DNA of 40,837 nucleotides from a virus. The notes under the pieces were generated by a model. That model was not told the DNA's origin, made no database searches, and was given only the letters and a program-made list of their open reading frames with translations. Where the stretch lies: the IMG/VR virus record IMGVR_UViG_3300042463_001585, positions 1-40,837 of that record; one strand, 5' to 3'. Made by a program: the position numbers and the translations under genes. Positions 1-40,837 of the stretch are shown here, one piece after another. Numbering within the stretch: position 1 is the stretch's first letter; each line of letters starts with the position of its first letter.

Positions 1-421
1 CTTCCATAAACATTTCAAGAGCTTCTTCGTCGATTTCTGGAGTTTCTTCTAGATCTGCGTCTTTAATTTCATCAGCTTCTTCTTCGAACATATAGTTTTC
101 AAATTGAGGAACATGACTTTCTTTTACAATCTTAACTCCCATTGTAGGAATTGCAGTTAAAGGTTCTTCTGTTTTAATTTTAGCAGTACGACTAGGTACA
201 TCGCTATTAAATGCTTTCCAATAACCATCATAATTGTGGTTTTTTCCGCCATTTTCAAAGTTAGCATCTCTTTGTGCAACATTTGTCCAATTTTGTAAAG
301 ACTTTCTTTTAGATTTATCAAATGACTCAGTTTCACTAGGTCCACCAAATGATGGAGCTTTCATGTCCATGAATCTCTTAAAGTCTTTAACATCGTTACT
401 TTTTAGGTTAAAAATATCCAT
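1..421 (-). CDS. Hypothetical protein, 3' end beyond the window
   Basis: An open frame runs from an ATG at 421 to the window edge with no stop in 140 codons, so the C-terminus is missing. I do not recognise the family. The N-terminal half is basic and aromatic. The last 40 visible residues are very acidic, with runs of Glu and Asp. Residues 10-20 (DVKDFKRFMDM) have the F-x-x-F spacing seen in the capsid-targeting-like tags elsewhere in this window, but no clear x-N-E cleavage site follows. It lies 21 bases downstream of the tail tube gene on the same strand and has no promoter box of its own, so it is probably expressed with gp19. A structural or assembly role is only suggested by position. 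Confidence 0.8.
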   Translation of the reverse strand, partial: MDIFNLKSNDVKDFKRFMDMKAPSFGGPSETESFDKSKRKSLQNWTNVAQRDANFENGGKNHNYDGYWKAFNSDVPSRTAKIKTEEPLTAIPTMGVKIVKESHVPQFENYMFEEEADEIKDADLEETPEIDEEALEMFME

Positions 422-442
422 TTTAAAGTGGTTTTTAAATTT

Positions 443-1033
443 TTAGAATTGTCCGTTTCTTACTTCAGTATAACTATCAGCAATAAAGCTAAAAGTCGCA
501 TTATAAATTGAATCTGAAGTATAATCCAATTTCATATCTTCAACCAAATTAGTATCTCCATAAACAAATACTGGAGAGAAATTAAATTCTCTATAAACGT
601 CACCTGCACGGTTGTGTACTCCAACATAAACTCCGGCTCCGTTTGGTGCATAGTCTTTCTTAAGACCTTGTCTACCAGTCAATGGATCGTATACTAGGTT
701 TGCCCAAGCTCTAAATAAGTTGTAAACATACATCTCATTAGCATTGTTTAAGTTGACTTCAAAATCAATTGTAAACTTAGCACCAGTTTCTTTAGGTTTT
801 GCACCTGCAAAATATCTCTTAGAGAATCTGTAGCTTTGGTCGACTGTTCCACCAGTACCAGCTTGTTCTGGAAGTCCAGTAATCTTTTTTACGTGTTCAA
901 CTAATAACTCATTAATAGCTGTATTATTGATACTAGAAGGCGGCGTAATAATTACCGTAAACTGGTTAAGGTATAACGGTTCAAATAATTGCTGGCCTAC
1001 TTTTGAATTTTTAAAATGTGGTAACCCTGCCAT
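443..1033 (-). CDS. 19: Tail tube protein, T4 gp19-like
   Basis: This 196-residue protein resembles the T4 gp19 tail tube family (T4 gp19 is 163 residues). Hexameric rings of this protein stack to form the inner tube of the contractile tail. Visible family features are the N-terminal entry into the first beta strand (FEPLYLNQFTVIITPP), the glycine-rich loop after GLPEQAG, the F-x-I-D-F-E strand, the W-A-N-L-V-Y-D-P-x-T-G-R segment after the central helix, and the C-terminal beta strand ending in F-S-F-I-A-D. An ATAAATAA late-type promoter box sits 19 bases before the ATG. A related tail-tube-initiator protein (gp48/gp54 type) is possible, but the simple single-domain size favours gp19. Confidence 0.88.
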   Translation of the reverse strand: MAGLPHFKNSKVGQQLFEPLYLNQFTVIITPPSSINNTAINELLVEHVKKITGLPEQAGTGGTVDQSYRFSKRYFAGAKPKETGAKFTIDFEVNLNNANEMYVYNLFRAWANLVYDPLTGRQGLKKDYAPNGAGVYVGVHNRAGDVYREFNFSPVFVYGDTNLVEDMKLDYTSDSIYNATFSFIADSYTEVRNGQF

Positions 1034-1052
1034 TTATGTTGGACTTTTTTGT

Positions 1053-1060
1053 TTATTTAT
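1053..1060 (-). promoter_or_regulatory. Late-type promoter box ATAAATAA before gp19
   Basis: The minus strand reads ATAAATAA, 19 bases before the gp19 ATG at 1033. The T4 late promoter is TATAAATA. The same box at nearly the same distance occurs before several other genes here, which is the main evidence. Confidence 0.6.
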
Positions 1061-1068
1061 TCGCTAGA

Positions 1069-2247
1069 TTATGATATATCTCTACGCTCTGTTTCCTCCC
1101 ATTTAGAAATGAGTTCCTTAAAGCGTTTTTCCTTTTCTTCTGGAGTTAGAGCTGCATTTCTTTCATCAAATTCAAATGCATTAATTTGAGCCTTAAGTTG
1201 TTTTGCACTAATTTCACTATATGCCTTAGGCTCCTCCTTTTCAGGCATAGTTTCATTTCCAATAAGCGTCAATTCCAAGGTAGGAACGACTGCAACAATT
1301 AGATTTCCAGGATAAGATGGATTATCGCTATTAAAATCTTCAAGCTTCATATCGTAACTTGCACCAAAAATCTTAGTTAATCCATTTGATGCAGGTGTAA
1401 TTGTAATAGTAAACTTATCAGAATTTGATATTTTATCATCTCCTAAATCTTTAAGCATGTTATTTGACATTAAGTATCTAAAGCTAAATGTCTTAGTTCC
1501 TTTACCCTCTTCAATCATTCGAAGTTTAGACGTTTTAATTGTAACGTAATAATTACAGCAGTCTTCTTCAGATGATTCTTCGATAGTGCACTCTTTTTCA
1601 ACTTCTTCCAGTGTTTTAAACGGTCCGGCTACAAGTTTAACCTTTCCTTTATCTTCAAGATCAGTTCCAACTAGAGACTGTACCTGTTCAGCTTCTTTTC
1701 CTATTTCAACTTCAACTGAGTGTACAACCTTTTTTTCATCTTCCATTGTTAAACAATAAAAAAACGTTGCCATTCCTGGAGGTAGAAGTTTCTTTTCTTC
1801 TGGTTCGCCTAATAGTTTTTGGGGTTCAGGTCCAGTCAATAACCTTTGACCAGGATCCTCTTGTTTTGCGTACTGTGCAGCATTATATGGAACTGGCAAA
1901 CCTGGTTTTTGTGTAGTTGCAAGTTCACGACTTCCTTGAACAGCCGGTAAGTTTGATCCACCTGCCGGAAGCTCCAATGCTTCATTTTTGGTAGAAGTTT
2001 CTGCCTTTTTAGCATTAACTTTTTCGCAAACATGTTTATGAATTTCTAATAGTAATTCACGAATCTTTTCTGCACTTGTATACTTAACATAGGTTGAAGT
2101 ACCTTCAGCTTTAACATAATCCAAATCTGGATATAAAGTCATGCTATGCAGAACGGTCTTTTGATCATTCTGATTCCATTTTGGCTCACAGTCTTTGATT
2201 TGCCACTTAAGTTCATGACTTTGGAAAATTTCGCAAATTACGCTCAT
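1069..2247 (-). CDS. Hypothetical protein in the tail gene block
   Basis: This 392-residue protein belongs to no family I recognise. It has an N-terminal globular segment of about 80 residues, a proline/glutamate-rich linker (about residues 85-150), a beta-rich middle segment containing a vicinal Cys pair (E-D-C-C-N, near 230), and a beta-rich stretch ending near residue 335. A charged helical tail rich in Lys and Glu follows. It starts with ATG at 2247, four bases after the stop of the preceding gene, and ends 35 bases before gp19, so it is probably part of the same late transcription unit. A tail-associated structural or chaperone role is plausible from position only. Confidence 0.8.
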   Translation of the reverse strand: MSVICEIFQSHELKWQIKDCEPKWNQNDQKTVLHSMTLYPDLDYVKAEGTSTYVKYTSAEKIRELLLEIHKHVCEKVNAKKAETSTKNEALELPAGGSNLPAVQGSRELATTQKPGLPVPYNAAQYAKQEDPGQRLLTGPEPQKLLGEPEEKKLLPPGMATFFYCLTMEDEKKVVHSVEVEIGKEAEQVQSLVGTDLEDKGKVKLVAGPFKTLEEVEKECTIEESSEEDCCNYYVTIKTSKLRMIEEGKGTKTFSFRYLMSNNMLKDLGDDKISNSDKFTITITPASNGLTKIFGASYDMKLEDFNSDNPSYPGNLIVAVVPTLELTLIGNETMPEKEEPKAYSEISAKQLKAQINAFEFDERNAALTPEEKEKRFKELISKWEETERRDIS

Positions 2248-2251
2248 TTAA

Positions 2252-2731
2252 TTATGCTTGTGGTTTTTCTCCTCTAAAGGCCTTACCTTTATTAGAATCT
2301 TTTCTTTCTGGATCAACTGGCTTGTAGTTTGCCCAGATTTCATTGTATATTCTGCAGCTTGCGCCCATGAAATTGATAATTCCAACAAATTTCTTACGAT
2401 CATCGCCAGTCATTCTAGAAACTTTCTTTCCAATACGACGAGCATCATCAAGATCTAATTCTTCTTCATCATCTTTTCCAACTAATTCTTTAAGAGAATT
2501 TCTGGATTTTTCATTGATTGCAATAAAAGACTCGAATGTCATTGATTCAGTTGGAGTATCAGACTCATGGTCTGAAACATACGAATCAAAACGATCAACT
2601 TCATCACCAGTCATTAAACCAGTTGCATACGTTACAAATCTTTCATAAAGATCTGCACGGTCTTGCATTGGAATTCCGGCTTTGTCCATATACTGGACTA
2701 TGCTGCGAGGTACGCTTAATGTAATCCTCAT
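2252..2731 (-). CDS. Hypothetical acidic helical protein
   Basis: A 159-residue protein, unrecognised. It looks mostly helical, with an acidic middle (D-D-E-E-E-L-D-L-D-D, near residue 90) followed by a basic helix (A-R-R-I-G-K-K). Its N-terminus (M-R-I-T-L-S-V-P-R-S-I) reads like a short beta strand. It sits four bases upstream of the 392-residue gene and 11 bases downstream of the repeat protein gene, so co-transcription is likely. No signal peptide, membrane segment or catalytic motif is visible. Confidence 0.8.
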   Translation of the reverse strand: MRITLSVPRSIVQYMDKAGIPMQDRADLYERFVTYATGLMTGDEVDRFDSYVSDHESDTPTESMTFESFIAINEKSRNSLKELVGKDDEEELDLDDARRIGKKVSRMTGDDRKKFVGIINFMGASCRIYNEIWANYKPVDPERKDSNKGKAFRGEKPQA

Positions 2732-2742
2732 CGAGTTTTTAA

Positions 2743-3096
2743 TTATTTTTGTTTGTTAGCCATCTTAGGGTCAACTGACTTAGTGATAGCTTTTCCTTTG
2801 ATAACTAAATTACCGAAACTAGGATCTACTGACTTAGTGATAGCCTTTCCTTTAGGGTTTGTTTCAGCTAAGTTAGAATTAACTGACTTAGAGATTTTAG
2901 AACCTTTAGCAGCTTTAAGATCAGTCATTTTAGCGTCAACTGACTTTTTAACGCTAGAACCCTTAGGCATATCTAATTTAGCCATTTTAGGATCTACGCT
3001 TTTTCCTAATTTAGAACCTGTTGCAGGTAATACTGCCAAGTTTTGGTTAACTTTTTCAGTTAGGAACTCTGTGTAAGACAATACTGGGTTTGCCAT
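2743..3096 (-). CDS. Small basic repeat protein with a capsid-targeting-like N-terminus
   Basis: This 117-residue protein has two parts. Residues 1-26 contain SYTEFLTEK, which matches the T4 internal-protein targeting form (M-K-T-Y-Q-E-F-I-A-E) and offers a gp21-type cut after E14. Residues 27-117 are five tandem units of 18-19 residues built on KG-x-x-[IV]-x-KSV-[DN]. The protein is Lys/Ser-rich with no Cys and few aromatics after the tag. Prohead packaging with nucleic-acid or capsid contact is a reasonable guess by analogy with T4 internal proteins, but nothing in the sequence proves it. The ATG at 3096 lies just after the stop of a 25-codon ORF. A late-type box is about 155 bases upstream. 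Confidence 0.82.
   Translation of the reverse strand: MANPVLSYTEFLTEKVNQNLAVLPATGSKLGKSVDPKMAKLDMPKGSSVKKSVDAKMTDLKAAKGSKISKSVNSNLAETNPKGKAITKSVDPSFGNLVIKGKAITKSVDPKMANKQK
2746..3018 (-). repeat. Five tandem 18-residue repeats within the small repeat protein
   Basis: These are coding repeats, units of about 54 bases. Each unit reads K-G-x-x-[IVL]-x-K-S-V-[DN] plus a variable 8-9 residue spacer. The last two units share KGKAITKSVDP exactly and the first three are diverged. The spacing follows the protein unit, so this is a protein repeat and not a CRISPR array. Confidence 0.85.
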
Positions 3097-3097
3097 T

Positions 3098-3175
3098 TTA
3101 TTGTTTTCTTTTTTTAATTACTCGATCTTCTCTGGGCACTCCTGGTCTCTCCAATCTTTCAATATGAGTATTCAT
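3098..3175 (-). CDS. Possible 25-residue leader ORF
   Basis: ATG at 3175 to TAA at 3098-3100 encodes a highly charged 25-residue peptide beginning MNTHIERLERPGVPRE and ending KKRKQ. Its stop codon ends one base before the ATG (3096) of the repeat protein. It fills most of the roughly 155-base leader between the late-type box at 3253-3260 and that gene. The close spacing suggests translational coupling or a small phage gene. No homology is recognised and chance is possible. Confidence 0.4.
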   Translation of the reverse strand: MNTHIERLERPGVPREDRVIKKRKQ

Positions 3176-3252
3176 ATTAAAATAATATTAAGGCCGTCAG
3201 AGGTCTCAGATTAATTTCTTTTTATAATTACCTAATTAGACAATTATTTTAG

Positions 3253-3260
3253 TTATTTAT
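3253..3260 (-). promoter_or_regulatory. Late-type promoter box ATAAATAA, candidate for the 2252-3175 genes
   Basis: ATAAATAA on the minus strand lies about 19 bases downstream of the gp23 terminator hairpin. It would start a new transcript covering the 25-residue ORF and the repeat protein. The leader is much longer than for the other boxes, so the assignment is less certain. Confidence 0.5.
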
Positions 3261-3278
3261 CTGACCTCTTAAAATAAG

Positions 3279-3300
3279 AAAGCCCTCCGAAGAGGGCTTT
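3279..3300 (-). terminator. Rho-independent terminator after gp23
   Basis: The minus strand reads a nine-base stem (AAAGCCCTC / GAGGGCTTT) closed by a TTCG tetraloop and followed by TCTTATTTT. C(UUCG)G loops are exceptionally stable and common in T4 terminators. It lies 24 bases past the gp23 stop. Confidence 0.88.
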
Positions 3301-3324
3301 ACTTTAATATAACCTGGGTTAAGA

Positions 3325-4842
3325 TTATGCTAATTTAGCAAGAGAACCAGATGCCAATGAGAATTGAACATACTGAGTTCCAGGGTGCCATCCAGCTTCA
3401 ACCAAAGCATATCTTGACTTCATACCGATTTTCGGAGAGAAAGTACCCTCAGAAATAGTTTGAAGAGATTCTGCCATGATGTAAGGCATGAATTTAAGAC
3501 CTGGCTCTTCGTCAGCACCTTTACGACCAATTAATACAGTCGCATCGTCAAACTTCAAGTTAGGATCAACGTATACGTTAAGACCGTAAACTTTACCAGC
3601 AGGGTACAATGTACCAGCAGCAGAACCTAAATCGTTGTTGAAAGGAGCAATTGAGTAACCAGCAGCATCAGCCATAGCAGATGCAACTTTAGCACCAACT
3701 ACTGCGAAAGTACCAGCACCAAAACGTGCTCTGTGGTAGATCAAGTTAGCAGATTCTAACATCTTGCTAGCAAGTCTTCTTTGAGCAGTTGTTACGTTTT
3801 CGAAACCACCAGTATAAGTAGCAGCAGATAAGTCTAATGTAGCAGAATAACCTTCAGCTGTTGCAGCTGCAGCAGCGTGAGTTGTTGCTAAATTCTTAAC
3901 TTTAGAAACGATTTCTTTGTTGATTGTTTGAGCAAGCTCGTTAACAGCAACATTCTCTAACATAGAGATTGCGTCGAAATTCCAAACTCTGTTAAGATCT
4001 TGGATTTGCTCAACTGTTGCAGAGATAGAAACTTGAGAAGTTTTAGCCTCAACAAACTTAGTGAACATTTTAAGACCCATTTGACGGAATTTAGAAGTTT
4101 CACCAGCACCTCTATTCATAGATTGAGTGTACTCTTGACCATCTAAGAAAGGACCATACCAAGCAGAAGCTTCAGCTGTACCTGCAGGAGCTGCAGTTGA
4201 AGTGAAACCAGAGATATGATTTTCTAAAGCAGATACTAATTCTACTTCAGCTTCTGAAACAGCAATACCTGCAGCAACCGCTTGAGCAGCAACTGAAGTA
4301 GAAGCGTCTGTACCAGAAATAACTTTGTAGATGTATTTTGCATCTAGACGAGATACACCAACATAAGCAAACTCTCTGTCACCAGTGTTATCTGGAGTTG
4401 TATCAAGAGTTGCAGTTTTGATCAAATATGGTTCAAACTCACCAGTTACGTTACCACCTTGGTAAACATAATCTAAGTAAGGAAGGAAACCAACTGGAGA
4501 GTCCATAGGAACTACACCAACTAGGTCAAAACCAATAGTTTTTGCTGCTACTTGAATAGCAACTGGCAATAAACTTGGGAATTTATCACCTGAACCATTT
4601 GCACCAGTTGTTGGAGCTAATGGGTTACCGATTCCACTGATAGAACCTGGTTGTTGATAGAATAAACCTGGAGCAACAGCTGATTCGTTGATTGCACCTG
4701 CGTTTTCGAACATTGCGTGATAGTGGCAATAATCTACTAACCAAGGACGTGAATCTGCGTTTACACCATAGCTTTCTAAAACTGGAGCCCAAGTTGACTT
4801 AACAGAGGCATCGTTTAGTCTTTTAAATACTTTTGTAGACAT
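3325..4842 (-). CDS. 23: Major capsid protein precursor, T4 gp23-like
   Basis: This 505-residue protein corresponds to T4 gp23 (521 residues), the HK97-fold subunit of the head. Expected features are the N-terminal propeptide, a prohead protease site A-I-N-E|S at E53/S54, the Gly/Pro-rich mature N-arm that follows (P-G-S-I-S-G-I-G-N-P), and the conserved tail with G-x-K-S-R-Y. Cleavage would remove about 53 residues; T4 loses 65. It lies directly downstream of the gp21-gp22 gene, as in T4, with 17 bases between them, and is followed by a strong terminator. The mature N-arm sequence is repeated at the C-terminus of the protein at 17087-18709. Identification is firm. Confidence 0.95.
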   Translation of the reverse strand: MSTKVFKRLNDASVKSTWAPVLESYGVNADSRPWLVDYCHYHAMFENAGAINESAVAPGLFYQQPGSISGIGNPLAPTTGANGSGDKFPSLLPVAIQVAAKTIGFDLVGVVPMDSPVGFLPYLDYVYQGGNVTGEFEPYLIKTATLDTTPDNTGDREFAYVGVSRLDAKYIYKVISGTDASTSVAAQAVAAGIAVSEAEVELVSALENHISGFTSTAAPAGTAEASAWYGPFLDGQEYTQSMNRGAGETSKFRQMGLKMFTKFVEAKTSQVSISATVEQIQDLNRVWNFDAISMLENVAVNELAQTINKEIVSKVKNLATTHAAAAATAEGYSATLDLSAATYTGGFENVTTAQRRLASKMLESANLIYHRARFGAGTFAVVGAKVASAMADAAGYSIAPFNNDLGSAAGTLYPAGKVYGLNVYVDPNLKFDDATVLIGRKGADEEPGLKFMPYIMAESLQTISEGTFSPKIGMKSRYALVEAGWHPGTQYVQFSLASGSLAKLA

Positions 4843-4859
4843 TTTGTTTTAAAAATTTT

Positions 4860-6209
4860 TTAGTTGTTTGCTCTTCTTTTTAGAGCGTCGAGGTATGCAT
4901 TACCATAACCTCTTTGATGTTCCGCAACTTTCTCAATCGAGATAAAACCTTCTCTACCTTGGCTTTCGTTGATGTGTTGCGCTGTTTTATTTTGTTTTTC
5001 GAAATAAATTCTTTCATTAACTCCTCTTAAATCTCTGCTCTCCCAGAAGTTTTTAACTTGGTAAGGAGTGTTAAGAACAGTTAAAGAAGCTTGAGCTTCT
5101 AAACGGCTCTTTTCTGCAGGAGTCATGCTTTCAAAAACTTCTTTGAATTTAGCAGGCATGAACTTAATTAAGTTTGGAGTATTTTCTTGTTGTTTGTTAA
5201 GAACTGATTCAATGATTTGGATAACGTCTTCTTCTTTGAAGTAAACTGCACCTGAAAGAGCTTCAATAATAGCAGTTTTTTGAGTTTGATCTAAATTAAA
5301 GAATCTTGATTTATTATCTTCGTTAAGAAGTTTTAAGAATGGATATCTGCTTTCTAATACAGATTTAGCAGAGTTATCTTTGATATGCTTAACAATTGAG
5401 TTAACTGAACTTACAATATCAGAAACATTAGAACCTTCAGAAACTTGATAGTTTACAGACTCATCTAATTTTTCGATTTGGCTAAATGCAGAGGCAGTTT
5501 TAGTAGAAAGACCTACTTTACCTTCATTTAATTCAGTTGCAATATACTCAGAATATTTAATTCCTCTTTCAAGGTTTTCAGCAAGATAGTTAGCGTAACC
5601 AATAGAGTGCTTTAAGTTTTCAGCAACGTATTCAGTGTATCTGATACCTTGTTCTGATTTTTCAGCAACATACTCAGAATATTGAATTCCTTTATCAAGG
5701 TTTTCTGCTAAGTATTCTGTGTATTTAATATTTTTGTTTACGTTTTCAGCAATATGCTCAGAGTAATCAATTGCATTATTTAGGTTTTCTCCAACGTATT
5801 CAGCATAACCGATACCTTGTTCAACTTTTTCTGCAAGATAATCAGAATAATCAATTACTTTATTAACTTTCTCAGCAACATGCTCAGAATAATTAATTGA
5901 TTTGTTCATCATTCCAGAAAGGTAATTGTTATATTCAATTACTTTGCTAAGCTCGCTTGAAAGATAGTTAACATACTCAACTAATTGTTCATTAGTTGCA
6001 GGTGTTTGTTCTTCATCTTGTTCAGCATTTGGATCTTCAACCACTGGAGCATCAGCAGGTTGGTCGTCTTCGGTAACTGCGAAGTTATCAACCATTTTAT
6101 CTACACTTTCTTTAAGTGCGTCAAACTTGCCTTTAACAAGTTCAGAGTATTGGTTGAACGCTTCTTTCGTTACAAACTCATTAGTCATGTGTTTGTTATT
6201 ATTTTCCAT
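4860..6209 (-). CDS. 22: Internal-start product: scaffold protein alone, gp22-like
   Basis: An in-frame ATG at 6209 (residue 229 of the fusion) is preceded by ATAAATAA with a 19-base gap, the same arrangement as at gp19. It would yield a 449-residue scaffold starting MENNNKHMTNEF. The site falls exactly at the boundary between the protease domain and the scaffold, and T4 makes far more gp22 than gp21. That the internal promoter works is inferred. Confidence 0.55.
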   Translation of the reverse strand: MENNNKHMTNEFVTKEAFNQYSELVKGKFDALKESVDKMVDNFAVTEDDQPADAPVVEDPNAEQDEEQTPATNEQLVEYVNYLSSELSKVIEYNNYLSGMMNKSINYSEHVAEKVNKVIDYSDYLAEKVEQGIGYAEYVGENLNNAIDYSEHIAENVNKNIKYTEYLAENLDKGIQYSEYVAEKSEQGIRYTEYVAENLKHSIGYANYLAENLERGIKYSEYIATELNEGKVGLSTKTASAFSQIEKLDESVNYQVSEGSNVSDIVSSVNSIVKHIKDNSAKSVLESRYPFLKLLNEDNKSRFFNLDQTQKTAIIEALSGAVYFKEEDVIQIIESVLNKQQENTPNLIKFMPAKFKEVFESMTPAEKSRLEAQASLTVLNTPYQVKNFWESRDLRGVNERIYFEKQNKTAQHINESQGREGFISIEKVAEHQRGYGNAYLDALKRRANN

Positions 6210-6893
6210 AGTTTGTACTATCTCTTCATTATTTATCTTATAAACTTTGATTGATTCCTCGAGGTTTAAGCTTTCAGAAATATCAACCAATTTATTTACA
6301 ATTGACGTAGATTTAATATTTTCCAAAGATTCGAAAAGCATAGAGTAATTGCTTTGGAAGCTCTCGTTAACAGATCTTCTAAGAACAGCTTCACTGAAAC
6401 CAGGTTCAGCTACTAGATCGTATGTGAATATTCTTTGGATTTTTACTTTACCTTCATTCATTACCTGACCAGCGGCTCTTGAAGAAGTTGAAATTGTACA
6501 GCCTGACTCAACTAGAGTTTTTGCAATCTGGCCAGCGGGAGTGTTAAGCAGACGTACTTTAATTTTTACGTTATTAGAATTTTGATCGTACCATAATTTC
6601 TCAACTACGTGAGAAACGTTTTTAAGTGAAACGTCAAAATTTTGAGGGTGGTCTAGCTCACCAAATAATTGACCTCTTTCGATTTTCTCGTTTAGGTATT
6701 CTAGGTGAGGAAGATACTCTGCTTTTTCGTAGATACGGTTGTTGTTATTCTTTGTGTCAAATACTGCACAAACACCTTCCATAACGATATCACCATTATC
6801 TAGTTTTGCTGAGTTTAAACCTTCATTTACTCTTTCTATAATGAAGAGCATATCTGAGGTTTTTGTAATTTCGTTTACGCCTGTAAGGACCAC
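4860..6893 (-). CDS. 21-22: Prohead protease fused to scaffold protein, gp21-gp22
   Basis: The 677-residue product has an N-terminal domain like T4 gp21 (212 residues). G-E-L-D-H-P carries His82, I-S-T-S-S-R carries the serine nucleophile (Ser137 or 138), and Asp159 is a possible third catalytic residue. Residues 229-677 are a mostly helical scaffold with an acidic linker (272-300), then 14-residue repeats (308-458), then a C-terminal region. In T4 these are two genes. Many L/I/V-x-E sites (V-N-E at 24 and 177, L-N-E at 457, I-N-E near the end) suit self-cleavage. The start is a GTG at 6893, 18 bases after a late-type box; an ATG at 6854 is an alternative, since T4 gp21 begins near there. An internal promoter and ATG precede residue 229. 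Confidence 0.9.
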   Translation of the reverse strand: MVLTGVNEITKTSDMLFIIERVNEGLNSAKLDNGDIVMEGVCAVFDTKNNNNRIYEKAEYLPHLEYLNEKIERGQLFGELDHPQNFDVSLKNVSHVVEKLWYDQNSNNVKIKVRLLNTPAGQIAKTLVESGCTISTSSRAAGQVMNEGKVKIQRIFTYDLVAEPGFSEAVLRRSVNESFQSNYSMLFESLENIKSTSIVNKLVDISESLNLEESIKVYKINNEEIVQTMENNNKHMTNEFVTKEAFNQYSELVKGKFDALKESVDKMVDNFAVTEDDQPADAPVVEDPNAEQDEEQTPATNEQLVEYVNYLSSELSKVIEYNNYLSGMMNKSINYSEHVAEKVNKVIDYSDYLAEKVEQGIGYAEYVGENLNNAIDYSEHIAENVNKNIKYTEYLAENLDKGIQYSEYVAEKSEQGIRYTEYVAENLKHSIGYANYLAENLERGIKYSEYIATELNEGKVGLSTKTASAFSQIEKLDESVNYQVSEGSNVSDIVSSVNSIVKHIKDNSAKSVLESRYPFLKLLNEDNKSRFFNLDQTQKTAIIEALSGAVYFKEEDVIQIIESVLNKQQENTPNLIKFMPAKFKEVFESMTPAEKSRLEAQASLTVLNTPYQVKNFWESRDLRGVNERIYFEKQNKTAQHINESQGREGFISIEKVAEHQRGYGNAYLDALKRRANN
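5520..5972 (-). repeat. Ten-plus tandem 14-residue repeats in the scaffold
   Basis: Residues 308-458 of the fusion consist of ten full 14-residue units and one partial unit, consensus [ST]-E-Y-[VIL]-A-E-x-[LV]-x-x-x-I-x-Y, for example SEHVAEKVNKVIDY and TEYLAENLDKGIQY. Fourteen residues equal two heptads, so a long regular helix or coiled coil with a tyrosine ladder is expected. Units are diverged at DNA level. Confidence 0.9.
6229..6236 (-). promoter_or_regulatory. Internal late-type promoter box within gp21-gp22
   Basis: ATAAATAA on the minus strand lies inside the coding region of the fusion, 19 bases before the in-frame ATG at 6209. Box and spacing match those before gp19 and the 68-residue gene at 34781-34987. 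Confidence 0.55.
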
Positions 6894-6911
6894 GTTGCCT
6901 GATTTTTTTTA

Positions 6912-6919
6912 TTATTTAT
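6912..6919 (-). promoter_or_regulatory. Late-type promoter box before gp21-gp22
   Basis: The minus strand reads TATAAATAAT, which contains the full T4 late octamer TATAAATA as well as ATAAATAA. It is 18 bases before the GTG at 6893 and supports that start. Confidence 0.65.
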
Positions 6920-6963
6920 ATCATATCGATAGAAATAATTCGCAACAAGTGACAAGTTGACAC

Positions 6964-7827
6964 CTATTTAGTCTTATTTATTAGGCTTATTAGATCCAGC
7001 TTCTCAGAATCAGTTAGTTTATCGAAATTAGGAACCTTGGTGTGAATTTTAAAGATATAAGAACCTTTATTTTGTGTGCCAGTTGACATTCCTCTACCAG
7101 GAATAGTTATTCTAATGTCATTAAATGACTTAGCTTTGATTGACTTTATTTTAAAATTGGTTCCAGAAACTGAAGTAAAAATAAAATTTTCAATATTAAT
7201 TAGTTCATCGAGACTTACTTCTCGATTATCAATAATATTACCTGATACATCAAGAGAAACTCCAGCCGGTAATACAATATCCAATAAAACATACAAATTG
7301 CCAATAAATGCACGGTTAAACATGCTTCCACCTCCAAGTTTTCCATGATTTCCCATATTTTGAAAGGTTAATCTGGAAAAGGCCTTATTGCCATCGAATA
7401 TTAATTGGTGTTTAGTTGTATCTGGGTTAAGATCAACACTAAATCTAATCGGAGAAGATTCTCCCCTTTTTGTGTAAGTAACCTCAATAGTTTTTCCAAT
7501 TAACAAATCTTTAAGATCGATTTTTTGGTTAACAACAATGTCTAGATTAAGACCCCAGTTTTGAGTGAAAATATCTTCAGCCGCAAAGCCGCCAAACATG
7601 TCTCTAAGATCTTCAAACGTTGATCCAGCAGATCCGCCTCGATCGTAGTTTTTGCGTTTTTCCGCATCTCCTAATACACCATAAGCCTCAGCGATTTCCT
7701 TAAATTTGGATTCGCCGTCTGGATTTTTATCAGGGTGATATTTTACAACAAGCTTTCGGTAAGCCTTTTTAATATCTTCCTGACTGCATCCACGCTCTAC
7801 TTCTAGTATATTATAATAGTCTTTCAC
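6964..7827 (-). CDS. DnaJ/CbpA-type Hsp40 co-chaperone
   Basis: A 287-residue J-domain protein. Residues 1-65 form a J domain with the HPD motif at 31-33 that stimulates DnaK ATPase, followed by K-E-I-A-E-A-Y and Y-D-R-G-G. The cysteine-rich zinc finger and long Gly/Phe region of full DnaJ are absent, so it is of the CbpA (type II) kind. The remainder reads as a beta-rich DnaJ C-terminal substrate-binding domain, ending with the P-G-R-G-M segment and a last helix. No DnaK is in the window, so it would work with the host chaperone. It lies between the hub spike gene and gp21 in a late block, which suggests a role in folding virion proteins. Confidence 0.9.
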
Positions 7828-7846
7828 TATAATTAATATACCTAAA

Positions 7847-8647
7847 TTAGTAGCCTACTGTAACGGTTTTTGATAAAATGTTAGGTTCCAGTGCAGCAAG
7901 TACACCGGCATTTAGTCCTGGTGTTGCTGGAAGTTTTCCATCCACTGCGCTGGCTAGACTTTTTAGGGCAGTCATTACCGCATTACCCATAACTGCAGGT
8001 TCAGTTGATGAGCTGTGACCAAGTCGAGTAAAATCACCATTTAGCCATACTTGGCTTGATGTGACTCTAACTTCTGATGTTGCATTAATATCAACCGTTG
8101 AATTTGCTATAATATTAATAGTTGGACCCTCTAATTCAATAATAGATTGGGTTTCTTTATGTTCAATTGTTATCTTGGAATCTTGTGCAATATTAATTCT
8201 AGATGCCTTATTTTCAAAAGTAAGGCCCTTTCCAACAGTAAACCATAATTTAAGCGCTTCGTCTCCATCCCATAAAATAAAATGGGATCCTAAATATTCG
8301 CCGTCCTTTTTAAGTTCTTCTTGAAGGTCTTTTGCAAGTTCTTGTAATTGTTCGTATTCTGGGCTATAGATATCTCCTTGGTCAAATCTCACTACAACAA
8401 GTGCACCATTTTTTGGTATTGAGATACTAGCAGCGCCCTCTTTTCCAAAGAATGTAGATTTTGTTCCTGGATTAGCCCATGGAATATCTTCAATCGCAAG
8501 GGAATCGAATAGTCCATGCACCCTAACTCGACAGCGTCCTTCTTTCAATGGATCATTTACGTCAACAACAGTTCCCATGTATCTCTTAATAAGATACTCA
8601 ATTGAACTATCATCAGATCTATTAATATCGGTGTTACGGTTTAACAT
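7847..8647 (-). CDS. 5: Baseplate hub spike, gp5/VgrG-like OB-fold protein without lysozyme
   Basis: This 266-residue protein has an N-terminal OB-fold region (about residues 20-100: [35 protein letters not shown]) typical of T4 gp5 and VgrG spikes. A charged helix follows (105-117), then alternating short strands of I-x-I type (about 145-205) that fit a trimeric beta-helix needle. T4 gp5 (575 residues) carries a lysozyme domain between these parts; here only a short helical linker is present, so no peptidoglycan hydrolase activity is expected. The start overlaps the stop of the upstream structural gene by one base, indicating coupled translation within the baseplate operon. Confidence 0.87.
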
Positions 8648-10359
8648 TATGACTTATATGGGTTTTGGCTAGTTATTTTACCTCCTTGTTTTCTTTGGTT
8701 TACAATTGATGAAACTGTAGAATCGCCTGGAAAAACATCAAACTTAATAGATCCAGTAGATTTAGTTGTATTATTTACAAAAACATCGGTCTTAATTGGC
8801 GATGCATATTGAGAAGACTTTCCAGGAAAAATATCATTCTTAATTGGCGGAGCCTTTCTATTATCAGCGCCAGTAAATTCATCTCTTGTAATTTTTGGAG
8901 CCTTACGGTTATCTGTTCCAGTAAACATGTCCACGTTTATTGGTAAGGCTGTCCTAATATCGGTTCCTTCAAAAACATCACTATTCAGTGGAGTTACTCG
9001 ACGTCCATTAACCACGTCTTCAACTGATATGCTTGGTCCATATGGATTTATTTTAAGACCATTTTCTCCTAGGAAATTATTAACACCACTTTCAAAATTC
9101 TGCTGTACTCCTTGTAGAGCGTCATTTAACAATCTCTGTGGAGTACCTAAAATATTAGCAAGCTTATTTTTTGCTGCGGTTAATACTCTAGTAACTCCTC
9201 CAGTAAATGGCCCAAGGTTAAGTGCTCCATTAAGGGCGCTAGTAATAGACGTAGTTACAAATGAATTTGGTTCTCCTAGTGATGCAAAACCAAATGACTG
9301 ATCACCAAAATGGGTTGCAGGTAAAACTCGTTTAATTTTAATTTTAAATTGTGGTTGAAAACTTGAATCGCTTACGCTAGATTTTACTCCAGATGAATAG
9401 CTGTCAAGAAATCCAGAAAAATCAAAGGTACAACCTACACATCTAAATCCAATTCCACCAAAATTAATTTGTGCGCTAAATGTGTCATCATAAAAAGCAT
9501 TTGGTCCAAATCCTAATCCAATATTAATTCCGCTAGTATCTACTCCACTTTTTAGAAATCTTAAATCCATTAAGTATAAATCCATTGAAAATTGTTCAAG
9601 GTTATGTGGTAAAATCTTTCTATTATTAAATGAATCCCAAGAAAGCATTTTATAGTAGTGAGCAAGTTTAGTTATTCTTAAGTCAACACTTTCTTCACAC
9701 TTTATTGTAATTACTGACTCTGTTACGCTATGCTTATATGACGCATCCCATAAAGAGTTAAGACCATCTATTTCTTTAAATGTCCATGGAGATTGTGTTA
9801 AAATTAGATTTAGTAAATTTTTAAATTCTGCTAAATAATAACCTCTATTAATATCAGTGACATCTGGTTTAATTCCATCAATTGTTGAGTTTGCTCGGTT
9901 CTTTAGTGGAACGCTGTTCGACCATTTTTCTTCATAATCATCATCTAGCGTTTCATTTCCAAAGTGGTTTAGATATTGAATTGCACTAGCTTCGCTTGGA
10001 TCACTTGCTAATTTTGTAAAGTTTTTTCCATCGTTTCTAGTGGCCATCGATCCGGTTTCAACGTTAAGGGAACCTTCTTCTGGGAAATAGAAAAGAGGGT
10101 TTGCTCGCAATCCAGTAAAAGGATTTTCAATATCTTTTGCTTCGGAATTAGTTGAATGTATATCAATATAGAAACCAAAGTAAGTTGGATCTTCATTTCC
10201 AACACTTTCTGTTCTACCGTTTCTAAATGCATAAATTATATTAGGTAGCTCATTGGTTCTTTTGTCAAATATTGAGGAGATTGCTGCCCCATACTTATTA
10301 CTATTGGAGCTATTTCCGCTTAGCGAATTTTGGATTCCTGATAAAGCATCACTTGGCAT
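8647..10359 (-). CDS. Baseplate/tail structural protein with C-terminal repeats
   Basis: A 570-residue probable virion protein. The middle part (about 185-280) has L-L-N-L-I-L-T-Q-S-P-W-T-F-K-E, then G-L-N-S-L-W, E-E-S-V-D-L-R-I-T-K-L and L-P-H-N-L-E-Q-F-S-M-D-L-Y. I have seen this pattern in large tail or baseplate proteins of T4-like and jumbo phages, but I cannot name the T4 equivalent. Residues 280-350 are Gly/Phe-rich beta with a C-V-G-C pair. Residues 457-547 are six 16-residue repeats. It is flanked by hub genes and overlaps the spike gene by one base. A role at the tube-hub junction is inferred from context. The sequence coding PWTFKE is an exact 20-base match to part of the kinase gene at 22783. 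Confidence 0.8.
   Translation of the reverse strand: MPSDALSGIQNSLSGNSSNSNKYGAAISSIFDKRTNELPNIIYAFRNGRTESVGNEDPTYFGFYIDIHSTNSEAKDIENPFTGLRANPLFYFPEEGSLNVETGSMATRNDGKNFTKLASDPSEASAIQYLNHFGNETLDDDYEEKWSNSVPLKNRANSTIDGIKPDVTDINRGYYLAEFKNLLNLILTQSPWTFKEIDGLNSLWDASYKHSVTESVITIKCEESVDLRITKLAHYYKMLSWDSFNNRKILPHNLEQFSMDLYLMDLRFLKSGVDTSGINIGLGFGPNAFYDDTFSAQINFGGIGFRCVGCTFDFSGFLDSYSSGVKSSVSDSSFQPQFKIKIKRVLPATHFGDQSFGFASLGEPNSFVTTSITSALNGALNLGPFTGGVTRVLTAAKNKLANILGTPQRLLNDALQGVQQNFESGVNNFLGENGLKINPYGPSISVEDVVNGRRVTPLNSDVFEGTDIRTALPINVDMFTGTDNRKAPKITRDEFTGADNRKAPPIKNDIFPGKSSQYASPIKTDVFVNNTTKSTGSIKFDVFPGDSTVSSIVNQRKQGGKITSQNPYKS
8719..8991 (-). repeat. Six tandem 16-residue repeats at the C-terminus of the structural protein
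   Basis: Units such as PINVDMFTGTDNRKAP and KITRDEFTGADNRKAP share P-I-x-x-D-x-F-x-G-x-x-x-R-x-A-x. The first four are well conserved and the last two are eroded. The regular D-x-F-x-G core suggests a beta-bead or binding motif that lets one protein contact successive neighbours. Confidence 0.82.
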
Positions 10360-10361
10360 AA

Positions 10362-11918
10362 TTATGCATTAATATTTTTTAATCTTTCAGTTTCTAAATA
10401 AGAATCTGGTTTTACGTCTAGCCACTCTCTTTTTGCTAATACTAAAGTGGTTGACATTTTTGTATTGTCTAATTCCGAAAGTGCATCGTATTCATATATT
10501 ACGTCCTTTACATAATACAACCCTGACAAATAATAGTCATATGACTCTTGTGTAGTTGCTTCTGCTCCAGGGACCTCTTTAATATTATCATCAGTCTGCA
10601 TATTTCTAGGATCGTCTGCACTCTTTAAATTTTTTATAACTACTCTAACTTTAACTCCACGAATAACATTTTGGTTCATACTAGGAATTTTTACAACCAA
10701 GTAATTTTTAGTTAATTCTGTTAAGTTGTGTAAATTTAGTAATTTAGCAAATTTATAGTTAGTATGACCATTGTTATAATCTATTCCCAGCCATCTTGCA
10801 GATTGTTCGCCTTCTGTAAAGTTGTTGAGCATAGGCTTTTGGTATAAAACTTGATTATTAACAACCTCTCTTTTACTTAATGGCTCGTGGTAAAAAGACA
10901 AATACTTACCAGTATTTAAGTATTCAGCTCGATCATGCCAATTAATTTGTTTTTTATAGGCTTGAGTGGATAAAACTTCTCCGTGATTTGAATACATTGA
11001 ATATTCAACTATATTTAGGGCCGAACCGGATCTTTTCCTGGAACTATTTAGCTCAACATCAAAAAATTGATAATTTTTTTCCTTATTATCAGTGGTTGTT
11101 GTTGCGTCTAAATTTGATAAGTTTGTTTGTGATGTAACATCTCCTGCAACAGCGTATTGGAATACTTTAGTTTCTGCACCTAATACCTTTTCAACATTAA
11201 TAAAATTTAAAATATAGTTTACATCAATAAATGAAGTAAAAAAACTAGTTTCATTTTTATATGCACGATCAGTTATATTTTTAATAAAATTTGCAACAGT
11301 TGAATTTGGATTTATCCAAGTCATTTCATCATTAGTTGACTCTTCGTTGGTTGCAAATCCAAGTTTTAAATCAGTTGCAATCTTTTTAAGAGCATCAATT
11401 GACTTAAGTTTAGGTAAAGCTTTTATAGTATCACCATATAAACCTGGAATAAACAACGACCCAGTTATAGTGTAAATATTTTCTTGATTACTTCCAGTAT
11501 AAGTATTATTCGTTGGACTTCCAACAATAGATTCAACTAAATAATCTCCCCTAATCATTTTTGTTTCAGGGTTATTTGATTTAACATATAACTTTAACAG
11601 TGGATTTCTTCTAGGAAAGTATCTTCCGCTAAATGCACCGCTTTTATCAATAAAACTTAGAGTAATTTCAGGCAAAAATCCATTTTGGTATATGTTTAAT
11701 GAAATAAAATCTCTCATCATTATACGATAATTATCAATTTCTGCATATGGAACAAGTGCACCAGCAACGTTTGCCACGTCTTGGCCAGCTTTTGATGAAT
11801 CATTAGACTGTCCACCTGATTGATTATTAAATCCCTTTATATCAGGTATTGCAATTGTATTAATCACCAGGGTAGGCTGAAATACGGTCGATAATGCGTT
11901 TGGATCAGTTGTTGCCAT
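10362..11918 (-). CDS. Baseplate hub protein, gp27-like
   Basis: A 518-residue beta-rich protein. Features pointing to the hub family (T4 gp27, 391 residues; gp44/GpD types) are an early segment describing a response to a path (D-F-I-S-L-N-I-Y-Q-N-G-F-L-P-E-I-T-L-S-F), the central helix-strand stretch near 210-245 (V-A-N-F-I-K-N-I-T-D-R-A then F-F-T-S-F-I-D-V-N-Y-I-L-N-F), and the closing motif G-L-Y-Y-V-K-D-V with L-V-L-A-K-R-E-W near the C-terminus. Hub proteins form the trimeric ring between spike and tail tube. It lies two bases from the next structural gene and shares one base with the gp53-like gene. Length exceeds T4 gp27, so extra domains are present. Confidence 0.72.
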   Translation of the reverse strand: MATTDPNALSTVFQPTLVINTIAIPDIKGFNNQSGGQSNDSSKAGQDVANVAGALVPYAEIDNYRIMMRDFISLNIYQNGFLPEITLSFIDKSGAFSGRYFPRRNPLLKLYVKSNNPETKMIRGDYLVESIVGSPTNNTYTGSNQENIYTITGSLFIPGLYGDTIKALPKLKSIDALKKIATDLKLGFATNEESTNDEMTWINPNSTVANFIKNITDRAYKNETSFFTSFIDVNYILNFINVEKVLGAETKVFQYAVAGDVTSQTNLSNLDATTTTDNKEKNYQFFDVELNSSRKRSGSALNIVEYSMYSNHGEVLSTQAYKKQINWHDRAEYLNTGKYLSFYHEPLSKREVVNNQVLYQKPMLNNFTEGEQSARWLGIDYNNGHTNYKFAKLLNLHNLTELTKNYLVVKIPSMNQNVIRGVKVRVVIKNLKSADDPRNMQTDDNIKEVPGAEATTQESYDYYLSGLYYVKDVIYEYDALSELDNTKMSTTLVLAKREWLDVKPDSYLETERLKNINA

Positions 11919-12487
11919 TATTGATTAAAGATTTTAGCTTCAATTAAAGTTTTTAATACCTTTGACCTTGAGATTGGAGTTGGACAGTCTGCTTTATTAA
12001 CATTAGTAACATCTGCTCCAAATATAATATTTCCATCCTTTATTCTTATATTCTGATCTTTAGGTAAGGTTACATTTGGCGCAACTTTAGATGATGCTTT
12101 TTGTGTTAAGTAATTAAGTCTAGATCTATCTGCAGTTGAAGCTGGAACAATATTTGGAATTGCTTTGATTGAGCCTTTGTCAATAATACTAAGCGCATTT
12201 TTAAAAAAATTTGCAGGATTTTTTGGTACAATCAATATTTGCCCTGCATAAATTGAAAATGGATTAGATATGCCATTATATTTACATAAAACATCCAAAT
12301 AGTTTGGATTATTATAATAATAATCTGAAATAATATCAGGTCTCATTTGTTCCTCTTCTGAAACAACATGTTTCCATGAACTTAGGGTATCTACTGTAAA
12401 AAATGAAAATATATTTGCTCCCAGTATTCTTTCTGTGAAACTACCAGTTTTAAGAGGTTTACCAATAAGAAGTCTTAAATTAATCAT
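11918..12487 (-). CDS. 53: Baseplate wedge protein with LysM-like motif, gp53-like
   Basis: A 189-residue protein. Residues 45-95 read R-P-D-I-I-S-D-Y-Y-Y-N-N-P-N-Y-L-D-V-L, then Y-N-G-I-S-N-P-F-S-I and G-Q-I-L-I-V-P. This matches the LysM-like core of T4 gp53 and related wedge proteins, in which a helix pair holds the wedge at the baseplate. The C-terminal half is unassigned and includes K-D-G-N-I-I-F-G, common in phage tail-fold proteins. T4 gp53 is 196 residues, very close. It lies between the hub protein gene and the 631-residue structural gene, with start and stop overlaps that imply one translation unit. Confidence 0.75.
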   Translation of the reverse strand: MINLRLLIGKPLKTGSFTERILGANIFSFFTVDTLSSWKHVVSEEEQMRPDIISDYYYNNPNYLDVLCKYNGISNPFSIYAGQILIVPKNPANFFKNALSIIDKGSIKAIPNIVPASTADRSRLNYLTQKASSKVAPNVTLPKDQNIRIKDGNIIFGADVTNVNKADCPTPISRSKVLKTLIEAKIFNQ

Positions 12488-12504
12488 ATAACAATTTTAA
12501 TATT

Positions 12505-14400
12505 TTATGAACCTTGTGTTGTTGTAATTTGAGTTCCATTACCATTCGACCCAGTTGGTAGGTCCTTTGCCGCATTAGGGATGTAAAAATAGACATCATT
12601 AACCAGCGACTGAGTATCTGGTGTCCACATACCTGCACCATATCGGTTTTTAATCCAAGCCTCTGCTCTAACCATGTTCACATTAGTATTTGTTCCAGCA
12701 CCAGTAGTTGACCCAGCTGATCTTGATGTTTGATCAGTTGCTTGCGTGCCATATGTATTTAGTTGATCTTGGGTTGCACCAACTCGACTATCAACATAAT
12801 CCGTTCTACCGAGATCAAACGCTCTTCTAATATCTGCGCTATCTCTAGGTTTAGTTCTTTTAAGTGTAACTACAAATTTCATTTCAGTTGGAAAATCATT
12901 TGGTCCAAGTTCATCTCCAAACGTACATGATCCACTAGTTACAACAATATCTCCCATTTGCATAATAGGATTCATTGGATTTCCTATTGTTATATGCCAG
13001 TTTCCAGTTGGCTGATTACCAACGGCTGATCTTCTTTGAACAAATGCTGGAAATGTTTCTCCAAGCGCTCTAGTAACAGCAATATTCATCGCTGTTTTGA
13101 GTGCTCCTTTATCGGTAACATTTTTAATATCTTCAAGTCCTACTAGTGATCCTAATAAGTTTGCACCAGCGTCAATTGCTTCTCCGCCAGCCTGTAGAGT
13201 AAAATCTAGTGCCGCATTAACTCTTGCTTTTGTAATTTGTGCAAGTGCATTAAATAATGCATCTGGGTTAAATGCGGAACCTTGCATAGAATTAGAAATT
13301 AGGGCCTGTTCAGTTTTGGTTAACGCTAATCCAACTTTTTTATAGTAAACATTCAATACTTCTAACCAATCTCCATCTGAATATGTTAATTCGAGCATAT
13401 TTGCTAAAATGTCTAGGGCTACTCTTCGCTGGTCTAATCCAAAGTAGGAATCTGTTCTAAATTCAAAGGTTAATGACATATCGTCATCAAAATCGGGAGT
13501 CAATCCTCGACTTCTCATTAAAAATTGATTTTTAACGTTAACTGGTCCAAGTATTTGATTAAAGTATGCACCATTATCTGAATATAATCCTTTAATAAAA
13601 TCTTGTCTCTTTTGTTCAATCGATGCTTTACCGGTTGACGTGGCAACCCTTTCAAAGTTATCCTTTAATTGTTTTTGATATCCACTTTGACTTGGATTTA
13701 GATCCATATCAGATGCAGTTAGTGCAATGTCTAGTACTGAATTAAATAGAGGGTTAATTTTGTCTGCGCCTGCATCGGTAAATACCTTTTTTAGAGATTG
13801 CCCAAAGTTAACAACTTCATTACCTTCAACGTCCTTTTGATCAATTGATTTTTTAGCCCAAGGCATCGACCATTTATTTTGCCAAAATGAATTAATATCA
13901 TTACCCGTACCCTCGCCAAACCAAGTTACAGCTTGTGCAATTGGAATAAATCTTGCAGTGTTATTATTCTTTCTTCCAGGAATTGCAGTATCATTAATTG
14001 CAACTGGATATTTTCTAAGAGTAATCATTCGATTATTTGATACAACTCCATATAATTTACAAAAAATAAAGTCACTCCATGAATATGGGGCTGACCATAG
14101 CGTAAATTCACTAGCTAGAGTAGGTAGGTTTTTACCCCAATCGATAATTGAAGCAGCAGTTGGATTTGAATATTGCTTTCTAGTTGCGGCATTTACCAGA
14201 CTTCTGGCTTTAACATAAGTATCTTCTTTGATTTCTGCAACGCCACCAGTATATTTAAAAACATACCATGGGCTAAATAGAGAATAGTCCCTACCTCCAG
14301 CGACAACGGACCCAGTAATGGGGTCTACTTGTAAAAATTCCTTTTTGGCAGAATCTTCGGCTGAAAGATCAGCTACACTTGGTAAAGCATCAGTTGGCAT
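12505..14400 (-). CDS. Large baseplate/tail structural protein
   Basis: A 631-residue probable virion protein, first gene of the baseplate block. Its C-terminal third contains G-N-W-H-I-T-I-G-N-P, M-Q-M-G-D-I-V-V-T-S and G-P-N-D-F-P-T-E-M-K-F-V-V-T-L. This beta-strand pattern is seen in T4-like baseplate and tail-tube-like proteins where a gp19-type domain meets the hub. Residues 1-330 are mixed, with W-rich segments (S-P-W-Y-V-F-K-Y, S-A-P-Y-S-W-S-D-F). The tail end is Thr/Ser/Gly-rich and probably flexible. A variant late box (ATAGATAA) lies 19 bases before the ATG, which supports the start and suggests it leads the operon running down to DnaJ. I cannot assign a T4 gene number. Confidence 0.75.
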   Translation of the reverse strand: MPTDALPSVADLSAEDSAKKEFLQVDPITGSVVAGGRDYSLFSPWYVFKYTGGVAEIKEDTYVKARSLVNAATRKQYSNPTAASIIDWGKNLPTLASEFTLWSAPYSWSDFIFCKLYGVVSNNRMITLRKYPVAINDTAIPGRKNNNTARFIPIAQAVTWFGEGTGNDINSFWQNKWSMPWAKKSIDQKDVEGNEVVNFGQSLKKVFTDAGADKINPLFNSVLDIALTASDMDLNPSQSGYQKQLKDNFERVATSTGKASIEQKRQDFIKGLYSDNGAYFNQILGPVNVKNQFLMRSRGLTPDFDDDMSLTFEFRTDSYFGLDQRRVALDILANMLELTYSDGDWLEVLNVYYKKVGLALTKTEQALISNSMQGSAFNPDALFNALAQITKARVNAALDFTLQAGGEAIDAGANLLGSLVGLEDIKNVTDKGALKTAMNIAVTRALGETFPAFVQRRSAVGNQPTGNWHITIGNPMNPIMQMGDIVVTSGSCTFGDELGPNDFPTEMKFVVTLKRTKPRDSADIRRAFDLGRTDYVDSRVGATQDQLNTYGTQATDQTSRSAGSTTGAGTNTNVNMVRAEAWIKNRYGAGMWTPDTQSLVNDVYFYIPNAAKDLPTGSNGNGTQITTTQGS

Positions 14401-14419
14401 TAATCACAATCTTTTTTTA

Positions 14420-14427
14420 TTATCTAT
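14420..14427 (-). promoter_or_regulatory. Variant late-type promoter box ATAGATAA
   Basis: One base differs from ATAAATAA, and the distance to the ATG at 14400 is 19 bases, the value seen at gp19. It probably drives the baseplate operon. Confidence 0.5.
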
Positions 14428-14465
14428 TTGTGATAACGCTAGCGTTCGTAGTGGAGAGTAATGGA

Positions 14466-15185
14466 TTATCCGTGGAATGGATCGAGATCTGGATTAGGAA
14501 TCATTTTCCAGCGTCTTTCTAGATTTGCACCTTGACCTCGTGCAAGTTGAATTTCTTGTGAATTGTGTTTAATTACCTCTAGTGCATTAATATAATCTCT
14601 AGCATCGACTAGATCTTGTACCATTTCTGCATCATCATCAGATAATAAGACTCTATAAACTACTGGATGACGCTGCTCATTAAAACGACAACGCATTATC
14701 ATCATGCTTAGTTGGCCATTGTATTCTTTCATTACACTTTTTCTAGTTGGAGCAGTTTCATCTGCTAAACCTAAATCGTGAATTCTGTCTAATTGATCTA
14801 AATAGGTATGATCAATATTTTCTTTATTAAAAGACTCAATTCCATGACAATCTGCAATTCCAAAATACCAACTAGCAGATTCAGTTGATTCATTAATGAA
14901 AGAAGAAAATCGTAATACTTTATTTTCTGCAAGTGGTTCATTTGCATCAATGAGGTCTAAATCTGCATCACGAAGATCGTAAATTTCGTCAAATGTTGTT
15001 TCTTCAAATTTAATTGGCTCCTCTAAATCAACCATGTATAAAGTTTGATCTGGAGCATAGTCTAATTTATAAACTTTTCCAATAGTTACAATTTTATTAT
15101 CAATTGGTGCGCCAACAAGATTAAGACGATCCATTGTGTCTTTGGATAATCTAAGTTTAACTCTATCTCCGATTTCGAATGCCAT
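14466..15185 (-). CDS. Candidate head-packaged protein with internal protease site
   Basis: A 239-residue protein in two parts. Residues 1-60 look like a small SH3/KOW-type barrel (F-E-I-G-D-R-V-K-L, then D-N-K-I-V-T-I-G-K-V-Y). Residues 86-99 are AENKVLRFSSFINE, followed by S-T-E-S. This 14-residue tag recurs almost exactly in the Cys-rich protein at 36488-37810, and I-N-E|S is identical to the capsid protein cleavage site. Cutting after E99 would release a 140-residue C-terminal domain beginning S-T-E-S-A-S-W-Y-F-G-I-A-D-C-H-G. That domain is not recognised; it has scattered His, Cys and Glu but no set motif. Head packaging followed by processing is inferred by analogy with T4 internal proteins. 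The start codon lies one base past the next gene's stop region. Confidence 0.78.
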   Translation of the reverse strand: MAFEIGDRVKLRLSKDTMDRLNLVGAPIDNKIVTIGKVYKLDYAPDQTLYMVDLEEPIKFEETTFDEIYDLRDADLDLIDANEPLAENKVLRFSSFINESTESASWYFGIADCHGIESFNKENIDHTYLDQLDRIHDLGLADETAPTRKSVMKEYNGQLSMMIMRCRFNEQRHPVVYRVLLSDDDAEMVQDLVDARDYINALEVIKHNSQEIQLARGQGANLERRWKMIPNPDLDPFHG

Positions 15186-15186
15186 T

Positions 15187-15453
15187 TTACGATTTGTAGA
15201 TTTTTACAACCAAATTACCATCACCTTTAATTAGTCTATGATAATCGTGCTTTTTAATATTTATTTTGGAGTTTTTAGTTAACTCGATCGGCAGTTGATT
15301 ATCTAATTGTATCTTCCAATTAGATCCTTCAATTAATTCGAGGCCACGGTCTTCATCATCTCTATGCCATAATAGTTCAATTGGATCCACAGCTTGGGTG
15401 AATTCTCGTATAACCCAGTTATCGCCAGATGATATATCTTTGTATGGATGCAT
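15187..15453 (-). CDS. Small conserved beta-rich phage protein
   Basis: An 88-residue product from the ATG at 15453, which follows the upstream stop by one base (TAA-C-ATG). Longer in-frame starts at 15474 and 15504 would overlap the upstream gene. The sequence has W-V-I-R-E-F, then E-L-L-W-H-R-D-D-E-D-R-G-L-E-L-I and W-K-I-Q-L-D-N-Q-L-P. That pattern is familiar from short uncharacterised proteins of T4-like and marine phages and reads like a cupin-type beta sandwich with a His/Asp/Glu-rich strand. I cannot assign a reaction. It lies within the block of tagged proteins but has no tag itself. Confidence 0.75.
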   Translation of the reverse strand: MHPYKDISSGDNWVIREFTQAVDPIELLWHRDDEDRGLELIEGSNWKIQLDNQLPIELTKNSKINIKKHDYHRLIKGDGNLVVKIYKS

Positions 15454-15454
15454 G

Positions 15455-15937
15455 TTACTTAGTCTTTTTGACATCGGCCCAAGATTTACTTGGACTTGCC
15501 GCATTTACTCTAGCCATTGCCCATTGATGAGCAGTCATTCCTGGTCTGGAACCAGAAGAGTAAAATGCACCTAGACCTTTGGTGTATTCTCGTTTTAAAT
15601 CGGCAAACGAATAACCCTTTTTATTAGCAACTGCCCTGATTTTAGCTAAAGTTTCTTTACTAAAATTAGAAGACTTTTTCTTACTAGCCTCAGTTACCTT
15701 TGAATCTGGTCTTGGTGTATTTTTCCAACCAGATTTCTTTCTTTCGGTTGCCTCCATCTCATCTCTAAGTTTATAGGCAGCATCATTTTTACCTTTATCT
15801 AGTAATTGTTTAGCCTTATCTAGCTTCTTATCTCTAGCACTTCCTTCTGGTGCTTTATATTGTGCTGGATTTTCAGAAGTTGACTTTTTCTCAAGTAAAC
15901 TTATGTATTCATTAAAAGGTTTTACGTACATATTCAT
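15455..15937 (-). CDS. Basic phage protein with conserved GAFYSSGSRPG segment and N-terminal tag
   Basis: A 160-residue Lys-rich protein. Residues 7-16 (PFNEYISLLE) have the targeting-tag form and a possible L-L-E cut. The middle is a charged helix (K-A-K-Q-L-L-D-K-G-K-N-D-A-A-Y-K-L-R-D). The C-terminal 50 residues hold G-L-G-A-F-Y-S-S-G-S-R-P-G and H-Q-W-A-M-A-R-V-N, a conserved segment of uncharacterised proteins from large DNA phages and viruses; its function is unknown to me. The high Lys content would suit contact with packaged DNA. The ATG at 15937 is four bases downstream of the previous stop. Confidence 0.78.
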   Translation of the reverse strand: MNMYVKPFNEYISLLEKKSTSENPAQYKAPEGSARDKKLDKAKQLLDKGKNDAAYKLRDEMEATERKKSGWKNTPRPDSKVTEASKKKSSNFSKETLAKIRAVANKKGYSFADLKREYTKGLGAFYSSGSRPGMTAHQWAMARVNAASPSKSWADVKKTK

Positions 15938-15941
15938 ATAA

Positions 15942-16469
15942 TTACCAGTACCCTGGATAAGTTTTACCGCCCCATAGATGGGCGTATCTATTAATTCTAC
16001 ATGCCCAATATCCAGCTTTAGTTTTGTCTTTCTTTAGGTGACATTGGTGTCTAGCAGCAAAACTTGCTCTAGCTTTAGGATTACTAACCTTTGCTGTAAG
16101 TCCTCCATGAATATCACCAAATGCAATTTTCATTACCCGGCCAGTCTTAGGATTCTTTACGTAAACGTGGTATTTCTTAGCGCCTCCTCTGCGTGGATAG
16201 TTAAGATCTACGTCCTTTCCTTTATAATCCGCTTCATTAATTTCTTCAATTGGAAAATCCAACGGAACTGGCTCACCAGCATATTCGGCAATAAATCCTA
16301 AATCAGTTTTTATGAATAACTCCTCTGTAATTGGATCAAGAGTTACTCCATTTTCAAAATAAAACCTAGCCTCAGTCAATAAAGAAATATGTGCATCGCT
16401 GCCCGGTCTAAAAACTGACTCAGCGATACACATATTTTCATTTAAGTGATATTGTAGGTTAGGAGACAT
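15942..16469 (-). CDS. Candidate head precursor with FGD...FAARH...YWACR domain
   Basis: A 175-residue protein. The C-terminal 80 residues contain Y-V-K-N-P-K-T-G-R-V, I-A-F-G-D, N-P-K-A-R-A-S-F-A-A-R-H-Q-C and Y-W-A-C-R. This is a compact basic domain known from many phages as a conserved protein of unknown function, with Cys/His residues that might bind metal. The N-terminal half is acidic and contains I-N-E|A at 77-79, plus L-N-E near residue 11 and L-T-E at 31-33, all fitting gp21 cleavage. Cutting after E79 would leave the basic domain alone. It sits in the row of tagged genes upstream of the baseplate block. Likely an internal head protein; this rests on the cleavage sites and context. 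Confidence 0.78.
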   Translation of the reverse strand: MSPNLQYHLNENMCIAESVFRPGSDAHISLLTEARFYFENGVTLDPITEELFIKTDLGFIAEYAGEPVPLDFPIEEINEADYKGKDVDLNYPRRGGAKKYHVYVKNPKTGRVMKIAFGDIHGGLTAKVSNPKARASFAARHQCHLKKDKTKAGYWACRINRYAHLWGGKTYPGYW

Positions 16470-16472
16470 TAA

Positions 16473-16685
16473 TTATTCTGCTTCTTTAGTTTCAACTTCT
16501 GCTTCTACTGCAGCTTCTACTGCTTCAATTGCTTCTTTTGCTACTTGTTCGGCCGCTTTTTGTGCTTCCTTTGCAGCTTTTTCAGCAGCTTTAGCTGCTT
16601 TTTCTACTTCCTTTGTGATAACAGCTGGTGTAATAACTGCAGCTCTAAATCCTCTAGCCATTGCTAAATCTGTTGCTTGTCCCAT
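16473..16685 (-). CDS. Small Ala/Glu/Lys-rich helical protein
   Basis: A 70-residue protein. After a short hydrophobic lead (V-I-T-P-A-V-I-T-K-E) it is almost wholly Ala, Glu, Lys, Gln and Val with A-x-x-A-A-x-x-A spacing, so one long amphipathic helix is expected. It has no Cys, Trp or Tyr. Such proteins occur as T4 prohead core components (gp67, gp68), but composition alone cannot settle it. Upstream, the minus strand has CAAATAAA about 23 bases before the ATG, a loose match to the late box used elsewhere. It lies between two genes with targeting-like tags. Confidence 0.72.
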   Translation of the reverse strand: MGQATDLAMARGFRAAVITPAVITKEVEKAAKAAEKAAKEAQKAAEQVAKEAIEAVEAAVEAEVETKEAE

Positions 16686-16732
16686 GATTTAATTTATTAG
16701 TTTTTTATTTTATTTGGCTTATGCCATTGTTT

Positions 16733-17086
16733 TTAGTTTTCCTCTTTAAAGTCAGTAAGAAGCTCAGTGTCCTTTGAATCTTCTACTTCATTCATTAAAA
16801 AGTTAAGAACCTCTTCAACATCATCTTTTGATGTTGCAATATGATCTGCCGCCCATGCATGACCGTTAGATAGGATTGAGTCTACTTTAGCCTCATCCAT
16901 TTCCAATAAAATGTCAACTAGACGCTTGATTGTTTTAAGATTTCCAAAGAACATATAGTTTTCATATTCTGCTCCATGGGAATCTTCCTCACTATGAGAA
17001 ATTTCTGGTTCGTTGTTAAATGGTTGAATTTGATTTGGTTCAAAATCATCATTAGCAAATGCTTCGAATGTTTTAATAGTTTTCAT
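16733..17086 (-). CDS. Small acidic protein with capsid-targeting-like N-terminus
   Basis: A 117-residue acidic protein starting MKTIKTFEAFANDDFE, strikingly like the T4 internal-protein leader (M-K-T-Y-Q-E-F-I-A-E). The rest is acidic: an Asn/Glu-rich linker, then a helical domain from about residue 47 to the end. No catalytic motif is visible. The ATG directly abuts the TAA of the upstream 540-residue gene. Packaging into the prohead is the favoured guess. A clean x-x-E site is less obvious here (D-D-F-E at 13-16). Confidence 0.78.
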   Translation of the reverse strand: MKTIKTFEAFANDDFEPNQIQPFNNEPEISHSEEDSHGAEYENYMFFGNLKTIKRLVDILLEMDEAKVDSILSNGHAWAADHIATSKDDVEEVLNFLMNEVEDSKDTELLTDFKEEN

Positions 17087-18709
17087 TTAGTTTTTTCCTA
17101 AATTTTTATAAAAGCTCTTAAAGTCCATAATATTCTTATTAGACTTTTTAGTTTTTCTTGGTTGGAAATTATCACCAGAACCAACGTTAGTTTGAGTAGG
17201 TGCAACCGGGTTACCTGATCCGCTTATTGAGGCAGGCGTTTGAAATGCTACACCAGGGGCAGTTGCGTCTTCTTTAACTGTGCCAGATCCAACTTTAGTT
17301 GCTCCTTTGATTTTACTTTGTGGTGCATCTAGTCCACTTTCTGAACTAGTAAAAAGAAATCTAGTCCACTTTTCTGCTTTAAGTTGAGCTTCCTTTCCTC
17401 CTAATTGCTTAGCAGTTCTGGAAATAGTTCTACCTACAACCGGTTTAGTTGCTCTTCTGGCTCTAGCAAAAACTTCTCCTAATACCTTTTGTTCGTATCC
17501 ATCAACTTCATCACTAAATTTAAGAAAACCCGAACCAATAAGATCGCCAATCTTTAGTAGATAATTAATTCTACTTGAATCTAGCATCTGTTTAGATGTA
17601 ATAGGAATTATTTGCTTTTCATATAGAGGAAGTGCAATCTCTGGAGAATATGAAACTCCTTTATAGCGCTTTAGATCTAGGTCAGTTTTATACTTACCTA
17701 GTCTTGCTCTAGCTTCCATATATGCTTCAACTGCAAGGGCCATATAGGTAGATTTAGCTTCTCTAGAAAGAGCCGTTTGATCATCAGTACCTCTCCTAGG
17801 ATCAGTCATAATCTCGGTTCTAACTTTAACAAACTTTGATTCAAGAGTATTTATGTCTGGCCAAGTTCTAAGTTCTTCAATCGCCAATCTAATAAGAACA
17901 TCACGTTTAGTAAACTTTTCAGCTCTACCTCCAGTTTTCTTGTTAAGTTCATCTGAAAGTTCTTTAATCTTTCTCTTAAGCTCTTCTATCTTTTCTTGAC
18001 TTTCATCGTATTTAATAGCTTGATCTTCTTCAAACTCTGGACTAACTATTTCAATGAAATCAATATCTTCAATGTCTGGTTCAACTCGGTTTTTCTTTTT
18101 AGAAAAACCATCTAATATTTCTGCGATTTGAACGGCTTGTCTAACATCGTCCTTAATTGCTTCATCATCAGTTGAATCTTTTCCAAAATTAGATTCAACG
18201 TATTTCATTAAAGTTTCAGCTTGAGTTGCCTTTTCTTCACCAAGATCAGATGCTGCAATTTTTAGTTTAGATAAAAGATCATTTACCTCCTTTGTCCATT
18301 TGGACTCTTCTATTGCGTGATATGCATCCCAGATAGTTTTTAATCTTTGCTCATATACATTGATTCTTGCTTGCTGAGTAGTTGTATCTTGACCGTTTTT
18401 AATTAGATCTTCCAATTCAGAAATTTCTAATTTTAAGACTTGTGAAACATAATCAATATACTTATCTAAAATTTTGATCCATTGGGTTTGCAAGAATACT
18501 TGACTAAGTTGTTCTAAGATAACCGGATCAGTTTTAGATTTATTAATAATATCCTTTTCTATCAACATAGATAGAAATGCATCTAATTTTGCAAGCATAT
18601 CTGCATCATTTTCGATGCTAATTATATCATTGGCTTCATTTCCAATAATAATAAGGTCAGCCTCCAATAGAAGATGTTCTAGAATATTTATGTGTTTAAA
18701 TTTAAGCAT
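17087..18709 (-). CDS. Head-associated protein whose C-terminus mimics the mature capsid N-arm
   Basis: A 540-residue mostly helical, charged protein. Residues 1-340 have several coiled-coil-like stretches (for example K-I-E-E-L-K-R-K-I-K-E-L-S-D-E-L). The N-terminus (M-L-K-F-K-H-I-N-I-L-E, L-L-L-E-A) resembles a targeting tag. Residues 478-480 are V-K-E, then D-A-T-A-P-G, and residues 481-516 match residues 54-89 of the major capsid protein at 21 of 36 positions, including S-I-S-G-x-G-N-P and G-S-G-D-x-F. The gene ends with M-D-F-K-S-F-Y-K-N-L, another tag-like segment. I infer a scaffold- or capsid-lining protein cut by gp21 to release a roughly 60-residue capsid-mimic peptide. The ATG overlaps the upstream stop (TAATG). 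Confidence 0.8.
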   Translation of the reverse strand: MLKFKHINILEHLLLEADLIIIGNEANDIISIENDADMLAKLDAFLSMLIEKDIINKSKTDPVILEQLSQVFLQTQWIKILDKYIDYVSQVLKLEISELEDLIKNGQDTTTQQARINVYEQRLKTIWDAYHAIEESKWTKEVNDLLSKLKIAASDLGEEKATQAETLMKYVESNFGKDSTDDEAIKDDVRQAVQIAEILDGFSKKKNRVEPDIEDIDFIEIVSPEFEEDQAIKYDESQEKIEELKRKIKELSDELNKKTGGRAEKFTKRDVLIRLAIEELRTWPDINTLESKFVKVRTEIMTDPRRGTDDQTALSREAKSTYMALAVEAYMEARARLGKYKTDLDLKRYKGVSYSPEIALPLYEKQIIPITSKQMLDSSRINYLLKIGDLIGSGFLKFSDEVDGYEQKVLGEVFARARRATKPVVGRTISRTAKQLGGKEAQLKAEKWTRFLFTSSESGLDAPQSKIKGATKVGSGTVKEDATAPGVAFQTPASISGSGNPVAPTQTNVGSGDNFQPRKTKKSNKNIMDFKSFYKNLGKN

Positions 18710-19128
18710 TAGTCTAGGGTTAATCTGTAAGCTAATTTATTTTTAAGAGATAAAAACTCATCTCTTAAGTTATACAATTCAGTATTTGATTCTTGTTCGA
18801 ATATTTCACAAAAATCTTGGCAAAATACCTTTTCGATATTTTGAATAAAGATTGGCATAGCTGACTCATAATCCATTACAAGAATAGCACTACCTCCAAC
18901 TTTAAATCTGCCGTATTTTCCAATAACTTGCTCAGCAATTTCATCAACTAAACCTAGGAAATCATCATAAAATGCACCAAATGCATTATGTTGAGCTTCG
19001 TTAGTTGTTTGCCAATGTAAAATATGAGCTTGGTCTCTAATTTGTAGTAGACTTAACATGAACGTAGATACATCCATGCCCTCGATTTGAGGTTCGTCTA
19101 GTCCGCTTTGTAATTCAAATGGAATCAT
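18709..19128 (-). CDS. Dps/ferritin-like small protein
   Basis: A 139-residue product from the ATG at 19128. A longer reading from an ATG at 19152 adds eight residues. I prefer 19128 because it forms an ATGA overlap with the stop of the upstream small gene. R-D-Q-A-H-I-L-H-W-Q-T, then Q-H-N-A-F-G-A-F-Y-D-D-F and V-D-E-I-A-E-Q, follow the H-W...H...D...E layout of the Dps ferroxidase site, and a known phage family has this H-W-Q-T...G-K-Y-G form. Dps proteins oxidise and store iron and shield DNA. The C-terminal half is helical. Whether it oligomerises or binds iron cannot be seen. It is downstream of a late-type box. Confidence 0.78.
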   Translation of the reverse strand: MIPFELQSGLDEPQIEGMDVSTFMLSLLQIRDQAHILHWQTTNEAQHNAFGAFYDDFLGLVDEIAEQVIGKYGRFKVGGSAILVMDYESAMPIFIQNIEKVFCQDFCEIFEQESNTELYNLRDEFLSLKNKLAYRLTLD

Positions 19129-19304
19129 TTCTTTGTAGTTTGTTTTTTCCAATCGGCGAACGGTTTAATCCAAAATGTTCTATTTGTTTCCTTCTTTAAT
19201 AGATCCATAATTGGATTTTCTCCACTTGGATGTTGCATAACCGCATTTTCCAATCTGGTCTTACCCTGGAGATAATCTTTATAGTTTTTCTGAGAAGAAT
19301 TCAC
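19125..19304 (-). CDS. Small basic protein, GTG start
   Basis: A 59-residue ORF from GTG at 19304 to TGA at 19125-19127 fills most of an otherwise empty 190-base gap. It begins VNSSQKNYKDYLQGKTRLEN and is basic, with W-I-K-P-F-A-D-W near the end. Support: an ATAAATAT box lies 18 bases before the GTG, like the other late boxes, and the stop overlaps the next gene's ATG in an ATGA. Function unknown. Confidence 0.65.
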   Translation of the reverse strand: MNSSQKNYKDYLQGKTRLENAVMQHPSGENPIMDLLKKETNRTFWIKPFADWKKQTTKK

Positions 19305-19322
19305 AAGTTTCGCCCTTTTAAG

Positions 19323-19330
19323 ATATTTAT
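19323..19330 (-). promoter_or_regulatory. Late-type promoter box ATAAATAT
   Basis: It differs in the last base from ATAAATAA and lies 18 bases before the GTG at 19304. It would drive the small basic protein, the Dps-like protein and the 540-residue protein. Confidence 0.55.
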
Positions 19331-19346
19331 TCGAGCGAGTCTAGAC

Positions 19347-22241
19347 TTATTCTTGAGGAGCTGGTAAGAAAGAATCCATGTTAATATCGATTCCTAATAG
19401 AGAGTCTGAAGAAGTAGATTTAGTTCTAATATTATTAGCCTGCTCAACTTTAAAGTATTTAAGCTGATCGTCAGTTATCTTTCCATTGATTAAAACATAA
19501 TCTCCAGTATGCTTACTTACTGCCATAAAGTAGGTTCCATCTTGTAAGTATCTGTCAAATTCAATTTTCAAGACTCCATTTAGATAGGCCTGGTTTGTAA
19601 ATGTTCCGTCTTCAGCAATTGCATTATTAAAGGTTGAAACTAATTCATCTTTATAGTTTTTATAAATTAGGTTAAATCCTGATGCTAAGATTTCAACAAC
19701 TTCTGCTTTATTTGATGCCTGAACTGCTGCTGTAATTCCTTGGCTAAAATATTCCTTTCTTGGATTAGCTGCAGCGCTTGGTGCAAATGATGTAGAATTT
19801 TCAAGATATTCTGGAACTTCTTGTCCAGCTTCTGTAAATATGTCAGATAAACCTTTTCTAATATAGTTTCCAGCATCAGCACCCATACCAGTTCCGCTCT
19901 GTCCAGTTAATCTAAAATTATCTCCACTTGATTTAATTTCAATTGAATCACCTCCAACTTTAATATCTCCTTTAGTTTTATTATCCGCATTTACTGCATC
20001 TTTAACTAGGATAGACATTAAGATCTCTCCACGGCCGATATTTACATTTCCAACTGATCCAATTAAATTGAATAATTGTTCATATAATTCTGGGCTAAGT
20101 CCGGTAGTATTAAATAGGGTTTTTAAATTTCCATTTGGGTTTGACGTAATATCTTCAAGCGTGATAGTTGGATTATCTAAATACGCTAATAGGTCATCGT
20201 CTTGGTCAAGCTCATCTGCAATTGTAACAATAGTTTTTGCTAAATCTTTATAACCCTTAGTTTTGCTAAGAATATCAAATAGATCTTTGGTTACATCATT
20301 GTGAGTTCTCTTTAAGAGTTTTTCAATCTTTTTATAGAGAGCTTCATTATATGGAGCATCAATAATAAGATCAAGTAGAGCAGTTTTCTTTTTATCCAAC
20401 TCTTCAACTGAAATTGATTCAGTTAATAAAGACTCTTCAATTTCTTTACCCATATTATAGAATTCAGAATGAAGTGGTTTACTTGTTAAATTTTTGTATA
20501 GAACAAAATCTTGGTCTTTAACTGATTTAATTAAGTCGCTCTCTAATTCAATTTTAGGAACTTCAACTACTCTAAGCTGAGATGGAATCTTAGCGTATGG
20601 AGCCTTTTTATTAATTCGATTTAAATCTATTGATAAATCTGGAATAAAGTCTGGATTTGTTGCAATCGCCTTAATTGAATAACCTGGACCAACTGACTTT
20701 ATTAGTTCATCGATTCCAATTGAATCGACACTACCTCCTCCTACTACATAATCAGAGGTTTTAGAAAGTCTATCAATTGAACTTTTAACTGTATCAATTG
20801 ACATTGGAAAAACTGAGCTTCTTTTTCCAGGATGGTATGCTACCATTAAACAAGGAGAATCATATTTTCCTTTAATATTAGCAGCAATCTTTTCGTGCTC
20901 TTTACTTAGGGGTTGAAATTTATCTAGGTAAACAATTACCTCAACTTCTTTTTTTTTATTTTGGTCTGCTTGAAATTGACTGAAAAAATCAGTTGCATCC
21001 TCGTCAGTTCCAAAAAATTGATTAAATGTTGGGAAAAAAGATTCGTTTAATTTATCTTCTGCTGCTAATTGAACCTTAGATATTTGAGATTTTAGAGTTT
21101 CTTTCATAGTTTTATTAAAGAATGTTGAGCTAACTCTAATGTTCTTCTTTCTAAATGTATTTAGGAAAACTCTATAAAGTTCTTTGAGTGTTTTATCAGA
21201 ATCAATTAAATTAATAACAATATCATCATTAATTAATGATCGGTTAACGTCAAATTCAGGTTTATTTAAGAATTCTGGTGTTGTAATTTCAAGTCCACGA
21301 TATTTGCTACCATGTTCTTGAACAAAATCTTTGAAAATTGCATTTATAATTTGAATGTATCTTCTTTCAAATGTTGTACCGTTTGGTTTAATTGCATCAA
21401 GATCCGCTTGTGAATAAGTCTCAATGAAATTCATTAAGTCAGCTGTCATGATCCAAATATAATCATCAGTTTTAGGTGCTTCAACTCTAGCCTGAGCCTT
21501 TTCCTTGGCTCTTGCTTGGAACACTGGGTCTACTAATTTTGCTAAAAATACAGAGTCTTCTCCATTTGGCTCATAAAATCTAAATACAATACCTTCAATA
21601 TCTTTGTCTGCACTATCTCTTAAAAATGAAGTTTTAAGTTCAGGGTTTAGGACATTAATAATGTATTTAGTAAATGACGCAGTTTTAAACTTTCCAACAA
21701 GTTCATCAAGAGGAGTATAGACGAAGTCTAAAATCTTTTCCTTTTGATCTTCGGTTAGCTTTCCTTGAAAAATAATTGGCGGGCGTTCAATATCTAAAAT
21801 ATCTGCCCATTTGTCTAAATCTTCTTTATCTTGAATAGTCTCAGCTTGTTCGCCTGCCTCATCCAATATATGAATATAACTTAGGATTAGGTGATTCTTA
21901 GGAAGTCTATCATATTGGATTGACTGTGCGGTTGGAGAACTAAAATACTCCATTCCAAAATGATAATTACACGGAAGCTTTTCGATTACATCTGACGATA
22001 ACTCATCAAAGTGTTTAAGTGCAGGATTATAGTATGAACTTAGGACACGATCTACTCCAGTTAATTTAGTATTACGTTTAAAAAATTCAAAAGGTTCTTC
22101 AGAATTTCCACAGTTTCTTTGAGCACCAAAGAAGGCACCGTCCATTTTTTCATTAACGATAACTTCTTTGTTTAATAGAGCTTCTAAGAATTCTTTGCCC
22201 TTTTTTTCGTAAATATCTTTTAAGTGGTTTAAACCTGCCAT
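19347..22241 (-). CDS. Multidomain ligase / HIGH-nucleotidyltransferase-like / nuclease-like protein
   Basis: A 964-residue protein with three recognisable parts. (1) Residues 1-250: a nucleotidyltransferase ligase domain with motif I E-K-M-D-G (Lys32 the likely AMP acceptor), motif III F-G-M-E-Y-F near 115, motif IV D-I-E-G-I-V-F near 216 and motif V F-L-A-K-L-V, so RNA or DNA ligase chemistry is likely. (2) Residues about 429-560: a cytidylyltransferase-like fold with a degenerate H-x-G-H (K-F-Q-P-L-S-K-E-H), so activity there is doubtful. (3) Residues about 730-790: G-R-G-E, G-D-I and I-E-I-K in the order of a PD-(D/E)xK nuclease core. L-N-E|S-F-F between parts 1 and 2 could be a gp21 cut. 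It precedes kinase and HAD phosphatase genes, suggesting end repair. Domain calls are from motifs only. Confidence 0.78.
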   Translation of the reverse strand: MAGLNHLKDIYEKKGKEFLEALLNKEVIVNEKMDGAFFGAQRNCGNSEEPFEFFKRNTKLTGVDRVLSSYYNPALKHFDELSSDVIEKLPCNYHFGMEYFSSPTAQSIQYDRLPKNHLILSYIHILDEAGEQAETIQDKEDLDKWADILDIERPPIIFQGKLTEDQKEKILDFVYTPLDELVGKFKTASFTKYIINVLNPELKTSFLRDSADKDIEGIVFRFYEPNGEDSVFLAKLVDPVFQARAKEKAQARVEAPKTDDYIWIMTADLMNFIETYSQADLDAIKPNGTTFERRYIQIINAIFKDFVQEHGSKYRGLEITTPEFLNKPEFDVNRSLINDDIVINLIDSDKTLKELYRVFLNTFRKKNIRVSSTFFNKTMKETLKSQISKVQLAAEDKLNESFFPTFNQFFGTDEDATDFFSQFQADQNKKKEVEVIVYLDKFQPLSKEHEKIAANIKGKYDSPCLMVAYHPGKRSSVFPMSIDTVKSSIDRLSKTSDYVVGGGSVDSIGIDELIKSVGPGYSIKAIATNPDFIPDLSIDLNRINKKAPYAKIPSQLRVVEVPKIELESDLIKSVKDQDFVLYKNLTSKPLHSEFYNMGKEIEESLLTESISVEELDKKKTALLDLIIDAPYNEALYKKIEKLLKRTHNDVTKDLFDILSKTKGYKDLAKTIVTIADELDQDDDLLAYLDNPTITLEDITSNPNGNLKTLFNTTGLSPELYEQLFNLIGSVGNVNIGRGEILMSILVKDAVNADNKTKGDIKVGGDSIEIKSSGDNFRLTGQSGTGMGADAGNYIRKGLSDIFTEAGQEVPEYLENSTSFAPSAAANPRKEYFSQGITAAVQASNKAEVVEILASGFNLIYKNYKDELVSTFNNAIAEDGTFTNQAYLNGVLKIEFDRYLQDGTYFMAVSKHTGDYVLINGKITDDQLKYFKVEQANNIRTKSTSSDSLLGIDINMDSFLPAPQE

Positions 22242-22260
22242 AAATTTTAATGTTTATTAA

Positions 22261-22761
22261 TTAGTCTAGTGATCCGTATTTACCAGCTGACATGTCTTTT
22301 GCAAACTCTTGGCCAGCCTTAGATGAAACTCCAAGGTTAATACCTTTTAGTAAGCCAGCATCTTCTGGGTTTTCTTCAAAATAGGTAACTAATTGATCCA
22401 AGTTAATATTTTGATATGGTTGGATAGTTCCCTCAGGAAGTTTCTTTTCTAATTCTCTACCAGAAGAATAGTCTTTCCAGTTAAGATTCCAACAGTAAAA
22501 TTTAACTTCTTGCTTCATTTTTGATGCAAAATAGTGATCAATATCTGCAAGTCTTGCCTGAACCTCTGAAAGATCTGTTTTGTATGAAGTAGAGTGTCCA
22601 TAGATATCAGCCGGGGTTCCGATACTTAAGCTATCTGAAGTTAAATCTGTTAATTTAACCAATTTGTCCATTAGCTCCTGAAATGGTATGCCTTTAAGAT
22701 CTTGAGTATCTTCTGCTTCATTTAAGAATTGCTTGAAGTCTCCAATTACGCGATTTGTCAT
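22261..22761 (-). CDS. Hypothetical protein with capsid-targeting-like N-terminus
   Basis: A 166-residue protein starting MTNRVIGDFKQFLNEAED. D-F-K-Q-F-L-N-E|A matches the T4 internal-protein leader and gp21 site very well (cut after E15). The mature part of about 150 residues is mixed helix and strand with V-K-F-Y-C-W-N-L-N-W and has no motif I recognise. A late-type box lies 21 bases before the ATG. It is placed between the kinase and the ligase-fusion genes, so it may be injected with, or assist, the repair set. Function unknown. Confidence 0.8.
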   Translation of the reverse strand: MTNRVIGDFKQFLNEAEDTQDLKGIPFQELMDKLVKLTDLTSDSLSIGTPADIYGHSTSYKTDLSEVQARLADIDHYFASKMKQEVKFYCWNLNWKDYSSGRELEKKLPEGTIQPYQNINLDQLVTYFEENPEDAGLLKGINLGVSSKAGQEFAKDMSAGKYGSLD

Positions 22762-22782
22762 TTTATAGTTGCCTATTTCTAA

Positions 22783-22790
22783 TTATTTAT
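22783..22790 (-). promoter_or_regulatory. Late-type promoter box overlapping the kinase stop codon
   Basis: ATAAATAA on the minus strand, 21 bases before the ATG at 22761. Its last TAA is the stop codon of the kinase gene, the same economy seen at 35007 and 37835. Confidence 0.58.
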
Positions 22791-23382
22791 CCCGAACTAG
22801 TTTTTGGATTAAATCGCAGAACTCATCAACTGATTCTGAATCAAAATTATTTGTGAATGTATTAAATGAATTACCTAATCGACCTTCTTTAAATGTCCAT
22901 GGAGCAGATTGAATTAAATTATGCATAATTCTTTTTTCTTCACTTGGTGAAATTAAGCCATCCCATAGGTCTTTTTGACGAGATTGGTCTTGTTTAAATT
23001 GATCGGGTGCATCAATCATAATAGTTTTACAGTCTTGATAGCCAGGACGATTAATTAGACCAGCCAGCTCAGATTGAGCTTCATCAAAGGTTATTCGATT
23101 CCATAAAGTAGCCCAGGTGGCAGCTGTAATATGAGCTCTGTCAAATACAAAAATCTTTTCTGGAAATTGCTTATGTAGATCTAGGATTGTCATAATATTA
23201 CCCATGCTAAAGTAGTGGATTCCTTTATCTGACTTATCCCAATCTTTAACGATTGCAGAGTATTCGTTTGCTAGGTAAAATTTATAATAAAATAGGTTTA
23301 GATCAGCACCATGTCTTTCAATTAATTGGTTTAGCAAATAGGTTTTGCCTGAATGACGTGTGCCTTCAATAAAAATTATCAT
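22783..23382 (-). CDS. P-loop kinase, possible polynucleotide or nucleotide kinase
   Basis: A 199-residue protein with a Walker A motif at the N-terminus (G7-T-R-H-S-G-K-T14) and V-F-D-R-A-H near residue 80, as in dNMP and polynucleotide kinases where the D-R pair contacts the acceptor phosphate. A Q-S-R-Q-K lid-like segment near 135 could supply catalytic arginines. Size and layout fit a small nucleotide kinase or a stand-alone kinase half of a Pnkp-type enzyme. Its ATG overlaps the stop of the HAD phosphatase gene, so the two are translationally coupled, and the ligase fusion lies downstream. T4 Pnkp joins kinase and HAD phosphatase in one chain; here they would be two. The substrate is not shown by sequence. 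Confidence 0.75.
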   Translation of the reverse strand: MIIFIEGTRHSGKTYLLNQLIERHGADLNLFYYKFYLANEYSAIVKDWDKSDKGIHYFSMGNIMTILDLHKQFPEKIFVFDRAHITAATWATLWNRITFDEAQSELAGLINRPGYQDCKTIMIDAPDQFKQDQSRQKDLWDGLISPSEEKRIMHNLIQSAPWTFKEGRLGNSFNTFTNNFDSESVDEFCDLIQKLVRDK

Positions 23383-23909
23383 GAGTATTTAAGTTGTATT
23401 CTTTCTCTAGTTAATATACCAATATTTCCATTGATTTGAAGTAGTTCAGTCTTATCAACAAACCAATATTCAATCTTTTCAGTGACTTTAGAAAGATATG
23501 GATTTTTGACATACTTATCGATTTGAACCAATGAGTCTTCGAATATTCGAATTGTATCAAAGTTTGGTCCAACCTTATCTAAGTACTCCAATAACATCTG
23601 TGGCTTGTCAGTATTTCTTTCACATAGGATAATTTGATCAAATCTTTTACTAATACCAAACTTATCCAATACAGCTTCCATGGCCTTTCTAGTTTTCTCA
23701 ACTCGGTGACTTAATATAATAGTAGTATGGTCTTCGGATAATTGGTTAAATACTGATTCAATTAACTGTAATCGATAGAGATTTGTATTCAGGGACTTTG
23801 GATTATCAAACCATTCGTATGGCTTTTTAAATTCTGTTCCTGCATGGGTAAATGGCGGAACTCTAAAGAGGGTTTCATCAAAATCGACTACGTTTAAAAC
23901 TTGCTTCAT
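23379..23909 (-). CDS. HAD-superfamily phosphatase, RNA-repair-type
   Basis: A 176-residue HAD protein. Motif I is V-D-F-D-E-T-L (Asp9 nucleophile, Asp11 acid), motif II I-L-S-H-R, motif III Lys in K-P-Q-M-L-L-E and motif IV I-F-E-D-S. The segment R-V-P-P-F followed by P-Y-E-W-F-D-N-P is reminiscent of the HAD domain of Swiss-Army-Knife RNA repair proteins; this is recalled, not searched. I start it at the ATG at 23909; an in-frame TTG at 23966 would run into the divergent gene and adds no domain. It overlaps the kinase gene by four bases, so 3'-phosphate removal paired with 5'-phosphorylation is a sensible hypothesis. The TATAAT box upstream suggests early or middle expression. Confidence 0.8.
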   Translation of the reverse strand: MKQVLNVVDFDETLFRVPPFTHAGTEFKKPYEWFDNPKSLNTNLYRLQLIESVFNQLSEDHTTIILSHRVEKTRKAMEAVLDKFGISKRFDQIILCERNTDKPQMLLEYLDKVGPNFDTIRIFEDSLVQIDKYVKNPYLSKVTEKIEYWFVDKTELLQINGNIGILTRERIQLKYS

Positions 23910-23946
23910 ATGAAATAAATAACTTTGAAATAATATTATACTAAAA
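23910..23946. promoter_or_regulatory. Divergent promoter region
   Basis: This 37-base AT-rich gap separates minus-strand repair genes from plus-strand recombination genes. Minus strand: TATAAT at 23940-23935, 25 bases before the ATG. Plus strand: TAACTTTG at 23920-23927 fits the Bacteroidota -7 box TAnnTTTG, with about 19 bases to the TTG start. No convincing TTTG -33 box is found. An ATAAATAA also occurs on the plus strand at 23915-23922. Confidence 0.5.
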
Positions 23947-24408
23947 TTGAACTTAGAGTTTATCAAAGGAGAGTACGAGGGTAATAGAGTTAATCTGGTT
24001 AGGGAAACTATTCAGAGAAAGCAGCCCTTTGTCATCTTTACTTTTAGTAATCCAAAGATTTATCGTCAAGTTTTAACAGATTTATCCAAATTTGGTGCAC
24101 TTCCATATGTTCGTCAGACATTTATTCCAAATGTTCAAATGGGCGGCTATCCTATAATATACCCAAGTATTTTTGTAACAAACGTCGGATCTGATGTAAA
24201 AGACGGAGAATTTAAACAAATGATGCTTGGCAGCTTAAAACAATATCACATTGATTCTATTATTTGTCTCTATGCTGGACAGCTTAGTTCATATTATAAA
24301 AATGGAGATACCCATTCAATTGGAACTGACATTTATACAACATTGGATCCACGTGAATTTGAAAGCTATTACTTTAAATTGGAGAGTACTTGTTATACCT
24401 TTGTCTAA
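23947..24408 (+). CDS. Hypothetical protein upstream of uvsY
   Basis: A 153-residue protein read from a TTG at 23947; no ATG or GTG is available in frame before the conserved-looking core. It alternates strands and helices (F-V-I-F-T-F-S, I-I-Y-P-S-I-F-V-T-N-V-G, I-D-S-I-I-C-L-Y) like a small Rossmann-type fold, with D-T-H-S-I-G-T-D near 123. No family is recognised. It leads the plus-strand cluster with uvsY and uvsW, so a part in recombination or replication is possible. It may share the divergent promoter with the HAD gene. Confidence 0.72.
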   Translation: MNLEFIKGEYEGNRVNLVRETIQRKQPFVIFTFSNPKIYRQVLTDLSKFGALPYVRQTFIPNVQMGGYPIIYPSIFVTNVGSDVKDGEFKQMMLGSLKQYHIDSIICLYAGQLSSYYKNGDTHSIGTDIYTTLDPREFESYYFKLESTCYTFV

Positions 24409-24422
24409 ACCTTAAGTCCAGT

Positions 24423-24433
24423 ACCAAGTAAAA
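24423..24433 (+). promoter_or_regulatory. ACCAAGTAAAA leader box before uvsY
   Basis: The 11-mer ACCAAGTAAAA, six bases before the uvsY ATG, occurs also at 28177-28187 before the gp43 fragment. Shared placement suggests a translational operator or initiation element. A short GAAGG follows it. Confidence 0.35.
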
Positions 24434-24439
24434 GAAGGT

Positions 24440-24889
24440 ATGGAATTCGAACAACAATCACAAGAAGTTAAGAAGAGTTTATCTGATGTTTTTTCAGCAA
24501 AGCGTAAGGTTGTGTCTGAAGAGGTGCAAGAAGGCATTGGCTATATGAATAATATTAAACGCCTAGCCGACGCTCAGGTTTATTTCTTAAGTTTAAGACA
24601 GAGATTGCTCGAAGAAAACCATACCCTAATTGAACATTACAATCGCTATAAAAAGAAATATAGAGAACAAAAAGGAGACGAATGGGAAGCAGTCTCCAGA
24701 ACATCCCAGCTAAGATACAATTCTAACGAAAAGACTACTATTGTCGACGGAAAAACGTCTAACATCAAAGAAACGATCGAACAAATCGAAAGCCAAACTC
24801 AATTTTATCAAGACACAATCAAGACAGTAGATGCCGCTCTTTTCGGAATTAAAACTAGACTTGATATCGAAAAGATGCTGGGTGTGTAA
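24440..24889 (+). CDS. uvsY: Recombination mediator, UvsY-like
   Basis: A 149-residue helical, charged protein. T4 UvsY (137 residues) loads UvsX recombinase on single-stranded DNA coated by gp32. Shared pattern: a central H-Y-N-R-Y-K-K-K-Y plus an acidic segment, like L-D-Y-Y-S-G in T4; then the S-N-E-K-T-T-I-V-D-G-K segment matching the S-A-D-K-D-V-L-K-V-D region; and the last helix T-V-D-A-A-L-F-G-I-K-T-R, matching the S-G-A-L-D-A-I-K-S-R helix. It is immediately followed by uvsW, as in T4, which strengthens the call. UvsX is not in the window. The GAAGG before ATG is one of the few Shine-Dalgarno-like sites here. Confidence 0.75.
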   Translation: MEFEQQSQEVKKSLSDVFSAKRKVVSEEVQEGIGYMNNIKRLADAQVYFLSLRQRLLEENHTLIEHYNRYKKKYREQKGDEWEAVSRTSQLRYNSNEKTTIVDGKTSNIKETIEQIESQTQFYQDTIKTVDAALFGIKTRLDIEKMLGV

Positions 24890-24904
24890 AAACATCCACC
24901 GAGT

Positions 24905-26467
24905 TTGCTAAAGTTTAAGTTAACACCAGACAAAAGATATTTTCAGCTAATACACAATGATCTTAAGAAAGAAGTAGTCGATCTTAAGAACTTCTTTAAG
25001 AAAAGAGCAAAGGGCTATCACTTCAGTCCTCTATTTCAACGTCGCCTTTGGGACGGTTATGACAAGTTCATAGATCGAGAAAACCGAATTGGAGTAGGTC
25101 TTTGGTATCAAATCAAACAATTTAGCCAAATTTATGGTCATGAGATTGAATTAGATGGATTAGATTCTCTACTTAATCTTGAATTTACAAAGGATCAACT
25201 TGATAAATTTGCAAGTGTCTTATTAGATGGTGTGGATCTTACACCATACGATTATCAAATGGAAGCTGCATATCGAGCACTTAAGTTTAAGTTTAGCGCT
25301 CAAGAATTGGCAACTTCTGCTGGTAAAACTCTAATCCTATTTTTATATTTAAGCTTTCTTAAACGCAAAGGAATTATTAATGGCAAAGATAAAAAGGCCC
25401 TTATTGTAGTTCCCAATATTTCGCTAGTTGGCCAAACTGCAGAGAAATTTGTAAAAGACTATCATACTGGATTAATTAACTGGAATATTTTAGAAGTTGG
25501 TGGTAAAAACAAATACTCTGATAAGAAATTTGAAGAAGCCGATCTTGTAATTTCAACATATCAAAGTTTAGCAAAAAGGGACGGAGATTTCTTTAAGAAA
25601 TTTACTGTGCTTTGTGTTGATGAGTGCCATACTTCAAGAGGAGATACTATTAAAGATATTCTCCTAGCTTCAACTAATGTTGAATATAAGTTGGGTCTTT
25701 CTGGAACAATTCAAGTAGACGAAGATTTTTCTGACTTCTATAAAATCCAAGAATATATTGGGCCTTTAAGTATGACTCTTAAATCCAGTTTCCTAATTGA
25801 AAACAAACACTCGCCGGACGTTTACATTAAGATTCTTTCCTTAAAATATCCCGAGAACGAACCATTTATTCAAAACTACAAATACATGCAAGAGCATGGT
25901 AAAAGTCAGTTTCATCGCATTGAGGACTATGGTAAAAATATGTTTCAAATGGAAAAGGACTTTATTATTTCATATGAACCTAGAGTAGATTTTATTTCAA
26001 CTCTAGTTCAGAAACTTGGTGGAAATACCCTAATCCTATTCATTAATGTAAAAGACAAATACGGCCAACGAATAAAGGAACGAATTTCAGATTGGAATCC
26101 AAATTCATTTTATATTGATGGTGAAGTAAGCGGAGATGACAGAGCTGAATATAAAGATGCAATGGAAGCTGGGTCTAATGTAACACTAGTTGCAAGTTAT
26201 GCAACCTTTGCGACTGGTATCGACTTAAAGAATGTGCAAAATATTATCTTTGCTGAAAGTTATAAATCAGAGATTACCATTCGTCAAGCAGTAGGTCGTG
26301 GAATGCGTAAATTAGCTGGAAAAAGCAAAGTAACAATTTACGATCTAATCGATGATCTAAATGGTTATATTGTAAAACACGGTAAAGTTCGTGAGAAAAT
26401 CTATGAAAAGGAACAGTGGATTGTGTCTAAACACAATTATGATTTAAGTAAATTCATTAAGGGTTAA
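24905..26467 (+). CDS. uvsW: UvsW-like SF2 helicase
   Basis: A 520-residue superfamily 2 helicase. T4 UvsW (about 500 residues) reverses stalled forks, migrates Holliday junctions and unwinds R-loops at origins. Motifs: Q-M-E-A-A-Y with Walker A A-T-S-A-G-K-T (136-142), D-E-C-H (239-242), G-L-S-G-T (264-268), a motif V-like V-A-S-Y-A-T-F-A-T-G-I-D and motif VI R-Q-A-V-G-R-G-M-R-K near 460. The N-terminal UvsW domain is present (F-F-K-K-R-A-K-G-Y-H-F-S-P-x-F, R-R-L-W-D-G). The start is a TTG at 24905; aligned with T4 it gives the right N-terminus. Its stop overlaps the stop of the convergent minus-strand gene (TTAA), and no terminator is visible. Confidence 0.93.
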   Translation: MLKFKLTPDKRYFQLIHNDLKKEVVDLKNFFKKRAKGYHFSPLFQRRLWDGYDKFIDRENRIGVGLWYQIKQFSQIYGHEIELDGLDSLLNLEFTKDQLDKFASVLLDGVDLTPYDYQMEAAYRALKFKFSAQELATSAGKTLILFLYLSFLKRKGIINGKDKKALIVVPNISLVGQTAEKFVKDYHTGLINWNILEVGGKNKYSDKKFEEADLVISTYQSLAKRDGDFFKKFTVLCVDECHTSRGDTIKDILLASTNVEYKLGLSGTIQVDEDFSDFYKIQEYIGPLSMTLKSSFLIENKHSPDVYIKILSLKYPENEPFIQNYKYMQEHGKSQFHRIEDYGKNMFQMEKDFIISYEPRVDFISTLVQKLGGNTLILFINVKDKYGQRIKERISDWNPNSFYIDGEVSGDDRAEYKDAMEAGSNVTLVASYATFATGIDLKNVQNIIFAESYKSEITIRQAVGRGMRKLAGKSKVTIYDLIDDLNGYIVKHGKVREKIYEKEQWIVSKHNYDLSKFIKG

Positions 26468-27252
26468 CGAATATGACCGTCTGTTATCTCGTCCGCTAAG
26501 AACTCCATAAAATACCGTTCGGCATTGCGCTCAAATTCTTTATGTTGACGCTGGATTGATTTAAGGTCCTCTTCGATTTGATCTAGTTTAGCACATTCTG
26601 TATCGAACCATTTAATAAGTTCAGCTAATTTATCAGTAATTTCCTTTACTGCATCTTCGTCTTCGACTAAACCAAGTTCAGCAAGGCGGTTCCATTCAGG
26701 ACTATTGATTGCAGTAGCAACTTCTGCAATAGTTTCTTCATCATAATATTCTTTAGTCTCTAAATAATCAGTAACAGTTTCTTCTGCATATTCTAGTAGA
26801 CGGTCTGCTCCTAATTCTGGTTCAATGTGAACCCAACCTCCGCTATTTCCGCCCCAACCGACTGCATTTACCCAATCATAGGATTGTTCAATATCTTCTT
26901 GAAACATTTCCGCTTGATCTTGTAGCCATCTATACCAAATATCGCTTAGGTACTCTTCATCAAGTTCAATACCAAATTTAGATTCAACTTCATCTGTACT
27001 TGGCCATACATGAACCTTTACATTAAGCGCAAAATAGTCTCCTTTATGGTTGCTATAGCCTCTTCCTCTATTTAAATTCCAATCATCTGAAAATAGTGAA
27101 TCGACTTTAGCTTCAAATAATTCTAGTTTTTTAAGTATGTCCCTTTCTAACAGAAAATCACCAAGCTTATCTGTATAAAAAGCAACCAAAGAATTATTAT
27201 TAGTCTTTAGATACTCTCTGCTAAAATTTTCAAATAGTTTAATATGCTTCAT
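26464..27252 (-). CDS. Hypothetical acidic protein with capsid-targeting-like N-terminus
   Basis: A 262-residue acidic protein starting MKHIKLFENFSREY, which fits the tag form M-K-x-x-x-x-F-x-x-F with a possible cut after E13. The rest is Glu/Asp-rich with W-rich parts (W-V-N-A-V-G-W-G-G-N-S-G-G-W near 130) and a C-terminal coiled-coil-like segment (L-D-Q-I-E-E-D-L-K-S-I-Q-R). No family recognised. It belongs with the two genes upstream on the same strand, a short late island between two plus-strand blocks. Its stop codon shares bases with the uvsW stop. Confidence 0.8.
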   Translation of the reverse strand: MKHIKLFENFSREYLKTNNNSLVAFYTDKLGDFLLERDILKKLELFEAKVDSLFSDDWNLNRGRGYSNHKGDYFALNVKVHVWPSTDEVESKFGIELDEEYLSDIWYRWLQDQAEMFQEDIEQSYDWVNAVGWGGNSGGWVHIEPELGADRLLEYAEETVTDYLETKEYYDEETIAEVATAINSPEWNRLAELGLVEDEDAVKEITDKLAELIKWFDTECAKLDQIEEDLKSIQRQHKEFERNAERYFMEFLADEITDGHIR

Positions 27253-27254
27253 CT

Positions 27255-27506
27255 TTACTTAGATTCAAAATATTCGTTAAATGGTAAAATGCTTTCGCTA
27301 ACTGCTTGATACGCTGGAACCTTTGCTTTTTCTTTTACTAATGTCGATTTAGGTTGCGCAACAGCTTGTGTCTGTGACACCTTAACTGCCAGTTCAGTAA
27401 CCTTATCCCTAATCGAACAAATTTTTTGATAGTCTTGTTTTGTTAATTGAATCGTTGATTCGTTTAGTGTAGACAAATAGTTTAAAAATTGGTCGATTTG
27501 CGACAT
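27255..27506 (-). CDS. Small protein with tag-like segments at both ends
   Basis: An 83-residue protein read from the ATG at 27506, just past the upstream stop; an ATG at 27530 would overlap that gene by 23 bases. The N-terminus (M-S-Q-I-D-Q-F-L-N-Y-L-S-T-L-N-E|S) carries an L-N-E site, and the C-terminus is ILPFNEYFESK, almost the same motif as the PFNEY of the protein at 15455-15937. Between them are a helix and a Lys/Ala/Val-rich linker. It could be a small prohead core protein. No function is recognised. Confidence 0.75.
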   Translation of the reverse strand: MSQIDQFLNYLSTLNESTIQLTKQDYQKICSIRDKVTELAVKVSQTQAVAQPKSTLVKEKAKVPAYQAVSESILPFNEYFESK

Positions 27507-27507
27507 T

Positions 27508-28122
27508 TTAAAGCGATATTTTTGCTGCAATAATTATCCCAAGTACCAATTTGCAATAAATCATTTGGAAATCGTAATACGTCATAATAATATCGTATTG
27601 CTTTTTATCCATTTTTATCACATTTGCACCAGAAGATAACTTATTGATATTATTTATCAATTGGACAGTCTCTTTGAGTTGCGTAACGCCGATCAGGCGC
27701 ATCAAAATATCATTAAATGTACTATAATTTAACGTGGCGCGATCGTCGGCAATCTTCTTAAGCCAATGTTCAACTACTAGGACAGCATCTCTCTTTTTAA
27801 TAATATCACTAGTCGGCAGAGAATCATTAATTATACGTACAACATCATCAAGTTCAGTAATTGACTCTGCTCTGGTGCTTAACCAGTCCAATTCTCTATC
27901 AAAAACTGAAATTGCAGTCTTTTGCTTTTCTCTAGTATAGACAAAATTAATTATAAATGGATTTGTTATTGGGCCGGCTGCCATGGCAAATTCCCCATCT
28001 TCAGCTTGAGGCTTTTTTAACTCCTCCGCTTCAATGTGAAAATCCTGAAATGGAAAATTTCGCAAAAATGGATAATTTGCGTAAACTTTCGATAAAGTTC
28101 TGTCCTGTGCTACCAATGCCAT
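27508..28122 (-). CDS. Hypothetical helical protein
   Basis: A 204-residue protein, mostly helical from residue 70 on. N-terminal F-L-R-N-F-P-F-Q-D-F-H-I-E-A-E-E resembles a tag only loosely. The C-terminal 25 residues are hydrophobic (Y-C-K-L-V-L-G-I-I-I-A-A-K-I) and could insert in a membrane or pack in a bundle. No catalytic motif. A TATAAT (28151-28146) and an ATAAATAA (28141-28134) precede the ATG; the latter is only 11 bases away, closer than at other late genes, so the promoter class is uncertain. Confidence 0.75.
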   Translation of the reverse strand: MALVAQDRTLSKVYANYPFLRNFPFQDFHIEAEELKKPQAEDGEFAMAAGPITNPFIINFVYTREKQKTAISVFDRELDWLSTRAESITELDDVVRIINDSLPTSDIIKKRDAVLVVEHWLKKIADDRATLNYSTFNDILMRLIGVTQLKETVQLINNINKLSSGANVIKMDKKQYDIIMTYYDFQMIYCKLVLGIIIAAKISL

Positions 28123-28196
28123 GCTAATTTTAATTATTTATTAGTATTATACTGATAGGTTAAACTAAGAACCCCAACCAAGTAAAATACTCATGT
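28123..28196. promoter_or_regulatory. Divergent promoter region between 28122 and gp43 fragment
   Basis: A 74-base AT-rich gap. Minus strand: TATAAT at 28151-28146 and ATAAATAA at 28141-28134. Plus strand: TATACT at 28149-28154, about 43 bases before the ATG at 28197. The overlapping -10-like boxes suggest a bidirectional promoter. In-frame stops (such as TAA at 28161-28163) show the polymerase ORF does not extend upstream. Confidence 0.45.
28177..28187 (+). promoter_or_regulatory. ACCAAGTAAAA leader box before gp43 fragment
   Basis: Second copy of the 11-mer found at uvsY. It lies nine bases before the ATG at 28197 (five before an out-of-frame ATG at 28193). T4 gp43 and RegA act on leaders of replication genes, so an operator role is conceivable. 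Confidence 0.35.
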
Positions 28197-29627
28197 ATGC
28201 AAACTAAAGAACAATTAGACAAAGAGATTAAACGTCTTAATCTTGAGCAAAACGCTCTAAAAATCTTGATTAACTCGTTTTATGGAGCCTTCGGTAACAA
28301 ATATTTCTATTTTCACGATACAGATATTGCGCAATCAATTACTTTACAAGGTCAAGACCTTATTAAATTTTCAATTAAAGCAGTTAATCACTACTTTACA
28401 GAAAAATGGCATCTAGACACTGAATTACATGAAAAGCTTGGCATATCCAATCTAAAGATTAATCAAGTTAAAGAAGAAGCTGCAATTTATACTGACACAG
28501 ACTCATGTTATGTTAGTTTTCATCCAGCAATTAACTCAATTGAAGGTTTTTCTTTAAGTGATACAGAAGCTCTTAAGTTTTGCTTAGCAATCAATCGTGA
28601 AAGGTTGAGTGGTTATTTTAGAGCAGCGTTTCAAAAATATGCAACTGCATTTAATACTGATAATCGCCAAGAGTTTGAAATGGAAAATCTTTCACGAGCT
28701 GCAATTTGGTGTGCTAAAAAGAAATACGTTCTTAAAGTAAGTTATGAAGATAATCCGGCTGAAGAATTATCAGAAAAAGAAAGTCAAGTAGTAAAAGGTC
28801 TTGAAAAAGTTCAATCTTCTTATCCAATTTGGGCAAGAGCTCACCTTGAAAAATTATACGACTTCTTCTTAGATCGTGGCTATGATTTAGACCTTGAAGC
28901 TGAATTAATTCCTAAATTACAAGCCCTACGAGCTGAAATGGAAACTCTATCGCCTGATGATATTTGTTTTTCATTCTCTGTTCGCACTTATGATAAGTAT
29001 GTTAAGTGCGAACATCCTTTAAAGTTAGACAAAGGCGTTCCAATCTATACTAGAGCCGCTTCCTATCATAACTTTATGCTAAAGGAAACAGGTAATAAAA
29101 AATACAATCGAGTTATTAGCGGTAAAGTTAAATTCTACTATGCTGCTCAAAACCAATATGATTTTGATATTTTTGCATTTTCTCCAGGTGTTTACCCAGC
29201 TGAATTTGCAATCCCAATGGATAAAGATCAACAATTCTTTCGTTTGATTTGCGAACCTTTAAATAAGTTGCTTCTTGCAATGGGATTACCTCAAATTAAT
29301 CCTCAACTACGTCGTGCAATTGAAGTAGTTAAGCATAAACCTAAAAAAGGTCAAGATATTCAATCTTTCCCAATTCATATTGTGGATTCAGAAACATTTG
29401 AAAATACCTTGGTTCCAGAAGCTCTTCAAGAGTTTATTGCAAATCCAGATTCAGCAATTCCACCTCAATTGATGCCACAGTACCTAAGTATTGTTTCTAA
29501 ATATGGTTTAAATACGGTAGTTGTTCCAGATGCAGAACTTGCAAAATATATTGATAAAATCAAGAAAAAGAAAGCTTCCAAAGCAGTCATAGTCGAAGAA
29601 GATGAGCTAGAAGAAGTAGAAGATTAA
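28197..29627 (+). CDS. 43: DNA polymerase C-terminal part (split gp43)
   Basis: A 476-residue family B polymerase lacking its N-terminal half. It opens inside the fingers: motif B K-I-L-I-N-S-F-Y-G-A at 22-31, then motif C Y-T-D-T-D-S at 98-103 with the two metal-binding aspartates, K-K-K-Y-V-L in the palm, and a thumb region, ending in a Lys/Glu-rich tail. The exonuclease domain and motif A (S-L-Y-P-S type) are absent from the ORF and from the upstream minus-strand genes. A stop codon lies in frame 34 bases upstream, so this is a separate gene. Split gene 43 with a break in the fingers is known from some Aeromonas T4-like phages. The partner should lie elsewhere in the genome. Confidence 0.9.
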   Translation: MQTKEQLDKEIKRLNLEQNALKILINSFYGAFGNKYFYFHDTDIAQSITLQGQDLIKFSIKAVNHYFTEKWHLDTELHEKLGISNLKINQVKEEAAIYTDTDSCYVSFHPAINSIEGFSLSDTEALKFCLAINRERLSGYFRAAFQKYATAFNTDNRQEFEMENLSRAAIWCAKKKYVLKVSYEDNPAEELSEKESQVVKGLEKVQSSYPIWARAHLEKLYDFFLDRGYDLDLEAELIPKLQALRAEMETLSPDDICFSFSVRTYDKYVKCEHPLKLDKGVPIYTRAASYHNFMLKETGNKKYNRVISGKVKFYYAAQNQYDFDIFAFSPGVYPAEFAIPMDKDQQFFRLICEPLNKLLLAMGLPQINPQLRRAIEVVKHKPKKGQDIQSFPIHIVDSETFENTLVPEALQEFIANPDSAIPPQLMPQYLSIVSKYGLNTVVVPDAELAKYIDKIKKKKASKAVIVEEDELEEVED

Positions 29628-29631
29628 TTAG

Positions 29632-30738
29632 ATGGAAATACATGAGGTTTCAAAGTTTGTTAAAAGTGTCTTGGGCGCCAGGTTTCCTGGCATTCACGAT
29701 AAACAGACTATTGAAGAGAGCGACGGTAAATTAAATTTCGCTTGCCCATTTTGTGGAGACTCTAAGGTCAAAGCATCCAAAAAAAGAGGCCACCTCTATT
29801 TGGAAACTAAAACCTATAAATGTTTCAATGATGGTTGCATGGCATGGATGAGCCTTGCTGAATTTGTAGCCAGTTTAAGTAATCAATATGGAATTATTTC
29901 GTCCCTATTTCTAGAAGAAAAGGACCTTGAGGTAAATTACAAAAAAACTACTGAAAATCATCTTGTTAGATTCCTAACGTCTAATCGTAAAAGTATGATA
30001 TCGATTACTGATGTCATAAACCGATTTTCTTTAAGAAGACTTGATCAAATTTCAGAAAATTCTGCTGCATTTAAATTTGCACAATCCAGAGGTTTAACTA
30101 AAGTCCAAAACTTTGGCGATATTATGTATGCTGATGCAATGGACAATAAAGTTTATATCTTTAATTTTGATCACCGCTCTGGTAAAATTCTAGGTCTTGC
30201 TACCCGAAGCTTAGATCCATTTACTGACAGAAAATATTTGATTAAATCCTATAACGAGGTTTCTAAAATATTTACAAATGGTGATACTCCAGAAATTATT
30301 GACGATGCAAACTATCTTAATAATTATTTCAATATTTTAAATGTTGATTTTACCCAACCTCTTATGGTAACTGAGGGTCAAATTGACTCTATGTTTTTAA
30401 AGAATGGATTAGCTACTTCTGGTGTTTCCAAAGCCAAATCAATCCTAAAAGCAATGGGTGCGGTTGATATTAAAATTATATTTGACCGTGATAAAGCAGG
30501 AAAGGACTCAATGCTAGCCTTTATTAAAGATGGGTATTCTGTATTTTTATGGAATAGTTTAATTGCAGAATTAAAAAAGAAATTTCCTACTCAAATTATA
30601 AAGCTATCCAAAATTAAAGATATTAACGATCTTTTCTTATTTCTAAATCGACAGGATCCGGCCTTTACAATTTCAAAATTTCAAGACCTAATAGGTAAGC
30701 ACTTTAGTAATTCTGTATATGATATCGTCTATCTATAA
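29632..30738 (+). CDS. 61: DNA primase, T4 gp61-like
   Basis: A 368-residue DnaG-type primase (T4 gp61 is 342). The N-terminal zinc-binding module has Cys38, Cys41, Cys64 and Cys69 (C-P-F-C-G-D and C-F-N-D-G-C). The TOPRIM catalytic core has T-E-G-Q-I-D (Glu248) and F-D-R-D-K-A-G (Asp285, Asp287). It makes RNA primers on the lagging strand with the gp41 helicase, which is not in the window. It starts with ATG four bases after the polymerase stop, so the two are co-expressed. The 3' end contains TATAAATA overlapping the stop. Confidence 0.93.
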   Translation: MEIHEVSKFVKSVLGARFPGIHDKQTIEESDGKLNFACPFCGDSKVKASKKRGHLYLETKTYKCFNDGCMAWMSLAEFVASLSNQYGIISSLFLEEKDLEVNYKKTTENHLVRFLTSNRKSMISITDVINRFSLRRLDQISENSAAFKFAQSRGLTKVQNFGDIMYADAMDNKVYIFNFDHRSGKILGLATRSLDPFTDRKYLIKSYNEVSKIFTNGDTPEIIDDANYLNNYFNILNVDFTQPLMVTEGQIDSMFLKNGLATSGVSKAKSILKAMGAVDIKIIFDRDKAGKDSMLAFIKDGYSVFLWNSLIAELKKKFPTQIIKLSKIKDINDLFLFLNRQDPAFTISKFQDLIGKHFSNSVYDIVYL

Positions 30739-30746
30739 ATATTAAT

Positions 30747-31259
30747 ATGAAAGACCCTAATCAAAAAAAGAATATTAAAACATTTCTTAAACCTAGAATT
30801 GGAGGATCTGTAAAGCAAGGTTATTTTAGACCGCAGCAGCCAGATCGATATATGGGAGATCCTACTCAGATTATTTACAGATCGAGTTGGGAATATAAGT
30901 TTTTGAAATGGTTAGATTCAAGTCCATCAGTTCTTAAATATTCATCTGAACCATTTGGAATTCCATATTACAATCCAATGGACAAACGTGGTCATATCTA
31001 TTACATTGATTTCTTTGTTAAGTTGGTTGGTCCTAATAATACTGAGGAAAATTGGTTAATCGAGATTAAGCCAAACAAATATGTTTCGCCTCCAACTAAA
31101 CCAAAGAGAATGACTGATAAACAAACTGCAAGTTATGTCTATGCTGCAAAGCAGTTTGTTATGAATCAGGCCAAATTTGAGGCAGCTAGGGACTATGCTG
31201 CGCAAAAAGGAATTAGATTCGGGATTATTACCGAAAACTTCTTATTTAAAAGTTTGTAG
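30747..31259 (+). CDS. 4: Head completion protein, T4 gp4-like nuclease fold
   Basis: A 170-residue protein matching T4 gp4 (150 residues; also called gp50/65), which finishes packaged heads before tail joining. Conserved pieces: G-D-P-T-Q-I-I-Y-R-S-S-W-E, F-x-x-W-L-D, Y-Y-I-D-F-F-V-K, I-E-I-K-P, then the A-K-F-E-A-A-x-x-x-A-x-x-x-G-I-R-F helix and I-T-E. The D...I-E-I-K-P pair is a PD-(D/E)xK-type active site. About 20 extra N-terminal residues precede the T4-like start; no later start codon suits. The ATG lies nine bases past the primase stop. Confidence 0.92.
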   Translation: MKDPNQKKNIKTFLKPRIGGSVKQGYFRPQQPDRYMGDPTQIIYRSSWEYKFLKWLDSSPSVLKYSSEPFGIPYYNPMDKRGHIYYIDFFVKLVGPNNTEENWLIEIKPNKYVSPPTKPKRMTDKQTASYVYAAKQFVMNQAKFEAARDYAAQKGIRFGIITENFLFKSL

Positions 31260-31268
31260 AATATAAAG

Positions 31269-31934
31269 ATGATCAAGCCAACATTTAGTGCCCAAATAGA
31301 CAATTTTAGAAATAGCGGAGAAAGATTAGACGATCCATTCTTTAGCGACATTCAGCCATTACCGGAATCTATTTTTATTCCAGGTCATGTTTATACATTT
31401 TTTGCACAACCAGTTGACGACCAACAAATTCCAACTGCAGATCAATATCTTGATGCAAGAGAAATGGCTAAATACCCAATTAAAAGACCATATTATGATC
31501 AGCGTCCAATTGGAATCTGTTTAGCTAATGGACAAACTGATGTTACCATATTAAACCTTAAAGTAATGCCCATAGGGTCTACCCAAGTTATCCTGAACAT
31601 ACTCTGGCAGGTCTTTAATAATATTATAAGTAAATCATATACAGACAAGGGAGAGTTCATAGGAGATACTCGAAAGCTATACCAGCTTCCTGAATATACT
31701 CCGCTTATTGGATTTAACGCAAATCCATTTGCCCTATCTGACCTTTTTCAAAATGCGAGTGGAGGTAAATTTAACGTCCGTTACGCAGTAAATAAATATC
31801 AAAAAGCAAATATTACAAACCCAACGCTTATTCCATTCCATCTGGTACCCAGAATTGCTCAAACCAATATTTTCGATGGAATCCAGACACGATCTTTAAG
31901 CATGGACTCAGTAATATCACAATTTAACGCATAA
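31269..31934 (+). CDS. Conserved hypothetical, between gp4 and portal
   Basis: A 221-residue protein. P-G-H-V-Y-T-F-F-A-Q-P near 40, Y-Y-D-Q-R-P-I-G-I-C-L near 77 and N-I-L-W-Q-V-F-N-N near 110 form a pattern like the G-x-x-Y-x-F...Y-Y-D-x-x-P protein found near head genes of marine T4-like phages, as far as I recall. Its function there is not known to me. It has no Cys pair or catalytic motif. Short gaps on both sides indicate co-transcription with gp4 and the portal, so a head or neck role is likely. Confidence 0.75.
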   Translation: MIKPTFSAQIDNFRNSGERLDDPFFSDIQPLPESIFIPGHVYTFFAQPVDDQQIPTADQYLDAREMAKYPIKRPYYDQRPIGICLANGQTDVTILNLKVMPIGSTQVILNILWQVFNNIISKSYTDKGEFIGDTRKLYQLPEYTPLIGFNANPFALSDLFQNASGGKFNVRYAVNKYQKANITNPTLIPFHLVPRIAQTNIFDGIQTRSLSMDSVISQFNA

Positions 31935-31936
31935 TT

Positions 31937-33646
31937 ATGGCAGGATTTCTAGACAATATCGGCTTAGGCGGACTTAAATCAAGACTATCAGATTTAAGCC
32001 GAGTTGGTATGAAGTACGAGGATCTTTTAATTAAGAACTCACAATCGATAGGATTTATTGAAAGTCAGCTAATGCAAGCTAGAGGAAGCGCTCTACCTGG
32101 TGGACAAACTGATTCTTTAGCTAGAGCTACAATGGCAATATCAGATACAACATCTGCTCTTAGAACTAAAGCTATTGCATTCTTTCAATTAGATTACGCA
32201 ACAAAAAGAGAAAGACTAAGAGATCTTGCATCAAATGGTGAAATTGAATTTGTAATCGAATCAATTACCGATGACGTTATTGTATTTGATGAAGATAACC
32301 GTTTTGCATATCCAAATGACCTAGTTGGAGAAATGCTCTATAAAGGAAAAAATAAAGAGCAGCGTCTTAAGTATCAAGAAAAAGTTATTGAAAAATATAA
32401 CGAAAATTTTGAAAGAATCTACAATGCATGGGGTTTCAATGAAGGAATTTCAGCATGGCAGTATTTTTATCAATGGTTAATTGAAGGACATTTGGCATTT
32501 GAGATTCTTTATGATGATTTACAAAACCCAAGAGAAATTATTGGATTTAAAGAAGTCGATCCATCTACTCTATATCCTCAAATTAAAAAGGACGCAGCTG
32601 GAAAGATCTTTTTAGAATGGGCCCAAAAAGTTGCTGGAGAATCTAAAGTAAGAACCCTTACCGATTCCCAAGTTCTTTACTTATCATATTCAAACCATTT
32701 TAGAACTAAACGTATTTCTTTTGTTGAGCGAATGGTTAGATCATTTAACTTAATGCGTGTTATTGAGCACTCTAAAGTTATTTGGCATACAATGAATGCT
32801 CCTATTCGTTTAACTACTAAAGTTCCAATTGGAAGTAAGTCTCTAAACAAAGCAAAAGAAGACGTTCGTGAATTTGCAAACCAATTAAAGGAAGATATTT
32901 TCTTTGATACTAATACTGGAGAAATCCAAGTAGACGGCCGCCCTAACCTATTATTCTATAAGAATTATATTTTACCAGTAAACGATCAAAACCAAGCAAT
33001 TGAAATTGCTCCATTGGAATACGCAGGTCCTAATATGTCAGGATCAGAGCTTCTTAACTATTTCAAAGAAAAGTTAAAGATGGACTCTAAGATTCCTTAT
33101 TCAAGATGGGATTCTGCAAATGGCGCAGGTCAATATACAATGAATGCTGAAGGTATTCGTCGTGAAGAAATTCGTTATAATAAATTTGTAACTCGTCTTC
33201 GTTCAGCGTTTAAAGAATTATTGACAAAGCCTCTATATCTTCAAATGTGTCTTGATTTTAAAGATCTAAAAGATGATTACCGTTTTAAAAACGCAGTCGG
33301 TATTAACTGGCATGATGATAACGTATTTGAAGAAATCAAACAACAAGATTTACTTAATAAGCGTCTTGCTACACTTAATGCCCTTAAAGGAGTTGTTGAT
33401 GATGAAGGTAAGCCATACTTCTCTACTGAATACTTGGTTAAAGAGTATTTAAGAATGAGCGATGAGGATCTTCAAAAGAATAAAGATTATATGAATCAAA
33501 CTCCAACTGGAGAGGGTGAAGCTGGAGAAGCTGCAGCACCAGGAGCAGCACCAGAAGCAGGTTCTGCCCCAGAAGGAGGCGCAGGCGCTGAAGCCGCTGC
33601 TGGTAAAGAAACAGCTAGCGAATTAGGAGCTCCTGGAGCTTTATAA
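31937..33646 (+). CDS. 20: Portal vertex protein, T4 gp20-like
   Basis: A 569-residue protein corresponding to T4 gp20 (524 residues), the dodecameric ring through which DNA is packaged and the start point of prohead assembly. Evidence: E-G-H-L-A-F-E-I-L-Y-D, K-E-V-D-P-S-T-L-Y-P, the gp20 signature region I-P-Y-S-R-W-D-S-A-N-G-A-G-Q-Y-T-M then G-I-R-R-E-E-I-R-Y-N-K-F-V-T-R-L-R, and L-Q-M-C-L-D-F-K-D-L near 440. The last 40 residues are Ala/Gly/Glu/Pro-rich and probably disordered, an extension not seen in T4. The stop is one base from the stop of the convergent gp25-like gene; no terminator is visible. Confidence 0.94.
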   Translation: MAGFLDNIGLGGLKSRLSDLSRVGMKYEDLLIKNSQSIGFIESQLMQARGSALPGGQTDSLARATMAISDTTSALRTKAIAFFQLDYATKRERLRDLASNGEIEFVIESITDDVIVFDEDNRFAYPNDLVGEMLYKGKNKEQRLKYQEKVIEKYNENFERIYNAWGFNEGISAWQYFYQWLIEGHLAFEILYDDLQNPREIIGFKEVDPSTLYPQIKKDAAGKIFLEWAQKVAGESKVRTLTDSQVLYLSYSNHFRTKRISFVERMVRSFNLMRVIEHSKVIWHTMNAPIRLTTKVPIGSKSLNKAKEDVREFANQLKEDIFFDTNTGEIQVDGRPNLLFYKNYILPVNDQNQAIEIAPLEYAGPNMSGSELLNYFKEKLKMDSKIPYSRWDSANGAGQYTMNAEGIRREEIRYNKFVTRLRSAFKELLTKPLYLQMCLDFKDLKDDYRFKNAVGINWHDDNVFEEIKQQDLLNKRLATLNALKGVVDDEGKPYFSTEYLVKEYLRMSDEDLQKNKDYMNQTPTGEGEAGEAAAPGAAPEAGSAPEGGAGAEAAAGKETASELGAPGAL

Positions 33647-33647
33647 T

Positions 33648-34025
33648 TTATTGATAAGCAATAACAAATCTGATAGATTTGTCGATAGATATAACGACGT
33701 GAATTGAATCTCTAAATTGATCAATTCCGTCGTTAACTTTTAGTACCTCTACGTTCCAGTCACGGTTTTGTAATAAAGTACAATATAGTTTTAATTGAGA
33801 AACAATGTCATCGTGAATTTTAGTTGTACTAAAACTATCACTAAAATCGAATAGATAAGTTTCTTCGTCAATTCCAAATCGATTTTCTCCCAAAACTGAA
33901 TCATTTTTGGTTAATAGAACCATTTTGATTTGAGCAATAATTAGTGCAAGATCCTCTGTTTCTAATAAAGTCTCTTCGCTATAATTGGGTTCATCTATAC
34001 TTTTTATGTAAAAATCTATTGGCAT
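33648..34025 (-). CDS. 25: Baseplate wedge protein, gp25-like
   Basis: A 125-residue protein, close to T4 gp25 (132). The GpW/gp25 family core is visible: I-I-A-Q-I-K-M-V-L-L-T-K-N-D-S-V-L-G-E and F-G-I-D-E-E-T-Y-L-F-D-F, then a helix with I-H-D-D-I-V-S-Q-L and a terminal strand pair (I-H-V-V-I-S-I-D). gp25 is part of the conserved wedge core that joins the sheath to the baseplate. The key E-N-R-F-G turn matches G-E-x-x-x-x-P-x-F-G only in part. It is located away from the other baseplate genes. Moderately sure. Confidence 0.7.
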   Translation of the reverse strand: MPIDFYIKSIDEPNYSEETLLETEDLALIIAQIKMVLLTKNDSVLGENRFGIDEETYLFDFSDSFSTTKIHDDIVSQLKLYCTLLQNRDWNVEVLKVNDGIDQFRDSIHVVISIDKSIRFVIAYQ

Positions 34026-34026
34026 A

Positions 34027-34761
34027 TTAGAATCTCATTGTATACATCCAACCTGCAGAGTTTTCGCCTTTAATTGCTTCCATAACAGCAGTCATTTCAG
34101 CATCAGCCTTTGTTACTAAGTTGGTATAATTTATTTTAACATCTCCTGGCAAAACATAATCAAATGTTGTAATCATTTCGCCAAGTCTTTGTTTAGATTT
34201 TGCTCTACAGTATCTTTGGAACATTTCATCCTCGTACAGATTTGAAGGATCAATCTTTTTTGCAACTTCCAAAACAGCTCCTCTTTTTGGAGTTCTTCCA
34301 AGAACAGTTAACTGTTTAGTGTTTTTATTATAGTCGTATGCAATTGTATCTAACAAAAATGCTCTAGTTAAATCTAAGAATGAAAACATTACTGTTCTAT
34401 ACATTAAGGATTCTCCAACAAATGGAGTTAAGTACATCTCAGATCCAACAAATTTATTTTCACCAAAGTCTCTATCCATTGTTGAAAAAACAGATGCTCC
34501 AGTTGGTTCAACTGCTTTATGTACAAATTGTACGCAATCTGGTAAAGTAATAGTGCGGCTATCTTTAAATTGGCCAGCTGAAAAAACATCAACTGGAATT
34601 TGCAAATACGCTTTATCTAGAGCATATTGCCAATTATCATAAAAAAACACCTCGGCATTTTTAATAACCCTTTCTACTTCCTTTGTTGGAAGTTGATATG
34701 GAAGGGATCCCGAGAATGTTACTTCATCAATAATATCTGATATTAATTCTTGTCTAGTCAC
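34027..34761 (-). CDS. Conserved structural protein, possibly neck/adaptor
   Basis: A 244-residue protein with GTG start at 34761. Helical N-terminus (V-E-R-V-I-K-N-A-E-V-F-F-Y-D-N-W-Q-Y-A), central L-P-D-C-V-Q-F-V-H, then T-V-M-F-S-F-L-D-L, Y-D-Y-N-K-N-T-K-Q-L-T-V-L-G and a C-terminal helix pair. I have seen this layout in conserved structural proteins of large T4-like phages, but cannot fix the role; gp13/gp14 neck or head-tail adaptor are candidates. The stop of the gp25-like gene follows it by one base. The TTATTTTA-like stretch before the GTG is only ten bases away and probably not a late box. Confidence 0.7.
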   Translation of the reverse strand: MTRQELISDIIDEVTFSGSLPYQLPTKEVERVIKNAEVFFYDNWQYALDKAYLQIPVDVFSAGQFKDSRTITLPDCVQFVHKAVEPTGASVFSTMDRDFGENKFVGSEMYLTPFVGESLMYRTVMFSFLDLTRAFLLDTIAYDYNKNTKQLTVLGRTPKRGAVLEVAKKIDPSNLYEDEMFQRYCRAKSKQRLGEMITTFDYVLPGDVKINYTNLVTKADAEMTAVMEAIKGENSAGWMYTMRF

Positions 34762-34780
34762 GCGATTTGCGTTATTTTAA

Positions 34781-34987
34781 TTATACAGTCGGCGCTTGTG
34801 CAGCAGCTAACTTTTGCTCTTCTGCTTGTTTAGCAGTAGTAGCTTTGATTTTTTCTCTGATTGCAGTTAATTTAATTTGAGCATCATTAACAACTTTCAT
34901 TGCTTCAGCCTCTTGTTGATTTAATGTAACCAATTCAGTTGCAGCATCTTCGTTAACGCTAAAATAGTTTTGGAATGATTTAACCAT
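34781..34987 (-). CDS. Small prohead-core-like protein with cleavable tag
   Basis: A 68-residue protein beginning MVKSFQNYFSVNEDAA. S-F-Q-N-Y-F-S-V-N-E|D matches the targeting leader and V-N-E cut. The rest is a single Ala/Lys/Glu/Gln-rich helix (heptad-like I-K-L-T-A-I-R-E-K-I-K-A) ending in A-A-A-Q-A-P-T-V. Size and composition suit a T4 gp67/gp68-type core protein, degraded at maturation. A late-type box stands exactly 19 bases before the ATG. No direct T4 match is visible. Confidence 0.75.
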   Translation of the reverse strand: MVKSFQNYFSVNEDAATELVTLNQQEAEAMKVVNDAQIKLTAIREKIKATTAKQAEEQKLAAAQAPTV

Positions 34988-35006
34988 TTTTGATAGATTC
35001 TTTTTG

Positions 35007-35014
35007 TTATTTAT
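35007..35014 (-). promoter_or_regulatory. Late-type promoter box overlapping the HAD-nucleotidyltransferase stop
   Basis: ATAAATAA, 19 bases before the ATG at 34987; its last TAA is the stop codon of the upstream gene. Confidence 0.6.
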
Positions 35015-36350
35015 CGGAAATATAGTCCGAAAAAGTTTTTATACGGCTTGTTCCAGAACCCGGATTTGCTCCAAGTTCTTGTCTTCCACCTTTATACATG
35101 CCCCATTGTGCAGGTATCTTTAATGTTCCACTGACTCTCTGCGGAGCTCGTTCTGGCGGCAAATCATCCATATCTGGATTGCTTTTAGTACGGTCTCTGA
35201 GTAATTCTGGGGTTAGCAGGTCCTCTTCAATCTTTCCGCCTAATATCATCCAAACCTTTTTGGGATCCTTTCCTTCAGGGATCCCCTGTGAAAAACTATT
35301 GAAATCTTGAGCTAACCAAAACTCTCTCATTAAAGTTCCAGAAACACCATCCTCGTCTCCGTCTGAACCAGTATTTCCTCCAAATTCAGGACGAGCTGTT
35401 TCAATTCGGTTAATTTTAGAGATACTGCCTCTCCACTTTTCCATGGCAGCCCATCTAGGCATGTCTTTATCTGTTGCATAAAGATTAACCACTGTATTTG
35501 GAGCATATTGGGTTTTACCAAGCGCCTCAACAAATTCATATCCACTTCTAACTGGGGTAACATCCGCTAGGTGGAGTTCAACGTTATCAAAATCTTCTAG
35601 ATAATATTCTAAAACTTCCATTGCAGTCTTACCGCTAATACCAGCCATTTCAGTTTTTGAAATAAAAACATGAACCTCATCGTTTTCCTCTGCAATTTTT
35701 GCAATTGCTTCATAGTGACCAGCATGAGGTGGCTTAAATTTACCACTAAAGATTCCAACTGTTCTGATATCTAATTTTGGAACTTGAGTACGACCAATTT
35801 TTCTAGTCTTCATTGTAATTTCTTCAAACTCATCCTCTAGACTCTTTGCAAGTTCTAGGTTTTTACGATCATCGTCATAAAAAGTAAAGTGTCTAAACCC
35901 TTTAGTGATTAGTTTTCGGAAGGCTTCTTTTTTCTTTTCTGCAATAGTTCCTTCAAATCCAAATTCTGGATCGCTAACCGCATAGATTAATTTTGGGTGA
36001 ATATCAATCCCATGGGACAATAGAAATTCTCTGACTAGTTTCTTATTATCTCTAGCTGTAATAATGCCGACAGCAGTCCCAGATTCATAGGCAGAACGTA
36101 ATATATTAAGTACCCATTCTACTAATCTTCCAGCCTTTAAAATATTAGCATCATTAAATTGATTATAGTCTACTTCGTGATGTGGTTCCTTTTCATATTC
36201 ATTAAACTCCTGTGGAGTAAGATCAAAGGTTTCACCAGTAAGTGCATCCTTAACTAGGATCTTTGCATTAGTGACAACTAGTGTGTCATCTAAATCAAAT
36301 ATGATAATTGAGTTATCTCTAGAAAATGCCATTTCGTTTACTCTTTGCAC
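35007..36350 (-). CDS. HAD phosphatase fused to NMNAT-type nucleotidyltransferase, C-terminal tag
   Basis: A 447-residue two-domain protein. Residues 13-170: HAD domain with I-F-D-L-D-D-T-L (two Asp), I-I-T-A-R and F-Y-D-D-D. Residues 190-350: HIGH-superfamily nucleotidyltransferase with G-I-F-S-G-K-F-K-P-P-H-A-G-H and V-S-G-T-L-M-R, matching G-x-F-x-P-x-H-x-G-H and I-S-x-T-x-x-R of NMN adenylyltransferases. Both active sites look intact. NAD synthesis or phospho-ester repair are options; the substrate is not shown. The C-terminus (R-I-K-T-F-S-D-Y-I-S-D-K) is tag-like, so it may be packaged. The start is GTG at 36350, 17 bases past a late box and followed by V-N-E; ATG at 36332 is an alternative. 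Confidence 0.82.
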   Translation of the reverse strand: MQRVNEMAFSRDNSIIIFDLDDTLVVTNAKILVKDALTGETFDLTPQEFNEYEKEPHHEVDYNQFNDANILKAGRLVEWVLNILRSAYESGTAVGIITARDNKKLVREFLLSHGIDIHPKLIYAVSDPEFGFEGTIAEKKKEAFRKLITKGFRHFTFYDDDRKNLELAKSLEDEFEEITMKTRKIGRTQVPKLDIRTVGIFSGKFKPPHAGHYEAIAKIAEENDEVHVFISKTEMAGISGKTAMEVLEYYLEDFDNVELHLADVTPVRSGYEFVEALGKTQYAPNTVVNLYATDKDMPRWAAMEKWRGSISKINRIETARPEFGGNTGSDGDEDGVSGTLMREFWLAQDFNSFSQGIPEGKDPKKVWMILGGKIEEDLLTPELLRDRTKSNPDMDDLPPERAPQRVSGTLKIPAQWGMYKGGRQELGANPGSGTSRIKTFSDYISDK

Positions 36351-36367
36351 TGGCCTACTATTTTTTG

Positions 36368-36375
36368 TTATTTAT
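36368..36375 (-). promoter_or_regulatory. Late-type promoter box before the HAD-nucleotidyltransferase gene
   Basis: The minus strand reads AAATAAATAAC, with the box 17 bases before the GTG at 36350. This spacing favours the GTG over the ATG at 36332, which would be 35 bases away. Confidence 0.58.
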
Positions 36376-36424
36376 TTAGCCAGTTATTCAATGTAAATAT
36401 ACTAAACCTGGGCTAATAAAAGCA

Positions 36425-36456
36425 AAAAACGCAAAGCTTCTTGGCCTTGCGTTTTT
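36425..36456 (-). terminator. Rho-independent terminator after the Cys-rich precursor gene
   Basis: A ten-base stem (AAAAACGCAA / TTGCGTTTTT) with a short mismatched loop is followed on the minus strand by TTGCTTTTATT. It is 32 bases past the stop at 36488. A perfect 14-base palindrome (CTTCCAATTGGAAG, 36467-36480) lies between stop and hairpin. The rest of the 137-base gap holds the promoter box at 36368. Confidence 0.82.
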
Positions 36457-36487
36457 CGATTACCTTCTTCCAATTGGAAGATGTATT

Positions 36488-37810
36488 TTATTTAAGTGAT
36501 TTTCCTATTGCGGTTGCACCGAGTTGATATTCTTCTGGAGTAATACCCATGTCAGCTGCCTGATCTTCAACAGATAGCGATAATAATTTATCTTGATTTT
36601 GGCTAGTCCAATTTGCAACGATTGCTGCAATTTGTTCAGGTGTTTTTGAGTTATCCGACTCATTTACATCATCATTTTCCATTTCCATTAAACCGTTTCT
36701 ATAACAACCGATTGCTTCTGCAACATAATCATTATATTCAGTTATGGTTTCATCATTATGAATTTCCAATGCTTCACTACAAAGTTTTTCGCAAACTTCT
36801 TTGATCATTTCACAAGTAGATTCATAGCAAGCAGATTCGTTATTCCAGCCTTCATTAATTGTCATGCCGTCATCCACCATTTCGTACATACACTTTTCCA
36901 TATAAGCACAAGCTTCATTAATATAGCCTTCAAATTGATGTTCTGGATCTGAATCTGCTTCATACATTGAAGCATCTGAACAAGTCGATTCACATATAGA
37001 TTCAATTAAGTGATGTGCAGCTTCAGATAACATAGATTTACTTCCATCATGGCAAGTATGACCCATTCCTTCTGCCATATACTCAGAATTTCCTGGAGTA
37101 TTCATTATTCTTCCATTGGGCATATCTAAACGGTCCTTTCCAATTCCATATTCAAATTTATTTGAATTGTGACCTAATTCTTCTGGGTTTTCGCCATCTC
37201 CTTCTTCATCCCAATATTCAGCTTCACAGTGTTCTCCACAATCAGAGCAAATATCGCCCATCATAACTGAAGCACCGCAGCAATTTGAGGTTGCACCATG
37301 TTCATATGCATCTCTTGGATCCCATGATTCATTCATCTTTTGGTGAGCCTTTGCTGAATCATAGATAGATTTTAACCAAGCTTCAAACTCTTTAGCTTCA
37401 CCGGCTTTATCTAAACCTTTATAACGGCCATCCGCTTTAAATGCTCTAACGAAACTTTTAAATGTTTTAGACTCTTGTGCTAAGATATCGATTTCTGACA
37501 TTACGCCCTCTTTGATAGCAACTGTCTTTTTCTTTTTAATAGCATCAGTTTTAAATGCTTTGTAATCTTCAAAGTCATTATCACCGTCTCCGTCCTTATC
37601 GTACTTTGGATTGTATTTTTTCTTTTCATTTACAAATTGTGTAAATCTTAGAACTTTATTTTCAGCGATAGCTGGTTCTTGATCACAAGTTTCGCACTCT
37701 TCTGTAACCTGAGGGTTACGGCCAGTTTCATTATCAAACTGTTCGTCCTCTGAGTAGTAATTTGGCTTCTTTAGGAAAGCAGGTAAGTCTTTATTAGAAA
37801 ATTTTCCCAT
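36488..37810 (-). CDS. Cys-rich precursor with EF-hand and zinc-ribbon-like motifs and gp21-type sites
   Basis: A 440-residue acidic protein. Residues 49-62 are AENKVLRFTQFVNE, almost the same tag as in the protein at 14466-15185. D-K-D-G-D-G-D-N-D-F-E-D near 70-81 has the spacing of an EF-hand calcium loop. N-C-C-G-A...C-S-D-C-G-E-H-C near 175-195 resembles a zinc ribbon. Residues 250-385 are a Cys/Met/Glu-rich helical region, with M-N-E|S, I-N-E|A, I-N-E|G and V-N-E|S sites scattered through, so gp21 could cut it into several pieces. No family is recognised. It has its own late box (20 bases before the ATG) and terminator, thus a single-gene unit, which suggests strong expression. Confidence 0.8.
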   Translation of the reverse strand: MGKFSNKDLPAFLKKPNYYSEDEQFDNETGRNPQVTEECETCDQEPAIAENKVLRFTQFVNEKKKYNPKYDKDGDGDNDFEDYKAFKTDAIKKKKTVAIKEGVMSEIDILAQESKTFKSFVRAFKADGRYKGLDKAGEAKEFEAWLKSIYDSAKAHQKMNESWDPRDAYEHGATSNCCGASVMMGDICSDCGEHCEAEYWDEEGDGENPEELGHNSNKFEYGIGKDRLDMPNGRIMNTPGNSEYMAEGMGHTCHDGSKSMLSEAAHHLIESICESTCSDASMYEADSDPEHQFEGYINEACAYMEKCMYEMVDDGMTINEGWNNESACYESTCEMIKEVCEKLCSEALEIHNDETITEYNDYVAEAIGCYRNGLMEMENDDVNESDNSKTPEQIAAIVANWTSQNQDKLLSLSVEDQAADMGITPEEYQLGATAIGKSLK

Positions 37811-37830
37811 TTTAACTAGTTATTTCAGGG

Positions 37831-37838
37831 TTATTTAT
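37831..37838 (-). promoter_or_regulatory. Late-type promoter box before the Cys-rich precursor gene
   Basis: The minus strand reads ATAAATAAC, 20 bases before the ATG at 37810, overlapping the stop codon of the ClpC-like gene. Confidence 0.6.
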
Positions 37839-39826
37839 CTAGATCGGTCCTCTATACTTGACTCTTTTAGTCCATTACCGTCTTCTGAGATAGTAATATT
37901 GACATGACCGTTATCTTTTAGCTTAGCATCAATCCAAAGTTCAGCTAGAAGGTCCTCAACGTGATTTTGAACCATTCGTTTAATTGGACGTGCTCCATAT
38001 TTCTCATCATAGCCGTGTTCAATAATAAAATCTTTAGCCGGTTGATCTAATTCAAAGGTGTAACCATTTTCTAGTGATCGTGCAAGCAAATCTTTAAGTT
38101 CAATTTCTAAAATTTGACCTATTTCGGCCTTTTCTAGTGAATCAAAGATAATAATATCATCTACTCGATTCAAAAATTCAGGTTGGAACTTATTTTTAAG
38201 AGCTTTATCTAAAATGCTCTTAGCAAGGGCCTTTTCCTTTTCAATATTGTTGGCAGTTGCAAATCCAATACCAACTCCGCGGTCCTGCATGTCTTTTACT
38301 CCAACATTTGAAGTCATAATAACTACAGTATTTCTAAAATTGATTTTTCGGCCTCTTCCATCAACTGCATAACCCTCATCTAAGATTTGGAGCAAATTAT
38401 TAAAGATATCTGGATGAGCTTTTTCAATTTCGTCTAATAAAACTACTGAATAGGGTTTTCTACGAACTTTTTCAGTTAATTGACCACCCTCTTCGTATCC
38501 CACATAGCCTGGAGGCGCTCCCATCATTTTAGAAGCTGTAAATTTTTCTCCATATTCATTCATATCAACTCTGATAATATTTTCTTCAGAGTCAAACATT
38601 TCTTTTGCTAAGGCTTTAGCTAATTCAGTCTTTCCAACTCCAGTTGGACCTAAAAACATAAAAGTTCCAATTGGTTTTTTACGAGACGCAATATTTGCAC
38701 GACTTCTCTTAATAGCTCTAGCTAATTTTTTAATTGCTTCAGCCTGGCCAATAACTCGCTTAGTCAAATCTGATTCTAGCGATGCAATTTTTTCAAGATC
38801 GGTCTGTGTTAGTTTTGCAACTGGAATTCCAGTCATTTCTGCAACTACTTCTGCAATTTTACGGTCATCTACTTCAAGTCGATTGTCTTTTAGAGTTTTT
38901 TCCCACTCAACTTTAGCTTCATCAATTTTAACTAATTGATCACGCTCAGCATCTCTTAATTTAGCAGCGGCTTCGTATTTTTGAGATTCAACGGCGCTTC
39001 TTTTATTTTTTGAAATTTCGCCAAGCTCTTCTTCAAGCTCTCTAATTTTTTGAGGAACAACTATTCCATCGATATGAACGTTAGCACCAGCTTCATCCAA
39101 TAAGTCAATTGCTTTATCTGGAAAAAATCTTTCAGTTAGGTATCGATCTGCTAATTTTACACATGAGTCCAATGCAGATGCGCTATACGTAACTGAGTGG
39201 TGACTTTCGTAGTATTCTTTAATATTTTCAAGAATTTGACGAGTTTGTTCTGGGGTAGACTGTTCAACTACTACTTGTTGAAAACGTCTATTAAGTGCAC
39301 CATCCTTTTCAATAGACTCTCTGTATTCATCAATTGTAGTGGCTCCAATACATTGAATTTCTCCACGAGCCAATGCAGGTTTTAGGATATTCGCAGCATC
39401 TAGTGATCCACTAGCTGAACCTGCTCCAACCATAGTATGAATTTCATCAATGAATAGGATAATGTTTGGATTGGCGCTTACTTCATTAATAATAGCCTCC
39501 ATTCGTTCTTCAAACTGCCCTCTGTATTTAGTTCCAGCAACAAGGCTACTAATTTCAAGTGCAATAATTTTCTTGTCAAATAGAACCCTTGGGCAAGTTT
39601 TATCAATAATCATTTTGGCAATGCCTTCAACGATTGCAGTTTTACCAACTCCAGGTTCTCCAATTAAAATAGGATTATTCTTTTTTCGTCTAGATAAGAT
39701 TTGGCTACAACGCTTAACTTCAGCAAGGCGGCCAATTACTGGATCCATTCTTCCTTCAAGCGCAAGTTGAGTAAGGTCCTTTCCGAAATTATCTAGGACT
39801 GGTGTTCGTGTGTCTCTTTTTGACAT
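37835..39826 (-). CDS. ClpC-like AAA+ unfoldase without N-domain
   Basis: A 663-residue Clp/Hsp100 ATPase with two AAA+ modules. D1 has Walker A G-E-P-G-V-G-K-T (56-63), pore loop K-Y-R-G (100-103) and Walker B I-L-F-I-D-E-I-H (123-130). D2 has G-P-T-G-V-G-K-T (393-400), G-Y-V-G (440-443) and L-L-D-E-I-E (464-469). The short middle segment carries a UVR-like helix (A-A-A-K-L-R-D-A-E, 286-294) as in ClpC. An I-G-F tripeptide (520-522) sits where ClpA/ClpC contact ClpP. The usual N-terminal double-repeat domain, about 140 residues, is missing; the protein begins just before D1. No ClpP is present, so it would use the host peptidase or act alone. Confidence 0.92.
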   Translation of the reverse strand: MSKRDTRTPVLDNFGKDLTQLALEGRMDPVIGRLAEVKRCSQILSRRKKNNPILIGEPGVGKTAIVEGIAKMIIDKTCPRVLFDKKIIALEISSLVAGTKYRGQFEERMEAIINEVSANPNIILFIDEIHTMVGAGSASGSLDAANILKPALARGEIQCIGATTIDEYRESIEKDGALNRRFQQVVVEQSTPEQTRQILENIKEYYESHHSVTYSASALDSCVKLADRYLTERFFPDKAIDLLDEAGANVHIDGIVVPQKIRELEEELGEISKNKRSAVESQKYEAAAKLRDAERDQLVKIDEAKVEWEKTLKDNRLEVDDRKIAEVVAEMTGIPVAKLTQTDLEKIASLESDLTKRVIGQAEAIKKLARAIKRSRANIASRKKPIGTFMFLGPTGVGKTELAKALAKEMFDSEENIIRVDMNEYGEKFTASKMMGAPPGYVGYEEGGQLTEKVRRKPYSVVLLDEIEKAHPDIFNNLLQILDEGYAVDGRGRKINFRNTVVIMTSNVGVKDMQDRGVGIGFATANNIEKEKALAKSILDKALKNKFQPEFLNRVDDIIIFDSLEKAEIGQILEIELKDLLARSLENGYTFELDQPAKDFIIEHGYDEKYGARPIKRMVQNHVEDLLAELWIDAKLKDNGHVNITISEDGNGLKESSIEDRSR

Positions 39827-39832
39827 AGTATA

Positions 39833-40462
39833 TTATCGTGGATTTTTATTAGTATGTTTAAGCATTTTACCTTCTAAACTTGCAACAGCTTGTTCCAAAG
39901 TTGTCTTTGAATTATGGAGCATTTTCTTTTCCATTTGTCTGCGACGACTTTCAATCATTCTATCAAATCTATCGAGTAGATAATCAAATACTGTTTGTGA
40001 AATTGCAATTTCATAATAGTATTGATGATTTGATAAAATTATAGTTTGGTACTTAAGAATAATAAAGACATGTGCGTTTGGGGTTTGTACATATCGTGCG
40101 CCGCTGGTTGGTGCAATTAAAAGGGTATTCTTTGGGTCCTTAAGCGAAACATCAAGGGCCTTTATTGCAAGAGCTGCTCTATCATCAATTGCAACACCAG
40201 ATCGGGTTGAGTAAAACTTTTTTAGTTTTTGATTAACTAAATATCGTTTAAATTTAAAAGCAAGACGATTAAAGAATCGCTTAATAAAGCCTGGAGTTTT
40301 CACAAGTTTGGGTGGGGTTAGAATAGAATTAAATGCAGCCTCACTAAGAATTTCATATGATTCATAGTTTGGTTTTACGGTATCTTCCTCGTGTTTTGGC
40401 TTAGCCGAAAAACTTTTGGGCGTCCTTTTAAGAACAATATCAAGAGTTGAGGAATTTCGCAT
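39833..40462 (-). CDS. Hypothetical basic protein upstream of clpC
   Basis: A 209-residue basic protein. Residues 60-85 form a very basic amphipathic helix (F-I-K-R-F-F-N-R-L-A-F-K-F-K-R-Y). The middle is a beta-rich domain (T-L-L-I-A-P-T-S-G-A-R, V-F-I-I-L-K-Y-Q-T-I-I-L-S) and the C-terminus is a Lys/Met-rich helix. No family recognised. It starts on the base where the next gene ends and runs to six bases before clpC, so the three genes probably share a message. It could be a client or adaptor of the ATPase, but this is only position. Confidence 0.75.
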   Translation of the reverse strand: MRNSSTLDIVLKRTPKSFSAKPKHEEDTVKPNYESYEILSEAAFNSILTPPKLVKTPGFIKRFFNRLAFKFKRYLVNQKLKKFYSTRSGVAIDDRAALAIKALDVSLKDPKNTLLIAPTSGARYVQTPNAHVFIILKYQTIILSNHQYYYEIAISQTVFDYLLDRFDRMIESRRRQMEKKMLHNSKTTLEQAVASLEGKMLKHTNKNPR

Positions 40463-40725
40463 TATAGAATAATTTTAGATTCAGGGCCCTCCTCTGGAAC
40501 TTCCATTCTTTCAATTAATAAATTAAAAGCCTCATCTAATCCAACTGCAAGCAGATCCATCATATCGTCATCGGTTTTTAGTAAACCCATTACTTTAGCT
40601 TGACCCATTGCTTGCATCATGGCTTGAGCAGTTTCTTTTGCAAATTCTGTTATATCGCCACTAGGCAATTTCTTTAACTTTGATTCCATATGTTGTTTTA
40701 TAAATTTTGTGAATTGATTCTGCAA
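40462..40725 (-). CDS. Hypothetical small Met-rich helical protein
   Basis: An 87-residue protein from ATG at 40725, with a later ATG at 40689 (75 residues). It is helical and Met-rich (A-M-M-Q-A-M-G-Q-A) with an acidic C-terminus (V-P-E-E-G-P-E-S-K). It overlaps the small ORF at 40661-40816 by 65 bases from the long start or 29 from the short one, so the shorter start is more economical. No function recognised; it belongs to the run of genes reading into clpC. Confidence 0.7.
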   Translation of the reverse strand: MQNQFTKFIKQHMESKLKKLPSGDITEFAKETAQAMMQAMGQAKVMGLLKTDDDMMDLLAVGLDEAFNLLIERMEVPEEGPESKIIL

Positions 40726-40816
40726 GTTTTCTATCTAAGATTACTTGAGATAAGAGAATGCCGTGTTCCTTACAATATTCTCTAACAAATACTTTAAAGT
40801 TGGGTTTCTGTTTCAT
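40661..40816 (-). CDS. Possible 51-residue basic protein
   Basis: ATG at 40816 to TAG at 40661 encodes a basic 51-residue peptide with F-K-V-F-V-R-E-Y-C-K-E-H-G near its N-terminus. It fills the otherwise empty 112 bases at the window edge and overlaps the next gene. TATAAT lies only six bases before the ATG, too close for a normal leader. Real-gene status is uncertain. Confidence 0.5.
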   Translation of the reverse strand: MKQKPNFKVFVREYCKEHGILLSQVILDRKLAESIHKIYKTTYGIKVKEIA

Positions 40817-40837
40817 AATAATATTATACCTAATTTT

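Follow-up and report, generated by a model that had tools for sequence, protein, structure and literature searches.

A C-terminal copy of the major capsid protein arm in a T4-type phage as a possible case of a recurring self-capsid mimic

In the major capsid protein (MCP) of phage T4, gp23, the segment termed the N-fist (residues 66-91) directly follows the cut made by the prohead protease gp21 and contacts four subunits. The N-fist has no ordered structure within the prohead and settles into position when the shell expands; in T4, disorder is also seen for the five N-fists that face the portal (PMC9958956, PMC7136217). N-fists are named for gp23 only, not for gp24, in the passages of a review that deal with them (PMC9958956), and gp21 was reported to cut after L/I-X-E (PMC9026906). 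A further T4 protein, gp61.1, appears in a gene table that gives it no function (PMC3468402). The literature searched, mostly outside subscription journals, contained neither a role for gp61.1 nor an N-arm mimic.

The window analyzed here is an entire virus record of 40,837 bases from a T4-type phage, of which the MCP is nearest, among those of named phages, to the MCPs of LR756500 (462 kb; 37%) and the Lak phages (36%). Its features are collected in Table 1. The MCP and protease genes adjoin, and the portal gene lies apart. The structure model of the MCP (mean pLDDT of 50.6, with the arm near 30) was too poor for use. Several other observations were made in this window. In the protease, the protease domain is followed by approximately 10 repeats of the YSEYVAENL type; the protease of PTm1 is annotated as scaffold and protease combined. 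A 117-aa ORF adjoining the MCP gene (2743-3096, minus strand) consists mostly of K-S-V-D/N repeats. Two otherwise unlike ORFs (14466-15185 and 36488-37810, both minus) have an internal segment, ENKVLRF(S/T)xF(I/V)NE, in common, which resembles a head-targeting leader with a protease site at its end. Two minus-strand ORFs in the head and tail region, 6964-7827 and 37835-39826, are presumably DnaJ-like and Clp-ATPase-like, respectively.

Table 1. Positions in the window of the head genes and of the parts of the arm-bearing protein
Feature	Position	Strand	Evidence
MCP, 505 aa	3325..4842	-	Pfam Gp23 E 2.5e-47; phrog_138 major head protein
Copied MCP arm (MCP residues 54-89, after I-N-E↓S)	4576..4683	-	alignment
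Prohead protease, C-terminal part rich in repeats	4860..6893	-	Pfam Peptidase_S77 E 7.4e-12; phrog_207 head maturation protease
Carrier gene, 540 aa; body all-helical in model	17087..18709	-	ORF; AlphaFold2
N-terminal leader, residues 1-16, ending LLLE↓A; possible second protease site	18662..18709	-	E16 at least 90% conserved, 22 rows
V-K-E↓D protease-like site before arm copy, residues 478-481	17267..17278	-	E480 at least 90% conserved, 22 rows
MCP-arm copy, residues 481-516	17162..17269	-	alignment, tblastn, hhalign, conservation
Lys-rich linker, residues 518-526	17132..17158	-	sequence, alignment
C-terminal F-x-x-F motif, residues 527-540	17090..17131	-	F530 invariant, F533 nearly so, 22 rows
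Portal protein	31937..33646	+	phrog_213 E 5.3e-64

The 540-aa protein, hereafter the carrier, and the MCP can be aligned over the arm without gaps, and 21 of the 36 residues are identical. In both proteins, the similar stretch runs from the Glu site to GSGDxF. The local score between the carrier and the MCP was 121, while 1000 shuffles gave a mean of 39 (s.d. 5.4) and a maximum of 66; shuffles of the tail against the arm reached 55 at most (n = 5000). When the carrier was searched against its own record by tblastn, the MCP arm was found with an E-value of 1.5e-9 (53% over 43 aa). The tail family and the MCP-arm family were matched by hhalign with a probability of 98.2 and a score of 74, in comparison to scores of 21.8 or less for 50 column-permuted controls and of 7.5 to 14.6 for four other MCP stretches and five body stretches. 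Thus, a chance match is rejected, and so is low-complexity similarity, as the match is position-specific and the permuted controls scored low. A recent DNA copy is rejected as well, because only 9 of the 21 identical residues use the same codon. Altogether, the shuffles, tblastn, and the profile-profile comparison confirmed the original prediction of the ungapped copy, and the diverged codons, together with the retention of the tail across relatives (see below), bear out its view that conservation acts on the peptide and not on the DNA. Its position for the tail was correct, while the MCP arm, placed at 4573-4683, needed correction to 4576-4683. A gp21-type site had been claimed before both segments; this holds for I-N-E↓S of the MCP, while V-K-E↓D of the tail is close to, not identical with, L/I-X-E.

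The AlphaFold2 model of the carrier had a mean pLDDT of 62 and a pTM of 0.45, with residues 454-528 below 50 and a helix at residues 530-536. The possibility of the carrier being a paralogue of the MCP or gp24 was rejected, as there is no Pfam Gp23 match, the model is all-helical, and the MCP profile matches the tail only. In the MCP-profile search of 11 records of the clades to which the window belongs, no gp24-like protein was detected; 10 of the 11 gave one further match, which was always the carrier tail, and the eleventh (of clade 3) gave zero. The carrier has no Pfam or PHROG family assignment: the sole PHROG match up to an E-value of 0.1 was phrog_8657 (E 0.02), and no match to the T4-type scaffold gp22 was found in PHROG or Pfam up to the same E-value. 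The top BFVD match in the fold search of the body was an uncharacterised phage protein (E 1.9e-10), and nothing was found below 0.001 against the PDB. Three members of the carrier family gave no tblastn match in named phages, so it is the arm and not the body that links the carrier to them. We infer that the carrier is a prohead-core protein, and its Glu motifs suggest that it may be cleaved at E16 and E480. The C-terminal F-x-x-F motif can be read as resembling head-targeting leaders. As a separate observation, F-x-x-F/Y occurs near one end in 5 of the 39 window ORFs tested (shuffles: mean of 1.65, with 8 of 300 reaching 5), namely 35007-36350 (minus; C-terminal), 15455-15937, 16733-17086, and 22261-22761 (all minus), and 23379-23966, of which the start is possibly wrong.

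The scan of viral contigs for the carrier detected five loci, one identical, one with 90%, and three with 55-58% identity. By profile search, the body was found in 27 of the 41 records holding or neighbouring a related MCP. The wider profile, applied to 10 of the other 14 records, found the body in one (G027) and the tail only, in a 94-aa frame, in another (G030); the absence of the carrier from the 12 remaining records means little, as these are contigs of 19-78 kb. The tail was found in all of the 22 distinct relatives read, two of which, both in clade 3, keep the first part only; the absence from close relatives that would have spoken against the original prediction was not seen. In the clade 3 tails, only PG..xQTP-A/G-T/S-L is clear, and the likeness is weaker still in G027 and G030. 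Across the 84 pairs of a clade 1 with a clade 2 sequence, identity is 55.7% in the arm copy and 21.1% in the body. The MCP arm of clade 2 bears an insert between APT and GSGD and the tails are without it, so the copy preserves both ends of the arm but not the loop. In five pairs, dN/dS was 0.087-0.251 for the tail and 0.068-0.252 for the body; the tail exceeded the body in four of the five, so the expectation of a slower tail in close pairs did not hold there. Thus, constraint on the tail is striking over long distances but, among close relatives, no stronger than that on the body.

The original prediction knew of no such mimic in T4, but gp61.1, a 54-aa hypothetical protein, looks like one. 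When the gp23 arm was searched against the whole T4 record, gp23 itself and one other place, gp61.1 (E 3.1e-4), were found; own-arm scoring (see below) pointed the same way, and the top match of gp61.1 among PDB sequences was gp23 (E 0.0067), with an alignment spanning the cleavage site. gp61.1 consists of the leader MKTFKEFIKE, a gp23-like stretch, and lysines, and has GD.G.N..NI..G.TSGAV...GP in common with gp23 from residue 68 on. We take its leader to resemble the IPIII type. T4 gp61.1 matches phrog_1823 and phrog_2086, the latter being the long form; the longer form with a C-terminal copy was found in four of the six relatives examined. In T4 and these six, a primase or helicase gene adjoins the gp61.1 gene or is close by. 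The gp61.1 query matched 1,437 phage records with E-values of 1 or lower, some of them at gp23 instead. In the record of Serratia phage 4S, the gp61.1 gene carries the name 'major capsid protein', as do three further matches of the gp61.1 query; annotation software has thus already met the likeness.

Whole-record searches found second arm copies in PTm1, LR756500, LR756501, and 15 Lak records besides T4, on carriers that appear mutually unrelated. The copy of PTm1 is in ORF-299 (E 4.3e-5), of which the gene adjoins the portal gene and lies between the portal and protease genes; those of LR756500 and LR756501 are in frames of 140 aa (E 8.0e-5) and 107 aa (E 0.0016), respectively. In the own-arm scoring described below, each of these three copies scored highest against the arm of its own MCP. 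In the Lak phages (TAG read as Gln), a separate small ORF carries a Lak-type arm (80 aa in Lak-C1, 76 aa in A1, and 71 aa in B1) and begins near the arm copy, without a leader of the T4 or LR756501 kind. gp102 of pT24 is a tentative further copy. No arm copy was found in MA9V-2 or PAU (profile and own-arm search), in cyanophage S-SZBM1 (own-arm search), in five records of the wider group, all partial contigs, or in LR756504 and MaF61, which were searched with a profile that contained their arms but missed T4 gp61.1, found by the own-arm search alone. Besides these, a different short frame of LR756501 (230505-230552; E 0.01) bears a weak third match to part of the MCP arm, TLNQNGMGRIIAP, and LR756500 and LR756501 both have other MCP-like places outside the MCP gene, with best E-values of 2.8e-11 and 1.3e-10, which may represent vertex-protein paralogues or fragments. 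In Lak-C1, a 377-aa ORF (177-1310), which resembles a transposon protein, is directly upstream of the arm-copy ORF (1465-1707); an ORF of 245-251 aa is in its place in Lak-A1 and B1.

As an alternative, the arm copy of the uncut protein might hold a core protein to the inner shell until cutting releases the core, as the original prediction also proposed. Carriers with a sizeable body do exist (the 540-aa protein, PTm1 ORF-299, and the long gp61.1 forms) and, in other phages, a C-terminal helix attaches the scaffold to the shell (PMC5644958), but there is hardly any body, if any, in the Lak, T4, and LR756501 versions, the T4 N-fist is disordered before expansion (PMC9958956) and its docking site may thus not exist in the prohead, and the cleavage-like site between the body and the arm copy further weakens the proposal. 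We regard such a tether as unlikely. It is also quite unlikely, in our judgement, that a common partner such as the protease, a chaperone, or a decoration protein reads the stretch, the MCP arm site not being the target. The Glu site precedes both stretches and T4 N-fists help form the Soc binding site (PMC9958956), whereas the match continues for approximately 35 residues beyond the site, few determinants are said to suffice for gp21 (PMC9026906), and the leaderless Lak layout fits poorly.

The copies match their own MCPs between lineages but show no fine matching within clades. Across nine lineages, which are not fully independent and were partly found by own-arm searching that favours own-like finds, the own pairings of mimic and arm summed to 710, while random pairings had a mean of 346 and none of 200,000 reached 710. 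The own arm scored best in seven of the nine, and the own pair exceeded all of 2000 shuffles in eight; the exception was pT24, for which 98 of 2000 scored equally high. Among seven Straboviridae, the own pairing was slightly favoured (1.9% of permutations were equally high; own ranks of 3, 1, 2, 6, 2, 1, and 4 of 7). Inside the clades of the window, own ranks ran from 1 to 19 of 20, and clade 2 tails scored slightly higher against clade 1 arms (83.2) than against the insert-bearing arms of their own clade (79.8). The lack of fine matching and the absence of the copy from five named phages searched would suit a functionless relic of a captured MCP-gene fragment, but the arm copy is kept where the body is only 21% identical, dN/dS is below 0.26 in all five pairs, and the copy recurs on other carriers; a relic is thus very improbable.

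We slightly favour the reading that the tail is a self-capsid mimic, a peptide of a core protein that is freed by the protease and docks where the N-fist of the MCP would, perhaps at the portal or vertices. The last 60 residues would be a copy of the N-fist-like arm of the own MCP whose likeness to that arm has been maintained. The carrier would be made as a prohead-core protein and cut by the prohead protease at E480↓D481, as the MCP would be at E53↓S54, and the new N-terminus of the freed peptide would resemble that of the mature MCP. On shell expansion, the peptide may occupy N-fist docking positions of neighbouring MCPs, most plausibly those without an MCP N-fist around the portal and perhaps at vertices, with its Lys-rich end staying near the DNA or portal. 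Since the clades of the window yielded no gp24-like protein, the portal vertex is the likelier place there. gp61.1 would act likewise in T4, and the short versions that stand alone in Lak, LR756501, and T4 are consistent with a freed peptide working at the arm site. Alternatively, the freed peptides might compete with the MCP arms for sites and thereby delay or tune expansion. The same docking surface is expected from the sequence, but a few copies could not outcompete hundreds of MCPs, and we give such a timer little probability.

The original interpretation is thus partly supported and widened, and the tail is best treated as one instance of a self-capsid mimic that recurs, for which T4 gp61.1 offers the tractable case. 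A possible but doubtful extension is that T4-type phages commonly encode a peptide, freed by the protease or standing alone, that is copied from the N-fist of their own MCP and stays matched to it. It would fill the sites left empty by symmetry at the portal and other vertices, so that the expanded shell is sealed there or expansion begins there, and the module would move between unrelated carriers and include gp61.1. The finding points to an unstudied step of viral head building. If the proposed mimicry is true, the best-studied phage head contains a component without an assigned role in the literature searched, and the handling of symmetry-failing sites by the shell becomes testable in T4 through a single small gene. 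A head role would then also be suggested for a hypothetical gene family with matches in about 1,400 phage records, and the arm copy could serve as a marker for head proteins of huge phages.

Among known systems, the T4 internal proteins IPII and IPIII have a short capsid-targeting leader ending in a gp21 site, but are not described as copies of the MCP arm in the account consulted (PMC9026906). The T4 vertex protein gp24 is, like the carrier tail, related to gp23 and is cut by gp21, but keeps the whole fold, and the source names an N-arm but no N-fist for it (PMC9958956), while the carrier copies the arm only. In the 80alpha scaffold and SaPI1 CpmB, a short capsid-binding C-terminal segment, RIIK, is common to two proteins (PMC5644958); there the two are both scaffolds, while here the segment is common to the carrier and the capsid protein itself. 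The layout resembles that of gp61.1 of Straboviridae (phrog_1823; long form, phrog_2086): the Glu site, the copy of the own MCP arm, and the basic, Lys-rich end follow in the same order in the carrier. The two differ in the carrier and in the gene place, as the 540-aa protein has no profile match to phrog_1823 or phrog_2086, its neighbours (16733-17086 and 18709-19152) match no primase or helicase family, unlike the setting of the gp61.1 gene, and the T4 form lacks a body and starts with a short leader.
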